64,000 nt of DNA from Humibacter sp. RRB41 (GTDB lineage: Bacteria > Actinomycetota > Actinomycetes > Actinomycetales > Microbacteriaceae). How positions within the stretch are numbered: the stretch's first letter is position 1; every line of letters begins with the position of its first letter. The stretch spans positions 496,001 to 560,000 of the forward strand of contig NZ_JAKWJQ010000002.1 in the NCBI RefSeq assembly GCF_022761015.1. Reading direction: 5' to 3'. Under the pieces are notes generated by a model that worked only from the letters and a program-made list of their open reading frames with translations, had not been told where the DNA came from and did no database searches. The position numbers and the translations under genes are program-made. Of this stretch, positions 1-64,000 are shown piece by piece.

Positions 1-230
1 TTCGCTTCCGCTGGCCAGTGGTGGAAGACGTCGTGGTACCAGGCGGAGACGATCTGGTCGAGGTACTGCGGTGGCACCTTGTCGGCCAGGTGAGTGTGCA
101 GGGCGGTCCATGGATGCGGGCTCGCTGCCCACTTCGCCAGGCCCGGACCGAGCGTCCAATACCAGCGGAGATAGCCGCGTGAACCGGGTTTCGGATCGGG
201 CGCGGCGTCGACATAGATGGGATTGGCCAT
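1..230 (-). CDS. Small phage protein, 3' part outside the window
   Basis: The start codon at 230 is preceded on the minus strand by a strong GGGGGTGAT ribosome site. The visible 76 residues begin MANPIYVDAAPDPKPGSRGY and are rich in Trp, His and Tyr (RWYWTLGPG, ASPHPW, SAWYHDVF). I recall similar short proteins beside the terminase or head genes of actinobacterial siphophages, but no function is known to me. It is the first gene after the early-operon hairpins, so it probably opens the late block. The C-terminus lies beyond position 1. Confidence 0.7.
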   Translation of the reverse strand, partial: MANPIYVDAAPDPKPGSRGYLRWYWTLGPGLAKWAASPHPWTALHTHLADKVPPQYLDQIVSAWYHDVFHHWPAEA

Positions 231-277
231 CAGGATCACCCCCGATCGTGTGCCAGGCTGCCGAGCCTTCTCGGCGG

Positions 278-283
278 TACGAT
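278..283 (+). promoter_or_regulatory. -10 element of a leaderless promoter
   Basis: TACGAT lies six bases before the ATG at 290, so transcription should start at or next to the start codon. No clear -35 box is visible. The placement matches the other plus-strand genes of the prophage. Confidence 0.5.
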
Positions 284-289
284 CCGGGC

Positions 290-718
290 ATGGGACTCAT
301 CAGGAAGACGATGAGCGTCAGCACGCTCGGAATGATCGACTACCGCTCCGACAAAGAGCGGACAGCTCGCAGCACCAGGCTGACGAAAGAGGCGACCCGG
401 AAGGGCAACAAGCAGCATAAGAGGCTGCTCGAGGCTCAGAACGCGATGATCGCTCAGCAGATGGCGGCGCAGCAGCAGATCATGGCGATGCAGGCTGCAC
501 AGTTCGCGCCGGCGACCGCGCCGGGTTGGTTCGACGACGGCAATGGTCAGATGCGTTGGTGGGACGGCCGCCAATGGGGTGCCGTCACGCCGCCTCAACC
601 GACCGCCGCGTTGACTGCTCCGGCCGGATGGTACGACGACCCTGACGACGCGGGCCAGCAACGGTACTGGGATGGCTCAGCGTGGACTGAGCATCGGCAC
701 GACCCGTACGTGAAGTGA
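290..718 (+). CDS. Protein with two DUF2510 repeats
   Basis: The 142-residue protein has a basic N-terminal segment (1-50), a Gln/Met/Ala-rich helix (50-72) and two DUF2510-type repeats. The first, about 78-98, contains PGWFDD and RWWDGRQW. The second, about 111-138, contains AGWYDDP and RYWDGSAWTEH. DUF2510 is a short Trp-rich module found mainly in actinobacterial membrane or envelope proteins, with no defined activity. No membrane segment is present here. The gene points against the early operon, is divergent from the gene ending at 230, and has a -10-like box six bases before its ATG. It is probably a cargo gene expressed in the lysogen. An alternative in-frame start exists at 311. Confidence 0.75.
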   Translation: MGLIRKTMSVSTLGMIDYRSDKERTARSTRLTKEATRKGNKQHKRLLEAQNAMIAQQMAAQQQIMAMQAAQFAPATAPGWFDDGNGQMRWWDGRQWGAVTPPQPTAALTAPAGWYDDPDDAGQQRYWDGSAWTEHRHDPYVK

Positions 719-722
719 AGGC

Positions 723-758
723 GGGGCGGTCGTCTGGCCGAATGGGTACGACCGCCCC
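723..758. terminator. Hairpin between convergent genes
   Basis: An 11-bp perfect stem (723-733 with 748-758, GGGGCGGTCGT) lies five bases after the DUF2510 stop codon. There is no T-run. Strong T-less hairpins after stop codons are common in high-GC actinobacteria, so this is probably the terminator of the rightward gene. Confidence 0.6.
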
Positions 759-837
759 GAGCTGACCGTTTCGCGCCCCCACGGCAGCGGAGGCCAAGTC
801 CGCACCGCCGGGCAGAAGGGCTGCCACACATGGCAAA

Positions 838-867
838 CGCCCCGGATCGATCTTCGATCCCGGGGCG
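838..867 (-). terminator. Probable end of the early leftward operon
   Basis: CGCCCCGGATCGA pairs with TCGATCCCGGGGCG, apart from one bulged C. On the minus strand the stem is followed by TTTGCC. It lies 44 bases past the last gene of the early operon (stop at 911) and, with the hairpin at 723-758, separates convergent transcripts. Confidence 0.6.
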
Positions 868-910
868 CTGACACCTTGCGGTGACGCTAGTCTACGTGAT
901 GAGTGGTGCA

Positions 911-1135
911 CTATTCGGCAGTGGTTCGTCGGCGTGTCCGACGATCAGGGTCGGCTGCCCATCGGAGCAGTTCGGCTCGGTTCACGTATCGGTGGTTGCC
1001 GATCCTCACGGCAGGTAGGCCTTGCTGAATCCACCTAGTGATCGTCGACTTGTCTCGGCGTATCAAGAACGCGGCATCCGTCGGCCGTAGATGATCGCGC
1101 CGACGGAGCTGTGCCCGGCGCTCGTCGTCTGTCAT
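911..1135 (-). CDS. Excisionase-like HTH DNA-binding protein
   Basis: This 74-residue protein has one winged-helix or MerR-type helix-turn-helix (LRPTDAAFLIRRDKSTITRW, then GLPAVRIGNHRYVNRAELLRW), as in the HTH_17/excisionase family. It begins with ATG overlapping the stop of the upstream DUF4326 gene (ATGA) and is the last gene of the early operon. It could be the recombination directionality factor for excision from tRNA-Asn, or a regulator of the late genes that start just beyond it. The fold is clear. The role is inferred. Confidence 0.7.
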   Translation of the reverse strand: MTDDERRAQLRRRDHLRPTDAAFLIRRDKSTITRWIQQGLPAVRIGNHRYVNRAELLRWAADPDRRTRRRTTAE

Positions 1136-1401
1136 GCGTTCGCGAGTTCGAGCAGCACATCCGCGTGACACGGCTGATCGAGCCGGCACCAGCAGGCCAG
1201 ATTATGCCCGGCGAGCTCGTCGCGAATCCGTTCCGAGCCCAGCACCTGGATCGCGTAGAGACGGAACATTCCGATCGCCGCATCACGCCCGTACCGTTCG
1301 ACGCTGTATGGGTTGCCCCACTTCGACGGCCGCGCCACAACAACGGTGTTCTCCGGCTTGCGCCACCCCTTCGTGCGGCGCAGCTGCACACGCTCAGGCA
1401 T
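1132..1401 (-). CDS. DUF4326 domain protein
   Basis: The 89-residue protein matches the DUF4326 pattern: RVQLRRTKGWRKPENTVVVA near the N-terminus, then RPSKWGNPYSV, and near the C-terminus LACWCRLDQPCHADVLLELA, with two Cys and a His that could bind metal. DUF4326 proteins are common in phages and have no established biochemical role. The chosen ATG at 1401 gives the typical family start (MPERV). Upstream in-frame codons are not conserved-looking. It overlaps the next gene by ATGA. Confidence 0.85.
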   Translation of the reverse strand: MPERVQLRRTKGWRKPENTVVVARPSKWGNPYSVERYGRDAAIGMFRLYAIQVLGSERIRDELAGHNLACWCRLDQPCHADVLLELANA

Positions 1402-1666
1402 CGGTTCCCTGCTCTCGTATCGCCCGGACAGTATCACCCGGCGTCTCGCTTGCAATCCACGGACGGTCGAGATTGGATGCGGCGATCTGTGCGTCTTTCT
1501 CGCGTTGCTCGGCTGCGGCTTCACGACGCACACGAGCGATTACGTTGGGCAGAAACTCAGCCAGGATCGCATCAGCGAGGAACCAACCGGCTTCGTATCC
1601 CGCATCCCCGTCGAGCTTCTTGTTGATCAGGTTCGCCAGCTTGTCGCGGTCGGTGTCGTCACTCAT
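1394..1666 (-). CDS. Hypothetical phage protein
   Basis: A 90-residue acidic protein, mostly helical, with a central Arg/Glu-rich stretch (ARVRREAAAEQREKDAQ). No known motif was recognised. It overlaps its neighbours by eight bases on each side, which supports it as a translated member of the operon. Confidence 0.65.
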   Translation of the reverse strand: MSDDTDRDKLANLINKKLDGDAGYEAGWFLADAILAEFLPNVIARVRREAAAEQREKDAQIAASNLDRPWIASETPGDTVRAIREQGTDA

Positions 1667-1889
1667 CGATCGCCCCCAATGCGTCGGTCACGGCACGGAC
1701 GGTCGGGCACGGCCACGCCACGCTGCACGTTGAGCAGTAGTGCATCCGATCCGTGAGCGCTTCCTCGGAGTGCAGTGCGAGTACGTTCTCGACCGCCGAC
1801 AGAAGCGCAGGAATATCGCGCCAGGATTGACTTGGGGCGGCACTAGCCCTCTTGCACATCCGCGCCAGGGTCTCGTTCACGTCAGCCAT
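1659..1889 (-). CDS. Small Cys-containing phage protein
   Basis: The 76-residue protein carries a possible metal site (HYCSTCSVAWPCPT), a motif seen in many small actinophage proteins. The ATG at 1889 is preceded by GGAGGCGAG and overlaps the upstream stop as TGATG. A GTG one codon earlier (1892) is possible. No function is known. Confidence 0.65.
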   Translation of the reverse strand: MADVNETLARMCKRASAAPSQSWRDIPALLSAVENVLALHSEEALTDRMHYCSTCSVAWPCPTVRAVTDALGAIDE

Positions 1890-2059
1890 CACTCGCCTCC
1901 GTCCTTCGTTTCGCGATAGTCATATGTGATTCGGTGGGTCCGTGTTTCAAAAACCACCGGACCGTCCTTGCGACGACGGTGCATGGCGCGGTGATTCGGA
2001 ACGCCGAAGCTGTTGATCGATCTCTTGCACCATGTACACCACCATTGAGTGCTAGCCAT
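1889..2059 (-). CDS. 56-residue C2H2-like zinc-finger protein
   Basis: This short gene begins MASTQWWCTWCKR. The pair C8-x2-C11 is followed by H23 and H27 in SFGVPNHRAMHRRR, which gives a C2H2-like spacing, then a basic stretch. Its ATG (2059) overlaps the stop of the upstream coiled-coil gene and its stop overlaps the ATG of the downstream gene, so it fills an otherwise empty 170-base gap exactly. A DNA- or RNA-binding role is plausible but unproven. Confidence 0.7.
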   Translation of the reverse strand: MASTQWWCTWCKRSINSFGVPNHRAMHRRRKDGPVVFETRTHRITYDYRETKDGGE

Positions 2060-2565
2060 CACTCGCCTCCGTTGCGCTCACACCGCGGGTTATCCGGGTC
2101 GTGGACACCGCCCCAACCGCATGTACACGGCTTCGGTTCGTCCGCTGCGGCATCCAGGATGGCGTTGCGTAGCATCTCGACGTGGTCTGTGTAGGTGCCC
2201 ACCAGGTACACCATCTCGTCCGGATGGTGCACAGCAGCGACGCTCTCCCACATCCCGGCTATATGCTTCACCGCCTGTAGCTGTGCTGTGAGACGCGCGT
2301 TCTCAGCCTCGGCGCGCTCCGCACGCTTCTGCCACGCATCCATGCCCCACTCGACGCGAATCTCCGCGAGTTCAGCCTCGGCACGCTCCGCAGTCTTCCG
2401 CCACCCAACGGCTGCCTGCTCAGCGGCATGCTTTTCGCCGCGTAGTCGTTCGACTTCGGCATGCTCAGCTTCGAGGGCATCTTGCAGGCGTCGTACCTCG
2501 TTCTCGAGCTCGACGATGCCGATCTGCTGGCGTCGACGGATCACTGCTCCTATTGGGTCGGTCAT
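2059..2565 (-). CDS. Coiled-coil phage protein
   Basis: 168 residues. Residues 15-100 form a long heptad-rich coiled coil with repeated AERAEAE-type segments. The C-terminal part holds CTCGWGGVHDPDNPRC, a possible metal site. The ATG at 2565 is chosen because longer readings run back through the upstream gene. Function unknown. The coiled coil suggests oligomerisation. Confidence 0.7.
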   Translation of the reverse strand: MTDPIGAVIRRRQQIGIVELENEVRRLQDALEAEHAEVERLRGEKHAAEQAAVGWRKTAERAEAELAEIRVEWGMDAWQKRAERAEAENARLTAQLQAVKHIAGMWESVAAVHHPDEMVYLVGTYTDHVEMLRNAILDAAADEPKPCTCGWGGVHDPDNPRCERNGGE

Positions 2566-2768
2566 CACATCACTTCCCGTCCCGACGCGTAGTCGGCGCC
2601 GCGCTCGATCATCGCTTCGCGCTCCACGTCGATCCCGTGGCACGAGCACATCGTGTTCGCGCACCCGAACCCCGGCGTCTTGCACCTTGCGCAGCAGTGC
2701 AACGCTGTCGCCCGTTCACGCGGGCCCACCGTCACCTGCGGCGTGTACGGCTTCCGCAGCTCGTTCAT
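2565..2768 (-). CDS. Small Cys-rich phage protein
   Basis: The 67-residue protein has a cluster of Cys residues (LHCCARCKTPGFGCANTMCS followed by CHG) that looks like a compact zinc site. It overlaps the upstream gene by ATGA and the downstream one by one base. No known family was recognised. Confidence 0.65.
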   Translation of the reverse strand: MNELRKPYTPQVTVGPRERATALHCCARCKTPGFGCANTMCSCHGIDVEREAMIERGADYASGREVM

Positions 2769-3418
2769 GCGACCCTCCGCAGCTCACGAGCCACCTCACG
2801 TGCCGGTGCTTCCCACCCGCACTCATCACACGCGACACGAGCCTTCGTGGAGTCCTCGCCAGCCCAATCGACGAACACGTCCTCCACACCGCACGCCGGG
2901 CACGCCCTCGACGCTGTAGGCCGTTCACGACGAGCTCGCATCGGATACCGCTGTCGCAGCTCCCAGAGGAACTCCGTCACATCCGTCCGATAATCGTCGA
3001 CGCTCGAATGCGCTCCGATCGCGTCATCGTGGATCAGCAGCCACGACGTCTGCAACGACACCAGCATCCGCGCACCCAACGGTGTCGTCGCGGCCTTGAA
3101 CCCCTGCCAGTCCCGCTTCAGGTTCGCCCACGCCGTCACGTGCGTCGCCGGCGGATCCAGCTGTAGCTTCTCCGCCCAGTACTGCACCCACTCGATCAAA
3201 CGCACGTACCGTTCATCGCCGTCGTCCACCGCGGTGATCCGCAGCGGTGCCGCCCACTCGCGCAGCGTCTCCCCCGCCTCCGAATGCCCAGACAGCGCGA
3301 TCGTCCGCACGTGCTCGAACAGCGCCGGCGCTTCCGTCAACGCCCTCTCAGCACGCCACGCCAAGACGCGCGCAGCCTGCTCCTCTTCCGTCTCCTGACG
3401 GTCGAGTTCAACGATCAC
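2765..3418 (-). CDS. Phage protein with C-terminal zinc ribbon
   Basis: 217 residues, largely helical and acidic. Near the C-terminus CPACG and CDECG, 31 residues apart, form a typical four-Cys zinc ribbon. Similar proteins occur in actinophage early regions, but I do not recognise a named family. It may bind nucleic acid. Confidence 0.7.
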   Translation of the reverse strand: MIVELDRQETEEEQAARVLAWRAERALTEAPALFEHVRTIALSGHSEAGETLREWAAPLRITAVDDGDERYVRLIEWVQYWAEKLQLDPPATHVTAWANLKRDWQGFKAATTPLGARMLVSLQTSWLLIHDDAIGAHSSVDDYRTDVTEFLWELRQRYPMRARRERPTASRACPACGVEDVFVDWAGEDSTKARVACDECGWEAPAREVARELRRVA

Positions 3419-3548
3419 CAGACCCCTTCCCCTTCACGACGACCACCATCTGCTTCACGACACTCACGACCAGCAAAGCCACCACCGCAACGATCACGAT
3501 CGCCAGCCCGGCGGCGAGCACCCACAACAACAGCACCCATGGGCTCAT
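3408..3548 (-). CDS. 46-residue single-pass membrane protein
   Basis: After MSPW comes one long hydrophobic stretch (about residues 5-38) made of Leu, Val, Ala and Ile, then a short basic tail (KGKGSGDR). It overlaps the downstream gene by 11 bases, and its ATG shares a base with the upstream stop. It is too short for most gene finders. Small phage membrane peptides of this kind are often unassigned. A holin is unlikely this early in the operon. Confidence 0.6.
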   Translation of the reverse strand: MSPWVLLLWVLAAGLAIVIVAVVALLVVSVVKQMVVVVKGKGSGDR

Positions 3549-3892
3549 CAGAACCGCTCCCCCGGCTGCTCCCACGGCTCCGCATCCGGCGCCGACGCTG
3601 CTGGGGCTGAGATGTGCTCGATCAGGCGAGCACCATTCAGCGACACATCCGCGACCGGGAACGCTTCACCCTCATCCGGCGTGACCATGCGTCCTCGAGA
3701 TGATGCGAACCCTGATGCTGAGATCACATCGCCCGGCTCGATGTCTGGCTTCTCTTTGAACCACAACGTCACCCAGCTCTTCCGCTCCGGGCCATCCTTG
3801 GGCGTATACGTCTCGTACACTGCCGCGCCCCATGTCCCGTGCTTCGTCTCGAACACTCGATCAACGTGTGCCCGCTCAACGGTTGCCTTCAT
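3548..3892 (-). CDS. OB-fold-like single-strand-binding candidate
   Basis: 114 residues. The pattern of beta strands with WVTLWFKEKPDIEPGDVISA and GFASSRGR resembles the OB-fold of single-stranded-DNA-binding proteins, and the tail is acidic and Pro-rich (DAEPWEQPGERF), as in SSB C-termini. It lies directly downstream of the helicase gene, where phage SSBs are often found. The assignment is by pattern and context, not by a family-defining motif. The ATG at 3892 is chosen because upstream residues are not plausible. Confidence 0.5.
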   Translation of the reverse strand: MKATVERAHVDRVFETKHGTWGAAVYETYTPKDGPERKSWVTLWFKEKPDIEPGDVISASGFASSRGRMVTPDEGEAFPVADVSLNGARLIEHISAPAASAPDAEPWEQPGERF

Positions 3893-3921
3893 TGCGTGTT
3901 TCCTTCCCAGAATTGAGGCGA

Positions 3922-5121
3922 CTAATCGACCGGCCGCCACGGCCATCTCTGCTGTCCGTCCTTCGCCGCGCGCCCCAACTTCGCTGGCCATGCACGCTGG
4001 TCCCTGTCACCACGCCAACGGACGAGATCCGCGTGCAGGGGGTTCTTCGTGTTCCGTCGCAGACCAATCCCGAACTCCGGCCACCCCATAAGCGCCGCCG
4101 ATCCGCGTGGCCGCATGTCGCGCTCGCCCTTCGGGTTCGTCGCGTGGCCGGCGTGCGCTTCGATCACCAACGCGATGCCGCGGTCACGGATCGTGTCGAG
4201 GTTCGCCAGGAGTGGCGCCGCGTCGTCGTCGGAGTTGATCGCGCGCGGGATCAGCCGGTACAGCGGTCCGATGAACAGCACGTCCGGCCGGTTCTGATCG
4301 ATCAGCCTGTGCACCTGCCCCAGATCGATGTCCCGCGACAGGTCCAGCCGTCGGACGCACGCGAGCTGCATGTTCTCCGACGGATCGGTCGAAGTGATCG
4401 TCACCGCCGAGTTCGCCCACTTCCGCGTCTCGCGCGCCCACTGCTTCTCCGTGTTCTCCGCATCGATCACGAGCACCCGTGCAGGCGGGATCGCCCACTC
4501 ACGGAACGGGTGGATGCCGGCGGCCGCGGTGATCGCCAGTTGACGGACCAGCGTCGACTTGCCGAACCCTTCAGGGCCGGTGATCATGACGCGGTCCTTC
4601 CGCTCGAGCAGACCGTCGATCGCCCAGTCGTACTCGGCATCCGTGCTCAACACGTCCAGAAGGGGCACCGCGGTGAGCTCGTCGATGATGTGGTCCTCAC
4701 GGATGCCGCGCAGATCCTCGAGTGCCTGCTCCAGCACCTTGTCTGGCGTCTCCTGACTGACGGTGTCCTCGATCCGTTTCGCCGCCACGGTGAGGGCGCG
4801 CTGCATCGCGTTCCGACGGATCTGCGCCGCGTACACGCTGACGTTCGCCGCGTGCGGAACCTGCGACGTCCACCCGAACAGGTCCGACGCCTCGATGCCG
4901 CGCACACCCCAGTCGAGCAGGTGCCCGCTGACAGTGATCGTGTCGATCGGTTCCTGCTGCGCAACCATCCGCGCCATCCCCGAGAACAGCTGCGCAAGCC
5001 GAGGATCAGCGAAGTCCCTCGGTGTGCACTCCGCCACAACCTCACGCATCCGCTTGCCGTCAAGCAACAGCGACGCGATCACGACTCGTTCGACGTCGAG
5101 GCTCACGCGCGCATCATCCAC
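3922..5121 (-). CDS. Replicative helicase, DnaB-N plus RepA-like ATPase
   Basis: 399 residues. Residues about 5-110 match the helical N-terminal domain of DnaB (VERVVIASLLLDGKRM, DPRLAQLF). Residues 170-370 are a RecA-fold ATPase of the AAA_25/RepA type: Walker A GPEGFGKST at 182-190, Walker B RVLVIDAEN at about 215-223, and later PDVLFIGPLYRLI and IALVIEAHAGH. It should unwind phage DNA at the fork. The gene overlaps the initiator gene upstream by 19 bases. The two genes form the replication pair of the phage. Confidence 0.85.
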   Translation of the reverse strand: MDDARVSLDVERVVIASLLLDGKRMREVVAECTPRDFADPRLAQLFSGMARMVAQQEPIDTITVSGHLLDWGVRGIEASDLFGWTSQVPHAANVSVYAAQIRRNAMQRALTVAAKRIEDTVSQETPDKVLEQALEDLRGIREDHIIDELTAVPLLDVLSTDAEYDWAIDGLLERKDRVMITGPEGFGKSTLVRQLAITAAAGIHPFREWAIPPARVLVIDAENTEKQWARETRKWANSAVTITSTDPSENMQLACVRRLDLSRDIDLGQVHRLIDQNRPDVLFIGPLYRLIPRAINSDDDAAPLLANLDTIRDRGIALVIEAHAGHATNPKGERDMRPRGSAALMGWPEFGIGLRRNTKNPLHADLVRWRGDRDQRAWPAKLGRAAKDGQQRWPWRPVD

Positions 5122-5798
5122 TCGTCGACGCCGAAATCATCGCCGGTCACACCAGGACGATCATTCCGCTCGGGAAGCAGCTCGTCATCCCAGCTGCCAC
5201 GGTTCAGCCACGTCATCGGATGCGGGATGAACTTCTTCTCCGGCAGATTCGGGTCCGCCGCGAACCGACGAGCACCCTCGAGGATCACCTCCGAACCGAC
5301 ACGCTTCGCCGCCTTGACGAACGCACTCCGAGCACCCTCCTTAGCGACCTTCCTCGGGTACATAGACCAGAACGAATCGAACGCATCAGTCACCGGATTT
5401 ACGTCTATACGTATAAGAGAGGTGTGAACCGACACCGTGTCGGGGAATAATGACTCCGCTGTCGGGGAATCCGAACCATTCCCCGACACTTTGTCGGTGG
5501 AAGTTTGGGCCCACGGAACAGCTATCGCGAACTCATTCGGCCGGCTCTTCGAGCCCTTCGCGTGTGTCAACAGACCTCGATGGCGGAGACTCGGAATCAG
5601 CCTCTCGATCGTCCGTCGATCCACTCGCACCTTCCGCGCGAGCCCGTCATACGTGAGATCGTCCTCATTTGCCATGAACCTGCATCGCCCGTTGTCGTCG
5701 GCCACATCGGCCAACGCGAGCAGCAGGATCATCTCGTTCCCGTTGAGCTTGGCAGTCGCACTGTCATGCCAAACCCAACTGGACACCTTCACACTCAA
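5103..5798 (-). CDS. Phage replication initiator, winged-helix
   Basis: 231 residues. The N-terminal part has a winged-helix layout (LARKVRVDRRTIERLIPSLR followed by GLL), as in phage replisome organisers. The C-terminal part carries the pattern FDSFWSMYPRK, with AFVKAAKR and FIPHPMTWLNRGSWDDE, that I associate with lambda O-like and DnaD-like loaders. Its place directly upstream of the helicase gene fits origin recognition and helicase loading. The phage origin may lie within or near this gene, but no iteron array was found by eye. Confidence 0.75.
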   Translation of the reverse strand: MSVKVSSWVWHDSATAKLNGNEMILLLALADVADDNGRCRFMANEDDLTYDGLARKVRVDRRTIERLIPSLRHRGLLTHAKGSKSRPNEFAIAVPWAQTSTDKVSGNGSDSPTAESLFPDTVSVHTSLIRIDVNPVTDAFDSFWSMYPRKVAKEGARSAFVKAAKRVGSEVILEGARRFAADPNLPEKKFIPHPMTWLNRGSWDDELLPERNDRPGVTGDDFGVDEWMMRA

Positions 5799-5926
5799 TC
5801 GCTCTCCTTGTCGAAGTCGCCGCGCTCGATGCGCCGCAACAATCCCTCGTACACCGCAGCCACCAACGGCTTCCCGGTCGCGGCACGCTCACCCAGCCAC
5901 GTCTTCAGACGCTCGCCGTCGATCAC
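5795..5926 (-). CDS. 43-residue hypothetical phage protein
   Basis: A GTG start at 5926 overlaps the upstream stop as GTGA and follows the GGAGG of GGAGGACCA. The product begins MIDGERLKTWLGERAATGKP and is helical. Its stop overlaps the ATG of the initiator gene (ATGA). No function is known. Confidence 0.6.
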   Translation of the reverse strand: MIDGERLKTWLGERAATGKPLVAAVYEGLLRRIERGDFDKESD

Positions 5927-6123
5927 TGGTCCTCCTCGCACGCGCACGGCTTCACAAGCCAGCACACCTGGCACACGTCCGCGGCCTCCGCGTTCCGCAA
6001 CGCCCACGGCTCGCACTCGAGATGCACAACCTCGTCATCGACGAACACGACCAGCTGACCCGGCATGACCTCGGCGCCGCAGCCTCCGCACTTCCCGCCG
6101 TAACGGGCCTGGAATGCGCTCAT
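5923..6123 (-). CDS. Small zinc-binding phage protein
   Basis: 66 residues with three Cys pairs: CGGC near residue 12, then CQVCWLVKPCAC near the C-terminus, plus a His/Cys pair (HLEC). This is consistent with two zinc sites. The ATG at 6123 overlaps the HNH gene stop (ATGA). Proteins of this type are frequent in actinophage early operons and are uncharacterised. Confidence 0.7.
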   Translation of the reverse strand: MSAFQARYGGKCGGCGAEVMPGQLVVFVDDEVVHLECEPWALRNAEAADVCQVCWLVKPCACEEDQ

Positions 6124-6530
6124 GCCGCCTGCTCCCATCGTTCATACTCATCCGGGTATATATCCGTCATCAGTGCTCGTGCGGCAGCAGTCGAGATCCA
6201 CTCCCGACCACCGTCCAGGCGGAGCAGATGCCAACCGCCCAGCAGCGGATACCGCACCGGCACGGCGCCAGCACCGAACCGATCAGCCGCCCAGCCGCGC
6301 ACCTTCCACCCGTTCAGCAGCGCCCGCTCTTGCAGGTGAGCCTCGAAGCTGTCGTTGCAGAGCACGCACGCCGTCACCCCGTCGGACACGGTCGGCTTCA
6401 GCTTTGAGCCGCCCATGCCGACCGCTGAGCGGTGCTGGAATTCCAGTGGCGACCGGTGACCGCAGGCGACGCACTGTCGGCCGTCACGGGCATACACGGC
6501 CGCTCTGACACTCGCTGTGGGGGCGGTCAT
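6120..6530 (-). CDS. HNH-like endonuclease
   Basis: 136 residues. The N-terminal half holds an HNH-type zinc core: C20-x2-C23 (QCVACGHRSPLEFQHR, His33), then a GMGGS turn and a second Cys pair CVLC in TACVLCNDS. This matches HNH nucleases of phages and homing elements. The C-terminal half is a Trp-rich extension. It is not next to a terminase gene here, so a role in packaging is less likely than one in DNA processing. The rightward gene at 6561 starts just upstream in the opposite direction. Confidence 0.75.
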   Translation of the reverse strand: MTAPTASVRAAVYARDGRQCVACGHRSPLEFQHRSAVGMGGSKLKPTVSDGVTACVLCNDSFEAHLQERALLNGWKVRGWAADRFGAGAVPVRYPLLGGWHLLRLDGGREWISTAAARALMTDIYPDEYERWEQAA

Positions 6531-6560
6531 GCGATCACCAGCACCGATAGAGTGCGAGCC
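6528..6560 (+). promoter_or_regulatory. Moron promoter cassette, copy 1
   Basis: CATGCGATC, then ACCAG, then the -10 hexamer TAGAGT at 6548-6553, then GCGAGCC and the GTG at 6561. Copy 2 before the gene at 7360 shares CATGCGATC, ACCAG and TAGAGTGCG, and copy 3 before the gene at 9257 is more diverged. The spacing predicts a leaderless transcript. No convincing -35 box is visible. Confidence 0.6.
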
Positions 6561-7184
6561 GTGCTGATTCCGTCGCCCACTTCATCGCTGCAGGACATTC
6601 GCGTGGACGTCCGTGACTTCCCGATGGATTGGTGGACATTCGCGCTTACGGGGCTTGGAATTGTTGCCACGGTAGCGATTGCACTACTTACGCTTCGCGC
6701 GACGCGGATCGCCGAAGCGAGCCGAACGACGGCGGATGCCGCGCAGACTCGAGCTCTCGAGGCATATGTGGCTGCTCTGAACACGTCAGAAACTGCAACC
6801 AATGGACAGATCCGAGCTATCGAGGCGCTCGTCGAGAGGGTGAACGGCGCGGTGCAGACGCCCGAGACCGAAACAGCGTCGGACTCAGAACCTAAGGACA
6901 CCGTCATGTGGAGCCTCGAGCGAGACAGCGGTGCCGGAAGAGGGAGATGGATGGTTCGCAACGTTGGAACCGCCATCGCGCGCGCAACATCACTGCACGG
7001 TCTAACGGACATCGATAACCGTGATCTATATGTCTTCGGCGACCAACCTCGCGACCTCGACCAAAATGGCTTTATCCAATTCTCGATAGAGCGCAGCATG
7101 GCGAGCCCGCCGGCGACTGTAGTGGTCCTCGATTGGACTGACGCCTTCGGCAAGTTCGAAGAAACACGGATGGTCGTCGCGTAA
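6561..7184 (+). CDS. Single-pass membrane protein with beta-rich tail
   Basis: 207 residues from the GTG that follows the TAGAGT box. An ATG at 6624 (MDWWTFALTG) would still keep the membrane segment. One hydrophobic segment (FALTGLGIVATVAIALLTL) is followed by a helical linker (about 45-100) and a C-terminal beta-rich domain with RWMVRNVGTAIARAT and VVVLDWTDAFGKFEETR. The protein at 9257 has the same plan and matching motifs (RWLLINTSPTKA, YIDWTVADGS). The gene opposes the early operon and is clearly AT-richer (7021-7080 is about 48% GC by count, against 70% at 9001-9060), suggesting separate acquisition. A role in superinfection exclusion or envelope modification is inferred only. Confidence 0.75.
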   Translation: MLIPSPTSSLQDIRVDVRDFPMDWWTFALTGLGIVATVAIALLTLRATRIAEASRTTADAAQTRALEAYVAALNTSETATNGQIRAIEALVERVNGAVQTPETETASDSEPKDTVMWSLERDSGAGRGRWMVRNVGTAIARATSLHGLTDIDNRDLYVFGDQPRDLDQNGFIQFSIERSMASPPATVVVLDWTDAFGKFEETRMVVA

Positions 7185-7327
7185 TCTTCCGAATTCGCGC
7201 CGCACCGTTCCATCAACCTGAAGTGATGCGCAAGCTGCAAGTGCTTCACGCTGCACCGTCCATCTCGATGAGGTCGAACAACGACTTTGTTCGAGCACTT
7301 GGGCTGCGCGTCGCACTTGGGGATAAC

Positions 7328-7359
7328 CATGCGATCTTCACCAGGCATAGAGTGCGGCC
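7328..7359 (+). promoter_or_regulatory. Moron promoter cassette, copy 2
   Basis: CATGCGATC, TTC, ACCAG, then TAGAGT at 7348-7353, GCGGCC and ATG at 7360. It is nearly the same string as copy 1 with small indels. No leftward gene starts here, so the shared CATGCGAT is not explained by a start codon alone. Confidence 0.6.
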
Positions 7360-7593
7360 ATGGCGATCAACAGGCAGTACCTGACCGATGCTCGGACGTA
7401 TTGGCAGCAGTCGTACGACGCGATCTACTCCGCTCAGGAGGGAAGCCGACCGATCCAGAAGAGACTCGATGACGCCATCTCCGGCCTCGACCACTGCCAT
7501 ACCGCAATCGACGATCTGATCCATTGGGCAGAGCAGGCTACTCGAGAGCTTGAACGACTGGGCGTCTCGATCGAGAGCGCAGAGATCGACTGA
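7360..7593 (+). CDS. Small helical moron protein
   Basis: 77 residues, all helical and soluble, with two amphipathic segments (YWQQSYDAIYSAQ and SGLDHCHTAIDDLIHWAEQA). No known family was recognised. It follows the membrane protein gene at 6561 after a 175-base gap and has its own TAGAGT box. It ends two bases before the convergent stop of the methyltransferase gene. It may act with its membrane-bound neighbour, but that rests only on position. Confidence 0.7.
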   Translation: MAINRQYLTDARTYWQQSYDAIYSAQEGSRPIQKRLDDAISGLDHCHTAIDDLIHWAEQATRELERLGVSIESAEID

Positions 7594-7595
7594 AG

Positions 7596-9230
7596 TCACG
7601 CCGCCACCCCCAGAGCGTCGACGCAGACGGCGACGAGGTCGCGTGCGGCTGGCGGTGTGACAGCGTTCCCTGCTGCTTTCACGAGGTCGCGGTTCGAGAC
7701 CGGCTTGAGTCGGTCGATGGGCTGCCACTTGTAGTCGGCGGGGAATGCCATGCCTGCGGCGACCTCGCGCGGCTGAAACATGCGGAACAGCACCTCAGGC
7801 ACCATCTCCTCGGCCGCGCGCAGGTCGGCCACTGTGACCGGTCGCCGCGGCTGCTGCAGAACGGATACGTTGCCGCGCGTGGTGAGCGTGCGCATGTACT
7901 CGGAAGCGGGCGTCGTCATCTCTGCACCTCCTTCGTTGTGCCGGTGGATCAGCGCGTCGTGGATGCCTCCCGCCGCAGTCGTGGTGAGCGGTTCGTGCTC
8001 CGGGTCGGACGGCACGAGGCGGTCGCGCTCGTAGTGCATGACCAGCCCGTGATGGTTGCCGCCGGCGGTGAAAGTCCCCGCGGGTTCATCCACGGGTCGA
8101 GCCGTCGACGTGCCGTACATCTCGGCGATGAAAGGCATGTGCGCGAGCGCGGTCTCGGCGCGCGTTGTCTGTGCGCGCATCGGCACGTCGACCGGTGAGG
8201 CGACCTTCCCGTCACGTCCCTCGACCGGCACCGCGAGTGCTTTCGAGTTCGTCGTGTGCAGCGCCCGCAGCGGCTCGCCTACCGGCCAGATTCGGTAGTA
8301 CCCGCCCGGGTCACCGTGCGCAACGTGGTGCGGATCGGCAGCGTCGTACGTGTTCCCCGCCGCCTCGAGCGTCAATGGTCCCCAGTAGCGTGCGATGCCT
8401 GCAGCGATGCGCGCCCGGGTCTTCGGCTTGAGCCGGTCCCCGATGCGCTCACCAGGAAGGCTCCAGTCGATCGCCGCGGCGGCGGGCAGCCAGCCGGGTT
8501 CGACGATGCCGCCACAGCTCGAGCAGCAATACACGTACGCCTGCCGATACCGGCCGACCGTCTTACCCGGCTTGAACGACTGGACCGACTCCGCGACCAC
8601 GTCGCACTTCGGGCAGTATGCGCGCGGCCGGAGAATCCGATCCAGGTCCGGTGCCTTCGCGCCTTCCGGCCACGCCACCACGTAGATGCGGTCGCGTGAC
8701 TGCGGGGCTGGTGCGCCGAACGTCTGCGCGTGCATCGAGTTCAGGCTGACGACCCGGAACTGATAGCCGAGTGCCCGCAACTCCTGCCGCCACACCGTCC
8801 ACGCGGTGCGGTACTTCGCCTGCGTGGCAATGTCGACGACGTTCTCCACGATCACCAACCGGTACTGGTGGTACTCGATGAAGCGGAGCACGTCGAACAT
8901 CAGCAGCCGGGACCGGTTCTTCGCGTCATCCGACAGCGGATCCTCGAATAGGCCTTCCTCGATCGCGGGCAGCTTCGCACCGTTCGCCTGCGACCACTTC
9001 GTGCACTCCGGGCTCGCCCAGAGCATGTCCGTGCGCGGGAAGAACGACGGCCGCTCCTGATGCAGGTCCACAACCGCGTGATCCGTCGTCGGGTGATTCA
9101 AGGCATGGATGTCGGTGACGAGCTGCCAGTGATTCGCGGCAATGCGCACGTGCACACCGGGCACCTGGATCGCTCCCGTGCTCGATCCGCCGGCGCCAGC
9201 GAAGAGGTCAGTCACCGTAACCCCGCTCAT
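7596..9230 (-). CDS. DNA (cytosine-5) methyltransferase
   Basis: 544 residues with the ordered C5-methyltransferase motifs: motif I DLFAGAGGSSTGA (8-20), motif IV ASPECTKWS with the probable catalytic Cys76, motif VI VIVENVVD (about 127-133), motif VIII QSRDR (177-181) and a late motif X AAGNAVTPPAARDL. Motif IV has SPEC in place of PCQ, as in one phage subfamily. A four-Cys insert (CPKC at 206-209 and CCSSC at 235-239) forms a probable zinc ribbon before the target-recognition part. No cognate restriction enzyme is next to it, so it is probably an orphan enzyme that protects phage DNA. The ATG at 9230 places motif I at the usual distance. Confidence 0.92.
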   Translation of the reverse strand: MSGVTVTDLFAGAGGSSTGAIQVPGVHVRIAANHWQLVTDIHALNHPTTDHAVVDLHQERPSFFPRTDMLWASPECTKWSQANGAKLPAIEEGLFEDPLSDDAKNRSRLLMFDVLRFIEYHQYRLVIVENVVDIATQAKYRTAWTVWRQELRALGYQFRVVSLNSMHAQTFGAPAPQSRDRIYVVAWPEGAKAPDLDRILRPRAYCPKCDVVAESVQSFKPGKTVGRYRQAYVYCCSSCGGIVEPGWLPAAAAIDWSLPGERIGDRLKPKTRARIAAGIARYWGPLTLEAAGNTYDAADPHHVAHGDPGGYYRIWPVGEPLRALHTTNSKALAVPVEGRDGKVASPVDVPMRAQTTRAETALAHMPFIAEMYGTSTARPVDEPAGTFTAGGNHHGLVMHYERDRLVPSDPEHEPLTTTAAGGIHDALIHRHNEGGAEMTTPASEYMRTLTTRGNVSVLQQPRRPVTVADLRAAEEMVPEVLFRMFQPREVAAGMAFPADYKWQPIDRLKPVSNRDLVKAAGNAVTPPAARDLVAVCVDALGVAA

Positions 9231-9256
9231 GCGATTGCCCAAGCTAGAGTTCGTGC
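9228..9256 (+). promoter_or_regulatory. Moron promoter cassette, copy 3
   Basis: CATGCGATTGCCC, then TAGAGT at 9245-9250, TCGTGC and ATG at 9257. The -10 hexamer and its distance from the start match the other copies. The upstream half is shorter by three bases. The CAT is also the start codon of the leftward methyltransferase gene. Confidence 0.5.
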
Positions 9257-9805
9257 ATGTTCCTTGCCGACGGCACCGACCTCTGGGGTGTGGCCATCCC
9301 CGGATGGATTGGTGCTATTGGCACGGTTGGCGCGTCGATCATCGCAGTGATCGGTCTCCTCCTGGGCCGCGGTGCCAGGCAAGGAGTCAAGCAGCTCGCC
9401 GAAGACAGCAATCGAAACGTGAACAACGGCGCCGACCAGGATCGCCGAAACGTTGGGGAGGTCCATGCTGTCCTTCCCTTGATTCAAGGAGACATCTCCG
9501 GGGATAACGAGCCGGAGCCGGAACGAGCGACGTCTCTTGGCGTTACGTGGAGGCTCGAGCAAAGACCGAATCAGCGCTGGCTGCTTATCAATACGTCGCC
9601 CACCAAGGCGCTCATCATCAACGTCCAGTGCTCCGACAACATCGATGTCACGATCGAGGCCACGCTTCCTGCCGACGTCCCACCGGGCGCCGCATTCGCG
9701 TTCACTGCACACCGGAAACTTGGCCTGAACCCCGTCGCGTCCCTGTACATCGACTGGACTGTGGCTGACGGGTCGTCCGACTCCGCAACCTTCTACCTGC
9801 TCTAA
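9257..9805 (+). CDS. Single-pass membrane protein, paralogue-like of 6561
   Basis: 182 residues. After a short N-terminus, one membrane segment (WIGAIGTVGASIIAVIGLLL) is followed by a basic and acidic linker. A C-terminal beta-rich domain contains TWRLEQRPNQRWLLINTSPT, then AAFAFTAH and SLYIDWTVADGS. The order and the two landmark motifs match the protein encoded at 6561, although overall similarity is low by eye. It ends 18 bases before the convergent stop at 9823. It is probably expressed in the lysogen from its own leaderless promoter, with the domain on one side of the membrane. Orientation cannot be read with confidence. Confidence 0.75.
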   Translation: MFLADGTDLWGVAIPGWIGAIGTVGASIIAVIGLLLGRGARQGVKQLAEDSNRNVNNGADQDRRNVGEVHAVLPLIQGDISGDNEPEPERATSLGVTWRLEQRPNQRWLLINTSPTKALIINVQCSDNIDVTIEATLPADVPPGAAFAFTAHRKLGLNPVASLYIDWTVADGSSDSATFYLL

Positions 9806-9822
9806 CGTGAGGTGCTCGCTCA

Positions 9823-10632
9823 TCAGGCACCGACCTTGATCGTGATCGTGACCGACTGGCCGACAGCCACCTGCACCGGGGCAGGCAGCAAGCCCAACTT
9901 CGGCACCGCCGGCTCGAACTCACTCATCGCACGCAGGTCCGCGTTCTCACGCTCGAGCTCCACGATCCGCTTCTGCCGCGTCGTCGCGCGATCAGACCAA
10001 TCCGCGACCGACTCACGGAGACCACGCAGCTCGGATTCCATCGCACCCCACACGTCGGCCGACGCAGTGAACGGCTCCACGTCGACGACCTCAGCCAGCG
10101 CGACTGCGTCCTCCGAAAGCTTCTCAACTGAACCAGCGATGTCGTCGTGCGCGAACGCCTCCTCCACGGCACGCTTCTTCTCGGCCTCCGCCTTGCGACG
10201 CGCCGTGTTCGACTTCTGGTGCGCGTTGATCGCGTCCTTGCACGGCCGGCATGCCTCACCGTTCGTCCTCTTGCACCGGTAATAGCCGCTCGCCGTGCCA
10301 TGCGGAATGCCATCCGCAGGCTGAAGCGTCACCGGCAGCTCAGACTCAGGCACGGCAGGCATCTCTACCTCGACGATCTTCTTCACGATCGGCTCCTCAC
10401 TCGGCTTCACGCCCCCGCTCTTCACCCGAGGGGTGAACTCCTCGGCACCCGGGAACTCGCCCCGAGCACACGCCGCCGCGAACTCCGCATCCCACGCCGC
10501 ACGCGTCTTCGCCTCACGACACGACAGACCCCGCTCGACCTTCGCCGGGCACGCACCCCCACGGCACCCGCGCTCGAAGCCCTGCGGTGTCCCATGCGGG
10601 AACCCGTCCTCGAACAGATCCGCGGCGCTCAT
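9823..10632 (-). CDS. Phage protein with two HGTxxGY-Cys repeats
   Basis: 269 residues. Two similar Cys motifs occur: FPHGTPQGFERGCRGGACPA near the N-terminus and IPHGTASGYYRCKRTNGEAC, then RPC, near residue 125. Such HGT-x2-GY modules recur in actinophage proteins and probably bind zinc. A central helical part (RRKAEAEKKRAVEEAF) leads to a coiled coil (ATTRQKRIVELERENADLR) and a beta-rich Pro tail. No activity is known. The ATG at 10632 overlaps the upstream stop (ATGA). Confidence 0.7.
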   Translation of the reverse strand: MSAADLFEDGFPHGTPQGFERGCRGGACPAKVERGLSCREAKTRAAWDAEFAAACARGEFPGAEEFTPRVKSGGVKPSEEPIVKKIVEVEMPAVPESELPVTLQPADGIPHGTASGYYRCKRTNGEACRPCKDAINAHQKSNTARRKAEAEKKRAVEEAFAHDDIAGSVEKLSEDAVALAEVVDVEPFTASADVWGAMESELRGLRESVADWSDRATTRQKRIVELERENADLRAMSEFEPAVPKLGLLPAPVQVAVGQSVTITIKVGA

Positions 10633-10979
10633 GCTCGACCACTCCTCGCATATGCCAGTTCCCCTTCGAGGCGAACCGCGATGCGACGTGCGCGCTCGGT
10701 CTTGTCTCGCTCCATCTCTAGAGCGCCCGAGAAGATCGACGCGGCTATCTCCGCCTGATGCTGGTAATGCACCAGCTCGAGCCGTGAGGCGGCCAGCTCG
10801 GCGCGGAGATTGCCCTCCGTCACCTGTGACCACTCCGGACGCTCCGCGAGCCCTCGACGGATCTCCTGCAACATCGAGATCACACCCGACGTCAGAAGTG
10901 CTCCCTGCGCACCGAAGTGCAGTTCCCCGATCGCACCATCCAGATAGGCGAGAACACCCTCAACACCACCGTCAATCAC
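10629..10979 (-). CDS. Hypothetical phage protein
   Basis: 116 residues, helical, starting at a GTG (10979) that overlaps the upstream gene by eight bases. It contains Arg- and Glu-rich helices (ELAASRLELVHYQHQAE, MERDKTERARRIAVRLEGEL). No family was recognised. Confidence 0.6.
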   Translation of the reverse strand: MIDGGVEGVLAYLDGAIGELHFGAQGALLTSGVISMLQEIRRGLAERPEWSQVTEGNLRAELAASRLELVHYQHQAEIAASIFSGALEMERDKTERARRIAVRLEGELAYARSGRA

Positions 10980-11220
10980 GAGTCACCGCCGCAGCGAAAG
11001 CATTACCGAACGCGTTCACGAGAGAGGCGAGCACCTTCGCTGCCTCACCGAAGTAGCGACCCACCGCCGCCCACGACTCCCGCAGCTCACGCGCTGCTCG
11101 CTCCTCTGGCGACTCCGGCCGAGGCTCTCCCCGCAGCTCCGCGATCGCGACATCGAACCGGTACTCGGCACGCCCCAGGCACCGCTGCACGGCCCGCTCT
11201 ACCTGCTCCTCCGGGCTCAC
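10972..11220 (-). CDS. Hypothetical phage protein
   Basis: 82 residues, strongly acidic and basic helices (SPEERAARELRESWAAVGRY) and a hydrophobic C-terminal helix. The GTG start overlaps the J-domain gene stop as GTGA. Function unknown. Confidence 0.6.
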   Translation of the reverse strand: MSPEEQVERAVQRCLGRAEYRFDVAIAELRGEPRPESPEERAARELRESWAAVGRYFGEAAKVLASLVNAFGNAFAAAVTRD

Positions 11221-11891
11221 AGCAGTCCTTCCTCGCGGAGCTTCGCCTCAGCGAGCGTCACCCGCTGGAACATCGCCGCATCGCCGCCTGTGTCCGGGTG
11301 TGCTTCTCGCTGCGCTCGACGGAGCGCACGACTCGGCGCGCCAGCGATGAGACGCATCTCAGCATGGCCAAGACCGATGAACTTGCCGAGGAACGCGAGC
11401 GCATCGTCGGTGGTCGCGAACCCGCCCGGGATCGCCGTCGCCTCGAGTGCGAGGAAGCCGCGGTACTGCTCGCCGTGCGACGTCACCCCGTACCGGTCGA
11501 CCTTCCGCAGCGCCTCAAGCGCGAGAGCGATCGCGCGCAGGTTGTCCGTCCACGTCGTGAACGTGTCGCACGGATACGACAGGTCGCCCAGCTTCGTCGT
11601 GAACGACAAGATCACACCCGAATGCTCAGCCTTCGCCTGCGCACGCGGCTTCCCATCGAGCCGGAAGTCCGCCGGCGAAATCGCCACCAGCATCACCTGG
11701 TTCGTCGCGCCGAGCATCCGCAGCTCGCGATCGAGCAACTCGAGCGTTGACCACAACGGCACTGAGCGCCGCCTGTACGAATCGAACTCGCTCGTCTTGA
11801 ACGGTGCGACCTTCTTACGCGACTGCGGCGTCAACTCCCCCGGCCACTCCCTGATCGGACCGACATCCAGCCGGTCTGGCCACTCGCTCAT
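11217..11891 (-). CDS. Phage protein with C-terminal J domain
   Basis: 224 residues. The last 40 residues match helices II-III of a DnaJ J domain, with RALRRAQREAHPDTGGD holding the HPD triad at about 198-200, followed by MFQRVTLAEAKL. The HPD loop is what stimulates the ATPase of DnaK. The first 185 residues are a separate domain I do not recognise (HSGVILSFTTKLGDLSYPCD, FTTWTDNLRAIALALEALRK). A phage protein that recruits host DnaK to replication or DNA-bound complexes is plausible. Helix I of the J domain is not obvious, so this may be a shortened form. Confidence 0.75.
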   Translation of the reverse strand: MSEWPDRLDVGPIREWPGELTPQSRKKVAPFKTSEFDSYRRRSVPLWSTLELLDRELRMLGATNQVMLVAISPADFRLDGKPRAQAKAEHSGVILSFTTKLGDLSYPCDTFTTWTDNLRAIALALEALRKVDRYGVTSHGEQYRGFLALEATAIPGGFATTDDALAFLGKFIGLGHAEMRLIAGAPSRALRRAQREAHPDTGGDAAMFQRVTLAEAKLREEGLL

Positions 11892-12046
11892 CGGACGTCC
11901 TCCGCATCCTTTGACAGCGGATCGCCCGCATCATCCAACCGGCGGAAAAACCGCAACATCGCGGCCACCACCACGGCGACGAACGCGGCAAGCACAACAG
12001 CCCCACCGACGACCAACGCCAACACGAACACCAATTCCTCAGGCAT
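11888..12046 (-). CDS. 52-residue single-pass membrane protein
   Basis: The product starts MPEELVFVLALVVGG and has one membrane segment (about 5-30), then a basic and acidic tail (RFFRRLDDAGDP). Its stop overlaps the ATG of the J-domain gene (ATGA), and GAGAGGG precedes its own ATG. It resembles the 46-residue membrane peptide at 3408 in plan but not in sequence. No function is known. Confidence 0.6.
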   Translation of the reverse strand: MPEELVFVLALVVGGAVVLAAFVAVVVAAMLRFFRRLDDAGDPLSKDAEDVR

Positions 12047-12058
12047 TCCGAATCCCTC

Positions 12059-12541
12059 TCAAGCCGTCCGTGCGTGGAACTGATCCGCCGCACGCCTATC
12101 CGCATTCACGCTCTGCCACACCTTGATCTGGTCAGCCATCGTGTCCAGCCGCTTCCTCGCCAGACGCTCACGCTGCTCAGCGACCCGATACCGCAGATTC
12201 GCCTGCTGCACCTCATCCGTCGCCTCAGCGCGTCTCGTGCACATCTCCCCCGACCGCTCACCGTCATCCCGAAACCGGATGACCGCCTTCGCGACCTTCG
12301 CCTCGTACTCCGACTTCGCCACCGCGAACTCATCGCCTGCCTTCTCGAACGCCCACGAGTACACCCACCGCATCGCCGTGAACCGGATGCCGTCTGGCTC
12401 TCCCCGGGTCCGACGGAGCGCATCGACAAGACGTCGATGCAGCTCGTCCGTCGGATCAGGTGAGTAGATGCCAACCTCAGCCAACGCATCGATGACATCG
12501 GGCTCCAGCGGGGCGGTGCCCGGCTCCATCTCGACAGCCAT
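12059..12541 (-). CDS. Hypothetical phage protein
   Basis: 160 residues, helical, with a long basic and acidic helix (QQANLRYRVAEQRERLARKR) towards the C-terminus. It starts one base after the RecT stop. Its position in the recombination block suggests DNA metabolism, but no motif supports this. Confidence 0.65.
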   Translation of the reverse strand: MAVEMEPGTAPLEPDVIDALAEVGIYSPDPTDELHRRLVDALRRTRGEPDGIRFTAMRWVYSWAFEKAGDEFAVAKSEYEAKVAKAVIRFRDDGERSGEMCTRRAEATDEVQQANLRYRVAEQRERLARKRLDTMADQIKVWQSVNADRRAADQFHARTA

Positions 12542-12542
12542 C

Positions 12543-13508
12543 TCAGATCAGCTCGTCCGGGTTGCCCTCGCCGGGCGTCGCCGTCGGCCACTCCGTCACA
12601 GGCTCTTCGACGACCTCGGCATCCACCACGTCGTCGTCCGACTTGGTCTCTTCTGCCGGCGTGACATCAGGCTCCGGGAGGTGCTCGCGCAACTGCCAGA
12701 ACACCTGCTTCACCGACGGACCATCCGGCCCGTCTGTCGCCGCCAGGTTCAGCTCGCCAGCCGACTCCGCTTCCGCATAGAGAGCACGCAACGTGTCCCG
12801 GTCGCGACACCTCGACGCCAGACCCACCCAGTCACGCGATCGCGTCGGCGCCGGCGGCTCAGGCCGACGAGCAGGCTCCGGTGCGTCCTTCGCGGGCGCA
12901 GCCTGATCCATCTCCTCCGTGCCATAGATGCCGGAGAGGTCCTGCGGGAACGCCTTCCGCAACCCGAGCATCTCAGCGCACTTCGCCAACTGATTCGACG
13001 AGTTCGCAGCCCATTGACCGGACGGCTTCGCGTTCCCATCCCGATCCCTCGGGACATACCCGGAATAGGTCGCCACAGCCCACACAGGCTCCGTGAACCC
13101 CCGACGGTAGATGCCAACCCGCGCAGCCGCAGGCGGCGTCGTAGCCAGCCACACGTCCAACCACGTGACACCATCAGCCGTCCACTGCACCGGCGTCTGC
13201 CCGGTGTATTCCTTCGACCGCTCAGCGATCAATCGGAACCCATCGATCGAGGCCTGAATGCCCCACTTGCCGCCGCGCTCGATGCAGTAGATCTGCCGAG
13301 CCACAGGGTCCAACCCAGTGCGGCGGATCTGGTAGAGGAACGCCTCCACGATCGACTGCGGCGCCTCGAACGTCTCCTTCGTCCACGAGCTACCTCGCTT
13401 CACGTTCTTCTCGCCACGCAGCCCGAGCGACTCCATGAGCGCCGTCTGTTGCGGGTTCCACGCCTGCTTGTCCGCCGACTGCGGCAAGAGCGCAAGTGCG
13501 TCCGTCAT
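12543..13508 (-). CDS. recT: RecT-family single-strand annealing protein
   Basis: 321 residues from the ATG at 13508. The core carries RecT signatures: IVEAFLYQIRRTGLDPVARQ, then GKWGIQASIDGFRLIAERS, and later NQLAKCAEMLGLRKAFPQDL followed by GIYG. The last 100 residues are a Pro- and Asp-rich tail, more variable in the family. RecT anneals complementary strands resected by a partner exonuclease. The YqaJ-type nuclease gene two genes upstream is that partner. The pair gives the phage its own homologous recombination, useful for circularisation or repair of its DNA. Confidence 0.92.
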   Translation of the reverse strand: MTDALALLPQSADKQAWNPQQTALMESLGLRGEKNVKRGSSWTKETFEAPQSIVEAFLYQIRRTGLDPVARQIYCIERGGKWGIQASIDGFRLIAERSKEYTGQTPVQWTADGVTWLDVWLATTPPAAARVGIYRRGFTEPVWAVATYSGYVPRDRDGNAKPSGQWAANSSNQLAKCAEMLGLRKAFPQDLSGIYGTEEMDQAAPAKDAPEPARRPEPPAPTRSRDWVGLASRCRDRDTLRALYAEAESAGELNLAATDGPDGPSVKQVFWQLREHLPEPDVTPAEETKSDDDVVDAEVVEEPVTEWPTATPGEGNPDELI

Positions 13509-13897
13509 GCCGCCATCTCCTTCTTGACCCACGGCAACCGAAGCGTCGTGAACCCCTGATCGCGGCACGCGGCCGCATACCCCTGCTCAACGATTCCCGC
13601 AGCCGCGAGAGCGTCGATGATCGGCACGACCTTCTCCTGGAAGCCCTGGATCGGATGATCGATGTAGAGGTGGAAATGCCCCGGCGTGCTCGACGGGAAC
13701 ACCTGCACCGGAAGGTCGATGTCGAGCAGCAACTTGTGCACGCCATCCCCCAGATCCGACGTCTTCGACGTGATCGCGTTTGCTTCGTCGATGTCGTCGG
13801 TCCGCTCAAGCGACGCGAGCACGTCGTACCCGCTGTCAAACCGCACACTCTTGAGCAGCACCTGACCCAGCATCGGGTTGTTGTGGTTCGTCGTCAC
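13505..13897 (-). CDS. Hypothetical protein between nuclease and RecT
   Basis: 130 residues from a GTG that overlaps the exonuclease stop (GTGA). It has alternating strands (KLLLDIDLPVQVFPSSTPGH, FHLYIDHPIQGFQEKVVPII). Proteins with this HFHLYIDHP pattern occur in actinophage recombination cassettes. I do not know a function. It overlaps RecT by ATGA, so the three products are probably made together. Confidence 0.65.
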   Translation of the reverse strand: MTTNHNNPMLGQVLLKSVRFDSGYDVLASLERTDDIDEANAITSKTSDLGDGVHKLLLDIDLPVQVFPSSTPGHFHLYIDHPIQGFQEKVVPIIDALAAAGIVEQGYAAACRDQGFTTLRLPWVKKEMAA

Positions 13898-14901
13898 TTC
13901 GTCGCTCCCTTCACACCCGTCACCGTCAGCCGGCCCGGCTTCGACTTCGTCACCGTCCGCTTGAACAGCGCCTGATGCTCGTTCCACCGCTTCGACAACG
14001 ACTGCACCTCCGCGAACAACTCCGGATCAGCGTCCTTCGCCGCCTGCACATCCGGCTCCTCGACATCGGCGTCATCGCCAGGCGTCCACGACACCTGAGC
14101 CATCGACGACTTCTGCGAGAACGGCTTCTCCCCCATCCGCGACGTCAACGCAGACCAGGCCTGTTCCTTCGCCTTCTTTGCGTCCGACTCCGCCTCACGG
14201 AACCGCAGGACATCGACCGCGAAGGTGTCGAGCTCCTCGTCGACATCCGGCTTTCCGTCGGAACGCTGACGGTCCAGCTCCTCGAGGAACTCATCCGCCT
14301 TCGCCACCAGGTCATCGATGAGGAAGTCGTCGCGCTGCAGCCAATACCGGTGCAGCTCTCCCGCCGTGAACGATCCGTCTGGGAGCTCGATGCGCTCCTC
14401 GACCACGAACCGGCAACCGGTCGCACCAATCACGTACATGACCCACTGGCACTGGATCGCGTACCCCTTCTTCGCCATGTGCGGGGACCCCGGCGGCAGA
14501 TCCTCCCAGCACGTCTTGATCTCCGACACCTGCAGCTGCTCGTCGAAGTCGAGCCGGATGCCGTCAGGCGATGCCAGGTGCCGCGCATTCGACGGATGCC
14601 GGAATACACGCGACTCCGGCTCGAAGCCCTCGCCACGGAGACGCTCAGCAATGACCGGCTCGCGCGTTCTCCCCCAGCCAATGACCGGCACGTGCGAGAG
14701 ATCAGGTGTCGGCTCGTCCGACAGCTTCTCGTTGATCAGGGGCTGCATCGACTTCGCGCCGATGACCAGATCCCGGACCTCCGTCGCCGTGATCCCACGA
14801 CGACGCTCTGCAAGCCATGCCAGCCTGTCCGTATCGGACGCGCCCGCCCGAGACTCCAGCTCGGCCAGAACGGCCGGCACGCTCACATCAGTCATGGTCA
14901 C
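13894..14901 (-). CDS. YqaJ-type viral exonuclease
   Basis: 335 residues. The N-terminal 200 residues show the lambda-exonuclease (YqaJ) core: GITATEVRDLV, GWGRTREPVIAERL (catalytic region), ASPDGIRL with Asp113, SEIKTC with Glu127 and Lys129, and YAIQCQWVMY. Together these form a PD-(D/E)XK nuclease site. It should degrade one strand of linear double-stranded DNA and feed RecT. The C-terminal third is acidic. The start may be the GTG at 14901 (overlapping the upstream stop as GTGA) or the ATG at 14895. Confidence 0.9.
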   Translation of the reverse strand: MTMTDVSVPAVLAELESRAGASDTDRLAWLAERRRGITATEVRDLVIGAKSMQPLINEKLSDEPTPDLSHVPVIGWGRTREPVIAERLRGEGFEPESRVFRHPSNARHLASPDGIRLDFDEQLQVSEIKTCWEDLPPGSPHMAKKGYAIQCQWVMYVIGATGCRFVVEERIELPDGSFTAGELHRYWLQRDDFLIDDLVAKADEFLEELDRQRSDGKPDVDEELDTFAVDVLRFREAESDAKKAKEQAWSALTSRMGEKPFSQKSSMAQVSWTPGDDADVEEPDVQAAKDADPELFAEVQSLSKRWNEHQALFKRTVTKSKPGRLTVTGVKGATK

Positions 14902-15269
14902 GCCGCGTCGCCGCCGTCGAAGTCATCGTCGCCGCGACCTGCGTTCAGGTCGAGCACCGCGGCGCCCTTCACCGGCTCAGGGATGTCCAGCTGTGTCCTC
15001 CCCGTCCTCGCCGACGCCAGATCGAACAGCTTGTTCAGCAGCACCTGCGCCTCAGCTTCATCAGCCACCGGCTCGATACGCGTGATCTGCGCCGTCGCCG
15101 TAACCTTCCCCGACGCGAAGTCCGTGTCCTTCTTCGCCGTCACGAACGTGATCACCGCGACGTGCTGCTTCTGCGGATCATCCAGCAGACGATTCGCCCA
15201 CTCAGATCCGGCCAGCCCATTCGCCTCGTCATCCTTCGGAAGCGCGCCCTTCAACTTCGTGTCACTCAT
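14898..15269 (-). CDS. Hypothetical protein of the recombination block
   Basis: 123 residues from the ATG at 15269. The centre reads as beta strands (HVAVITFVTAKKDTDFASG, VTATAQITRIEP), suggesting a small beta barrel, and the tail is acidic (GRGDDDFDGGDAA). An acidic tail and beta core next to an exonuclease would fit a single-strand-binding protein, but no SSB motif was found. Function unknown. Confidence 0.6.
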   Translation of the reverse strand: MSDTKLKGALPKDDEANGLAGSEWANRLLDDPQKQHVAVITFVTAKKDTDFASGKVTATAQITRIEPVADEAEAQVLLNKLFDLASARTGRTQLDIPEPVKGAAVLDLNAGRGDDDFDGGDAA

Positions 15270-15484
15270 CGCTCGTATCCCTCCGTGCTCAGGCCGCGCG
15301 CCTCGAGCGCCGCGGCACGCTTCTTGTTCGATCGCGAGCGGAACTCGCTCGAATGCCGAGTACCGAACGCACCCGGGACGTTGGCCTGGAACCAGGCGCG
15401 CTCCGTGATCGGAGTGCCCACCTTCGGCTTGTGCTCGAACTTCACTCCGCCGCGCTTCCGCGCCTTCCTCGCCGCCGTCGACAT
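15266..15484 (-). CDS. Small basic phage protein
   Basis: 72 residues, very basic (AARKARKRGGVKFEHKPK, RSRSNKKRAAAL). It may bind nucleic acid by charge. The ATG overlaps its upstream neighbour's stop. No family was recognised. Confidence 0.6.
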   Translation of the reverse strand: MSTAARKARKRGGVKFEHKPKVGTPITERAWFQANVPGAFGTRHSSEFRSRSNKKRAAALEARGLSTEGYER

Positions 15485-15699
15485 CAGAACGGCTTCCAAC
15501 CGTTCGAGTGCGACGAGTACCGCGCAATGAGGTGCTCACCCGGAACCTCGGCCTTCACGCCGTGCTCCCACTCGATGAGGAACTTCCCCTCCGACCCCGT
15601 CATCCGCTGCGGCGCTTCGAGCACCTTCCGGACCTTGCCCCGCACGCGCCCCGTCGCCGCATCCGCGACGTTCGAGTGCACCTTCAATGCCAAGCTCAC
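15484..15699 (-). CDS. Hypothetical phage protein
   Basis: 71 residues from a GTG that overlaps the resolvase stop (GTGA) and follows GGGAGAA. It has a beta pattern (GKFLIEWEHGVKAEVPGEHL). The longer upstream reading lies inside the resolvase gene and is not used. Function unknown. Confidence 0.6.
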   Translation of the reverse strand: MSLALKVHSNVADAATGRVRGKVRKVLEAPQRMTGSEGKFLIEWEHGVKAEVPGEHLIARYSSHSNGWKPF

Positions 15700-16265
15700 G
15701 ACCGTTCTCCCTTCGCAATGGGCCAGTGCACGGCCCGCACACTGTCCCGCCCAGACGACGCGAACCCGCCGCCAAACTCGATGCCCAAATGCGCGGCGCC
15801 AATCGCCGCAAGGGCCGCCGCATCCGCGACGTCGTTGTTCCTGATCTCCCCCGCCGGGAACGCCCTGATGGCGGCCGCGAGCATCTCGTCCTTGCCAGCC
15901 CGACCATTCCCAGTCGCGAACTTCTTGAGCATCCCCGGCTGCACCACAGCGACCGGTGCGATCTGCTCCAGCCCGTGCACCAGCAGCCACCAGAACCCGG
16001 CCAGCATGTGCGTCATCTGGTTGTTCGACCCGTACGCCGGGCCCTCGATAACCACGAGAACGACAGTCGACTTCGAGGCGGCAGCTCCCAGCTCCACGCT
16101 GCGGACCACACCGATCGCCTGCCGACGCAACCGCTCCAGCCGAGCCGACAACGCGTCGCCCGCCGGCTTCGACTGCACACGGTCGAAGCGCTGCGTGTGC
16201 TCGCCCAGATGGACGACGCCGGTCGAACTGATCGACGGGTCAACCCCTGCCACCGCGGCGCTCAC
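15696..16265 (-). CDS. RuvC-like Holliday junction resolvase
   Basis: 189 residues from the GTG at 16265. The RNase-H fold motifs of RuvC are in order: AGVDPSISSTGVV with Asp9, VLVVIEGPAYG with Glu74, KKFATGNGRAGKDEM, and NNDVADAAALAAIG with Asp145 and Asp148. These acidic residues match the metal-binding set of RuvC. Phage RuvC-like enzymes cut branched DNA formed during replication and recombination, which fits the nearby exonuclease and RecT genes. Confidence 0.88.
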   Translation of the reverse strand: MSAAVAGVDPSISSTGVVHLGEHTQRFDRVQSKPAGDALSARLERLRRQAIGVVRSVELGAAASKSTVVLVVIEGPAYGSNNQMTHMLAGFWWLLVHGLEQIAPVAVVQPGMLKKFATGNGRAGKDEMLAAAIRAFPAGEIRNNDVADAAALAAIGAAHLGIEFGGGFASSGRDSVRAVHWPIAKGERS

Positions 16266-16558
16266 CGGACACTCCCGAACGGAAGCCACTCGAACAGATC
16301 ACGCAGCGCCATCTCCGCCTGCTCGCACTTCGTGCACGTCAGTAACTGACTCAGTCGACGTGCCCTCGCGGCAGCAACCAGGATCAGGTCGAAGCATCTC
16401 TGCGAGCACGCCGTCTCGACGCCGCACCGCAGGCAGCGGAAAACGCCCACCGCCGGCGCCTGGCACTCCGGCATGTCCGACGGATGCATTTCGCACGAGA
16501 GGTCAAAGTCGAGCAGTGAAAGAACGTCGACATCAGATGAGGCATCAGTCGTCGGCAT
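16262..16558 (-). CDS. Cys-rich phage protein
   Basis: 98 residues with several Cys pairs (FRCLRCGVETACSQRC, then LTCTKCEQAEM), so it probably binds zinc. It overlaps the resolvase gene as GTGA. No family was recognised. Confidence 0.65.
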   Translation of the reverse strand: MPTTDASSDVDVLSLLDFDLSCEMHPSDMPECQAPAVGVFRCLRCGVETACSQRCFDLILVAAARARRLSQLLTCTKCEQAEMALRDLFEWLPFGSVR

Positions 16559-16742
16559 CGTCGTCCTCCATCAGGAGACGCACACCGATCGCGATGACCA
16601 GGCAACCAAGTGCCACAGCCACGCACACCGTCAGCAGCCAAAGCCCCAGCACCGCGGACACGAGCATCCCGGCCAGCGAGGCGACGAACACTGACCACCA
16701 GACGACGCGGACGGTCAGGACTCCGCGCTCCTCGCGGCTCAC
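16545..16742 (-). CDS. 65-residue two-pass membrane protein
   Basis: Two hydrophobic stretches (about 10-32 and 34-54) end in an acidic tail (MEDDDADD). The GTG start overlaps the upstream stop as GTGA. Function unknown. It is one of several tiny membrane proteins in this early operon. Confidence 0.6.
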   Translation of the reverse strand: MSREERGVLTVRVVWWSVFVASLAGMLVSAVLGLWLLTVCVAVALGCLVIAIGVRLLMEDDDADD

Positions 16743-17266
16743 GACGCAACCGCCTCAGCGCCGACAAGCAGCGACGCCAACCTGTGCGCCACAAGCCCCG
16801 TCGCGAGCTCGTTCGCGTTATCCGCTTCCTGCTCGCGCGAGATCCGATTCAGACCGGCCATCACCGCATCGAAGTCCCGGCCACGCCACACCCGGAACGC
16901 CGACTCGATCAGCTCCCGATCGTCCTCGACGTACGCGTTCACCATCCGCAGATCGCCAGCCAACGGCTGCACCATCTTGATCGGATCGAACCCGTAACGC
17001 TCCCGATACGTCCTCGCGACCACCTTCGGGAACGAACCCATCGCATGCGCCAAACGCGCACCCCTCAAACCCTTCGCCGAGAGGAACTCCGCCAACTCGA
17101 GCGGCCGCATCTCCGACCGCTCGAAGACCGCCCTCGCCCGCTCCGCTAGCTCCCACTCCGGGACCAGCCCGCGAGCCTCCTGCAGCTCGCGCAGCATCTC
17201 CATTGCCTGCTTCACCGTGATCGCCCTTCGATCGATGTGATGTCTGATGGGGACCGCGGCCGACAT
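16739..17266 (-). CDS. Hypothetical early phage protein
   Basis: 175 residues from the ATG at 17266, which has no clear ribosome site. A GTG at 17215 preceded by GAAGGG would give 158 residues. It is helical, with LAEFLSAKGLRGARLAHAMG and MVQPLAGDLRMVNAYVEDD. It is the second gene of the leftward operon, where phages often encode regulators or antirepressors, but no motif supports that role here. Confidence 0.65.
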   Translation of the reverse strand: MSAAVPIRHHIDRRAITVKQAMEMLRELQEARGLVPEWELAERARAVFERSEMRPLELAEFLSAKGLRGARLAHAMGSFPKVVARTYRERYGFDPIKMVQPLAGDLRMVNAYVEDDRELIESAFRVWRGRDFDAVMAGLNRISREQEADNANELATGLVAHRLASLLVGAEAVAS

Positions 17267-17289
17267 GGGGGGATGCCGGCCACGGCCGT

Positions 17290-17565
17290 CTACGCCGCTC
17301 GCGCTCGATCAACCCGCTGTTCGTCACGCGCCGGGAAGAACCTCGCCACGTCCACGTCCCACGCGTCGGCAAGCCGAAGCAGCTCAGGACCCGTGAACGG
17401 GATGCGACCGAGGAACCGCTGATTGACTGACTGTCGAGAGATCTCGAGAACCGCTGCGACTGCCTTCTGGTCCTTGCGCTTCTCTGCTGCGATGCCACGC
17501 ACCCTGTCGGCAATCACTGTCAGCTCGTCCTGCATGTCCGCCACTGTGACAGGATTCCATGTCAT
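17290..17565 (-). CDS. Cro-like HTH regulator
   Basis: 91 residues with one XRE-type helix-turn-helix (IAAEKRKDQKAVAAVLEISR, then QSVNQRFLGRIPFTGPELLR), followed by LADAWDVDVARFFP as in many phage repressors. It is the first gene of the leftward lytic operon and is divergent from the repressor-like gene at 17669, the place where Cro is found in lambdoid-like phages. The first codons overlap a candidate operator. Other starts are possible at 17571 and 17535. Confidence 0.8.
   Translation of the reverse strand: MTWNPVTVADMQDELTVIADRVRGIAAEKRKDQKAVAAVLEISRQSVNQRFLGRIPFTGPELLRLADAWDVDVARFFPARDEQRVDRARAA
17547..17564. promoter_or_regulatory. Candidate operator inside the Cro-like gene start
   Basis: TGACAGGATTCCATGTCA has inverted TGACA/TGTCA ends around a GGATTCC core and overlaps the first codons of the Cro-like gene. 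The core recurs in the palindrome at 17620-17639 in the opposite orientation (GGAATCC). Confidence 0.4.
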
Positions 17566-17619
17566 GCGCAAGCAGCATTGACGCCGTGTCTCGCCGTCCT
17601 GACAGCTTCCCGTAGCAGA

Positions 17620-17639
17620 CTGTCGGGAATCCTTGACAG
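17620..17639. promoter_or_regulatory. Candidate operator over the repressor promoter
   Basis: CTGTCGGGAATCCTTGACAG is a CTGTC/GACAG palindrome with a 10-base centre. It covers the -35 box of the rightward promoter, so binding would control the repressor-like gene. A further GACAG half-site lies at 17601-17605. Confidence 0.5.
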
Positions 17640-17661
17640 AACGTCAGATAATCCGTACGCT
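17633..17661 (+). promoter_or_regulatory. Consensus promoter of the repressor-like gene
   Basis: A perfect -35 TTGACA (17633-17638), a 17-base spacer and a -10 TACGCT (17656-17661) end seven bases before the ATG at 17669. The transcript should therefore begin at or next to the start codon (leaderless). Confidence 0.75.
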
Positions 17662-17668
17662 CAGGTTC

Positions 17669-17998
17669 ATGACGAATGTAGTTCCAAGCACTACCGCAGA
17701 CGCCATCCAGCACGCACGTGCCGCACACCTTCGCGACCTCTTCGAGCCGTGGTCCCTCCGCAAGCTCGAGACACGCACGGGCATCGGACGCGGTGTCCTT
17801 GAGACCCGATTCAAGGGCACCACCGCACTCACGATGGCCGACATCGAGATCCTCGCGCCCGTCATCCGCATGGCCCCAGAAGAGCTCTTCGCCGAGCTAC
17901 TCGCGATCAATCCGGACAACAAAAAAGGCCCAGCCTCCGAAGAGACTGGGCCAAAGAAGCTCCCCGTGGTGGACTCGAACCACCAACCTGCCGGTTAA
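17669..17998 (+). CDS. Repressor-like HTH protein running into tRNA-Asn
   Basis: 109 residues from the ATG placed by the promoter. Residues about 15-65 form an XRE-like helix-turn-helix (LRDLFEPWSLRKLETRTGIG, then RGVLETRFKG). From about residue 84 the frame reads through the tRNA-Asn terminator, and from about 98 through the antisense of the tRNA itself (LPVVDSNHQPAG), stopping in the anticodon loop. Thus the gene's 3' end is made of attachment-site DNA. In mycobacteriophages BPs, Brujita and Charlie, attP lies inside the repressor gene and integration changes the repressor C-terminus. The same layout, with no integrase beside the tRNA, is seen here. Whether the viral form differs cannot be told from this window. 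Confidence 0.8.
   Translation: MTNVVPSTTADAIQHARAAHLRDLFEPWSLRKLETRTGIGRGVLETRFKGTTALTMADIEILAPVIRMAPEELFAELLAINPDNKKGPASEETGPKKLPVVDSNHQPAG
17921..17952 (-). terminator. Intrinsic terminator of tRNA-Asn
   Basis: On the minus strand GGCCCAG pairs with CTGGGCC (17927-17933 with 17946-17952), followed by a run of six T. It lies eight bases past the tRNA 3' end. The same bases are read as codons of the repressor-like gene on the plus strand. Confidence 0.85.
17960..17998. other. Probable attachment-site core
   Basis: Phage and island integration into tRNA genes normally recombines within the 3' half, between the anticodon loop and the 3' end, so that the tRNA stays intact. The prophage lies on the 3' side of this tRNA, so this stretch is the expected core. 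The second copy must lie left of the window. The exact limits are inferred. Confidence 0.55.
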
Positions 17999-18032
17999 CA
18001 GCCGGCTGCTCTGCCAATTGAGCTAACGAGGA
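17960..18032 (-). tRNA. tRNA-Asn(GTT)
   Basis: 73 bases without an encoded CCA. The acceptor stem TCCTCGT pairs with ACGGGGA (one T-G wobble), the D arm holds TAGCTCAATTGGCAGAGCA, the anticodon loop is CTGTTAA (GTT), and the T arm holds GGTTCGAGTCC. The discriminator base is G. The prophage adjoins its 3' side. Confidence 0.95.
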
Positions 18033-18117
18033 TCGCCCGTGCGGGCTCCCCTACTTTACCAAAGCGCGCGCAGGGTACAAATCGAGTCGGCGGCGGCGCG
18101 GCGCGGCGCTTTGCGCG

Positions 18118-18933
18118 CTATTCGCTGAGGCGAAGAGCCGCGGCCAGTCGCGCGACGTACGGGTGGGTCGGCGCGGTGAAGACATCCTGCATCGTGCCGT
18201 AGCCGACGAGCGATCCGGACTGCAGAACGGCGACGGTGGCCGTCGCATTGCGCAGCACCCTGGCGTCGTGGCTGACGATCACAGCGGCGAAATCGTGCAG
18301 CCCGTGCAGCTGCGCCAGCAGATCGACGACCGAGTCGCGCACGGTGACGTCGATGCCGGCGGTCGGCTCGTCGGCGACGAGCAACGCCGGGTCGAGCACG
18401 AGTGCCCTGGCGATCGCGACGCGCTGTCGCTGGCCACCGCTGAGTTCGTACGGATATTTGTCCAGCACGCCGAGCGGAAGGTGAACGGCATCGAGCATCG
18501 ATGCGCTCCTAACGCCCGCGTCGCGACGGCTGAAGTGCTTGTCGCGCTCGAAGATCGGGCCGGCCACCAGCTCTGCGACGGTGGAGGTGCGATCCAGGCG
18601 CGTGCCGGCATCCTGCTGCAAATAGCCGACGTGGAAGGTCAGTCGATCGCGATCACGAGCCTTCAGCTTGCGGATCGAATAGCCCATCACCGTGGCATCT
18701 CCGCCCGTGATGCGCGGAGACGCACCGCCGTCCGCACCCGCGTTGGCGGAGATGATGCGGGCGAGGGTGCTCTTGCCCGACCCGCTCTCGCCGAGGATGC
18801 CGAGCACCTCGCCCGGCTTCACGCGAAGGCTGATGCCGCGCAGGGCGACGCATCCTGCCGATGCGCCGTGCGGCGGGTATTCAGCAGAAATGTCACTGAG
18901 TACGATCGGGTCGCGGAATTTCTGGGCGGTCAT
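18118..18933 (-). CDS. ABC transporter ATP-binding protein, Dpp/Opp type
   Basis: 271 residues with all ABC motifs: Walker A GESGSGKST (48-56), Q-loop at Gln106, signature LSGGQRQR (164-171), Walker B LLVADEP (184-190) and a H-loop His in IVSHDARV. The MQDVFTAPTHPYVARLAAAL end is typical of peptide/nickel importer ATPases (DppD/DppF). No permease or binding-protein gene is adjacent in the window: a tRNA and prophage lie downstream and dnaG upstream. Its partners may be elsewhere or may have been split off by the insertion. Confidence 0.85.
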   Translation of the reverse strand: MTAQKFRDPIVLSDISAEYPPHGASAGCVALRGISLRVKPGEVLGILGESGSGKSTLARIISANAGADGGASPRITGGDATVMGYSIRKLKARDRDRLTFHVGYLQQDAGTRLDRTSTVAELVAGPIFERDKHFSRRDAGVRSASMLDAVHLPLGVLDKYPYELSGGQRQRVAIARALVLDPALLVADEPTAGIDVTVRDSVVDLLAQLHGLHDFAAVIVSHDARVLRNATATVAVLQSGSLVGYGTMQDVFTAPTHPYVARLAAALRLSE

Positions 18934-18985
18934 ACCGTGACTCCGAGGTGCATGACCGACAGCTTATTCGCGCGGTCGGCCGCCT

Positions 18986-20878
18986 TCACTCTCCGCGCAG
19001 GCGAGCCCTCTGTTGATCGATCTCGAGTAGCTCACGCTGAACGGCGGAGTAGGCCTCACGGTCCGCCGGATCTGCACGCTGCAGCCTGCCGAGGGCTGTC
19101 GCCTTGCGCCGCAGCAGCTCGCGATCGAGAAGTGACGCCACCACCGAGGTCGAGAACAACGCGGCACCGGCCTCGTCCCTCGCGGGGATCGGCGCGACGC
19201 TCAGCTGTCGAACCAGGTCGACGAACGGGGGCGGCACATCGTTCGTGATGCGGTCCACCCAGCCGGGGCCGGTGTACTGGTCGATGTTCGCGGCGATCGC
19301 GTCGCGCACGACGGCGAGGGACGCATTGGAGAAGGATGCCTGCACCAGCGCGCCGACGCGCTCGGCCTGCACGTGCTGCGGATACTGCAGCACCGCCATC
19401 AGTGCGTCGCGTTCGAGCCTGGTCGCAGGGTCGGAGCCGATGTTCGCGAGAGACGCGGCCGGCTCCGCCCGTTGTGCCCCGTCTGTGCCGTCGCGACGCG
19501 CCTCACCAGACGTGCGCTCATCCTGCCCCGGCCGGCCGGTACGGCCGCTCTGAGTCTGTCGGGCGGCCTGCTGGACCGCCTGCTGCACCTCGCCGAGTTC
19601 GGAGCCGAGCATGCGCGTGAGCTGCCGCGTGTAGCCGGGCCGCAGCGCAGGATCGCGAATGCCCGCCACGATCGGTGCGCACTCGCGGAGCGCTGCGACA
19701 CGTCCTTCGACCGTCTCGAGGTCGTACTTGCCGAGCGCCTGCCTGATCACGAATTCGAACATCGGCCGCTTCGAGTCGATCATGTGCTGCACCGCGGCAT
19801 CGCCTTGCTTGAGGCGCAGGTCGCACGGGTCGAGACCCTCGGGTCCGACCGCCACATACGTCTGCGCGGCGAATCGCTGTTCCTCGCCGAACGCACGCAA
19901 CGCCGCCTTCTGGCCTGCGTCATCCGGGTCGAAGGTGAAGACGACCTCGCCGATGCCGCTGTCGTCGCCGAGCACCCTGCGCAGCACCTTGATGTGGTCG
20001 ACGCCGAACGAGGTGCCGCACGTGGCGACCGCGGTGCCGACGCCTGCGAGATGGCAGGCCATCACATCCGTGTAGCCCTCCACCACCACGACGCGGTGCG
20101 AACGCGAGATCTCACGTTTGGCGAGATCGAGCCCGTAGAGCACCTGTGCCTTGTGGTAGACCGGCGTCTCCGGGGTGTTCAGGTACTTCGGGCCCTTGTC
20201 GTCGTCGAACAACCGCCTGGCGCCGAACCCGACGGTCTGTCCTGTGACGTCGCGAATCGGCCAGATGACGCGCCCCCTGAAGCGGTCGTACGCGCTGCCG
20301 CGCTCGCCCGTCGAGACCAGTCCGGATGCCGCAAGCTCCTCCGCGGTGAAACCTCTGCCCCGCAGGTGGGAGCCGAGCGAGTCCCAGGTGTTCGGCGCGT
20401 AGCCGACGCCGAAGCGCTCGGCCGCCCCTGGGTCGAAACCGCGCTCGCCGAGGAAGCGGCGGCCGGCATCCGCGTCTGATGCGCCGAGCCGCTCCCGGAA
20501 GAACTCCTCTGCTGCGGCGTTGGCGGCGATCAGGCGCGCCCGGTTGCCGGTCTCGGCAGCTGCCGGACCGCCATCCTCGTAATGCAGCGTGTAGCCGAGT
20601 CGGCCCGCAAGGCGTTCGACCGCCTCGCCGAACGTGACGTGATCCATCTTCTGCAGGAACTCGTAGACGTCGCCGCCCTCGCCGCATCCGAAGCAGTGAT
20701 AGAGCCCCACCTGCGGGCGCACGTTGAAACTCGGGCTTCGCTCGTCGTGGAAGGGGCAGAGGCCCTTCAGCGACCCGACGCCCGCCGGCTTGAGGGCGAC
20801 ATAGTCGCCGACGATGTCGGCGATGTTCGTTCTGGCCTTGACCTCTTCGACATCGCTCTGTCGAATCCGGCCTGCCAT
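18986..20878 (-). CDS. dnaG: DNA primase
   Basis: 630 residues from the ATG at 20878. The N-terminal CHC2 zinc site is intact (C41, H44, C62, C65 in CPFHDERSPSF and YHCFGCGEGGD). The central catalytic core has the TOPRIM motif VVVVEGYTDVMA and the later FTFDPDDAGQKAALRAF. The C-terminal region, after a Gln/Arg-rich linker, is the helicase-binding domain. It makes the RNA primers for chromosome replication. It is the last gene of a dus-dgt-dnaG run. Confidence 0.96.
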   Translation of the reverse strand: MAGRIRQSDVEEVKARTNIADIVGDYVALKPAGVGSLKGLCPFHDERSPSFNVRPQVGLYHCFGCGEGGDVYEFLQKMDHVTFGEAVERLAGRLGYTLHYEDGGPAAAETGNRARLIAANAAAEEFFRERLGASDADAGRRFLGERGFDPGAAERFGVGYAPNTWDSLGSHLRGRGFTAEELAASGLVSTGERGSAYDRFRGRVIWPIRDVTGQTVGFGARRLFDDDKGPKYLNTPETPVYHKAQVLYGLDLAKREISRSHRVVVVEGYTDVMACHLAGVGTAVATCGTSFGVDHIKVLRRVLGDDSGIGEVVFTFDPDDAGQKAALRAFGEEQRFAAQTYVAVGPEGLDPCDLRLKQGDAAVQHMIDSKRPMFEFVIRQALGKYDLETVEGRVAALRECAPIVAGIRDPALRPGYTRQLTRMLGSELGEVQQAVQQAARQTQSGRTGRPGQDERTSGEARRDGTDGAQRAEPAASLANIGSDPATRLERDALMAVLQYPQHVQAERVGALVQASFSNASLAVVRDAIAANIDQYTGPGWVDRITNDVPPPFVDLVRQLSVAPIPARDEAGAALFSTSVVASLLDRELLRRKATALGRLQRADPADREAYSAVQRELLEIDQQRARLRGE

Positions 20879-21034
20879 GGCGACGAGTCTACTGACGCTG
20901 CCCCACCACTCTGCGCGAGCCGGAGGCCTGGGGATGAAGCGGAAGCATGTGAAGGGCGAGACGCTCTGCGAGGCGGAGGCCATACGGGCGCCGTACTCGG
21001 CCAAGCTTCCGGTCGACGCCGGCGCGCAAAAGGT

Positions 21035-22342
21035 CTAGCGGCACAGCCTCTCGAACCAGGCGATGGCCGACTGGTCGGTGAGGCTGGCCACCTGATCGAC
21101 GACCGCCCGCTTGCGCTCCGCGTCGTCGGATGCCTGGCGCCAGTCCTCCGCGAAGCCCGGATCGAGCTCGTCCTCGCCCGACGCCAGCAGTACGTCTGCG
21201 AGCTCGGAGAGCATTGTGCGCTGCCTGGCGTAGATCGGCTGCCTGGTGTTGCGCGACATCACGAACGTCGCGACGATGCCCTTGAGCACCGCGATCTCGG
21301 CCTGGATCTCGCGGGGGACGACGACATCGGCGCCGAACCTGATCAGGCTGCCGTGCGGGTGTGCGTCGCGGGTGGCGCGGGCGGACGCTACGGCGAACCG
21401 ACCGATCAGCTGACTGGTCAGGTTCTTGAGTCGCGCCTGGGCACGACGCGAGCCGTCCCAGGTGTCGAGCCAGGCATCCAGGTTGTCGAGGCGATCGAAG
21501 GCCGCGATCAGCTCGTCGTGGCGTACCTCGCCGCCGATCCACTCGTACATCGAGCCGACGAGGTTGTCGTGGTCGACACGGCTGCTCAACGCCGCGACGT
21601 CGATGTAGCCGTTCACGACGGCATCCTCGAAGTCGTGCACCGAGTAGGCGATGTCGTCGGAAAGATCCATCACCTGCGCCTCGATGCAGCGTGCGCGCTC
21701 GGGGGCACCGTCGCGGAGCCAGTGGAAAGCTGGCTCGTCGTCGGAGTAGAAGCCGAATTTGGCGCGGCCGCTCGGGTCTGCGACCGACGATGATGCGGGC
21801 CACGGATACTTGCAGCTCGCGTCGAGGCTCGCCCTTGTCAGGTTGAGCCCATACGGATGCCCGTCAGCCCCGAACACCTTCGGCTCGAGTCGGGTCAGCA
21901 GCCTCAGTGTCTGTGCGTTGCCTTCGAAGCCGCCGATGTCTGTCGCCCATTCGGACAACGCTCGCTCACCGTTGTGGCCGAACGGCGGGTGCCCGATGTC
22001 GTGCGCCAGGCACGCGGTGTCGACCACGTCGGGATCGAGTCCGAGGCTGGACGCCAGTTCGCGCCCGACCTGAGCTACTTCGAGCGAGTGCGTGAGCCGG
22101 TTGCGGGCGAAGTCGAGCCCGGCGGCCGGAGACAGCACCTGCGTCTTCGCGGCGAGACGGCGCAGCGCGCTGGAGTGCACGAGACGAGCTCGGTCTCTCG
22201 CGAAGTCGCTACGCCTGGTCGAGTGCTGCTCGGGAAGCCAGCGTTCTCTGTCGAATTCGGTGTAGCCGGCCTGTTCGGCCGATCGGTTGTGGTGCTCCTG
22301 GCCTGGCACGGCATCGTGGGTGCCGTCGATGTCAGCCGCCAC
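21035..22342 (-). CDS. dgt: Deoxyguanosinetriphosphate triphosphohydrolase-like protein
   Basis: 435 residues with the HD-domain metal ligands in order: SRRSDFARD-type entry, RLTHSLEVAQV, then CLAHDIGHPPFGHNGE, and VMDLSDDIAYSVHD. This is the standard actinobacterial Dgt-like protein, which hydrolyses dNTPs to deoxynucleosides and triphosphate. Its ATG overlaps the end of the dus gene by 11 bases, and dnaG follows after 156 bases, so the three are probably co-transcribed. Confidence 0.92.
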   Translation of the reverse strand: MAADIDGTHDAVPGQEHHNRSAEQAGYTEFDRERWLPEQHSTRRSDFARDRARLVHSSALRRLAAKTQVLSPAAGLDFARNRLTHSLEVAQVGRELASSLGLDPDVVDTACLAHDIGHPPFGHNGERALSEWATDIGGFEGNAQTLRLLTRLEPKVFGADGHPYGLNLTRASLDASCKYPWPASSSVADPSGRAKFGFYSDDEPAFHWLRDGAPERARCIEAQVMDLSDDIAYSVHDFEDAVVNGYIDVAALSSRVDHDNLVGSMYEWIGGEVRHDELIAAFDRLDNLDAWLDTWDGSRRAQARLKNLTSQLIGRFAVASARATRDAHPHGSLIRFGADVVVPREIQAEIAVLKGIVATFVMSRNTRQPIYARQRTMLSELADVLLASGEDELDPGFAEDWRQASDDAERKRAVVDQVASLTDQSAIAWFERLCR

Positions 22343-23519
22343 TCGTGTTCACCTCGGCCTCCGCGAGCTGGGCGTGCTGGTCGGCGGCGATGGTGCGCGA
22401 TTCGAGCCAGCGGTCCGGGAGCGACGGCACCTTGGGGGTTCCGGCGCGACCGCGCGGTCCCTCGGCGTCATCTCCGGGATACGGCAGCGCGGAGTCGAGG
22501 GTTCCGAGCAACTCGTCAAGCTGCTGCAGCGTCTCGACGGTGGCCAGCTTGGCTCGGAGTTCACCGCCGACCGGGTACCCCTTGAAGTACCAGGCGACGT
22601 GCTTACGGATGTCGCGGCACCCGCGTTCCTCGCTCTCGAAGAACTCGACGAGCAGTTCTGCGTGCCTGCGGAATGCTGAGACCACTTCTCCGAGGTTCGG
22701 GTGCGCGATCGCGGCGTCGGCCTCGTCCTGGCTGATCACGCCGGCGCGAGCCCTGAAGGCGGCGGCGAGGTCGCCGAACAGCCACGGCCGCCCGAGGCAG
22801 CCGCGCCCCACGACGACGCCGTCGCATCCGGTCTGCTCGACCATGCGCACGGCGTCCTGAGCCGTCCAGATGTCGCCGTTGCCGAGCACGGGCACGCTCG
22901 TCACCGTCTCTTTGAGAGTGGCGATCGCCGACCAATCGGCCTGGCCGGAGTAGAACTCGGATGCCGTGCGCGCGTGCAGCGCGATCGACGCGACTCCGGC
23001 ATCCTCGGCGATGCGTCCCGCCTCGAGGTACGTGAGATGGTCGGAGTCGATCCCCTTGCGCATCTTGATCGTCAGCGGAAGCGAGCCGGCGGCCTCGACG
23101 GCGCTGGCGACGATGTCGCGGAACAGGTCGAGCTTCCACGGCAGCGCCGCTCCCCCGCCCTTGCGGGTCACCTTGGGCACCGGACAGCCGAAGTTGAGGT
23201 CGATGTGGTCGGCACGATCCTCCGCGACGAGCATCGTCACGGCTTCGCCCACCGTCTTCGGGTCGACGCCGTAGAGCTGGATCGAACGAGGCGTCTCGCT
23301 CTCGTGATGACGGATCAGCCTCATCGATTCCGGCGTGCGTTCGACAAGTGCGCGCGAGGTGATCATTTCGCTCACATAGAGGCCGGCGCCGAACTCACGG
23401 CAGAGCCTTCGGAAGGCCGTGTTCGTGATGCCCGCCATCGGCGCCAGCACGACGGGCACGTCGAGTCGCAGCGACCCGATGGCCAGCTGCGACGGGCTTA
23501 GTGTTGCGGTGGGAGACAT
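22332..23519 (-). CDS. dusB: tRNA-dihydrouridine synthase
   Basis: 395 residues from the ATG at 23519. It has the TIM-barrel Dus motifs: VVLAPMAGITNTAFRRLCRE at the N-terminus, IDLNFGCPVPKVTRKGGGAA with the catalytic Cys, LTIKMRKGID, HARTASEFYSGQADW, VPVLGNGDIWTAQDA and GRGCLGRPWLF. It reduces uridine to dihydrouridine in the tRNA D-loop using FMN. The specificity label B is by family resemblance. It starts divergently from the YbaK-like gene. Confidence 0.92.
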   Translation of the reverse strand: MSPTATLSPSQLAIGSLRLDVPVVLAPMAGITNTAFRRLCREFGAGLYVSEMITSRALVERTPESMRLIRHHESETPRSIQLYGVDPKTVGEAVTMLVAEDRADHIDLNFGCPVPKVTRKGGGAALPWKLDLFRDIVASAVEAAGSLPLTIKMRKGIDSDHLTYLEAGRIAEDAGVASIALHARTASEFYSGQADWSAIATLKETVTSVPVLGNGDIWTAQDAVRMVEQTGCDGVVVGRGCLGRPWLFGDLAAAFRARAGVISQDEADAAIAHPNLGEVVSAFRRHAELLVEFFESEERGCRDIRKHVAWYFKGYPVGGELRAKLATVETLQQLDELLGTLDSALPYPGDDAEGPRGRAGTPKVPSLPDRWLESRTIAADQHAQLAEAEVNTSGG

Positions 23520-23564
23520 CACCCACGATTCTCTCAGATGGCGCCTGAAAGGAACGAAGAGCGC

Positions 23565-24035
23565 ATGCCGCAGGGACGTGACCGGGTGTTGGAGGATGCA
23601 GAAGCGCGCGGGCTTCAGGTGCGCATCGTCGAGCGGCCGGCGGCGGGTTCGCTGCACGAGGCCGCCGCCTTGCTCGGTCTGCAGCCGCACGACATCGTCA
23701 AGACCCTCGTCGTGAAGCGTCATGACGGCGACTATCTCTTCGCGCTGGTTCCTGGCGGACGCAAGATCTCCTGGGCGAAGCTGCGTGCATTGGTCGGCGT
23801 GAACAAGCTGTCGCTGCCGGATGCCTCGCTCGCGCTCGACGCGACGGGTTACGAACGTGGCACCATCACCCCGCTCGGTTCGACGACGGCCTGGCCTGTG
23901 TTCGCCGACTCGAGTGTCGCCGGACGCACGATCGCGATGGGCGCAGGCGAGCACGGCTACAGCGCGTTCGTCGATGCCGACGCGTTAATCGGCGCCTACG
24001 GTGCCACCGTCGCCGACATCACCGACCCCGAGTAG
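23565..24035 (+). CDS. YbaK/EbsC-type aminoacyl-tRNA deacylase
   Basis: 156 residues from the ATG at 23565, which follows a GAAAGGAACGA ribosome site. An earlier ATG at 23538 would add nine residues. It has the YbaK pattern: HEAAALLGLQPHDIVKTLVVK, then LVPGGRKISWAKL, ALGVNKLSL-like GVNKLSLPD, YERGTITPLG and TIAMGAGEHGYSAFVDADAL. Such proteins hydrolyse misacylated tRNAs (for example Cys-tRNA-Pro) in trans. It is monocistronic. Confidence 0.88.
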   Translation: MPQGRDRVLEDAEARGLQVRIVERPAAGSLHEAAALLGLQPHDIVKTLVVKRHDGDYLFALVPGGRKISWAKLRALVGVNKLSLPDASLALDATGYERGTITPLGSTTAWPVFADSSVAGRTIAMGAGEHGYSAFVDADALIGAYGATVADITDPE

Positions 24036-24059
24036 CCCGGCGTCAAGCCCCCGGCTCAC

Positions 24060-24107
24060 GTCGCACTTTCTGTTCTATTGGCCGTCCGATTCACCAGAAA
24101 GTGCGAC
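24060..24107. repeat. Perfect 13-bp inverted repeat between convergent genes
   Basis: GTCGCACTTTCTG (24060-24072) is repeated inverted as CAGAAAGTGCGAC (24095-24107) with a 22-base loop. Short CTCAC/GTGAG arms extend the symmetry outside. It lies 24 bases after the YbaK-like stop and 15 bases before the end of the leftward 35-residue gene. It may be a bidirectional terminator or a dispersed palindromic element. No second copy was found in this window. Confidence 0.65.
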
Positions 24108-24122
24108 CTGAAGTGAGACGGG

Positions 24123-24230
24123 CTAGTCGGTGTGGGTCGCCACCGATGTGTCGTCGGTCGTCGGAAGAACACAGGCGTCACCCTCGCACACGATCGCGTT
24201 AGGGTCGCCGAGCGGCTTCAACGCGGTCAT
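24123..24230 (-). CDS. 35-residue CX4C peptide coupled to DsbA-like gene
   Basis: The peptide begins [20 protein letters not shown] and ends in an acidic, Thr-rich tail. Its ATG overlaps the stop of the DsbA-family gene (ATGA), so the two are translationally coupled. I recall similar tiny proteins with the LKPLGDPNA opening next to FrnE-type DsbA genes in actinobacteria, but they are unnamed. The two Cys residues (15 and 20) could exchange disulfides with the neighbour's CPWC site. The gene is shorter than most gene-calling limits. Confidence 0.65.
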   Translation of the reverse strand: MTALKPLGDPNAIVCEGDACVLPTTDDTSVATHTD

Positions 24231-24922
24231 GCTCCGACCTCCGCCGACTCCGTGGATGCTTCGGAGGAACGCTCGTTCCAGACCTGCTCGAGCACCTGGG
24301 CGAACGTCGCCGCCTCTTGAGCGCCCGAGACGCCGTACTTGCCGTCGATGACGAAGAACGGAACGCCGCCGATGCCGAACTCCTGCGCGAGCGCTTCGTC
24401 TGCGCGTACCGCGTCGAGGTACTCGTCGCTCGACAGCGATCGCACGACGTCGTCGCGGTCAAGACCGACCTCCGCGGCATAGTCGGCGAGGTCGTCGACA
24501 TGTCCGACGTGTCCGCCCTCGACGAAGTGCGCCTTCAGCAGGCGTTCCTTCATCTCGAGCTGCTTGCCGTGGGCCTTCGCATAGTGGATCAGGCGGTGCC
24601 CTAGAACGGTGTTGGTGTGCTTGACCGAAGGGAAGTCATAGTGAAGACCCGCTTGCTCGGCGATCGCGGTCACGCGATCGAGCATCTGCGTCGCCTGCTC
24701 AGGATCGATGCCCTTGTGTTGCGCCAGGTACTCGGTCTCGCTGCCCTCGAACTCCACCGGCGTCTCCGGATTCAGCTCGAAGCTGTGGTACTCCACCTCG
24801 ACCGCACGGTCGTCGCCTGCGCCCTGGAAGAGGCCGCTGCCCGCCTCGAACTTGCGCTTGCCGATGTAGCACCAGGGGCATGCTATGTCGGACCAGACGT
24901 CGATCTTGATGGGTTCACTCAC
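24227..24922 (-). CDS. DsbA-family oxidoreductase (FrnE-like)
   Basis: 231 residues from a GTG that overlaps the uppS stop (GTGA). The thioredoxin-fold site CPWC is at residues 15-18 ([18 protein letters not shown]), with the cis-Pro motif [20 protein letters not shown] near the C-terminus and a helical insert between. There is no signal peptide, so it is cytosolic, as in the FrnE/2-hydroxychromene isomerase-like branch. Its substrate is unknown. It is followed by a coupled 35-residue Cys peptide. Confidence 0.9.
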
Positions 24923-25770
24923 GACTGGGGTAACCCCGACTGATCCGGGAGTATTCCGTCGACAGCCTCCACGGGCTCGCCCGGCGCGTCCACCGCTCCG
25001 CCGAACCGGCGGTCGCGGGACAGGTAGATGTCGATCGCCCTCCACAGTTCTTGACGCGAGAAATCGGGCCACAGCGTGTCGAGAAAGACCATCTCGGCAT
25101 ACGCCGATTGCCACAGCAGAAAGTTGGAGGTTCGCTGCTCTCCGGAGCTGCGCACGAAGAGGTCGACGTCGGGCATGTCTGGCACGTAGAGATGGCGTCG
25201 GATCGTCTTCTCGCTGATCGCCGACGGCTTGACGCGACCCGCCCTCACCTCCGACGCGATCTCGCGCATCGCATCGACGAGTTCGACCCGTCCGCCGTAG
25301 TTGACGCACATCGTGAGGGTCAGCACGTCATTGTGACGGGTGAGCTGCTCAGCGAACTGGAGCTCCTTGATCACCGAGCCCCACAACCTCGGCTTGCGCC
25401 CCGCCCAGCGCACCCGGACGCCCCACTCGTTGAGCTGGTCGCGGCGCCTGTGCAGCACGTCGCGGTTGTAGCCCATCAGGAATCGCACCTCACCGGGTGA
25501 GCGCGCCCAGTTCTCGGTCGAGAACGCGTAGACGGAGAGATGTTTGACTCCGGCCTGAATCGCGCCGGCGATCACGTCGAGGAGTACCTCCTCGCCCGCC
25601 TTGTGACCCTCGATGCGGCTGAGGCCTCGCCGATTCGCCCAGCGGCCGTTCCCATCCATCACGATCGCGATGTGCTCCGGCACCGCCGGAAACGCGGGCG
25701 GATACACGCCGGTCCAGTCCAGTGGGCGGTAGGCGACGGCGTCCCTGTGCGTGAAGGGCTTCGGCGTCAT
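24919..25770 (-). CDS. uppS: Isoprenyl transferase (undecaprenyl diphosphate synthase family)
   Basis: 283 residues from the ATG at 25770, which overlaps the recO stop (ATGA). It has the cis-prenyltransferase motifs [17 protein letters not shown] with catalytic Asp39, then [27 protein letters not shown], and [20 protein letters not shown] near the end. It makes the polyprenyl diphosphate carrier for cell-wall synthesis by condensing isopentenyl diphosphate units. Product length cannot be read from the sequence. Confidence 0.94.
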
Positions 25771-26504
25771 GCACTCTCTCCGGTTCGGGCGACGTACGGC
25801 AGCGACCGAAGGCCGCGCTCCAGGTGCCATTGCGTGTATGCGGCGACGACACCGCTCGCCTTGGAGCGCGTCGAGGCATCCGTCGCATCGGCGACCGTCC
25901 AGTCGCCGCGAAGCAGCGCGGAAAGAAGGTCGATCACCTCGCGCCCCACCCTGGGGGCTCCTGGCGGTGCGCAGTCTGAGCAGACCACGCCGCCGAGCTG
26001 CACGACGATCGCCGTGTGCTCGCCTGCCGTGCCGCAGCGCGAGCACGTGTCGAAGCTCGGCGCCCAACCGGCAAGCGACAGCGCACGCAGCAGGTAGGAG
26101 TCGAGAGTGAGGGATGCCTCGTGCTCCCCGCGCGACAACGACCGCAGCGCCCCGATCAGCAGAAGGTACTGCTGCGACGATCCCTCCGCCTCCGTGAGCC
26201 GGTCAGCGGTTTCGACCATCGCATTCGCCGATGTGTAGCTGGCGTAGTCCGCGGCGATGTCCGCGCCGTAGGAGCCCAGAGACTCGGCCTGCGTCACGAT
26301 GTCGAGGCTGCGGCCTTCGTACAGTTGCACGTCGGCCACCATGAACGGCTCGAGCCGCGCGCCGAACTTCGACGCGGTGCGCCGTACGCCCTTGGCGACG
26401 GCTCGCACCTTGCCGTGGCCCCTCGTGAGCAGGGTTACGATGCGGTCGGCTTCGCCCAGCTTGTGAGTGCGCAGCACGACGGCTTCGTCACGGTAGGTGG
26501 GCAT
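25767..26504 (-). CDS. recO: DNA repair protein RecO
   Basis: 245 residues from the ATG at 26504. The N-terminal OB-fold opens [20 protein letters not shown] and continues [15 protein letters not shown]. The middle holds the zinc site CSRCG with CSDC about 25 residues later. RecO loads RecA at gaps with RecF and RecR. It heads a recO-uppS-DsbA run with ATGA/GTGA overlaps. Confidence 0.94.
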
Positions 26505-26569
26505 CTTTCCATTATCGTCGCGAGGGCCCGCGCATCGGATGTGCCCGACGGCACAATCACGATCTGCCG

Positions 26570-27292
26570 TCAGGTCGCGTCCCAGAGCGCGCGGTAGAAC
26601 ACGATGCGCTCCTCGTCGGGTTCGACCCCGTATGCCTCGTAGTACAGGTCGGTGTATCCGGCGCCGTAGTTCCATTCAGTGCTCCACGCGCCGATGGCGA
26701 TATCGCCCCATCGGTCGGCGACGCCGAGTCGGCCGAGGTCGACATACCCGGTGACCGATCCATCGTCGCCGAGCAGGGTGTTCGGCGCACATGCGTCACC
26801 GTGGCAAACGACGAGACGGCCCGGTTCGGGGGCGGGCGGCAGCACCTCCAGCAGTTCGAGGCGCTCCGGGATGCCGTCGGCCCGGCTGCGCGTGATGCGC
26901 GCGTCGATCGACCACGAGAACGGGCATCCGTCGAGAGGCAACGTGTCGTGCAGAGTCCTCAGGCCCTCGCCGAGTGCTCGTACGGCGCGCTCCGGATCGG
27001 CACGCCAGCGCTCGGTCACGGCGTTCTCGCCGCCCAGCGCTCTGGTCACCAGCACATCGCCACGGTCGTCGGAGACGAAGTCGACGACCGTGGGAACCGT
27101 CAGGTATCCACCTGCCCAGGCCAATCGCTCGACCTCGGCTCCCAGGTCGAGCTCACTGCCCGCCGGCGCCCACTTGGCGAATACGGACTCGCCGCCGAGA
27201 TCACCACGAACGGTGACGCCGCCGGCCTCGTTCACCCAGACGACATCGTCGATGCCGTCCGCGCCGAGCAGGTCGCGCAACGCGGGCGGCAC
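26570..27292 (-). CDS. Aminoglycoside phosphotransferase-like kinase
   Basis: 240 residues from a GTG. It has the APH fold motifs: [11 protein letters not shown] (nucleotide-binding Lys), [15 protein letters not shown] (catalytic loop HGD with Asn) and [16 protein letters not shown] (metal-binding DxG). This most resembles APH(3') enzymes, which phosphorylate aminoglycosides, but chromosomal relatives often act on unknown small molecules. Resistance should not be assumed. It lies between leuA and recO without overlap, so it may be separately transcribed. Confidence 0.85.
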
Positions 27293-27389
27293 AGCGAGGC
27301 CGGTGCGGGGTCTGCCGGGAAGCGGCCTGATTCCCGCCGCTTCCTCGGCCCCCGCGCCGGCCTGAGTGCTTGATTCCGTGGTCAGACGA

Positions 27390-29272
<1,883 letters not shown>

Positions 29273-29278
29273 GGTGTC

Positions 29279-29284
29279 AGATTA
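29279..29284 (-). promoter_or_regulatory. -10 element of the leuA leader
   Basis: TAATCT on the minus strand, six bases before the leader-peptide GTG. No good -35 box was found 16-18 bases upstream. Confidence 0.5.
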
Positions 29285-29327
29285 GCACGGGGTCCGGTGG
29301 TCGGGTGGTGCGTCCGAGAGGCGGATG

Positions 29328-30200
29328 CTACTCGGCCACGGGCGCGACGAAGCGCTGGCGGATGCTCCCCAGCGACTCGATCTCACTGGTCACCGTCTCC
29401 CCCGCCTTCAGATACACCCGCGGGGTGCGCCCGAGTCCCACGCCGTCGGGCGTACCCGTGAAGATGACGTCGCCCGGAAGCAATTCGACCAGAGACGACA
29501 GCTTCGCGACGAGCACGGGGATCGAGAAGATCATGTCGCGCGTGCGGCCGGCTTGGAGCACCTCGGTCGTCCCGTCGACGTGGGTGATGGTGCAGCCGAT
29601 GGCGAGGTCGGCGCGGTCGGCTGAGGAGTCGACCTCGTCGATCGTGACGACGGCGGGACCGATCGGGGCGAACCCTTTCAGCGATTTGCCGATCGAGAAC
29701 TGCGCGGGGTTTCCCCAGAACTGCACCGTGCGGTCGCTGATGTCCTGACCGATCGTGAGGCCGGCGACGTGCGACCAGGCATCCTCCTCGGCGATGTCGC
29801 GGCCTCCCTCGCCGATCACGACGACGAGTTCGACCTCCCAGTCCACGGTGTCGCCGGTCAGTTCGACGTCGACATCGGCGCCCGTGAAGCTGGAGACGAA
29901 CTTGGTGAACACCATCGGGTTCTCCGGCACGTCGAGCCCCGACTCGCCCGCATGGCTCGCGTAGTTCAGGCCGATCGCGAACACCTGCGCGGGGCGCGGG
30001 ACCGCGGGTCCGAGGTCGTGCGTGTCGAACTCGGCGCCGGTGGAGGCATCCTGCTCCCCCGCCCAACCGAGGAACTCGTTCCAGTCGTCGTACACCGCCT
30101 GCGGGTTCGACGAGAACCGGCCGGCGCTGGCCTTCTCGACGTCGAGCGCTCTTCCGCCGTCGACGATCACGAGGCGTCCTGAGAGATTGGCGATGCGCAC
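29328..30200 (-). CDS. Fumarylacetoacetate hydrolase family protein
   Basis: 290 residues from a GTG. It has the FAH-family core: FAIGLNYASHAGESG, then FTKFVSSFTGADVD, VDWEVELVVVIGEGGRDI with the metal-binding Glu pair, IGKSLKGFAPIGP and GDVIFTGTPDGVGLG. Members cleave C-C bonds or hydrate enol acids in aromatic catabolism (for example 2-hydroxyhepta-2,4-diene-1,7-dioate isomerase). The substrate cannot be predicted here and no catabolic cluster surrounds it. Confidence 0.88.
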   Translation of the reverse strand: MRIANLSGRLVIVDGGRALDVEKASAGRFSSNPQAVYDDWNEFLGWAGEQDASTGAEFDTHDLGPAVPRPAQVFAIGLNYASHAGESGLDVPENPMVFTKFVSSFTGADVDVELTGDTVDWEVELVVVIGEGGRDIAEEDAWSHVAGLTIGQDISDRTVQFWGNPAQFSIGKSLKGFAPIGPAVVTIDEVDSSADRADLAIGCTITHVDGTTEVLQAGRTRDMIFSIPVLVAKLSSLVELLPGDVIFTGTPDGVGLGRTPRVYLKAGETVTSEIESLGSIRQRFVAPVAE

Positions 30201-30283
30201 GTGCTGCCTTCTTCCGATTCTGTGCTGGGGCATTCGGGGAAACATCCGACCATTGGACTCTAGCGAGATTGCGAGTCGAACGC

Positions 30284-31048
30284 TCAGCGCACGAGGAAGT
30301 CTCGTATCGCTGCCCCGAACTCGGGTTCTGTGACGGCACTCATGTGGTTTCCCGGCACCTCGACGTACCGGGCCAGCGGCATGATGTCTGCGAGGTCGGC
30401 ACCAGACCCGTGATCGTCGTCGGCTTCTCCCATCACGACGAGCGACGGAGTCAGGATGTCCGCGAGCTCGCTCTCGGTCGCGCCGACCGAGGTGTCGAGC
30501 ACCATGCGCAGAGCGACCGGGTCACCGCCGGTCGTGTGCAGGAACGCCTCGGAGCGCCACTCGGCACTTCCACGCTCGTGCTGCCCGAGCCCGTCGAACA
30601 CGCGGTGGAAGAACTCGTTGCGCTTGTCGACGGCCGTCACCCCTTTCAGGCCCATGCCTGCGATCACCGCACGGCCCGGCTCTGCGCCGCGCACGAGCAT
30701 CCGCAGGGTGGTGCGGGCACCCAGCGAGTAGCCGCCGAGATCGTAGTCGATGAGGCCGAGGTGATCGATCAGAGCGAAGGCGTCGTCGGTGAGCACGTCG
30801 CGCGGATAGCGCGCCGGATCGTGCGAGCTCTCGCTGTCGCCGTGCGCCCTCAGGTCGGGCATGATCACCCGGAATCCCGCTTCTGAGAGCAGTTCGGCGT
30901 GGCCGTACCTGATCCAGTTCACGTACGCCGTGGAGAATAAGCCATGGATGAGGACGACGGGCCTGCCATCGCCGAGCTCCCGATACGCCAGCACGGTGCC
31001 GTCCCCGGCGGTGAAGTGGTTCACGGGGAGATCGGATCTGCGCGGCAT
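30284..31048 (-). CDS. Alpha/beta hydrolase
   Basis: 254 residues with the full catalytic pattern: oxyanion region VVLIHGLFST, nucleophile elbow GYSLGAR with Ser108, acid loop near LVVMGEADDDHG and His in VEVPGNHMSAV. No signal peptide is present. The substrate is unknown. Its neighbours (FAH-family protein downstream, ABC exporter upstream) do not define a pathway. Confidence 0.88.
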   Translation of the reverse strand: MPRRSDLPVNHFTAGDGTVLAYRELGDGRPVVLIHGLFSTAYVNWIRYGHAELLSEAGFRVIMPDLRAHGDSESSHDPARYPRDVLTDDAFALIDHLGLIDYDLGGYSLGARTTLRMLVRGAEPGRAVIAGMGLKGVTAVDKRNEFFHRVFDGLGQHERGSAEWRSEAFLHTTGGDPVALRMVLDTSVGATESELADILTPSLVVMGEADDDHGSGADLADIMPLARYVEVPGNHMSAVTEPEFGAAIRDFLVR

Positions 31049-31142
31049 TCCTTCAGCCTACGGATGCCGCCGCCGGCTCACACCGTCGCCCACGTCGAGA
31101 TCGTTCGCGTCGAGGCCGCCCGCGTCGAGGTCGCGCGGCGAA

Positions 31143-32549
31143 TCATTCCACCGCGAGGGCGACGACGGGCGAGACGGCACTCGCTCGTCTCGATGCGATG
31201 ACGGACGAGACCGCGGTGAGCGCGGCGCCTCCCCCGATCACGACGACGACGATGGGCCAGGGCACCACCGGTGCCACGATGCCGTGCACGACGCCCCCGA
31301 GAAGCGACTGAGCGGCGACCCAGCCGTACAACATTCCGAGAAGCAAGCCGAACACGACGGCTCCTGCGGTAAGCTGAGCACCTTCGGCGAGGATCATCGT
31401 GCGCAGTTGTCCGCGGCTGAAGCCCAGCGCACGCAGCAGCCCGAGTTCCCGCATGCGCTGCAGCATGCCGACCGTGAGCGTGTTGACGAGTCCGACGGCC
31501 GCAATCAGGGCCGAGAATCCGACCAGCACGGAGAACACTCCGATCGTCAGCGCGACGGTGGAGCCGAGCGCCTGACGCTCGCCTGCCGACTCGGCCAAGC
31601 GGGCTGTGACGACGTCGCTGTAAGTGGTGAGCGCCACCGCGAACATCGTGACGAGAGTCACGCCGATGATCAGGGACATGGTCGCCCTGGTGCTGCGCTC
31701 CGCATATCGCGACGCGTTGGCGACCGCGATGCGGGCAGACGGCGAATGTCCGAATGCGCGCCCGACAAGGCTGAGCACGGTGGGCATGATGAAGCGCGCA
31801 CCCGCGATGATGCCGGAGAACGAGAAGATGCCGCCGAAGAAAGCGACCAGGAGCCCGACCGGGCTCAGCATCCCCGCCAGCACGCCGAGCGCCAGGAACG
31901 CGGCGCCGAGCACCAGCAGGACGATCGTCACGGTGGCACTCCGCGTGCGACGGCCGGTCGACGATGCGGGAGCAGCCGCCGCCGCGGTCGCCTCGAGTGG
32001 GGAGACGAGCGTGACGCTGCGGCATCCGATCCACGCGGCGAACCAGGTCGTCACGATGACCACGACGACGGGGCCGGCAACGGCGGGAGTCAACAGGTCA
32101 TACATGGCGGGCGGCAGCCAGCCCTGGGCGAGACCGATTCCGGTGACAATCGCTGCGACGGCCACGCCGAGGACGAGTCCGGCCACCGCGCCGACCGCAC
32201 CGACGACGAGGCCCTCGCCGGCAAGCGCCCTGCGTACGCGCGCCGACTCCGCCCCGAGCAGACGAAGCAGTGCGATCGGGCGCCGTCTGCCGGCGACGAT
32301 CGTCGCGAAGGTGTTGGCGGTCACGACGGCGGCGACGTACACGGCGATCAGCAGGAAGACGGATGAGACGGTACCGAGCGCGATGGCCACCGTTCCCGAT
32401 GATGAGGCTGCGGACGCACCGACGGCGCCGGAGATCAGCACGACCGCCTCGACCAGTGCCACCCCGAAGAGCGAGCTGACACCGGCGACCAGCAGAGTGG
32501 CCACGTGGTCGCGGGTGCTGCCGCCCGTTCGCAGCGCGCGGCCGCTCAT
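31143..32549 (-). CDS. ABC exporter permease, FtsX-like
   Basis: 468 residues with about eight to ten hydrophobic segments in two blocks (for example VSSLFGVALVEAVVLISG, VLIAVYVAAVV-like VFLLIAVYVAAVVTANTF, GVFSVLVGFSALIAAVGLVN), each with the FtsX/MacB pattern GRRRPIALLRLLGAESARVR and MRELGLLRALGFSRGQLRTM. It pairs with the ATPase gene upstream (ATGA overlap). Such exporters move peptides or lipids or confer antimicrobial-peptide resistance and are often controlled by a neighbouring two-component system, as here. Confidence 0.9.
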   Translation of the reverse strand: MSGRALRTGGSTRDHVATLLVAGVSSLFGVALVEAVVLISGAVGASAASSSGTVAIALGTVSSVFLLIAVYVAAVVTANTFATIVAGRRRPIALLRLLGAESARVRRALAGEGLVVGAVGAVAGLVLGVAVAAIVTGIGLAQGWLPPAMYDLLTPAVAGPVVVVIVTTWFAAWIGCRSVTLVSPLEATAAAAAPASSTGRRTRSATVTIVLLVLGAAFLALGVLAGMLSPVGLLVAFFGGIFSFSGIIAGARFIMPTVLSLVGRAFGHSPSARIAVANASRYAERSTRATMSLIIGVTLVTMFAVALTTYSDVVTARLAESAGERQALGSTVALTIGVFSVLVGFSALIAAVGLVNTLTVGMLQRMRELGLLRALGFSRGQLRTMILAEGAQLTAGAVVFGLLLGMLYGWVAAQSLLGGVVHGIVAPVVPWPIVVVVIGGGAALTAVSSVIASRRASAVSPVVALAVE

Positions 32550-33307
32550 CGTGCCGTCTCCGCCTCGAGCATGAGTTCGGAGATCTCCGCCGGTGTTCCC
32601 GCGCCGCCGTCATGCACGATACGGCCGTCGGCCAGCATGATGATGCGGTCGGCGTAGCTCGCCGCCACCGGATCGTGGGTGACCATGGCGATGCTCTGTC
32701 CGTGGTCGCGCGACGCCTCGGCGAGCAACCCGAGCACTTCACGGCCTGTGCGCGAGTCGAGATTCCCCGTCGGCTCGTCCGCGAAGATGACGTCGGGACG
32801 GGTGCCGAGGGCGCGGGCGATCGCGACGCGCTGCTGCTGACCCCCCGAGAGCTCGTGCGGCCGGTGTCCCACACGGCCCCGCAGGCCGAGCGTCTCGATG
32901 AGCCGCTCGACCCACTCGCTCTCGGCCGCGTTCGGCCGGCGACCGTCGAGATCGAACGGCAACAGGATGTTCGAGCGCACGTCGAGCACCGGCACGAGGT
33001 TGAACGACTGGAAGACGAATCCCGCCGCCCTCCTGCGCACTCGTGTGAGCTCGCGGTCACTCAGCGCCGTCAGTTCCTGGTCTCCCAGCCACGCACGTCC
33101 GTCGCTGGGCACGTCCAGTCCGGCCATGATGTGCATCAGGGTGGACTTGCCGGAACCGCTCGCGCCGATGATCGCGGTGAATTGCCCCCTGCGCATCCCG
33201 ACCGAGACGGCGTCGAGTGCTGTGACGGCGCCAGTTCCGGTGCCGTAGGTTTTCGTGAGGTCGACGACCCTGGCGGCGAGGCCGAGGTCCGAAGGACTGA
33301 TCTGCAT
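32546..33307 (-). CDS. ABC exporter ATPase, LolD/MacB type
   Basis: 253 residues with Walker A GASGSGKST, a Q-loop in GFVFQSFNLVPVLDV, signature LSGGQQQR, Walker B DVIFADEPTGNLDS and H-loop VTHD. The TGNLDSRTG D-loop is characteristic of the MacB/LolD family. Partner of the downstream FtsX-like permease. The response regulator gene ends 91 bases upstream. Confidence 0.94.
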   Translation of the reverse strand: MQISPSDLGLAARVVDLTKTYGTGTGAVTALDAVSVGMRRGQFTAIIGASGSGKSTLMHIMAGLDVPSDGRAWLGDQELTALSDRELTRVRRRAAGFVFQSFNLVPVLDVRSNILLPFDLDGRRPNAAESEWVERLIETLGLRGRVGHRPHELSGGQQQRVAIARALGTRPDVIFADEPTGNLDSRTGREVLGLLAEASRDHGQSIAMVTHDPVAASYADRIIMLADGRIVHDGGAGTPAEISELMLEAETAR

Positions 33308-33398
33308 GTCTTCGACGCTACGAACTGTCGAGGCTGCTGTCGTCCGGCTGAGGAGTCATCCTCATGCGACCGGAGGATGACCCGCTCTCGTCCGTCGG

Positions 33399-34055
33399 TC
33401 AGGGCACGAGACCGTTCTCGTACGCGAACGCGACCAGCTGCACCCTGTCGCGCAGGCCGAGCTTCGCGAGCACACGGGAGATGTGCGTCTTCACCGTGGC
33501 CTCGCTGAGGTATTCGCGCTCTGCGATCTCGGAGTTGCTGAGCGCCTTGGCAGCGAGGTCGAAGATCTCCCGCTCTCTCGCGGTGAGGGTGCCGAGCGAC
33601 ACCGGCGCGGTGCGACCGGGCGACGGCGCGAACTGCTCGAGCAGGCGACGGGTGGCGGAGGCCGCGATCACCGCGTTGCCTGCATGCACCGTGCGGATGG
33701 CGGCGAGAAGGAACTCAGGATCGGCATCCTTCAGCACGAATCCGCTCGCGCCCGCCCGGATCGCCCGTGCAGCGCTCTCGTCCGTGTCGAACGTGGTCAA
33801 CACGAGTACCCGAGGCGTCGCACCGATATCGAGCGCGACGATCGCGGCCGTGGCGGCGACGCCGTCCATCTCGGGCATCCGCACGTCCATCAGCAGCACG
33901 TCGGGTCGCATCCGGCTTGCCAACTCGACGGCCTCGCGACCGTTGGATGCCTCGCCGGCGAACTCGAGATCCGGCTGCGACTCGATGAGCATGCGCACGC
34001 CGGCTCGGAACAACGCCTGGTCGTCGACGAGTGCCACGCGAATTCGAGCGCTCAC
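33399..34055 (-). CDS. LuxR-type response regulator
   Basis: 218 residues. The receiver domain (1-120) has the acidic pair VALVDDQ, phospho-acceptor Asp57 in DVLLMDVRMPEMDG, and Lys in GFVLKDA. The C-terminal HTH of the NarL/LuxR type (GTLTAREREIFDLAAKALSN, then SEIAEREYLSEATVKTHISR) binds DNA. It overlaps the kinase gene by ATGA and precedes the ABC exporter, whose expression it probably controls. Confidence 0.95.
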   Translation of the reverse strand: MSARIRVALVDDQALFRAGVRMLIESQPDLEFAGEASNGREAVELASRMRPDVLLMDVRMPEMDGVAATAAIVALDIGATPRVLVLTTFDTDESAARAIRAGASGFVLKDADPEFLLAAIRTVHAGNAVIAASATRRLLEQFAPSPGRTAPVSLGTLTAREREIFDLAAKALSNSEIAEREYLSEATVKTHISRVLAKLGLRDRVQLVAFAYENGLVP

Positions 34056-35251
34056 GACGCCACCTCCGGTCGTGTCACGGCCGGGAGGACCGCGACCACC
34101 TCGTACGACGGCTCGGTCGTCTCGATCGTGCCGACCGTGATCGTCCCGCCGGCCAGGGCCGCTCGCTCGCGCATGCCAGGCAGGCCGTGTCCTGCCGGCT
34201 CGCCCTGATTCACGACCGTCTGCGGCGACTCACGCCGGATCGCGTTTCGCACCCTGATGCGCAGCGCATCGGGCGTCCAGGTCAGTTCCACAGCGACCGG
34301 TCGGGAGGGTTCGCCGTGTCGAAGCGCGTTGGTGAGCGCCTCCTGCAGAATGCGGAAGGCGGCCAAGGCACTGCCCTGCAGCAGGGGGACGGGCATGCCG
34401 CTGTGCGACTCCACGATCAGCAGCCCGGCCTGGCGCATGCCGGCGACCAGCGCAGGAACGTCGTCGAGCGACGGTTGGGGGCCGTCCGGCTCCTCCCTGC
34501 GCAACTGCGTCAGCAACACGCGCACCTCTGCGAGAGCGGAACGTGCGGTCGCGGAGATCGTGCCGAGGGCATCCGCCTGCACGTCGGGATGCTCCGCCCC
34601 GGCATACCGCGCACCGTCGGCCTGCGCGATCACGACGGCGAGCGAGTGCGCGACGACGTCGTGCATGTCCCTCGCGATCGTGGTGCGCTCCTGTTCGACG
34701 GCGGATTCGTACGCTGCACGTTGCGCCTCGACCGCCGCCTGGATGCGCGCCTCGCGCGACTGCCGGACGGTGCGCGTGAGCAGCCCGAGCGTCCAGCTCA
34801 GACCGAAGAGCGTGACCATCCCGATGCTCAGCGCCACCAGATTGACGATCACGTGGGACACCCCGTACGCCACGCTGAAGTAGGAATCCCTGTTCGCGAA
34901 CGTGAGGTAGAACGCAGCGAGAACACCGCCGACGACGGCCGAAGCCAGACCCAGCCACCGCACGGTCCTGCTGCCGTACGCCGCCGTCGCGAACGCCACG
35001 CCGAGCACGGCGACGTCGGCGGCAGTGGCCGCCTGCAGCGTGACCATCTGGCCGAGGGCGGCGACCCAGACGCCGATCAGCGCGAGAGGCGGCGAGAGCC
35101 GGCGAATCGCCAGTGCGACACAGAACAGCACCGCGACGATCGGTCCGATCAGTGGCGCGTTCGCCGCAGCCGACCAGATCACCAGCAACAGAAGCACGCC
35201 GGCGACGACGATATCGACGACCAGCTGGGTTCTGGTGATGGAACGGATCAC
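34052..35251 (-). CDS. Sensor histidine kinase, NarX/DesK type
   Basis: 399 residues. The first 160 hold about five to six membrane segments. The HisKA_3 dimerisation helix has ERTTIARDMHDVVAHSLAVV with phospho-acceptor His197, followed by the ATPase domain with LQEALTNALRHG (N box) and GHGLPGMRERAALAGG (G box). No large extracellular sensor domain is present, so it probably senses the membrane. It forms an operon with the LuxR-type regulator. Confidence 0.95.
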   Translation of the reverse strand: MIRSITRTQLVVDIVVAGVLLLLVIWSAAANAPLIGPIVAVLFCVALAIRRLSPPLALIGVWVAALGQMVTLQAATAADVAVLGVAFATAAYGSRTVRWLGLASAVVGGVLAAFYLTFANRDSYFSVAYGVSHVIVNLVALSIGMVTLFGLSWTLGLLTRTVRQSREARIQAAVEAQRAAYESAVEQERTTIARDMHDVVAHSLAVVIAQADGARYAGAEHPDVQADALGTISATARSALAEVRVLLTQLRREEPDGPQPSLDDVPALVAGMRQAGLLIVESHSGMPVPLLQGSALAAFRILQEALTNALRHGEPSRPVAVELTWTPDALRIRVRNAIRRESPQTVVNQGEPAGHGLPGMRERAALAGGTITVGTIETTEPSYEVVAVLPAVTRPEVAS

Positions 35252-35365
35252 CTGTCAACGGTACGCGGTACCGGTGCCCGAAGGCGCCCTCGGGGAGCCG
35301 GAATCATCCTCGAGACGGATGCGCATGCATCCGCAGGGCGACACGTCGCGCCCGCGATCACGCGG

Positions 35366-36295
35366 CTAGAAGCCGAGCCGTCCGAGTTGCTTCGGATCAC
35401 GCTGCCATTCTTTCGCCACCTTGACGCGGATGGAGAGGAAGACCTTCTGACCCACCAGCGGCTCGATCTGCGCACGCGCCGTCTCGCCGATCGTGCGCAG
35501 CCTCGAGCCGCCCTTGCCGATCACTATCGCCTTCTGGCTGTCGCGCTCGACGAACAGGTTGGCGTAGATCTCGGTCAGCGGTTTGTCCTCCCGTTCCACG
35601 ATGTCGTCGATCGTGACCGCGAGCGAGTGCGGCAGCTCGTCGCGCACGTCTTCGAGCACGGCCTCGCGGATGTACTCGGCGATGCGGTCCTCCAACTGCT
35701 CGTCGGTGACCGTGTCGTCCGGGTAGAGCTGTGGAGACGGCGGCAGCAGCACGATGAGTTCGTCGACGAGCACGTCGAGCTGGCTGCCGCGCACGGCCGA
35801 CAGCGGGATGATCGCATCCCACTCGCGCAGAGACGAGACCGTCAGGAGCTGATCGGCGACAGCGGCCTTGCCCGTGGCATCCGTCTTCGTGACGATCGCC
35901 ACCTTCTTCGCGCGCGGATAGTCTTCGAGACGCTCGTTGATGTACCTGTCGCCCGGACCGATCTTCTCGTCGGCCGGCACGCAGAACCCGATGATGTCGA
36001 CGTCGCCGAGCGTCGACTGCACGAGGGAGTTGAGTCGCTCGCCGAGCAGCGTGCGGGGACGGTGCATCCCCGGGGTGTCGACGACGATGAGCTGACCGTC
36101 CGGCCGGTTGACAATGCCGCGGATCGCGCGCCTCGTGGTCTGCGGCTTCGAGCTGGTGATCGCCACCTTCTCCCCCACCAGAGCGTTCATCAGAGTCGAC
36201 TTGCCGACGTTCGGGCGTCCGATGAACGAGACGAATCCGGCGCGGAACGAGTTCTCGGGGGTGTCCGGCCTGTCGCCGGCGTCGGAGTCGCTCAT
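35366..36295 (-). CDS. era: GTPase Era
   Basis: 309 residues. The G domain has G1 GRPNVGKST (26-34), switch I PQTTRRAIRGI, G3 DTPGMH, and G4 TKTD. The C-terminal KH domain holds FVERDSQKAIVIGKGGSRLR. Era assists 16S rRNA maturation and 30S assembly. The gene overlaps the CorC-like gene by ATGA. Confidence 0.96.
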   Translation of the reverse strand: MSDSDAGDRPDTPENSFRAGFVSFIGRPNVGKSTLMNALVGEKVAITSSKPQTTRRAIRGIVNRPDGQLIVVDTPGMHRPRTLLGERLNSLVQSTLGDVDIIGFCVPADEKIGPGDRYINERLEDYPRAKKVAIVTKTDATGKAAVADQLLTVSSLREWDAIIPLSAVRGSQLDVLVDELIVLLPPSPQLYPDDTVTDEQLEDRIAEYIREAVLEDVRDELPHSLAVTIDDIVEREDKPLTEIYANLFVERDSQKAIVIGKGGSRLRTIGETARAQIEPLVGQKVFLSIRVKVAKEWQRDPKQLGRLGF

Positions 36296-37659
36296 GGTGT
36301 TCGTCCTCTCGTCTCGCGCGGTGCGGACACCGACGCGTCTTCTCGCTGTCGGTCGGATCCCTGCCCATCGGAGTGCTGTCCGTCGGCTTCGTCGATGCCG
36401 AACAGTGCGGCATCCCGTTCGACGAGCACCGTGCTGATGCGGCGTCCGCGACCCTCCGACCTGTCGGCCGTCAGTCTCAGACCACTCACGGTGACGACCG
36501 AGCCTTCGATGGGAAGCCTGCCGAGCACCTTGGCCAGCAGCCCGCCGACCGAGTCGACGTCGTCGTCGTCGAGCTCGATGCCGAAAAGATCGCCCAGCTC
36601 GTCCACCGGGAGCCGTGCGCTGACTCGATAGCGGCCATCGCCGAGCGGCTCGACGAGGGGAACGTCGTGGTCGTACTCGTCCGAGATGTCGCCGACGAGT
36701 TCCTCGATCAGGTCTTCGAGCGTGACCAGGCCGGCGATACCGCCGTATTCGTCAACGACCATCGCGAGGTGGTTCGACTCCAGCTGCATCTGACCCAGGA
36801 GGGCGTCGACCTTCTTCGATTCGGGCACGAACGATGCCGGCCGCACCAGGCTGCCGATCGTCTCGACATCGACGTCCAGCGGACGTTCGTAGGCCTGCCG
36901 CGCCACATCGCGCAGATACAGGATGCCCGCCACCTCGTCGACGTCGTCCCCGACGACCGGTACGCGCGAGACCCCGGTGGAGAGGAAGAGGCTCATCGCG
37001 GTGGAGACCGTCGAGTCGTCGTCGATCGTGATCATGTCGGTGCGCGGGATCATCACCTCGCGCACGAGTGTCTCGTTGAACTCGAAGATCGAGTGGATCA
37101 GCTCCCTGTCGTCCTCTTCGAGCACGTCGAGCTCTGCCGCCTCGTCGACGATGCTGAGCAGCTGCTCCTCGTTCGCGACGGCTGCCGAGCGGGCTCTGGA
37201 CGGGGTGACCCGGTTGCCGAGCACCACCAACCCTCGCGCGATCGGGCCGATCAGCACGCGGATACCATGCACGAGCCACGCGGTCCCCTCGAGCAGGCCC
37301 TTCGCGTGTGCCCGTCCGACGCTGCGCGGGCTGGTGCCCACCAGCACGAACGACACGCCCGTCATGATCGCCGCGGAGAGGATGAGCGCCAGCCACCACT
37401 GATCGAAGATGCTGGCGAACGCGAGCGTGACGAGAACGGCCGCCGTGGTCTCCGCGATGATGCGGGCGAAGCTGATGGCGTTCAGATGCGCTCCAGGGTC
37501 CGCGGCGATGGCCTCGAGCGACCTGCGGAACCGGGAGGTCTGGCCGAGCTCGGCGATGTCACCCCTCGACTGCACCGAGATCGCCGCGTCCACCGCCGCC
37601 ATCAGCCCGCCGAACGCCACCAGAAGCAGTCCGACGACGAGGAACAGTGCGATCAGCAC
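36292..37659 (-). CDS. CNNM/CorC-type membrane protein with CBS domains
   Basis: 455 residues. A DUF21 (CNNM) transmembrane block with about four segments ([36 protein letters not shown]) is followed by a linker ([15 protein letters not shown]), two CBS repeats and the CorC_HlyC domain ([20 protein letters not shown]). This family transports or senses Mg or Co ions and is often misnamed hemolysin. The context between ybeY and era is the usual one in actinobacteria. Confidence 0.92.
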
Positions 37660-37669
37660 CGTGCGCCGC

Positions 37670-38131
37670 CTATCGTCGGCGCTCAGCGACGGCGAAGCCG
37701 ACGAGGATGTCGCGCTGGATCGAGAACATCTCGCGCTCCTCGGCGGGCTCGGCGTGATCGAACCCGAGCAAGTGCAGAATGCCGTGCGCCGTCAGCAGCT
37801 TCAACTCGTCCATCAGGCCGTGTCCAGCTGTCTCGGCCTGGGCGGCCGCCACTTGGGGACACAGCACGACGTCGCCGAGCAGCCCGGCTGCTGCCGGCTC
37901 GTCCTCGGTACCGGGGCGCAACTCATCCATCGGAAAGCTCAGCACATCGGTCGGCCCGGGCTCGTCCATCCACTGCACGTGCAGTTGTTCCATCGCAGCC
38001 TCGTCGACGAGCAAGATCGCCAACTCCGCCTCAGTAGAGACGTGCATGGTGTCGAGCGCGTAGATCGCGAGGCGCTGCAGAGCTGCCTCGTCGACCTCGA
38101 TCGCCGATTCGTTGTTGACTTCGATGCTCAC
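37670..38131 (-). CDS. ybeY: rRNA maturation RNase YbeY
   Basis: 153 residues with the metal-binding motif [11 protein letters not shown] (His116, His120, His126) and the upstream [10 protein letters not shown] and [12 protein letters not shown]. It is the single-strand endoribonuclease that processes 16S rRNA ends and supports ribosome quality control. It lies ten bases before the CorC-like gene and 42 bases after phoH. Confidence 0.95.
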
Positions 38132-38173
38132 GGTGTCCTCTTGATCGCGTGCGGCTGGTCGAGGGTGACGACG

Positions 38174-39244
38174 CTAGCGGCGCTTCGGCAGGTGGTCGCG
38201 GGGAACGCCGGTGCGGCGCTCAGCCCGGTTGGCGAACTCGCGAGCCTGCTCACGCTCGTAATGGTCGGCTTGCTTGCGGGCGTCGTACTCGGTGTAGGCA
38301 TCCACGATCCGGCCGACGAGGCTGTGCCGAACGACGTCATCGCTGGTCAGGCGCGAGAAGTGGATGTCGTCGATACCGTCGAGCACCCGGGTCACCAGTC
38401 GCAATCCGCTCGCCGACGTCGGCAGGTCGATCTGGGTGATGTCGCCGGTGACGACCATCCTCGAGCCGAATCCCAGCCTGGTCAGGAACATCTTCATCTG
38501 CTCCGGCGTGGTGTTCTGCGCCTCGTCGAGCACGATGAACGAGTCGTTCAAGGTCCGTCCGCGCATGTACGCGAGCGGGGCGACCTCGATGGTGCCGCTG
38601 GCCAGCAGCTTGGGCACCAGCTCGGGGTCCATCATCTCATTCAACGCGTCGTAGAGCGGCCGGAGGTACGGATCGATCTTGTCCGTGAGCGTGCCAGGCA
38701 GATATCCGAGCCGCTCGCCCGCCTCGATCGCAGGCCTGGACAGGATGATGCGATTGACCTCTTTGCGCTGAAGCGCCTGAACCGCCTTGGCCATCGCGAG
38801 GTACGTCTTGCCTGTACCGGCAGGACCGATGCCGAACACGATCGTGTTCTGATCGATCGCGTCGACGTACTGCTTCTGCCCGAGCGTCTTCGGGCGGATG
38901 CTTTTGCCCTTCGCCGTCAGGATCGCCTGGCTGAGCACGTCGGCCGGGCTGGTACCGGACTGGATGATGCGTGCAGAGCTTGCGACCTCGACCGGACTGA
39001 GATCGTGGCCATCGCGCACCATCACGAGCAGCTCTTCGATCAGGCGTTTGGCAGCCTCGACCTGAGCGGGATCGCCGGTGATCGAGATGTCGTTGCCGCG
39101 TACGTGCACGCTCGCCAACGGGTACTGCTTCTCGAGCGTGGTCAGCAGTCTGTCCTGGGCGCCAAGCAGCCGCACCATGGCGACACCGTCGACGTGCAGC
39201 CGGGCCTCCGCGCTGTCGCGGCCGGCGTCGACCTCGGCCGACAC
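38174..39244 (-). CDS. phoH: PhoH-like ATPase
   Basis: 356 residues from a GTG at 39244, chosen for the GGAG eight bases upstream. A longer reading would overlap the HIT gene. It has an N-terminal KH-like part, then a P-loop domain with Walker A GPAGTGKT (140-147), the family motif ILSRPAIEAGERLGYLPG and Walker B SFIVLDEAQNTTPEQM. PhoH proteins are proposed RNA helicase-like ATPases. Their target is not established. It sits upstream of ybeY, its usual partner. Confidence 0.92.
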   Translation of the reverse strand: MSAEVDAGRDSAEARLHVDGVAMVRLLGAQDRLLTTLEKQYPLASVHVRGNDISITGDPAQVEAAKRLIEELLVMVRDGHDLSPVEVASSARIIQSGTSPADVLSQAILTAKGKSIRPKTLGQKQYVDAIDQNTIVFGIGPAGTGKTYLAMAKAVQALQRKEVNRIILSRPAIEAGERLGYLPGTLTDKIDPYLRPLYDALNEMMDPELVPKLLASGTIEVAPLAYMRGRTLNDSFIVLDEAQNTTPEQMKMFLTRLGFGSRMVVTGDITQIDLPTSASGLRLVTRVLDGIDDIHFSRLTSDDVVRHSLVGRIVDAYTEYDARKQADHYEREQAREFANRAERRTGVPRDHLPKRR

Positions 39245-39248
39245 CTCA

Positions 39249-39605
39249 TCACTCCGAGCCAAGTGTTCCTTCCGAAAGGTCTCCCGCGAGCACATGAGCA
39301 TGCACGTGGAACACCGTTTGACCGGCGGATTCGCCGTTGTTGAAGATCAGACGGAACTCTCCGTCTGCCTTGTCGTCCGCCACCTGCTTGGCCACCCTGA
39401 CGACCTCGGCAAGCAGCTCCGGGTCCTCGGCGGCGAGTTCGACCACATTGCGGTACTGCGCCGTCTTCGGCACGACCACGACGTGAACAGGCGCCTTGGG
39501 TGCGATGTCGTTGAACGCGATCACCCTGTCGTTCTCGAACACCACGTCGGCGGGGATCTCCCGCTCGATGATGCGTGTGAAGATGCTCGGTTCGATCTGC
39601 GTCAT
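39249..39605 (-). CDS. HIT-family nucleotide-binding protein
   Basis: 118 residues from the ATG at 39605 with the histidine triad HVHAHVL (His100, 102, 104) and the opening FTRIIEREIPADVVFENDRV. This is the HinT/PKCI-like branch, which hydrolyses AMP-lysine or acyl-adenylates. It lies between rsmE and phoH, a common arrangement in actinobacteria. Confidence 0.93.
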   Translation of the reverse strand: MTQIEPSIFTRIIEREIPADVVFENDRVIAFNDIAPKAPVHVVVVPKTAQYRNVVELAAEDPELLAEVVRVAKQVADDKADGEFRLIFNNGESAGQTVFHVHAHVLAGDLSEGTLGSE

Positions 39606-39686
39606 GGCATCCATTCTACGAAGTACCGCCGACGTCGGGCGGGTCGTCCCGGCTTGTTCTTCCACAGCGTCATCACGAGACGCATG

Positions 39687-40424
39687 TCACCAGCGACCGA
39701 GTGCCGCGTTCAGCACGGCGATGGCTGCCGGCCCGGCGCTCGAGGTGCGCAGCACCGCGTCGCCGAGCCGTACGGACAACGCACCGGCAGCCGAGAGCCG
39801 CTGCGACTCCTCGGGCGAGACGCCACCCTCCGGCCCGATGACCACCACCACTTCGCGCGTGTCGCTCTGCTCGAATCGGATGCCCGCGAGCGGCTCGTTC
39901 GCGCCCGGCTCGAGCACGAGCATCCGCGTGGTGGCAGCGCGGGCCGCCAGCTGCGCCGTCGTCACCGGCTCCTCGACGGATGCCAGCCACGGCCGCACCG
40001 ACTGCTTCGTCGCTTCGCGCACGATCGACGCCCAGCGCTGCACCCCTTTGAGCTGCTTGTCTCCGGCCCAGCGCGACACCGAGCGTGCAGCCTGCCACGG
40101 GACGATCTGGTCGACGCCGAGCTCGACCGCTGTCTGCACGGCCAACTCGTCACGACCACCCTTGGCGAGCGCCTGCACGAGCACCACCTGAGGACTCGGT
40201 AAAGCTCTCTGCCGAACAGTATGAACTCGCACGACGGCTCTGGATGGTTCTGCGGTCTCGAGCACGCCACCGAGGAGCAGGCCGTGTCCGTTCGACACGG
40301 TCACGACGTCGCCGACTCTGGTGCGGCTCACCGTCACCATGTGCTTCGCCTCGGCCCCTTCGAGCACGACCTCGCCGCCGACGGTGGCGTCGGCCAGGTC
40401 CTCGCGCAGATAGAGGTTCGCCAT
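39687..40424 (-). CDS. rsmE: 16S rRNA (uracil-1498-N3)-methyltransferase
   Basis: 245 residues. The N-terminal PUA-like part ends near residue 75. The SPOUT domain has VLVQALAKGGRDELAVQTAV, ATKQSVRPWLASVE and the knot motif VVVVIGPEGGVSPEESQRL with RLGDAVLRTSSAGPAAIAVL. It methylates U1498 of 16S rRNA. It lies eight bases after dnaJ. Confidence 0.95.
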   Translation of the reverse strand: MANLYLREDLADATVGGEVVLEGAEAKHMVTVSRTRVGDVVTVSNGHGLLLGGVLETAEPSRAVVRVHTVRQRALPSPQVVLVQALAKGGRDELAVQTAVELGVDQIVPWQAARSVSRWAGDKQLKGVQRWASIVREATKQSVRPWLASVEEPVTTAQLAARAATTRMLVLEPGANEPLAGIRFEQSDTREVVVVIGPEGGVSPEESQRLSAAGALSVRLGDAVLRTSSAGPAAIAVLNAALGRW

Positions 40425-40431
40425 CTGATGA

Positions 40432-41538
40432 CTACAGAAAACGGTCGCGCAGTTTGGAGAACAGACCCTGCTGGAAGCGCGCCAGCGACGGCGCCTCTGC
40501 TTTGTGCCGTGCTGCGAACTGCTCGATCAACTCGCGTTCGTGTCTGTCGAGCTTGGTCGGCGTGACGACCTGAACGCCGATGCGCAGATCTCCGCGGCCG
40601 CTGCCGCGCAGGTGGGTGATGCCACGAGCCTTGATCGTGACCACGTCGGCGCTCTGCACGCCCGGCTTCAGCTCGACGTCGATGTCGCCGTCGAGCGCCT
40701 TCACCTTGGCGTGCGTGCCGAGCACCGCATCCGGCATCGAAATGGAGAGCGTGCAGAGCAGGTCGTCGCCGTCGCGGCTGAACACCTCGTGGTGCCGCAC
40801 CTTGATCTCGAGGTACAGGTCGCCGTTCGGGCCCCCGGCAGGTCCCGCCTCGCCACTGCCCGGCATCTGCAGCCGCAGACCGGTGTCGACTCCGGCTGGG
40901 ATGTCGACGGGCACCGTGCGACGCGCGCGAACCCGGCCCTGGCCCTGGCAGGTCACGCAGGGGGTGGCGATGACGGTGCCGTAGCCGCGGCACGTGCCGC
41001 ACGGCGACGAGGTCATCACGTTGCCGAGAAGGGAACGAACCGTGCGCTGGATGCTTCCCGTTCCGTGGCAGATGTCGCAGGTGACCGGCGCGGTACCGGG
41101 CTGGCAGCAGCTGCCGCCGCAGGTCTCGCACACCACGGCCGTGTCGACTTCGAGGTCGCGGTGAGCGCCGAAGATCACCTCGTCGAGGTCGACCTCGACA
41201 CGCAGCAGGGCGTCTTGACCGCGCTCCCTGCGCGAGCGGGGACCGCGCTGGTTGCCGCCGCCACCGCCGGCGCCGAAGAACGTCTCGAAGATGTCGCCGA
41301 AACCGCCGAAACCTGCGCCACCGTCGAAGCCCGGTTGCGGACCGAGGTCGTACTGCTGACGTTGCTGGGGGTCGCTCAACACGTCGTAGGCATGCGTGAC
41401 GAGCTTGAAACGCTCCGAAGCCTCTGGACTCGGATTGACATCGGGGTGCAGCTCGCGCGCAAGCCTGCGGTACGCCTTCTTGATCTCGTCGCTCGTCGCG
41501 TCACGCGCGACGCCGAGAACTTCGTAATGGTCGGCCAC
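40432..41538 (-). CDS. dnaJ: Molecular chaperone DnaJ
   Basis: 368 residues: J domain with [18 protein letters not shown] (HPD triad), a Gly/Phe-rich region ([20 protein letters not shown]), four Cys motifs ([32 protein letters not shown]) and the substrate-binding C-terminus. The first zinc motif ends GSC where GxG is usual. It is the second DnaJ type that follows hrcA in actinobacteria. The hrcA-dnaJ pair is controlled by the CIRCE element upstream of hrcA. Confidence 0.95.
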
Positions 41539-41597
41539 GGAAGAGGGGTTTCCTTAACTGTCGTGTACTGAGTGCGTCACGCCTGCCTGCTGAGCTG

Positions 41598-42632
41598 TCA
41601 CTCGCCGAGCAGACGCGAAAGATAACGGGCCACGGCACGTACCGCCGCCATGTTGTTCGAGTAGTCCATGCGGGTCGGTCCGAGCACGCCGAGCCTGGCG
41701 ACGTCGGTGCCGAACCCCGCGTATCCGCTGGCGACCACGGATGCCTCAGACAGCGTCGCCGCCGCGTTCTCGCGTCCGATCCGCACGGCCACCCCGTGCT
41801 GGTCGCGCTCCATCTCGCCGAACAGCTTGAGCAGCTCCACCTGCTCCTCGATCGCTTCGAGCACAGGGGTCACGCTGCCCGTGAAGTCGATCTCCGTGCG
41901 CACGAGATTCGCCGCGCCCGCCATGATCAGGCGCTCCTGCCTGGTGGATTCGATCTGCTCGACGATGGCCGAGCACAACGCGGCGGCGAAACCGCGGGCA
42001 TCCTCGTCCCATCGCTCCGCTGACAGCGTTTCCGGCAGTCTGCGCAGCGTGGCCGCCGCATCCGTCAGCCGCATCCCTGCCGCTTCGGCGTTGACTCTGG
42101 CCCGCAACTCCGCGAGAGCAACCTCGTCGAGCTCGCCGTCCGGTTCGGCTACGCCCTGCTCGACGATGCCGGAGTCGGCGATCAGCACACACAGCACGCG
42201 ACGGGGAGCCAGCGGAACGAACTCGATGTGACGCACCCTGGCACGCGATGTCGACGGATACTGCACGAGCGCGACCTGATGCGTCAGCTGCGCGAGCAGC
42301 CGCACCGTGCGGGCGAGAACGTCGTCAACGTCGACCGACTGCCCGAGAAACACCTCGATGGCCTGCCGCTGAGCGGCCGAAAGCGGACGGACCTCCGACA
42401 TGCGGTCGACGAAGAGCCGATACCCCTTGTCTGTAGGGACACGGCCGGATGACGTGTGCGGGGCGACGATGAGCTCTTCTTCTTCGAGCGCAGCCATGTC
42501 GTTGCGAATCGTCGCTGCCGACACGTCGAACCCGTGCCGCTCGACGATGCTCTTCGACCCGACCGGCTCCCTGGATGCCACGTAGTCCTGCACGATCACC
42601 CGCAGGACTTCGAGGCTGCGATCAGAAACCAC
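41598..42632 (-). CDS. hrcA: Heat-inducible transcription repressor HrcA
   Basis: 344 residues with the N-terminal winged helix (VDYVASREPVGSKSIVERHG-like segment: DYVASREPVGSKSIVE, then SAATIRNDMAALEEEELI) and HTSSGRVPTDKGYRLFVD. The C-terminal dimer domain follows. HrcA binds CIRCE and represses heat-shock genes until denatured. A perfect CIRCE lies 36 bases before its ATG, so it controls itself and dnaJ. Confidence 0.96.
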   Translation of the reverse strand: MVSDRSLEVLRVIVQDYVASREPVGSKSIVERHGFDVSAATIRNDMAALEEEELIVAPHTSSGRVPTDKGYRLFVDRMSEVRPLSAAQRQAIEVFLGQSVDVDDVLARTVRLLAQLTHQVALVQYPSTSRARVRHIEFVPLAPRRVLCVLIADSGIVEQGVAEPDGELDEVALAELRARVNAEAAGMRLTDAAATLRRLPETLSAERWDEDARGFAAALCSAIVEQIESTRQERLIMAGAANLVRTEIDFTGSVTPVLEAIEEQVELLKLFGEMERDQHGVAVRIGRENAAATLSEASVVASGYAGFGTDVARLGVLGPTRMDYSNNMAAVRAVARYLSRLLGE

Positions 42633-42667
42633 TCCGCCTGCTCCTTCCGGTCACCGCGGGCAAGGCA

Positions 42668-42694
42668 TTGGCACTCACCACTGTCGAGTGCCAA
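42668..42694. promoter_or_regulatory. CIRCE operator
   Basis: TTGGCACTC, nine bases, GAGTGCCAA: a perfect 9-9-9 palindrome, close to the consensus TTAGCACTC-N9-GAGTGCTAA. A TATGAT -10 box on the minus strand (42694-42699) touches its edge, so HrcA bound here would block the hrcA promoter. Confidence 0.92.
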
Positions 42695-43028
42695 TCATAT
42701 CGCCAGCACCCGATCCCGCGCTGAGCGGGTCGGGCGATTCGCAGCGATAACCCGATGAGGTCGGTCACCGCGGCGGCTCCTTGTCGTCACGGCACGTCGA
42801 GAAAGTGCTGATCGGAATGTGGCGCCCGAAGCCTATCGACCCCGCTGTCTACCGCGGAAATCGAGGACGCAATCGTGTCGCGCGCGCCGGCGAGCTGCCA
42901 TTGCAGACGCGCTGGGCGGGCAGTACCTTATGCCTGAGCTCGCGCACAGCCGTGCGCCGTGTGCATGCGCTCCTGCGCCTGCCCTGGGCGAGACCATGAT
43001 CCCGCAACCGTTCGAAAGGCACCGTACG
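42695..43028. other. Intergenic region between hrcA and DUF4870 gene
   Basis: This 334-base stretch holds the hrcA promoter edge and a hairpin at 42709-42734 (CCCGA/TCGGG and CCCGC/GCGGG arms). It ends with the GAAAGG ribosome site of the rightward gene at 43029. Open frames upstream of 43029 lack coding features, so no other gene is called. Confidence 0.5.
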
Positions 43029-43610
43029 ATGAGCGATCCGAACGCACCACAAGAACCGGCAGATCCCAACCAGCAGCCGCCTGCACCACAGCAGCCGCCT
43101 GCACCACAGCAGCCGCAGTACGGACAGCAGCCGCCGCAGGCGGGACAGCAGCCGCCCCAGTACGCGCAGCAGCCGCCGCAATACGGTCAGCAGCAGCCGC
43201 CCCAGTACGGGCAGCAGCCGCCGCAATACGGGCAGCCTCAGTATGCAGCCCCCGGCCAGCCGCTGTCGCCGGAGTCCGACAAGACTGCGGCGATGTGGGC
43301 TCACATCGGAGGCGTGGTCGGCTTCCTGCCTTCTCTCATCATCTGGCTCGTCCTCAAGGATCGCGGCCCGCGTACCAACGTCGAGGGCAAGGAAGCGCTG
43401 AACTGGCAGATCACGTTCACGATCATCGAGGTCGCGATCCAGATCCTCAGCGTGATCTTCGGCGTCTTCTTCTGGCCGATCACGATCCTGTTCTCGCTCT
43501 TGTTCTGGGCGGTGTGGATCGTCAATATCGTCTTCTCGATCCTTGGCGGGGTGCGTGTGAACGCCGGCGGCAGCTACCGTTACCCGTTCAACTTCCGTTT
43601 CATCAAGTAG
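43029..43610 (+). CDS. DUF4870 membrane protein with Gln/Pro repeats
   Basis: 193 residues. Residues 10-80 are repeats of QQPPQYGQ-type units, a disordered cytoplasmic tail. The C-terminal half is a DUF4870 domain: WAHIGGVVGFLPSLIIWLVL, then KDRGPRTNVEGKEALNWQIT, and two further membrane segments ending GGSYRYPFNFRFIK. DUF4870 proteins are widespread and unassigned. It is followed after 123 bases by a second member in the same direction. Confidence 0.88.
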   Translation: MSDPNAPQEPADPNQQPPAPQQPPAPQQPQYGQQPPQAGQQPPQYAQQPPQYGQQQPPQYGQQPPQYGQPQYAAPGQPLSPESDKTAAMWAHIGGVVGFLPSLIIWLVLKDRGPRTNVEGKEALNWQITFTIIEVAIQILSVIFGVFFWPITILFSLLFWAVWIVNIVFSILGGVRVNAGGSYRYPFNFRFIK

Positions 43611-43733
43611 CCGAGGCGGCGGGAGAGCACGGCACGGCACGCCGTCGTCGTCTCTCCCTCCGGCCTACCCCTGTGCCCTAGGGTGGGGGGCCGTAGATCG
43701 CCCGTGCCGGGCGCAACCCCTAAGGAGTTCGAC

Positions 43734-44138
43734 ATGAGCAACGTCCCGCCCCCTCCGCCGCAGAATCCCTACGCGCAGGGATCTCCGCAGATGGACCCCG
43801 CCAGCGAGAAGACCTGGTCGACGCTGGTGCACCTCGGCGGAGCCATCATCTCGTTCATCACGTACGCGACGCTCGCCTTCCTGCCTGCGTTGATCGGCTA
43901 CCTCGTGCTGAAGGATCGCGGGCCGTTCGTTCGCGAGAACACGAAGAATGCGCTGAACTTCCAGCTGACCCTTCTGATCGGCGTGGTCATCGGATGGATC
44001 ACATCCTTCATCTTGATCGGCTTCCTGATCCTGCTCGCCGTCTGGGTGGTCAACATCGTCTTCAGCATCATCGCCGCCGTGCGCTCGAACCGCGGCGAGG
44101 TCTACCGCTACCCGATGACCATCGCTTTCATCAAGTAG
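43734..44138 (+). CDS. DUF4870 membrane protein
   Basis: 134 residues from the ATG after AAGGAG. A short Pro-rich N-terminus (PPPPPQNPYAQGSP) leads to the DUF4870 core, with VHLGGAIISFITYATLAFLP, KDRGPFVRENTKNALNFQLT and a last pair of membrane segments ending GEVYRYPMTIAFIK. Its end pattern is nearly the same as that of its neighbour, so the two are probably tandem paralogues. An 18-bp hairpin lies downstream. Confidence 0.88.
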   Translation: MSNVPPPPPQNPYAQGSPQMDPASEKTWSTLVHLGGAIISFITYATLAFLPALIGYLVLKDRGPFVRENTKNALNFQLTLLIGVVIGWITSFILIGFLILLAVWVVNIVFSIIAAVRSNRGEVYRYPMTIAFIK

Positions 44139-44140
44139 GA

Positions 44141-45364
44141 CTACGCCACCAGTCGACGCACGACAGCGTCTGCCAGCAGCCGCCCTGCACGGGTCAGTTC
44201 CACCGACCCGTGCAGGGCGGCTTTCGCATCGACAAGGCCGTCTGCGATCAGACCGGCGACCGCGGCGCGACCCGTGCCTTGCAAGGCCGACGTGGGAAGG
44301 CCGTCGCGGATGCGTACACGCAGTAGCACGTCCTCGAATTCGCGCGTGGTGGCATCCAGCGTCTCCCTGCCCGCTGCGGGCGAATCACCCGCCAGAACTC
44401 GTTGAGCATATGCGGCGGGATGCTTCACGTTCCACCACCGCACACCGCCTACGTGGCTGTGGGCGCCTGGCCCCACTCCCCACCAGTCGTGACCGAGCCA
44501 GTACCCGAGGTTGTGGCGCGAACGGTGGTCGACATCCGTCGCCCAGTTGCTGACCTCGTACCATTCGAAGCCGGTATCGGCGAGCCTGTCGTCGATGAGC
44601 TCGTACATGTCGGCCTGCAGGTCTTCATCGGGCTCGGCGACCTCGCCGCGACGGATCTGCCTCGCGAGCTTGGTGCCGTCCTCGACGATCAGCGAGTAGG
44701 CGGAAATGTGGTCGGGAGCGCACTCCAGTGCGGCGTCGACCGACGTCGCCCAGTCCTTCAGCGACTCGCCCGGCGTTCCGTAGATGAGATCGAGGCTCAC
44801 CTGCAGGCCGGCATCCTTCGCCCATCGCACGACGAGCGGAACCCGCTCCGGGTCGTGCGTGCGCTCGAGGGTGTGCAGCACGTGCGGCACCGCTGACTGC
44901 ATTCCGAACGAGACCCGGGTGAACCCTGCGTCGGCGAGCTCGGCGAGATAGGCCGCGTCGACGCTGTCCGGATTCGCCTCGGTCGTGACCTCGGCATCGT
45001 CCGCGAGACCGAAGACGTCGCGCACCTGAACCAACATCGAGCGCAGATCGGCTGCCGGCAGGAGTGTTGGCGTGCCGCCGCCGAAGAACACCGTTGCGGC
45101 CTTCCGAGCGACAACACCGGAACGTGCGAGCACGTCGGAGGCGAGCCGCACCTCCTGCCGAGCCTGGTCGGCGTAGTCAGTCTGTTTCACGCCGCGCAGC
45201 TCGGTGGCCGTGTACGTGTTGAAATCGCAATATCCGCAGCGCACTCGGCAGAACGGCACGTGGAGGTAGACACCGAAATCGCGATGCTGTGCGCCGACCG
45301 CTGCACTGTCGGGGAGCAGTCCGTCCGACGGCGCCGGATCAGCGATCGGCAGGGCGCTCGGCAT
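44141..45364 (-). CDS. hemW: HemW-like radical SAM protein
   Basis: 407 residues from the ATG at 45364. The radical SAM cluster is C39-x3-C43-x2-C46 in VPFCRVRCGYCDFNTY. Also present are FFGGGTPTLL, EANPDSVDAAYLAELADAGF, and the HemN C-terminal domain. HemW inserts heme into acceptor proteins. It was formerly misnamed coproporphyrinogen III oxidase. It overlaps the DUF1990 gene by 26 bases. Confidence 0.92.
   Translation of the reverse strand: MPSALPIADPAPSDGLLPDSAAVGAQHRDFGVYLHVPFCRVRCGYCDFNTYTATELRGVKQTDYADQARQEVRLASDVLARSGVVARKAATVFFGGGTPTLLPAADLRSMLVQVRDVFGLADDAEVTTEANPDSVDAAYLAELADAGFTRVSFGMQSAVPHVLHTLERTHDPERVPLVVRWAKDAGLQVSLDLIYGTPGESLKDWATSVDAALECAPDHISAYSLIVEDGTKLARQIRRGEVAEPDEDLQADMYELIDDRLADTGFEWYEVSNWATDVDHRSRHNLGYWLGHDWWGVGPGAHSHVGGVRWWNVKHPAAYAQRVLAGDSPAAGRETLDATTREFEDVLLRVRIRDGLPTSALQGTGRAAVAGLIADGLVDAKAALHGSVELTRAGRLLADAVVRRLVA
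44178..44222 (+). terminator. Terminator hairpin of the DUF4870 pair inside hemW
   Basis: AGCCGCCCTGCACGGGTC (44178-44195) pairs perfectly with GACCCGTGCAGGGCGGCT (44205-44222), followed by TTCG on the plus strand. It starts 40 bases after the DUF4870 stop and lies inside the 3' coding end of the convergent hemW gene, so the same bases serve as codons and as a terminator. Confidence 0.75.
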
Positions 45365-46124
45365 GTGCCGTGATCGAAGAGGTCTCCGTGGTGTCGGCGG
45401 CGGCGATCTCGGCGGCGACAGCCGCCTTGTCGGTGACCGTGTCCGCATCCGTGCCCGCAGCCTGACCGCCGATCACGGGATTGCCGCTCACCGGGTGGAG
45501 CGCGCGCAGGTAGCGCTTCGTCAGCTGAGCCTGGCTGGCGCGGGCGAACGGGCCCACCATCGCGCGAGCTCCCCCCGCGACGCGGGAGAACGACCGCATG
45601 GTCAGCCAGACAGAGTCGTCTTCGCGCTGCTCGACGACGAACGACTCCTCACCGCAGAGCGGATGCCCGTGCATGGTGCCGTAGCCGAAGCCGGCTCTGC
45701 GCTCTTCGTCGATCACGTAGACGACGCGCACCGGCGCGTGCACGTGGAATGGGCCGAACGGAACGCGGAGCACAGCGGTCATGCCATTGGAGATGTAGGG
45801 CTGTCCGTCTTCGTCGAAGACGGATTCCGCGCCGCGGTGCGGCACGAGCCGTTCCGGCGTTCCGTCTTCGGCGTACCGCACGCCGGCGTACTCCTCGCCG
45901 GTGCCCGGCTCGATCTCGCTGATCTCCACTCCGCTGCCGCGCTGCACACCCCACGTCATCAGCGCACGCGACGACGTGGCGAATCGCTCGTCGCCGCTGC
46001 CGAGCCTGATCGAGCGCGCCGTTGGCCGGAAGCCCTTCGGAGGATGCATCGTCAGGTCGTGAGCGAGGGTCGCGCCGACGGCAGCGTAGGTCACCGGCTG
46101 ATCGGTGAAAGTACTGCGTCGCAT
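45339..46124 (-). CDS. DUF1990 family protein
   Basis: 261 residues. DUF1990 signatures include TYAAVGATLAHD near the N-terminus, LRVPFGPFHVHAPVRVVYVI, GFGYGTMHGHPLCGEESFVV and SRVAGGARAMVGPFARASQA. The last 45 residues are an Ala/Thr/Asp-rich tail not usual for the family. Its stop lies inside hemW. The family has a START-like fold and no known activity. Confidence 0.88.
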   Translation of the reverse strand: MRRSTFTDQPVTYAAVGATLAHDLTMHPPKGFRPTARSIRLGSGDERFATSSRALMTWGVQRGSGVEISEIEPGTGEEYAGVRYAEDGTPERLVPHRGAESVFDEDGQPYISNGMTAVLRVPFGPFHVHAPVRVVYVIDEERRAGFGYGTMHGHPLCGEESFVVEQREDDSVWLTMRSFSRVAGGARAMVGPFARASQAQLTKRYLRALHPVSGNPVIGGQAAGTDADTVTDKAAVAAEIAAADTTETSSITAHAERPADR

Positions 46125-46290
46125 GACGTTCGTTGGTTCGCCCCTTCGTGTGCGGCCGTGCGCCTGCGCCGTTTCCGGCGCCGTGTCGGCCTGCCCCTGT
46201 TCGCCCAGCGAGTTTAGCCGAGTTCGGCGACGGCGACCTCCACAGCGACTGAACGAGACGCCCGCAGCGGCCGCGGTGCGCCGCCGGAAC

Positions 46291-48138
46291 TCATGACGAC
46301 TTCTTCTCGACGTCCCCGCTCAGTGCGGCGATGAACGCTTCTTGCGGCACCTCGACGCGGCCGACCATCTTCATGCGCTTCTTGCCCTCTTTCTGCTTCT
46401 CGAGGAGCTTGCGCTTGCGCGTGATGTCGCCGCCGTAGCACTTCGCCAGCACGTCCTTGCGCATGGCACGGATCGACTCTCTTGCGATGATCCTGGCGCC
46501 GATCGCTGCCTGCACCGGGACCTCGAACTGCTGACGAGGAATCAGCTTTCTCAGCCGCTCCGTCATGAGGACCCCGTAAGCGTAGGCCTTGTCGCGGTGC
46601 ACGATCGCACTGAAGGCGTCGACCTGCTCACCCTGCAGCAGGATGTCGACCTTCACCAGATCGGCGTCCTGCTCGCCGGCCGGCTCGTAGTCGAGGCTGG
46701 CGTACCCCTGCGTTCGGCTCTTCAGCTGGTCGAAGAAGTCGAAGACGATCTCTCCCAGCGGCATCCGATAGCGGATCTCGACCCGATCTTCACCGAGGTA
46801 ATCCATGCCGAGCAGGGCACCCCGGCGAGACTGACAAAGCTCCATGATCGTGCCGACGAAGTCCTTGGGCGCGAGGATGGCGGCCTTGACCATCGGCTCG
46901 CGAACACTGTCGACCTTGCCTGTGGGGAATTCGCTCGGGTTCGTGACCGTCACGGTCTTGTCGTCCTCGGTCGTCACGTGATAGATCACGCTCGGCGCGG
47001 TCGTGATGATGTCCAGACCGAACTCGCGCTCGAGCCTTTCGGTGACGATCTCCAGGTGGAGCAGACCGAGGAATCCGCAACGGAATCCGAAGCCGAGCGC
47101 CACGGACGTCTCCGGCTCGTAGTTGAGTGCGGCATCCGACAGCTTGAGCTTGTCGAGGGCCTCTCGCAGCTCCGGATAGTCGCTGCCATCGATCGGGTAC
47201 AGACCGGAGAAGACCATCGGCAGCGGCTCGGTGTAACCGGGCAGCGCCTGAGTCGCCGGCTTCACCGCCGTGGTGACGGTGTCGCCGACCTTCGATTGGC
47301 GAACGTCCTTCACTCCGGTGATCAGATAGCCGACCTCGCCCACGCCGAGCCCTTCGCTCGGCGTGGGCTCCGGGGAGCTCACCCCGATCTCGAGGATGTC
47401 GTGGGTCGCACGGGTGGACATCATCTGGATGCGTTCGCGTGGCGTGAGTCGCCCGTCGATCATCCGCACATACGTGACGACGCCGCGATAACTGTCATAG
47501 ACGGAATCGAAGATCATGGCACGCGCCGGCGCGTCCGCAACCCCGGTTGGCGCTGGAACCAGTTCGGTGATGCGATCGAGCAACTCTTCGACACCGGCGC
47601 CGGTCTTGCCGGAGACGCGCATCACGTCGTCAGGGCTGCCGCCGATCAGATCGGCCAATTCGCGGGCGTATTTATCCGGGTCAGCGGCGGGGAGGTCGAT
47701 CTTGTTCAGGACAGGGATGATCGTGAGGTCGTTCTCCAGTGCCAAGTAAAGATTGGCGAGAGTCTGCGCCTCGATGCCCTGGGCGGCATCCACGAGGAGG
47801 ATCGCTCCCTCGCACGCCGCGAGCGAGCGGGAGACCTCGTACGTGAAGTCGACGTGGCCCGGCGTGTCGATCATGTTCAAGGCGTAGGTATCGTCCTCGT
47901 ACGCCCAGGGCATGCGCACGGCCTGGCTCTTGATCGTGATCCCTCGCTCGCGCTCGATGTCCATGCGGTCGAGGTACTGCGCGCGCATCGCCCGCTCCTC
48001 GACGACACCGGTCGACTGGAGCATGCGATCGGCGAGCGTCGACTTTCCGTGGTCGATGTGCGCGATGATGCAGAAATTGCGGATGCGCGCCGGATCGGTC
48101 GCTGCTGGCTCGAGGGCCGTTGTTGCACGTGGTGACAT
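46291..48138 (-). CDS. lepA: Elongation factor 4 (LepA)
   Basis: 615 residues: G1 AHIDHGKST (26-34), G3 [13 protein letters not shown]4 NKIDLP, and the LepA-specific C-terminal domain with [20 protein letters not shown] and [20 protein letters not shown]. LepA is a translational GTPase linked to ribosome biogenesis and back-translocation. Confidence 0.97.
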
Positions 48139-48186
48139 CGTTCGGCAATTCTCCCATGAACGAGCGAGCGCCCCGTGCGGCCACGG

Positions 48187-49410
48187 CTACCCCTCGAATC
48201 GCTCCGAACGCTCGGTCACGATTCCGCGCCCGTTCTCCCAGCGGTACACCTCTGCGCCGGAGATGAACACGCACTCTGCCCGGTTCATCACGTCGAGCGG
48301 ATCGCCCGACCACAGCACGAGGTCTCCATCGAGTCCCACCTGCAGCGAGCCGACTCGGTCGTCGAGCCGCAGGAACGACGCGGGGTTCACCGTGAGGGCC
48401 TCGAGCGCGACGGTGCGGTCGAGACCGTCTTTGACCGCGAGCGCTGCCTGGTACACGAGGAAGTTGATCGGCACGACCGGGTGGTCGGTCGTGATCGCCA
48501 CGCGCACACCCGCGGATGCCAGTCGGCCGAGGTTCGCAATGGCCCGGTCCCGCAGTTCCAGCTTCGATCGGGAGGTGAACATCGGACCGTAGATCACCGG
48601 GATGTCTCGTTCAGCGAGCACGTCCGCCAACTTCGCGCCGTCGGTTCCGTGGTTGATCACGAGCCGGTAACCGAACTCGTCGGCAAGACGGATGGCCGTT
48701 GCGATGTCGTCATGCCGGTGCACATGCTGGTCCCAGGCGAGTTCTCCCGACAAGACACGGGCGAGAGTCTCCTTCGCCAGGTCGCGGGCGAACGGCTCGC
48801 CCTTCTCGGCCGCCGCATCTCGCGCCGCGGCATAGTGCTGCGCGTCGGCAAGTGCCTGGCGAATGACGTAGGCGACGCCCAGCCGAGTGCTCGGGGTCTG
48901 CTTCTTCTCGCCGTACACGCGCTTGGGGTTCTCGCCCAATGCCGACTTCACGCTCACGGCCTCGCTGATCACCTGCTCGTCGACGGTGCGGCCACCCCAG
49001 GTTTTGATGGCGATCGTCTGACCGCCGATCACGTTGCCGCTGCCCGGCTTGACCACCACGGATGTGATTCCTCCGCTCAGCGCGTCGCGAAATCCCTCGT
49101 CGTCGATGTCGATGGCATCGAGCGCCCTGACTCCCGCCGTGTTCGGGTCGGTCATCTCGTTGGTGTCGTTTCCGGCAGCTCCGTTGGACTCCTCGTGGAT
49201 GCCGACGTGACCGTGCGGCTCGATGAAGCCGGGGAGCAGCCAGCGACCACCTGCATCCACCACCCGGATCCCAGGAGGCGGCGTCACATCGGCACCGACG
49301 GCGGTGATCACACCGCTCTCGACGACCACCGTGCCGTTCTCGATGGGCTCGCCGACGACGGGCACGACATAGGCATTGACGACGGCGACGGATGCTTGTG
49401 TGCGACTCAT
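48187..49410 (-). CDS. Amidohydrolase family protein
   Basis: 407 residues from the ATG at 49410. It has the amidohydrolase metal site HGHVGIHEES after LLPGFIEP, internal HVHRHDD (metal His) and ITTDHP (metal Asp). The C-terminal beta-barrel half has VGLDGDLVLWSGDPLDV. The opening ANVVNAYVVP-like segment (VAVVNAYVVPVVGEPIENGT) matches imidazolonepropionase/dipeptidase-like enzymes. The substrate is unknown. Confidence 0.88.
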   Translation of the reverse strand: MSRTQASVAVVNAYVVPVVGEPIENGTVVVESGVITAVGADVTPPPGIRVVDAGGRWLLPGFIEPHGHVGIHEESNGAAGNDTNEMTDPNTAGVRALDAIDIDDEGFRDALSGGITSVVVKPGSGNVIGGQTIAIKTWGGRTVDEQVISEAVSVKSALGENPKRVYGEKKQTPSTRLGVAYVIRQALADAQHYAAARDAAAEKGEPFARDLAKETLARVLSGELAWDQHVHRHDDIATAIRLADEFGYRLVINHGTDGAKLADVLAERDIPVIYGPMFTSRSKLELRDRAIANLGRLASAGVRVAITTDHPVVPINFLVYQAALAVKDGLDRTVALEALTVNPASFLRLDDRVGSLQVGLDGDLVLWSGDPLDVMNRAECVFISGAEVYRWENGRGIVTERSERFEG

Positions 49411-49489
49411 GCCTTCCACCCTAGGCAGGTGCGCGCGGGAGCCGTACCGGCCTGAGGGCACACGGTTCGGCGGAACAGAGGGTGTCTGG

Positions 49490-49495
49490 TAGAGT
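49490..49495 (+). promoter_or_regulatory. Possible -10 box of rpsT
   Basis: TAGAGT lies 109 bases before the rpsT GTG, leaving a long leader. No clear -35 box is seen. Confidence 0.35.
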
Positions 49496-49604
49496 TGTTT
49501 GCTGGCTTGCGTGTGGTCTCATCCACACGAAAAGCCGCCAGACGCCCTCTCTCGTCCGGCGGCACATCCTGACACACCACCTCGAACGAAAGACAAGACC
49601 ACTC

Positions 49605-49865
49605 GTGGCAAACATCAAGTCGCAGATCAAGCGCATTCGCACCAACGAGAAGGCGCACGAGCGCAACAAGGCCGTCAAGAGCGAGCTCAAGACCGCCATC
49701 CGCTCTACGCGCGACGCCGTCGCCGCGGGCGACAAGGACAAGGCGACCGTCGCCCTCGCTCGCGCGAGCAAGAAGCTCGACAAGGCCGTCAGCAAGGGCG
49801 TCATCCACAAGAACCAGGCGGCGAACCGCAAGTCGTCCATCGCCAAGCAGGTCGCAGCGCTGTAG
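49605..49865 (+). CDS. rpsT: 30S ribosomal protein S20
   Basis: 86 residues from the GTG at 49605 ([20 protein letters not shown]). It is highly basic and helical, with [19 protein letters not shown] and [21 protein letters not shown]20 binds 16S rRNA. The length is that of the family. It is convergent with holA across a bidirectional terminator. Confidence 0.97.
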
Positions 49866-49993
49866 ACCTTTGCGCGCCCGTCCCAGCCGGGCGCGCCGCG
49901 GTCGGGACCGCGCGTGGTCGCGTACGGCGCCGGCACAGCCGCCGCCTCGTGGAGCGTGTCGCGAGCAGAACACCGACGCAACAAGACATTTGC

Positions 49994-50028
49994 CAAAAGA
50001 GCCTCGTCCTCGTGACGGGGCTCTTTTG
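49994..50028. terminator. Bidirectional terminator of rpsT and holA
   Basis: CAAAAGAGCC (49994-50003) pairs with GGCTCTTTTG (50019-50028). Each arm provides a T-run on one strand, so it can stop transcription from both sides. It lies 11 bases after the holA stop. Confidence 0.85.
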
Positions 50029-50039
50029 CGTACCTGCTG

Positions 50040-51143
50040 CTAGCGGGAGACCGGCGTCACGCCACGTGCGCTGAGGATCTCGATCATGCGCTCGAGCGCG
50101 AAGACCGGATCTCGACCTGCTCCCTTGACGCTGGCATCGGTGTCGGCGACGACCTGGATGCTGCGCGCGAGCCCTTCCTCGGTCCAGCCCTGCAGATCGC
50201 GTCGCGCGCGATCCACCTGCCAGGGCGCGAGACCGAACTGAGACGCCAGTTGCGCCGAGCTTCCACGCGCCCCGTAGAGCTTCGCCATGGTGCGCACCTT
50301 GCTCGCGAACGCCGCCACCATCGGCACCGGGTCTGCGCCTGAGGCCAGGGCGTGACGCAGTGTCAGCAACGCCTCGCCGTGGCGGCCGGCCAGTGCGGAA
50401 TCCGCGACCTTGAACGCGTTCGTCTCCACGCGGCCGCCGTAGTAGCGGTCGACGGTCGCCTCTGTGATCTCTGCGCCGGTGTCGGAGATGAGCTGCTGAC
50501 AGGCTGCGGCGAGTTCGGCGAGGTCATCGGCGAACGCGCCCGTCACGGCACGTAGCGCTCCAGGAGTGACCTTCTTCCCTGCCATGCGGAACTCGGCCTG
50601 GGCGAAGTCGTATTTGTCCGATTCACGTTTGAGTTCGGCGCACACCACTTCGACTCCCCCGCCGGATCCGCTGCGAACGGCGTCGAGGAACCTCTTGCCC
50701 CGCTGACCTCCCGCGTGACGCACGACCACAGTCGTGTCATCTGCAGGGGCCTCGAGGTAGGAGATCAGGTCGTCGATGAAGGCATCACTCGCCTTCTCGG
50801 CGCCACTCACCCTGATGAGTCGCGGCTCTCCGAACAACGAAGGGCTCGCCACCGACGCGAGCCCGCCCGCGATGTACTCCCCCGCCGCGATGTCGGTGAC
50901 CTCCACGCTCGGGTCTGCTTCGCGCAGTCGATCGCGCAGAATGCGCATGGCCCGGTCGGCGAGCACGGTCTCGGTGCCGCTCACCAGTACTACGGGTGCA
51001 GCACGCACGTCCTGCCAGGTCAGCTGCGGGATGGAGACCCTGACCGCCGCAGATCGACCGGCGCCGCGAGCCGCACCAGCGCGGGACGCGGCGGGTCTGC
51101 CGCCCGCCGATCTCGCTCCTCCACTGCGCGTCGTCGCCGCCAC
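50040..51143 (-). CDS. holA: DNA polymerase III subunit delta
   Basis: 367 residues from a GTG that follows AGGAG. The N-terminal third has VVLVSGTETVLADRAMRILR, FGEPRLIRVSGAEKAS and the middle RMAGKKVTPGALRAVTGAF with DLAELAAACQQLIS. The C-terminus has LRHALASGADPVPMVAAFAS and QFGLAPWQVDRARRDL. Delta opens the sliding clamp as part of the clamp loader. An Ala/Gly/Arg-rich N-terminal leader of about 35 residues is unusual, and the true start may be later (near VSIPQLTW). Confidence 0.92.
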   Translation of the reverse strand: MAATTRSGGARSAGGRPAASRAGAARGAGRSAAVRVSIPQLTWQDVRAAPVVLVSGTETVLADRAMRILRDRLREADPSVEVTDIAAGEYIAGGLASVASPSLFGEPRLIRVSGAEKASDAFIDDLISYLEAPADDTTVVVRHAGGQRGKRFLDAVRSGSGGGVEVVCAELKRESDKYDFAQAEFRMAGKKVTPGALRAVTGAFADDLAELAAACQQLISDTGAEITEATVDRYYGGRVETNAFKVADSALAGRHGEALLTLRHALASGADPVPMVAAFASKVRTMAKLYGARGSSAQLASQFGLAPWQVDRARRDLQGWTEEGLARSIQVVADTDASVKGAGRDPVFALERMIEILSARGVTPVSR

Positions 51144-51171
51144 AGCACTCCTCTCGATGACCTCGCCAAGC

Positions 51172-53580
51172 CTAATCGTCACCGCCGACGCCGCGGGAAC
51201 GACCAGGGGTCGCCAGCTGTTCCGAGGTGGCATGCTTCTGCGTCCACGTGCGCAGGCCGCCGTCGCCGTCAGCACTCACCATGAGGATGCCTTGCACGTC
51301 GGTACGCATCGCCAGCGTGCCTGCGCGCTTCAGGATGCGGAGGGCCTTCGCCGTCGGATGCCCGTAGTCGTTGCCTGCGCCACACGAGATCAAGCCGACG
51401 GCGGCGCCGAGGCGTTGGTAGAGCGCGTCATCTTGGTCCGACGACCCGTGATGGGCAACCTTCACGACGTCCACCCGCTGCGGCCGATCCGTGTCGAGCA
51501 GCGCGGCCTGCGCGCGCTCGTCGAGGTCGCCGAGAAAGATCGAGCGCAGACCGTCGCCGTCGAAGAGGACCGTCACGCTGCGTTCGTTGCCGTCCTCCAT
51601 GCCGCCTGCGTCGGCATCCGGCCACAATACGCTCCAGTCGAGGGTGCCGATTCGGCCCTTGTCGCCCGATTGCGCCACCGTCACCTTGGCCCCGCCCTTT
51701 GTCAGCGCGGTGTCGACGGCGCGGCCGTGCGCGTCCGACGGCGGACCGACCATCGCCACTCCGACCTTGCCGACCACCGCCGCGACGCCGCCGACATGGT
51801 CCATGTCGTAGTGGGTGAGCACGAGCAGGTCGATGTGGGAGACGCCCAATTCCGAGAGGCATTCAGTGAGCGGAGCGGGGTCGGGACCGACATCGATCAA
51901 GGCATGCGCACCGTGGCTCTGCACAAGCACCGCGTCGCCCTGACCGATGTCGCAGGCCGCGATGTTCCAGTCCGACGGCCGCTGCAGCGCCTCGGCGACG
52001 CGGCCGCCCGCCATGCCGGCCAGAGAGCACACGACCAGCGCACCGGATGCCGTGAGCGCGATCACGCGCGCCAGTCGCGTCACCCTTCGCGCAGGCCTCA
52101 CAACGACAAGGACGATCGCCAGCGTGACGGCCAGCATCAACACGAATCCGGCCACGCCGTCCACCCACCCGAGTCCGCTGGCCGGGAGTACCTGTGTGAC
52201 CCTCGCGACCGCCGCGATCCACGCCGATGGCACCCATGCGACGTGCGCGAGCAACAGCCCGGCAGCCGGCCAGAACGGGGTCAGAACGCAAGACACGAGG
52301 CCGAGCACCGTCGCGATCGGGGCGGCCGGCTCTGCCACGAGATTCGCCAGCACGCCGTACAGCGGCACTGTCGGGTTGAGCAGCAGCAGTACGGGCTGGC
52401 AGGCGACCTGTGCCGCGATCGGGACCGCGAGCAGGGCTGCTACTCGCGACGGCATCCATCGGCTCATGCGCTCGGTCATCGGCGGCGCGAGCAGCAGCAG
52501 TGCTCCCGTCGCGAGCACCGACAACGCGAACCCGTAGTCGACGGCCAACCATGGGTCGACGCAGAGCAACGCGATGATCGCGAGCGAGAGTGCGGAGACC
52601 GCTCGCCCCGGTCGCCCGGCCCAGCTGCCGAACACGATCACGGTGGCCATCACGGCGGCCCGCAGCACGCTGGGCTGGGGCGTCACCAGCACGACGAATC
52701 CTGCGAGGGCGATGAGGGATGATGCCGAGCGGATGCCGCGTCCGAGTCCCAGCGCGCCTGCCGCTGCGCCGACCAGGGAGACCACAACAGCGCAGTTCGC
52801 TCCTGACACCGCGGTGAGGTGTGTCAGGCTCGCCTGCTTCATGGCGTCGGAGAGCGAGGTCGGCAGTCCGTGCACGTCGCCGATCGCAAGCCCGGGGAGC
52901 AGGTCGCCTCCATCGCCGGCGAGTTCGCTCGCTTGTGCCGAGAAGGCACTCCGCATCGAGTTGGCGGCTGCCAGAGGGGCAGCGGCTGCAGCGACCACGC
53001 GGGGGCTGGCGCCCGCGTAGACGAGCGCGGCTGTCTCTGAACCCGGCTCGAGCATCGTCACCGTCCCCGTCGCCGTCACGGTCTCTCCGATCTGCACGTG
53101 CGTGCCGACCGGTGCGAAGACCTGAACGGGCATGCGCGCGCCCATCGTCGTTCGACCGGCGGTCAGTGCGGTGACGGTCGCCGAGAACCGAACGCGACCA
53201 CCCGAGTACGGCGAGGTCGCGGCCTGGACCGCCAGTGACGTCACGTCGGCACGGAGCGCGACCGTGTGGTGTTCGAGCCGGGCGACGGCATCCGGATGCC
53301 GTGCGGGCAGTGCAACGCTCGCCGCCGTGCACACCAGTGCTGCGGCAGCTGCGGCGACGCACACCCCCGCGGCGACAGCAGCGGCTCTGCCCCTTCGACG
53401 GGCGGAATCATCGCGCTCGTCCTCTCCAAGCACCCGAAGGATGACCGCCGTCGCCGCCGCCGCGACCGCAGCACTCCACAACGCGACGGCTGCCCACACC
53501 GGTGGACCCGGTATCTGCAGCGCGACGCCGCCGCCAACCCACGCGGCGATCGCGGGCACAGCGAGCCTCACGTCGATCAT
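51172..53580 (-). CDS. comEC: ComEC/Rec2-like DNA uptake channel
   Basis: 802 residues from the ATG at 53580, which overlaps the comEA stop (ATGA). The N-terminal part has membrane segments and an OB-like region. The ComEC competence domain follows with HLTAVSGANCAVVVSL and many membrane helices. The C-terminal metallo-beta-lactamase domain has WNIAACDIGQGDAVLVQSHG, LVLTHYDMDHVGGVAAV and KVAHHGSSDQ. It is the putative DNA translocation channel. With comEA and holA it forms the common actinobacterial cluster. Confidence 0.95.
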   Translation of the reverse strand: MIDVRLAVPAIAAWVGGGVALQIPGPPVWAAVALWSAAVAAAATAVILRVLGEDERDDSARRRGRAAAVAAGVCVAAAAAALVCTAASVALPARHPDAVARLEHHTVALRADVTSLAVQAATSPYSGGRVRFSATVTALTAGRTTMGARMPVQVFAPVGTHVQIGETVTATGTVTMLEPGSETAALVYAGASPRVVAAAAAPLAAANSMRSAFSAQASELAGDGGDLLPGLAIGDVHGLPTSLSDAMKQASLTHLTAVSGANCAVVVSLVGAAAGALGLGRGIRSASSLIALAGFVVLVTPQPSVLRAAVMATVIVFGSWAGRPGRAVSALSLAIIALLCVDPWLAVDYGFALSVLATGALLLLAPPMTERMSRWMPSRVAALLAVPIAAQVACQPVLLLLNPTVPLYGVLANLVAEPAAPIATVLGLVSCVLTPFWPAAGLLLAHVAWVPSAWIAAVARVTQVLPASGLGWVDGVAGFVLMLAVTLAIVLVVVRPARRVTRLARVIALTASGALVVCSLAGMAGGRVAEALQRPSDWNIAACDIGQGDAVLVQSHGAHALIDVGPDPAPLTECLSELGVSHIDLLVLTHYDMDHVGGVAAVVGKVGVAMVGPPSDAHGRAVDTALTKGGAKVTVAQSGDKGRIGTLDWSVLWPDADAGGMEDGNERSVTVLFDGDGLRSIFLGDLDERAQAALLDTDRPQRVDVVKVAHHGSSDQDDALYQRLGAAVGLISCGAGNDYGHPTAKALRILKRAGTLAMRTDVQGILMVSADGDGGLRTWTQKHATSEQLATPGRSRGVGGDD

Positions 53581-54242
53581 CAGACGGTCACCTGGTCCTT
53601 GAGGCCGTCGAAGGTCTTCTCGCCGATGCCGCTCACGTTCATCAGGTCGTCGACGGAGGTGAAACGGCCGTTCTCGGTGCGCCAGGCGATGATCTTCGCC
53701 GCCATCGCCGGTCCGACTCGCGGGAGGGTCTCGAGTTGCTCGTCGGTGGCGGTGTTCAGGTTGACCTTGCCGCCAGGAAGCGCACTGCCGCCGGAGGCAC
53801 CGGCCCCTGCGGCAGGCACCGCTGCCGGATCGCCGACATGGGGCACGATCAGCTGTTCCCCGTCGCTGAGCTGCCTGGCGAGGTTGACTCCCGACTGGTC
53901 GGCATCGTCGGTCATGCCCCCGGCCGCCCCGATCGCATCGACCACCCGTGCGCCATCGGCGAGCGTGTAGAGGCCGGGGCGCGTCACTGCGCCGAGAACG
54001 TGCACGTAGAGCACGGAGGTGGGTGTCGGCACAGGCACCGGGCGATCCGATCCCGCAGCGGTCACCGTCACAGCCGGTACCCGCCCGCTCTCCCCGCTCG
54101 GAGCGAGCATGCCGACCAGTACGGCGACCGCGAACGCCGCGATGAGCAGAACCGCGGCGGCTCCGAGACCGATCTTCACCTTCACGGTGCGGGGCAACGC
54201 GCGAGAGCGGGGGGAGAGCGCATCGCGAGGGTCGGCATCCAC
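53580..54242 (-). CDS. comEA: ComEA-like DNA-binding protein
   Basis: 220 residues. One membrane segment (about 25-47) anchors the protein. A SLBB domain follows (VYVHVLGAVTRPGLYTLADG-like: YVHVLGAVTRPGLYTLADGA), then a Gly/Ala-rich linker and a C-terminal helix-hairpin-helix domain (VNLNTATDEQLETLPRVGPA, then IGEKTFDGL). It should bind incoming DNA outside the membrane and hand it to ComEC. Confidence 0.93.
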   Translation of the reverse strand: MDADPRDALSPRSRALPRTVKVKIGLGAAAVLLIAAFAVAVLVGMLAPSGESGRVPAVTVTAAGSDRPVPVPTPTSVLYVHVLGAVTRPGLYTLADGARVVDAIGAAGGMTDDADQSGVNLARQLSDGEQLIVPHVGDPAAVPAAGAGASGGSALPGGKVNLNTATDEQLETLPRVGPAMAAKIIAWRTENGRFTSVDDLMNVSGIGEKTFDGLKDQVTV

Positions 54243-54305
54243 TCCCGTGACGGTACGGGGACGACGACGTCGTCATCCTCGCTTCGCGCCAGACCGTGGA
54301 CGCGG

Positions 54306-54340
54306 CGATGGCCCGCCGCCCTGGGGACGACGGGCCATCG
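54306..54340 (-). terminator. Hairpin after leuS
   Basis: CGATGGCCCG (54306-54315) pairs with CGGGCCATCG (54331-54340), a perfect 10-bp stem starting 12 bases past the leuS stop. There is no T-run. It probably ends the leuS transcript. Confidence 0.6.
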
Positions 54341-54351
54341 GCCGCTGAACG

Positions 54352-56925
54352 CTATTTCGCTGTGACGAAGTTCACTAGGCGTGGAGCGCGAACCACCACG
54401 CTGGCCGGCTCTCGGTCTCCGAGCGCACGCTGCACCGCTGCGGATGCCCGAGCCAGACCTTCGAGCTCGTCCGCCCCGATCTTGGGCGAGACCTCGACGC
54501 GGTCGCGCACCTTGCCGTCGACCTGCACGATCGCGGTCAGCGACTCCTCGATGAGAAGACTCGGATCGGCCCTGCGCCACAGCTGCAAGGCGACGGTCGG
54601 CTCGTAGCCGAGTGCCTGCCACATGTCTTCGGCCGTGTACGGGGCGAACAGGTTGAGCACCAGGGTGACCACCTCTGCGGCCTCTCGCACCGCGGCATCC
54701 TGCGGGCCGGGACCGGAGTCGATCGCCTTTCGCGTCGCGTTCACCAGTTCCATGAGCCGCGCGACGACCACGTTGAACTTGAACTGCTCGACGAGAGCCG
54801 GGGCGTCCGCGAGCAGGCGGTGCGTGACGCGCCGGAGCGCGATGTCGCCGGAACGCCACTCGACGTCGGGAGAGCTGGTCACGTCGTGAGCCAGCCGCCA
54901 CGCGCGAGCCAGGAACTTCGCGCTTCCGGCCGCCGAGACATCCGCCCAGTCGATATCGTCTTCCGGCGGACCGGCGAAGGCGATCGTCATGCGCAGTGCG
55001 TCAGCGCCGTGCTGACGCAGCTCGTCGGCGAACTCGACGAGGTTGCCCTTCGACTTGCTCATCGCAGCACCGTTCAATATGACCTGGCCCTGGTTGAGCA
55101 AGGACATGAACGGCTCGGTGAACGACACGTACCCGAGGTCGAACAGCACCTTCGTCATGAAACGCGAGTAGAGCAGGTGCAGGATCGCGTGCTCGACGCC
55201 GCCGACGTACTGGTCGACGGGAGCCCATTTCTCCACTTCGGCGGGATCGAAAGCCTGCGTGTCGTCGTTCGCCGAGAGGTAGCGCAGGTAGTACCAGGAG
55301 CTGTCGACGAACGTGTCCATGGTGTCGCTGTCACGTGTCGCCTTGCCGCCGCAGTTCGGGCAGTCGACAGTCGACCACTCCGTCGCCGCGCCCAGTGGGC
55401 TGGTGCCCTTCGGCTTGAGGTCCAGGCCCTCCGCGTCCGGCAGAACGACGGGCAGCTGGTCCTCGGGCACCGGCACCTCGCCACACGCCGGGCAGTGGAT
55501 GATCGGGATCGGTGTGCCCCAATAGCGCTGCCGAGAGATCAGCCAGTCGCGCAGCCTGAAATTGCGCGCGGCGTGGCCGATCGACGACGACTCGAGTGCC
55601 TCGGTGATGCGGTGGATGGCGTTGTTCTTGCTCAGCCCGTTGAACGGGCCGGAGTTGATGAGGCGACCGTCACCGGTCAACGCCACACCGGTCGACGCCG
55701 GGTCGAGAGGCGGCAGGTCCTCGGGAAGCAGCGCTTCGCCGGTCTCCGGATCGGTCGGAATGACGGGGATCGCGCCCGTGATCGGCGCGTTCGTGTCCAC
55801 CACGACCCGCACAGGCAGGTCGAACGTGCGCGCGAAGTCGAGGTCGCGCTGGTCGTGAGCCGGCACCGCCATGACGGCGCCGTGGCCGTATTCAGCCAGC
55901 ACGTAGTCGGCGGTCCAGATCGGCAGTCGCTCACCGCTGAGCGGGTTGATCGCATACCGCTCCAAGAACATTCCGGTCTTCTCACGGTCCGTGCTCAGCC
56001 GCTCGATGTCCGTGGCCGCCTGCGTCTGGCGCAGGTAGTCGTCGAACCGCTCACGCACGTGCGCCGGGGCATCCATGGCCAGCTCAGATGCCAGGTCGGA
56101 GTCCGGCGCCACCACGAGGAACGTCGCACCGTACAGCGTGTCGGGGCGCGTCGTGTAGACGGCGATCGGCTCGTTCCTGCCTTCGATCCTGAACTGCACG
56201 TCGGCGCCGATCGAGCGACCGATCCAGTTGCGCTGCATCGTCAGCACGCGCGACGGCCACGATCCCTCGAGCTGGTTCAAGTCGTCGAGCAGCCTGTCAC
56301 CGTAGTCGGTGACACGGAAGTACCACTGGGTCAGCTTCTTCTTCACGACGGCGAACCCGCAGCGCTCGCAATGGCCGTCGATGACCTGCTCGTTGGCGAG
56401 CACTGTCTGGTCGTTGGGGCACCAGTTGACGGAGCCGTCCTTGCGGTAGGCGAGGCCCTTCTCGTACAGCTTCAGGAACAGCCACTGGTTCCACTTGTAG
56501 TACTCGGGATCGCTGGTGTGCAGTTCCTTGCTCCAGTCGAACGACGGGGCGTAGATGCGGAAGCTGCGCTTCTGCTGCGCGATGTTGTCGTAGGTCCAGC
56601 CGCGCGGGTCGATGCCGCGCTTGATCGCCGCGTTCTCGGCAGGCAGCCCGAAGGAATCCCAGCCGATCGGGTGCAGCACGTTGAATCCCTGCTGGCGCCA
56701 ATACCGCGCAACGATATCGCCGAAACCGAACGCCTCGGCATGCCCCATGTGCAGGTCGCCCGACGGGTACGGGAACATGTCGAGCACGTACTTGCGCGGG
56801 CGCTTGTCGCCGGGAGCATCCGTGCGGAACGGTCGGAGCTCCTCCCACGCAGGCAGCCACTTCGCCTGGATGGCAGCGAAGTCGTAACGGGCTTCTGAGC
56901 CGTCTCGCTCGTCGTGATCTGGCAC
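54352..56925 (-). CDS. leuS: Leucyl-tRNA synthetase
   Basis: 857 residues with the class I signatures HMGH (59-62, the HIGH motif), the CP1 editing domain ([20 protein letters not shown]), [18 protein letters not shown], two zinc pairs, AMSKSKGN (the KMSKS loop) and the C-terminal anticodon-binding part. It charges tRNA-Leu. Upstream (about 56953-56976) a GTG(T)GGAC/GTCCGCAC hairpin precedes the gene. No T-box features were seen. Confidence 0.97.
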
Positions 56926-57035
56926 GTCGCTCTCAATCTCTGTGCGGGGAAGGGTGTGCGGACCCCGGCGTCCACACGAAAAAGGGGCGTTGAAAAGATT
57001 ACCCGCTCATGTCGGGCAGATTGCGGGCCGCCCGC

Positions 57036-58430
57036 TCAGCGGCCGAGCGCCGCCAATAAGGCCGCAGCCTTCAGCTTGATCTCGGCGAGTTCCCTCTTCG
57101 GTACTGACAACGCGGTGATGCCGCCACCTGTTCCGATCACGGCCTCGCCACTGTGCATCACGATGCTTCGGATGACCATCGCGAGCTCGGCGGACCCGTC
57201 GAGGCCCAGCCTTCCGAAGCATCCGCTGTAGACCCCGCGCGGGCCACGTTCGAGGTCGTTCAGGATGTCCATGGCGCTGAGCTTCGGCGTCCCGGTCATC
57301 GACCCAGCCGGAAAGCATGCGGCGAGCACGTGCAACGCGTCCACGCCGTCTGCGAGTCGCGCCTCGATCGTGCTCACCAGTTGATGCACGTGCCGGTGGG
57401 TCTCCACCTCGAGCAACGAGGTCACAGCGACGCCGCCGAGTCGTGCGACCCGGCTCAGATCGTTGCGCATCAGGTCGACGATCATCAGGTTCTCGGCGCG
57501 TTCCTTCTCGTCACGTCCCAGCGCATCCTTGAGGCGCGCGTCGTCGTCAGGATCCGGAAGGCGTCGGGCGGTGCCCTTCACAGGGCTCGTCACTGCAACG
57601 CCATTCGCGACGGAGAGAAAGAGCTCGGGCGACGAGCTCAGCAGCGCGACGTCCCCGAAACGCAGATAGCCGCCGTACGGCGCAGGGGAATCCCGTCGCA
57701 AGCGGCGATAGACGTCGAGCGGCCGGGCATCCGTCGGCATGCGGATCGTGTTGGTGAGACAGAGCTGGTAGGCGTCGCCGGCACGGATCGACCGCTGGCA
57801 TCGCTCGATCAGCCGCAGATACTCGCCATCGGAGTGTCGCCACTCCGGCTCGCCACGCCGCTCGGCGTCTCCGTGCCTCGCCTCCTCCTCGGCGGGCGCG
57901 GGCGCGAGCCCGCCCAGGGCGAGCTCCTCGAGACGGATGCTCGTGGCATCGGCCCACTCGCGTCCTGCCGCGTCGTCGAGGAACCACAGACTCAATTCAC
58001 TCGACGCGTGATCGAACGCGACGACCTGATCGGCGGCGATCAGCGCGGCATCCGGAAAGGGCGACGGGTAGGTCGGAATGCCGAGCGCGTCCGCCCCGAA
58101 CTCGTAGCCGAACCAGCCGACCCAGCCGAGGGGCGAGCCGGCCGGCGCATCCATCGACACGAAGATCTCGGAGCGCAGGAGTTCCGACAGGTCACCGCCC
58201 ACTTCAGCCGTTCGGTCGGCGGTCACCACGTGCACGACGCCGCCCGCGACCAGATAGCCGGGTCGTCTCGGCGATGCCGCGCCGAGGTAACTCACGCCAT
58301 CGACACGGATTCCGGCATCCAGCCAGAACGCGTGGCTCTCGTGCGCGAACAGCGCATCGAACACCACCTGCGGGTCGACGCCGAAGGGGAGCCGTTCCCT
58401 CCGCACCGGTGACATCGCACCGGGCATCAC
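57036..58430 (-). CDS. pabB: Aminodeoxychorismate synthase component I-like
   Basis: 464 residues from a GTG that follows GGGGGAG (ATG starts at 58427 and 58415 are possible). The chorismate-binding domain has GDAYQLCLTNTIRM, LLSSSPELFL, SPVKGTARRLPD, NLMIVDLMRNDLSRV, VHQLVSTIEARLADGVDALH and GSMTGTPKLSAMDIL. The PVKGT motif matches the PIKGT of PabB more than anthranilate synthase. No lyase partner (PabC) or amidotransferase (PabA) gene is adjacent in the window. Confidence 0.85.
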   Translation of the reverse strand: MMPGAMSPVRRERLPFGVDPQVVFDALFAHESHAFWLDAGIRVDGVSYLGAASPRRPGYLVAGGVVHVVTADRTAEVGGDLSELLRSEIFVSMDAPAGSPLGWVGWFGYEFGADALGIPTYPSPFPDAALIAADQVVAFDHASSELSLWFLDDAAGREWADATSIRLEELALGGLAPAPAEEEARHGDAERRGEPEWRHSDGEYLRLIERCQRSIRAGDAYQLCLTNTIRMPTDARPLDVYRRLRRDSPAPYGGYLRFGDVALLSSSPELFLSVANGVAVTSPVKGTARRLPDPDDDARLKDALGRDEKERAENLMIVDLMRNDLSRVARLGGVAVTSLLEVETHRHVHQLVSTIEARLADGVDALHVLAACFPAGSMTGTPKLSAMDILNDLERGPRGVYSGCFGRLGLDGSAELAMVIRSIVMHSGEAVIGTGGGITALSVPKRELAEIKLKAAALLAALGR

Positions 58431-58477
58431 GAACGACTCCCCCGCCGTCGACCCCTACTCGGAGCCATGATCACCTG

Positions 58478-59407
58478 CTACTGGAACAGGTTCTTCTCCG
58501 ACAGCCACTCCTTGGCGATCTGAGCGGCGGACTCCTTCGCCGAACCGGAGGCCTTGTCGTTCATAGAAACGAGATCGTCCGTCGTGAGCGCACCCGAAAC
58601 GGCGTTGAGCACGCTCTTCACCTTGTCCGTGACCTTTTTCGAGTTGATCACCGGAAGGACGTTCTCGGCGATGATGATGTTCTTCGGGTCCTTCAGGGTG
58701 ACGAACCCGTTGTCCTTGATCGCCGAACTCGTCGTGTAGATGTCCGCAAGCTGCACCGTGCCGTCCTGCAAGGCCTTCACTGTCAACGGTCCACCGCTGT
58801 CGCTGATCGGGTCGAGCGTCGCCGTCACGCCGTATGCCGACTTCAGCCCGGGGATTCCATAGGGGCGATCGGCGAACTCGGGATTGGCGCCGACGGTCAG
58901 CGGGATGCTGACCGACTTGAGGTCGGAAAGACTCGTGACGTTGTACTTCTCGGAGAAGGCCTTGGTGACGTTGTACGAGTCCTTGTCTTCCGCCTTGGAC
59001 TGGTTCAGGACCTGATATCCCTTGGGCAGCGCGTCGCTCAGCGCGGCGTACACGTCTGTGCTGGACTGCGCCGTCGTCTTGGCGTCGTAGTACTGCAGCA
59101 GGCTGCCGGAGTACTCGGGAACCAGGTCGATCGAGCCGTCCTGAAGAGCCTTCAGGTAGGCCTCACGGGCACCGATGTTCGGCTTGATCGACGTCTTCAC
59201 GCCGTTGGAAGCCAACGCCTGGGTATAGATCTGGGCGATGATCTCGGACTCGGGGAAGTTCGCCGAACCGACGACGATCGCGCCACCGGAATTCGCTGAC
59301 GACGTCGTGGAGCTGTCGAGCGGGTTGCCCGACGAGCACCCAGCCAGGGCGAGCGCGCCCAGTGCCGCGGCCGCGGCAGCGCTGATGATGCGTGATTTCA
59401 GTGCCAT
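58478..59407 (-). CDS. Osmoprotectant ABC importer binding lipoprotein
   Basis: 309 residues with a lipoprotein signal (about 1-23, lipobox LALAGC, Cys24). The mature part has the OpuAC/ProX pattern: IVVGSANFPESEIIAQIYTQ, VPEYSGSLLQYY, PYGIPGLKSAYG, and DNGFVTLKDPKNIIIAENVL. It should bind glycine betaine, choline or a related compound. It is the last gene of the four-gene importer operon. Confidence 0.92.
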   Translation of the reverse strand: MALKSRIISAAAAAALGALALAGCSSGNPLDSSTTSSANSGGAIVVGSANFPESEIIAQIYTQALASNGVKTSIKPNIGAREAYLKALQDGSIDLVPEYSGSLLQYYDAKTTAQSSTDVYAALSDALPKGYQVLNQSKAEDKDSYNVTKAFSEKYNVTSLSDLKSVSIPLTVGANPEFADRPYGIPGLKSAYGVTATLDPISDSGGPLTVKALQDGTVQLADIYTTSSAIKDNGFVTLKDPKNIIIAENVLPVINSKKVTDKVKSVLNAVSGALTTDDLVSMNDKASGSAKESAAQIAKEWLSEKNLFQ

Positions 59408-59435
59408 GGTGCTTCGCTTTCTGTTCTGTGGCTTT

Positions 59436-60170
59436 TCAGCCTGCTGTGGTGGAGCCCGACGTCCCGACCAGAGATCGGGACTGGCGCACGCGCACATCGG
59501 ATGCCCTCCCGAGCACGACGCCGCGTGGCACGACGAGTCGTTGCACGATGGCGAACACGCCATCGGCGACGAGCGCGAGGATGATCACGACGATCGAGCC
59601 GCCGAGCATCTCCGCATAGTTCTGTACGGCGTAGCCGTCGTAGATGTACCGGCCGAGGCCGCCCAGCGGCAGGTAGGCCGCGACCGTCCACGTGGCGATC
59701 ACCTGGAGGCACGCCGACCGCACACCGCCGATGATGATCGGCAGCGCGAGAGGCAGTTCGACCTTGAACAGCACCTGCCAGCCGGTCATTCCGATCGAAC
59801 GCGCGGCGTCGATGGTCTGCCGGTCGACGGCTTCCACGCCCGCATAGGCCCCGGCGATCAGCGGGGGAAGGGCGAGCAACACCATCGCCACAAGGGGCGG
59901 GCCGAAGCCCAAGCCGAGCCACGTCGCCAACAGCAGGAGGACACCGAGCGTCGGAAGCGCACGAAGTGCCCCCGAAAACTGCACGGCGACCCCGCGACCC
60001 TTGCCCGTATGCCCGACGGCGAGTCCGATCGGCAGGGCGATGATGCACGCGACGACCAACGTCACCAGTGTGTACACGAGGTGCTCTTCGGTGCGCGCCG
60101 GTATCCCTCCCGGCCCCGACCAATTCGTCGGGTCGAGTAGCCAGTTGAAGGCGTCTGACCAGCCGTTCAT
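59436..60170 (-). CDS. Osmoprotectant ABC importer permease 2
   Basis: 244 residues with six membrane segments and the permease loop motif ARSIGMTGWQVLFKVELPLA (EAA-like) typical of OpuAB/ProW. The N-terminal soluble part is short. The last 30 residues are basic. The ATG at 60170 overlaps the upstream permease stop (ATGA). Confidence 0.92.
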   Translation of the reverse strand: MNGWSDAFNWLLDPTNWSGPGGIPARTEEHLVYTLVTLVVACIIALPIGLAVGHTGKGRGVAVQFSGALRALPTLGVLLLLATWLGLGFGPPLVAMVLLALPPLIAGAYAGVEAVDRQTIDAARSIGMTGWQVLFKVELPLALPIIIGGVRSACLQVIATWTVAAYLPLGGLGRYIYDGYAVQNYAEMLGGSIVVIILALVADGVFAIVQRLVVPRGVVLGRASDVRVRQSRSLVGTSGSTTAG

Positions 60171-60859
60171 GCCGCCTCCACCAACTCGGGAGTCTCATCG
60201 CGGATCGCTACACGGGTGCGGCGCGAGCGGCGATGCGTCCACGGCATCAGCACACGGCCGAGCCCGGCCAGGATCAGGTCGAACACGACCGCGATCACAA
60301 TCGTGCCGACGATGCCGACACCGATCTCGAGGGGGAAGCCCACCTGGAAGCCTCGCAGAAAGAAGTATCCGAGGCTGGGAACGCCGATCACCGATCCGAC
60401 GCTCACCAGACTGATCGTGCTCACGGAGACGACGCGGATGCCGGACAGCAGAACGGGTCCCGCCAGCGGCAGCTCGACGGACCAGAACCTGCGCCACGTC
60501 GAGAACCCGACAGCCGTTGCAGCCAGCAGCACGTCGACATCCACCGCCGCGAACGCATCGGACGCGGTGCGGACCATGATCGCCACCGCGTAGATGCTGA
60601 GGCTGATCACGACGTTGGCCGGATCGAGCACCTTCGTGCCGATGATGCTCGGCAGCACGAGAAACAGCGGCAGCGACGGGACCGCGTAGAGGATGCCTAC
60701 GATGGCGAGCACCGTTCCACGGCTCGCTCGGTATCGATTGGCCAACCATCCGATCGGCACCGACAGCACGAGCCCGACGATGATGGGCGGCACGGACAGG
60801 CCGGCATGGATCAGCGTTAGCTGCCAGATCTGGCCCGCGTTCTCGATCAGCCAGTTCAC
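60167..60859 (-). CDS. Osmoprotectant ABC importer permease 1
   Basis: 230 residues from a GTG that overlaps the ATPase stop (GTGA). Six membrane segments, with the loop LLAATAVGFSTWRRFWSVEL (EAA-like) before the last ones. It pairs with the next permease, as in OpuBB/OpuBD-type importers with two different permeases. Confidence 0.92.
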   Translation of the reverse strand: MNWLIENAGQIWQLTLIHAGLSVPPIIVGLVLSVPIGWLANRYRASRGTVLAIVGILYAVPSLPLFLVLPSIIGTKVLDPANVVISLSIYAVAIMVRTASDAFAAVDVDVLLAATAVGFSTWRRFWSVELPLAGPVLLSGIRVVSVSTISLVSVGSVIGVPSLGYFFLRGFQVGFPLEIGVGIVGTIVIAVVFDLILAGLGRVLMPWTHRRSRRTRVAIRDETPELVEAA

Positions 60860-61749
60860 CGCGGCTGATCACCCTGCGCCGAAGCACCCGAAGCCGCTGC
60901 GACGGCTCCAGCCTCATCGTCATCGGTCACGAGAACCCCGGCAGCGCGGCCCTCGGAATCGACGAGCACGTCGCGCCCGGCTTCGCTGCGCACGCGAAGC
61001 GCACGCTTGCCCCGGTCGGCGCCGATGAACTTGGCGACGAACTCGTCCGCCGGGTCGGCGAGGATCTCCTGTGGGGTACCGACTTGCGCGACCAGACCGC
61101 CTTTCTTGAAGATGACCACCTGGTGACCGAGCAGAAACGCTTCGTCGATGTCGTGCGTGACGAAGACCACCGTCTTGTCCAAGTCGTGCTGCAGCCGCAA
61201 CAGCTCTTGCTGAAGCTCAGCGCGCACCAGCGGATCGACCGCACCGAACGGCTCGTCCAACAGCAGGATGTTCGGGTCGACGGCAAGCCCGCGTGCGACG
61301 CCGACACGTTGCTGCTGACCGCCCGAGAGCTGGCTCGGATACCTGTCGGCCAGCGATCGATCGAGTCCGACGGCATCCATCAGCTCGAGCGCGCGAACGC
61401 GGGCATCCTTGCGCTTGACGCCCCTGAGCAGGGGAACGGTCGCGATGTTGTCCGCGACCTTGCGGTGCGGAAGGAGCCCGGAGTTCTGCATCACGTAGCC
61501 GATGCTCCGCCGCAGCTTGACCGGCTCGAGGGTGGAGACGTCGTTCCCGTCGATCTCGATCACGCCGCTCGTGGGGTCGACCATGCGGTTGATCATCCGC
61601 AGAATCGTGGTCTTGCCGCTTCCCGACGAGCCGACGAGTACCGTGATTCTGCGCGAAGGGATGACCAGGCTGAAGTCCCGCACCGCGACGGTGCCGTCGG
61701 GGAACTCTTTGGTCACCGATCGGAATTCGATCATCGTCTGGAAGCTCAT
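60856..61749 (-). CDS. Osmoprotectant ABC importer ATPase
   Basis: 297 residues: Walker A GSSGSGKTT (40-48), signature LSGGQQQR, Walker B NILLLDEPFGAVDPLVR and H-loop VTHDIDEAFLLGHQV. The GAVDPLVR D-loop and DIDEA motif are characteristic of OpuA/ProV. The C-terminal 70 residues resemble a degenerate CBS-like regulatory tail (VRSEAGRDVLVDSEGRAAGV). A start at 61734 is possible. It is the first gene of the operon. Confidence 0.93.
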   Translation of the reverse strand: MSFQTMIEFRSVTKEFPDGTVAVRDFSLVIPSRRITVLVGSSGSGKTTILRMINRMVDPTSGVIEIDGNDVSTLEPVKLRRSIGYVMQNSGLLPHRKVADNIATVPLLRGVKRKDARVRALELMDAVGLDRSLADRYPSQLSGGQQQRVGVARGLAVDPNILLLDEPFGAVDPLVRAELQQELLRLQHDLDKTVVFVTHDIDEAFLLGHQVVIFKKGGLVAQVGTPQEILADPADEFVAKFIGADRGKRALRVRSEAGRDVLVDSEGRAAGVLVTDDDEAGAVAAASGASAQGDQPR

Positions 61750-61915
61750 TCCTGCAGGCGGGGCGGTCAGCGGGTGGTTGCGCGAAAGACGTGTTCGTCA
61801 AGGGAAGCACGAATGCACCCTCGATGGGGAGGGGTCACGCAGGTTTCCACTATGTCCCAGACGACCGACAGAAGGCCGGATCTGCAGAAATCTGCCGTAA
61901 CGCGGGCATCAGCCC

Positions 61916-62566
61916 TCAGTCGTAATACTTTTCCAGATAGGCGGTGGCGACGACGCGGGCCTCGCTCAGTGTGCGACGGTCGCCGTCGGCATTGCGCAGA
62001 TAGGCCCTCTCGATCAGCGATTCCGTCATCTGCGCCGCGATGTCGAGATGGAACACCAACTCGTCGCTCGGCGTGAACCCATACGTGCTCACGAGGACCT
62101 CGGCGACACGGACCGCGAACTCCCCGACGTGGTCGGGCGTGGCTCCGGACTCCTCGACACCCCGCACGTCCTCGAAGCGCATGATGCGAAAGCCGGGCTC
62201 GGTGCGGAACATCGTCGCGAACGTCTCCGCGAACCGCTCGATGGCACCCTGCCAGGTCGAGGGGGACGTGCGCTCGATGTCGTCGGACGCCATCAGTCGG
62301 TACCGCCGCACCGCCCTGTCGCGCAACGCGACGAGCAGTGCGATGCGGTCGGGGAAGTATCGGTACACGGTGCCGATGGATGCGCCGCTCTCCTCCGCAA
62401 CCTGCGCGGTGGTGAGCCGGTCGAAGCCGACCTCGTCCACGACCGCTGCCGCGGCATCAAGCAGTGCATCGATGCGGGCGACGCTCCGTTCTTGAGACGG
62501 CTCGACGCGCAACGATGCTGCCGAGTTCGGCACCTCGATCGCCCCGACGAGGATCTCCTCGATCAT
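61916..62566 (-). CDS. TetR-family transcriptional regulator
   Basis: 216 residues from the ATG at 62566, which follows AGGAAG. The N-terminal HTH is ARIDALLDAAAAVVDEVGFD, then TTAQVAEESGASIGTVYRYF. The C-terminal ligand domain is variable. It lies 166 bases upstream of the importer operon in the same direction, and divergent from the App1-type gene, so it may control either. The effector is unknown. An in-frame ATG at 62659 also exists. Confidence 0.9.
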   Translation of the reverse strand: MIEEILVGAIEVPNSAASLRVEPSQERSVARIDALLDAAAAVVDEVGFDRLTTAQVAEESGASIGTVYRYFPDRIALLVALRDRAVRRYRLMASDDIERTSPSTWQGAIERFAETFATMFRTEPGFRIMRFEDVRGVEESGATPDHVGEFAVRVAEVLVSTYGFTPSDELVFHLDIAAQMTESLIERAYLRNADGDRRTLSEARVVATAYLEKYYD

Positions 62567-62708
62567 TCCGTTCTGCTTCCTGTCCGCATCGACCACCCTC
62601 GCGACGATAGTCGAATGCTTTCGAATCTCGCCCGTACCAGAAGAGTTTTCACCCTTCATCACGCGGCCCGCCACCAATCCGTCAGGCTGCCCATGAAAGA
62701 CTGTTCGG

Positions 62709-63761
62709 ATGGTCAGCCGCCCCCGCTCCGCGCCCAAGGTGCATCGCGCTGCGCGCCTGGAGGATGCCTTCCACGGGTTTCGCGCCCGCAGGGCACGCAA
62801 GCGCGGTCATCTGCCGACCGTGCTCTCGTACACCGGCTATGGCACGACATCCTGGGTGCGTGTGCTCGGGCGTGTCGTGCTCGCGAAGGATCCCCGTCCC
62901 GGTTCGCGGGCCGAGCGGACGAACCGCAAGCGCGAAGAGAGTGTGCGCGGCTGGAGAAGCTTCATCAGCGTTCCGATCAGCGACGCCGACGTGATCATCG
63001 AGATCGAGGGCATCGAGCACGTCGTCCGGCCCGACCGCGGCGGTGTCATCGACACCGTTCTGCCGGTGTCGCTCGAGCCGGGAACGCACTGGATCTCTTT
63101 CCGCGTCGAGGGTGCAGGCGACGTCGCGACCGCACCGGTCCAGATCGTGGCCGACGACGCATCCTTCGGGGTCATCTCCGACGTCGACGACACCGTGATG
63201 GTGACCGCGCTTCCCCGGCCTCTGCTCGCGGCCTGGAACACGTTCGTCCTTGACGAGCATGCGCGGGTCCCGACTCCCGGCATGGCCGTGCTTCTGGAAC
63301 GCCTCACGTCTGCGCACCCCGGCGCACCCGTCGTGTACCTGTCGACGGGCGCATGGAACGTCGCCCCCGCCGTGACCCGTTTTCTGTCGCGCAACCTGTT
63401 CCCGCCGGGTGCTCTTCTCCTGACGGATTGGGGTCCGACGCATGACAGGTGGTTTCGGAGCGGTACGGAGCACAAGGAGTGCAACCTGCGCCGCCTGGTG
63501 AGCGAGTTCCCCGACGTGAAATGGCTGCTCGTCGGCGATGACGGACAGCACGATGAGCGGATCTACGCCGAGTTCGCCACGGAGCACCCGCAGAATGTCG
63601 CGGCCGTTGCGATCCGGCAGCTCTCCAACACCGAATCCGTGCTCGCGGGCGGCCGTTCGAAGGCCGAGAAGCACTCGCAGGTGAGCGGCGTGCCGTGGGT
63701 CTACGGCACCGACGGCGCCGCCCTTCTGGCACAACTGGCCGATCTGGGACTGGTGAGGTGA
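62709..63761 (+). CDS. App1-type phosphatase (DUF2183)
   Basis: 350 residues. The C-terminal half has the phosphatase motif FGVISDVDDTVMVT with Asp158, Asp160 and Asp161, then VVYLSTGAWNVAPAVTRFLS and LLVGDDGQHDERIYAEFATE. This is the App1/DUF2183 family, first described as phosphatidate phosphatase in yeast. Bacterial members act on unknown phosphate esters. The gene overlaps the next one by GTGA. Confidence 0.9.
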   Translation: MVSRPRSAPKVHRAARLEDAFHGFRARRARKRGHLPTVLSYTGYGTTSWVRVLGRVVLAKDPRPGSRAERTNRKREESVRGWRSFISVPISDADVIIEIEGIEHVVRPDRGGVIDTVLPVSLEPGTHWISFRVEGAGDVATAPVQIVADDASFGVISDVDDTVMVTALPRPLLAAWNTFVLDEHARVPTPGMAVLLERLTSAHPGAPVVYLSTGAWNVAPAVTRFLSRNLFPPGALLLTDWGPTHDRWFRSGTEHKECNLRRLVSEFPDVKWLLVGDDGQHDERIYAEFATEHPQNVAAVAIRQLSNTESVLAGGRSKAEKHSQVSGVPWVYGTDGAALLAQLADLGLVR

Positions 63762-64000
63762 ACACGCCGCTCGCGCGTGCCGGAGCTCAGCTCCTCGTCG
63801 AGCGCGATGCCGCAGGGCCGGAGTCGGTGGCCCGTCGCCTGCTCGCCGTCCAGGGCCAGGCCTTCGGCCCGGCGAGGTGGTCGCTCGGAGCGCGCAGCAT
63901 CTCGACGACTCTGTCCGATGTCGACGCGCTCTTCGACAACGGCACGCTCGTACGCACCTGGACGATGCGAGGAACGCTGCACATCGTCAGCGGTGACGAC
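63758..64000 (+). CDS. Winged-helix DNA-binding protein (HTH_42), 3' end outside
   Basis: The visible 81 residues begin at a GTG overlapping the App1 stop (GTGA). LLAVQGQAFGPARWSLGAR and GTLVRTWTMRGTLHIVSGDD are signatures of the HTH_42 (AlkZ/YcaQ-like) family, whose studied members are DNA glycosylases for interstrand crosslinks or streptomycete regulators. The remainder lies beyond position 64000. Confidence 0.85.
   Translation, partial: MNTPLARAGAQLLVERDAAGPESVARRLLAVQGQAFGPARWSLGARSISTTLSDVDALFDNGTLVRTWTMRGTLHIVSGDD

What the first reader, a model, noticed from the sequence alone, without database searches (positions are those of the whole stretch)
17547..18032. Repressor gene fused to the tRNA-Asn attachment site: candidate integration-dependent immunity
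The rightward HTH gene at 17669 reads through the tRNA terminator and into the antisense of tRNA-Asn, stopping in the anticodon loop. No integrase lies between it and the tRNA. This is the layout of phages in which attP is inside the repressor gene (described for mycobacteriophages BPs, Brujita and Charlie), where integration changes the repressor C-terminus and so its stability. The sequence shows the fusion. The switch itself is inferred. It would be a further example outside the mycobacteriophages with a tRNA-Asn site.
Basis: partly seen in the sequence, partly recalled or inferred. Interest (0 to 1): 0.8.

Follow-up and report, generated by a model that had tools for sequence, protein, structure and literature searches.

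The report
Phage repressor cut short by integration
When this phage inserts into the host's asparagine-tRNA gene it cuts 31 residues off its own repressor, and relatives with the same layout suggest that this cut makes the repressor stable, so that immunity switches on only after integration; the layout is a known type, here in a new lineage of phages.

Summary
The window holds the right end of a complete 46.7-kb prophage. I found the left end in the same genome: a 39-bp exact copy of the tRNA-Asn core, with a tyrosine integrase 0.7 kb inside. Joining the flanks gives the phage form of the repressor: 140 aa, against 109 aa in the prophage. The prophage stop codon is created at the junction (TAC in phage, TAA in lysogen); its last base is bacterial. 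A second lysogen gives 150 vs 109 aa. A metagenomic phage contig shows the uncut arrangement directly: repressor, attP inside it, integrase 89 bp downstream. This is integration-dependent immunity, already described in mycobacteriophages, Gordonia, M. abscessus and Bifidobacterium phages. Extra findings: related integrases nearly all end in -AA; some viral-only repressor tails share a C-terminal A-V-[VI]-[TIS]-x-[LFI] peptide on unrelated DNA-binding heads (candidate non-ssrA degron); three repressor genes carry the tRNA's replacement terminator on the opposite strand. Instability of the long form is inferred, not shown.

The parts
17669..17998 (+). Immunity repressor gene, prophage (attR) form, 109 aa; residues 10-78 form an XRE/lambda-repressor type helix-turn-helix domain, residues 84-109 are a low-confidence, probably disordered linker
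   Evidence: AlphaFold model; Foldseek best matches C.BclI, ClgR, lambda repressor, E 0.007-0.02, probability 1.00
17633..17661 (+). Putative Prep promoter TTGACA-17-TACGCT ending 7 nt before the ATG (leaderless mRNA), same spacing in four related phages
   Evidence: no consensus promoter found by the stricter scan
17290..17571 (-). Divergent Cro-like HTH gene (start codon uncertain)
   Evidence: PHROG transcriptional repressor 1.3e-05, HTH_3 below cut-off
17927..17952 (-). Phage-borne intrinsic terminator for the reconstituted tRNA-Asn, on the antisense strand of the repressor codons for PASEETGP
   Evidence: -23.5 kcal/mol, z -6.0, followed by T6; conserved in two other phages with paired changes
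17959..17997 (.). attR common core, 39 bp, exact copy at attL (contig C7 467307-467345)
17959..18032 (-). tRNA-Asn(GTT): 3' part from the phage core, 5' part from the host
1..17997 (.). Right part of the 46,691-bp prophage (C7 467307-513997); [quoted passage not shown]

Best explanation
This is an integration-dependent immunity module. In the free phage the repressor gene and, downstream on the same strand, an arm-less tyrosine integrase gene are probably read from one promoter, and attP (the 3' part of tRNA-Asn) lies inside the repressor gene. The phage-coded repressor is therefore 140 aa, with a 31-aa tail ending ...RDAVVTSITAAI. Integration into tRNA-Asn removes the tail: the first host base after the core turns TAC into TAA, leaving a 109-aa repressor. 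Shown: attL, attR, attB, both protein forms, gene order, integrase class, and the native attP form in a relative. Inferred: that the long form is unstable or inactive because of its tail, that the short form is the active one, and that the -AA end of the integrase sets the lysogeny frequency by proteolysis.
For: attL/attR exact 39-bp core and integrase 0.7 kb inside attL. attP form 140 aa vs attR form 109 aa. Second lysogen G228: 150 vs 109 aa, integrase 24 bp downstream. Native phage form in L033 with the integrase 89 bp downstream. Empty sites in three congeners. Closest integrases in phage records are those of Gordonia Wizard/Twister6/Jeanie/GMA5-type and cluster G mycobacteriophages, for which integration-dependent immunity is published (PMC5559632, PMC4557955). 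Nearly all related integrases of 45% identity or more end in -AA or -VA although their tails cannot be aligned. Same frame through the core, and no stop at the junction codon, in 22 of 22 loci. The phage-form stop overlaps the next start codon (TGATG).
Against: No experiment. The phage-form tail here ends in AAI, G228 in RARQ, L033 in PRAS: none is a canonical ssrA-like -AA. A 31-41 aa extension alone is what chance would give at this G+C content. The repressor has no detectable sequence relation to known repressors of this kind (hhalign probability 2.7%). In this phage two small ORFs lie between repressor and integrase, though GMA5 (PMC5559632) and M. abscessus prophages (PMC8092301) show similar insertions. 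The attP form of this phage was obtained by joining flanks, not by sequencing virions.
Confidence: 0.85

Rival explanations
1. Incidental fusion: an ordinary temperate phage whose repressor happens to end inside attP; both forms work equally and the tail is neutral read-through.
For: Tail length is what chance gives; no canonical -AA tag on this repressor.
Against: Frame through the core kept in 22 of 22 loci despite different HTH heads; tails end in A, S or G in 12 of 16 non-redundant cases (p 8e-6 against tail composition) and 6 of 16 share the motif AV[VI][TIS].[LFI], 2-6 residues from the end, with varying codons, 0 of 20000 shuffles; integrase degron-like ends conserved.
Confidence: 0.08
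2. The tail inactivates the phage form directly (blocks dimerisation or DNA binding) and not by proteolysis; integration releases an active repressor.
For: Non-ssrA tail with a conserved hydrophobic peptide; canonical tag absent.
Against: In BPs both forms bind DNA alike and the long one is degraded (PMC4557955); the modelled phage-form tail of L033 is low-confidence and without secondary structure; different heads carry similar tail ends.
Confidence: 0.15
3. The shared tail peptide is inherited with the neighbouring integrase module and has no role of its own (common descent, or a DNA-level function of the region). This concerns the tail motif only, not the immunity switch as a whole.
For: Its carriers have related integrases; the motif was defined after seeing the tails; the second scan gave no further close relatives for an independent test.
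Against: Codons vary synonymously, flanking residues cannot be aligned, and the motif keeps a near-constant distance from the stop.
Confidence: 0.3

Closest known systems
Integration-dependent immunity of mycobacteriophage BPs and cluster G, I, N, P relatives (PMC4557955, PMC9262239)
   Same: attP inside the repressor gene; integrase downstream on the same strand; divergent cro-like gene; junction base makes the stop codon; long phage form 136 vs short prophage form 103 aa (here 140 vs 109); related integrase
   Different: tRNA-Asn instead of tRNA-Arg; unrelated repressor sequence; tail without -AA; here the tRNA terminator lies inside the repressor gene
Gordonia phages Wizard/Twister6/Nubi and cluster CW (Jeanie, McGonagall, GMA5) (PMC5559632)
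   Same: closest integrases in phage records (about 36% identity); core read in the DSN frame; GMA5 has an extra ORF between repressor and integrase
   Different: tRNA-Arg or tRNA-Lys; repressor tails ending -AA
M. abscessus prophages MabB/C/H/K/N/O (PMC8092301)
   Same: stop made by the first bacterial base in several; some phage-form repressors lack ssrA-like tags
   Different: other hosts and other attB sites; repressors not compared here
Bifidobacterium prophages Bb423phi2 and 689b-1 (PMC6109161)
   Same: phage form rebuilt in silico from attL and attR
   Different: tRNA-Met, 18-residue tail with ssrA-like tag

Membership tests
Integration-dependent phage immunity | attP core inside the repressor reading frame of the phage genome | tested here: met
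   Rebuilt for this phage and G228; native in L033
Integration-dependent phage immunity | Integration gives a C-terminally shortened repressor through a stop at the junction | tested here: met
   TAC to TAA, 140 to 109 aa; TTC to TAA, 150 to 109 aa
Integration-dependent phage immunity | Tyrosine integrase downstream of the repressor on the same strand, attB in a tRNA gene | tested here: met
   empty tRNA-Asn sites. Co-transcription itself was not tested
Integration-dependent phage immunity | Divergent Cro-like gene next to the repressor | tested here: met
Integration-dependent phage immunity | C-terminal proteolysis signal on the integrase (-AA type) | tested here: met
   Sequence only...LQHAA here, and -AA or -VA in nearly all relatives of 45% identity or more
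Integration-dependent phage immunity | Destabilising C-terminal signal on the phage-form repressor (often but not always -AA) | tested here: inconclusive
   Ends ...TAAI, not -AA; non-AA members are known (PMC8092301); shared AV[VI][TIS].[LFI] peptide
Integration-dependent phage immunity | Short form stable and immunising, long form not | not testable with these tools
   needs in vivo assay
BPs repressor family (sequence homology) | Homologous repressor protein | tested here: not met
   hhalign probability 2.7%; only the general XRE/lambda-repressor fold is shared

The most novel reading that the evidence does not exclude
Phages of this integrase clade, mostly aimed at tRNA-Asn, carry a new non-ssrA C-terminal degron (A-V-[VI]-[TIS]-x-[LFI] near the end) on the phage-only tail of interchangeable repressors, so that integration switches immunity on by removing a transferable peptide tag.
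Probability: 0.35. Interest if true: 0.65.

Novelty: new member of a known kind. Interest (0 to 1): 0.5.

Why it matters
It extends integration-dependent immunity to a lineage of phages of Microbacteriaceae-type hosts aimed at tRNA-Asn, with two lysogens, empty sites and a native phage form to compare. Published members without an ssrA-like tag were left with 'presumably other signals' (PMC8092301); the shared tail peptide is a specific, testable candidate for such a signal. It also shows a repressor gene that codes on its other strand for the terminator of the tRNA gene it occupies.

Tried and rejected
Repressor protein search in GenBank phages: no match. Repressor search in genome contigs: none. 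Order-wide repressor profile search: only weak, partial hits besides the window's own. Operator palindromes between repressor and cro: not better than shuffles, so no operator is claimed. A shared 'VIPxR' motif in repressor and integrase tails was dropped because in the integrases it is the end of the conserved GTAF helix. A second integrase scan, meant as an independent test of the tail motif, brought only distant relatives with other tails, so the motif is not independently confirmed.

Full report
Observation. The tRNA-Asn gene (anticodon GTT) is at 17959-18032 on the minus strand. The rightward reading frame from ATG 17669 is open up to TAA at 17996-17998, inside the antisense of the anticodon loop.

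The other end of the prophage. A search of the window's own genome with the junction found one more copy of the core: 39 bp, exact, at contig C7 467307-467345; the window is C7 496001-560000. One of four tyrosine integrase genes in the genome lies just inside it, C7 468032-468868, 278 aa. The prophage therefore spans C7 467307-513997, 46.7 kb. It carries large terminase, portal, head protease, major head protein, tape measure, minor tail, RecE, RecT and DnaB-type genes, so it looks complete.

Phage form against prophage form. Joining the left flank of attR to the right flank of attL gives the attP sequence. The repressor then reads 140 aa, with the tail ..DSNHQPAG|YMPAPIRLVPRPHDAPVRTRDAVVTSITAAI. 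In the prophage it is 109 aa, ending ..DSNHQPAG. The core ends at TA; the phage continues with C (TAC, Tyr), the host with A (TAA, stop). That host base is complementary to U35, the middle base of the anticodon. The phage-form stop overlaps the start of the next ORF (TGATG), followed by a second small ORF and the integrase, all in one direction.

Independent cases. A metagenome-assembled genome of the same genus (G228, JAATFB010000050.1) has a related prophage at tRNA-Asn with a 38-bp core: phage form 150 aa, prophage form 109 aa, integrase start 24 bp after the phage-form stop. A viral contig (L028, IMGVR_UViG_3300010214_000036) has the same repressor, cut at the prophage stop, and an integrase at its other end. 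A further viral contig (L033, IMGVR_UViG_3300037324_000010) holds the intact phage form: repressor, attP core inside it, 28-aa tail, integrase 89 bp downstream. Three congeners without the prophage have an intact tRNA-Asn there; the ABC-transporter neighbour is the same in all three, and the sulfurtransferase-side flank is recognisable in at least one.

The repressor. Profile searches find nothing firm, but the AlphaFold model of residues 10-78 is a five-helix domain with pLDDT about 90. Its best PDB matches are C.BclI, ClgR and lambda repressor (E 0.007-0.02, probability 1.00). The linker and the phage-only tail are predicted unstructured. A promoter TTGACA-17 bp-TACGCT ends 7 nt before the ATG, with the same spacing in four phages, which implies a leaderless message (inference). 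The divergent gene at 17290-17571 is a Cro-like HTH protein.

The integrase. It has only a core-binding (SAM-like) and a catalytic domain, as in the arm-less integrases of such systems. Its nearest relatives in GenBank phages are those of Gordonia Wizard/Twister6/Nubi, cluster CW, and cluster G mycobacteriophages, groups for which integration-dependent immunity is published (PMC5559632, PMC4557955). A scan of viral and genome contigs gave some 40 loci. Nearly all integrases of 45% identity or more end in -AA or -VA, although the tails vary in length and cannot be aligned. In BPs the integrase carries a C-terminal proteolysis signal (PMC4557955).

A clade aimed at tRNA-Asn. In 22 loci with the core upstream of the integrase, the same frame crosses it (..LPxLDSNxxPxG), and in none is the codon that tRNA-Asn would turn into TAA a stop; 21 of the 22 cores match tRNA-Asn at 29 or more of 36 positions. 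Where the repressor is contiguous, its DNA-binding head differs between phages. The frame and junction are thus kept while heads are exchanged.

The phage-only tails. Some end in -AA (L105, L107, L108). Others, this phage included, share A-V-[VI]-[TIS]-x-[LFI] 2-6 residues from the end: 6 of 16 non-redundant tails, 0 of 20000 residue shuffles, none in the other two frames, with synonymous codon differences. The motif was defined after looking, and a second scan gave no close relatives for a fresh test. I regard it as a candidate degron, not a proven one. Published systems include repressors without ssrA-like tags (PMC8092301).

The terminator. The hairpin at 17927-17952 is on the phage side and is a strong terminator for the tRNA strand (-23.5 kcal/mol, z -6). 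It is encoded opposite the repressor codons for PASEETGP and kept in two other phages with paired base changes. The host's own terminator is displaced to attL. Integration thus brings both the 3' part of the tRNA and a new terminator. L033 lacks this hairpin, so it is not essential to the system.

Verdict. The anatomy meets the tested criteria of integration-dependent immunity; stability and activity of the two forms remain to be measured. The kind of system is known; this lineage, its tRNA-Asn preference and the tail motif I did not find described in the library searched (open-access papers only).

Noticed in passing
L029:3200-3300 and L030:9771-9900 (G228): In the second lysogen the ABC-transporter gene lies on the attL (tRNA 3') side, whereas in the other four congeners it lies on the tRNA 5' side; a local inversion around tRNA-Asn, or an assembly error in this metagenome bin.
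   Followed up: partly
window 29569-29660 (+): ARAGORN reports a tRNA of undetermined identity with a four-base anticodon (gcga); probably a tRNA-Ser-like gene or false positive.
   Followed up: no
window 11384-11675: The only stretch of the window's prophage part with DNA similarity to GenBank phages: a DnaJ-like gene, 78-79% identical to Microbacterium phages Casend, Phinky and others.
   Followed up: no
L154 (Curtobacterium phage Barebow, PQ868957.1): An isolated Microbacteriaceae phage with the same layout: HTH gene running into a tRNA-like core (VRSKGLEPPTFCS), tail ending RRAS, integrase directly downstream; a possible laboratory model.
   Followed up: partly
G000 C7:9294-9797, C11:88128-88679, C14:60970-61224: Three further tyrosine recombinase genes in the host genome, some perhaps of other integrated elements.
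   Followed up: no
L227:2574: A more distant phage with the same LDSNQQP core frame and a tail containing QVIDMTAR and AAVVGMHAR, possibly a divergent form of the tail peptide.
   Followed up: no
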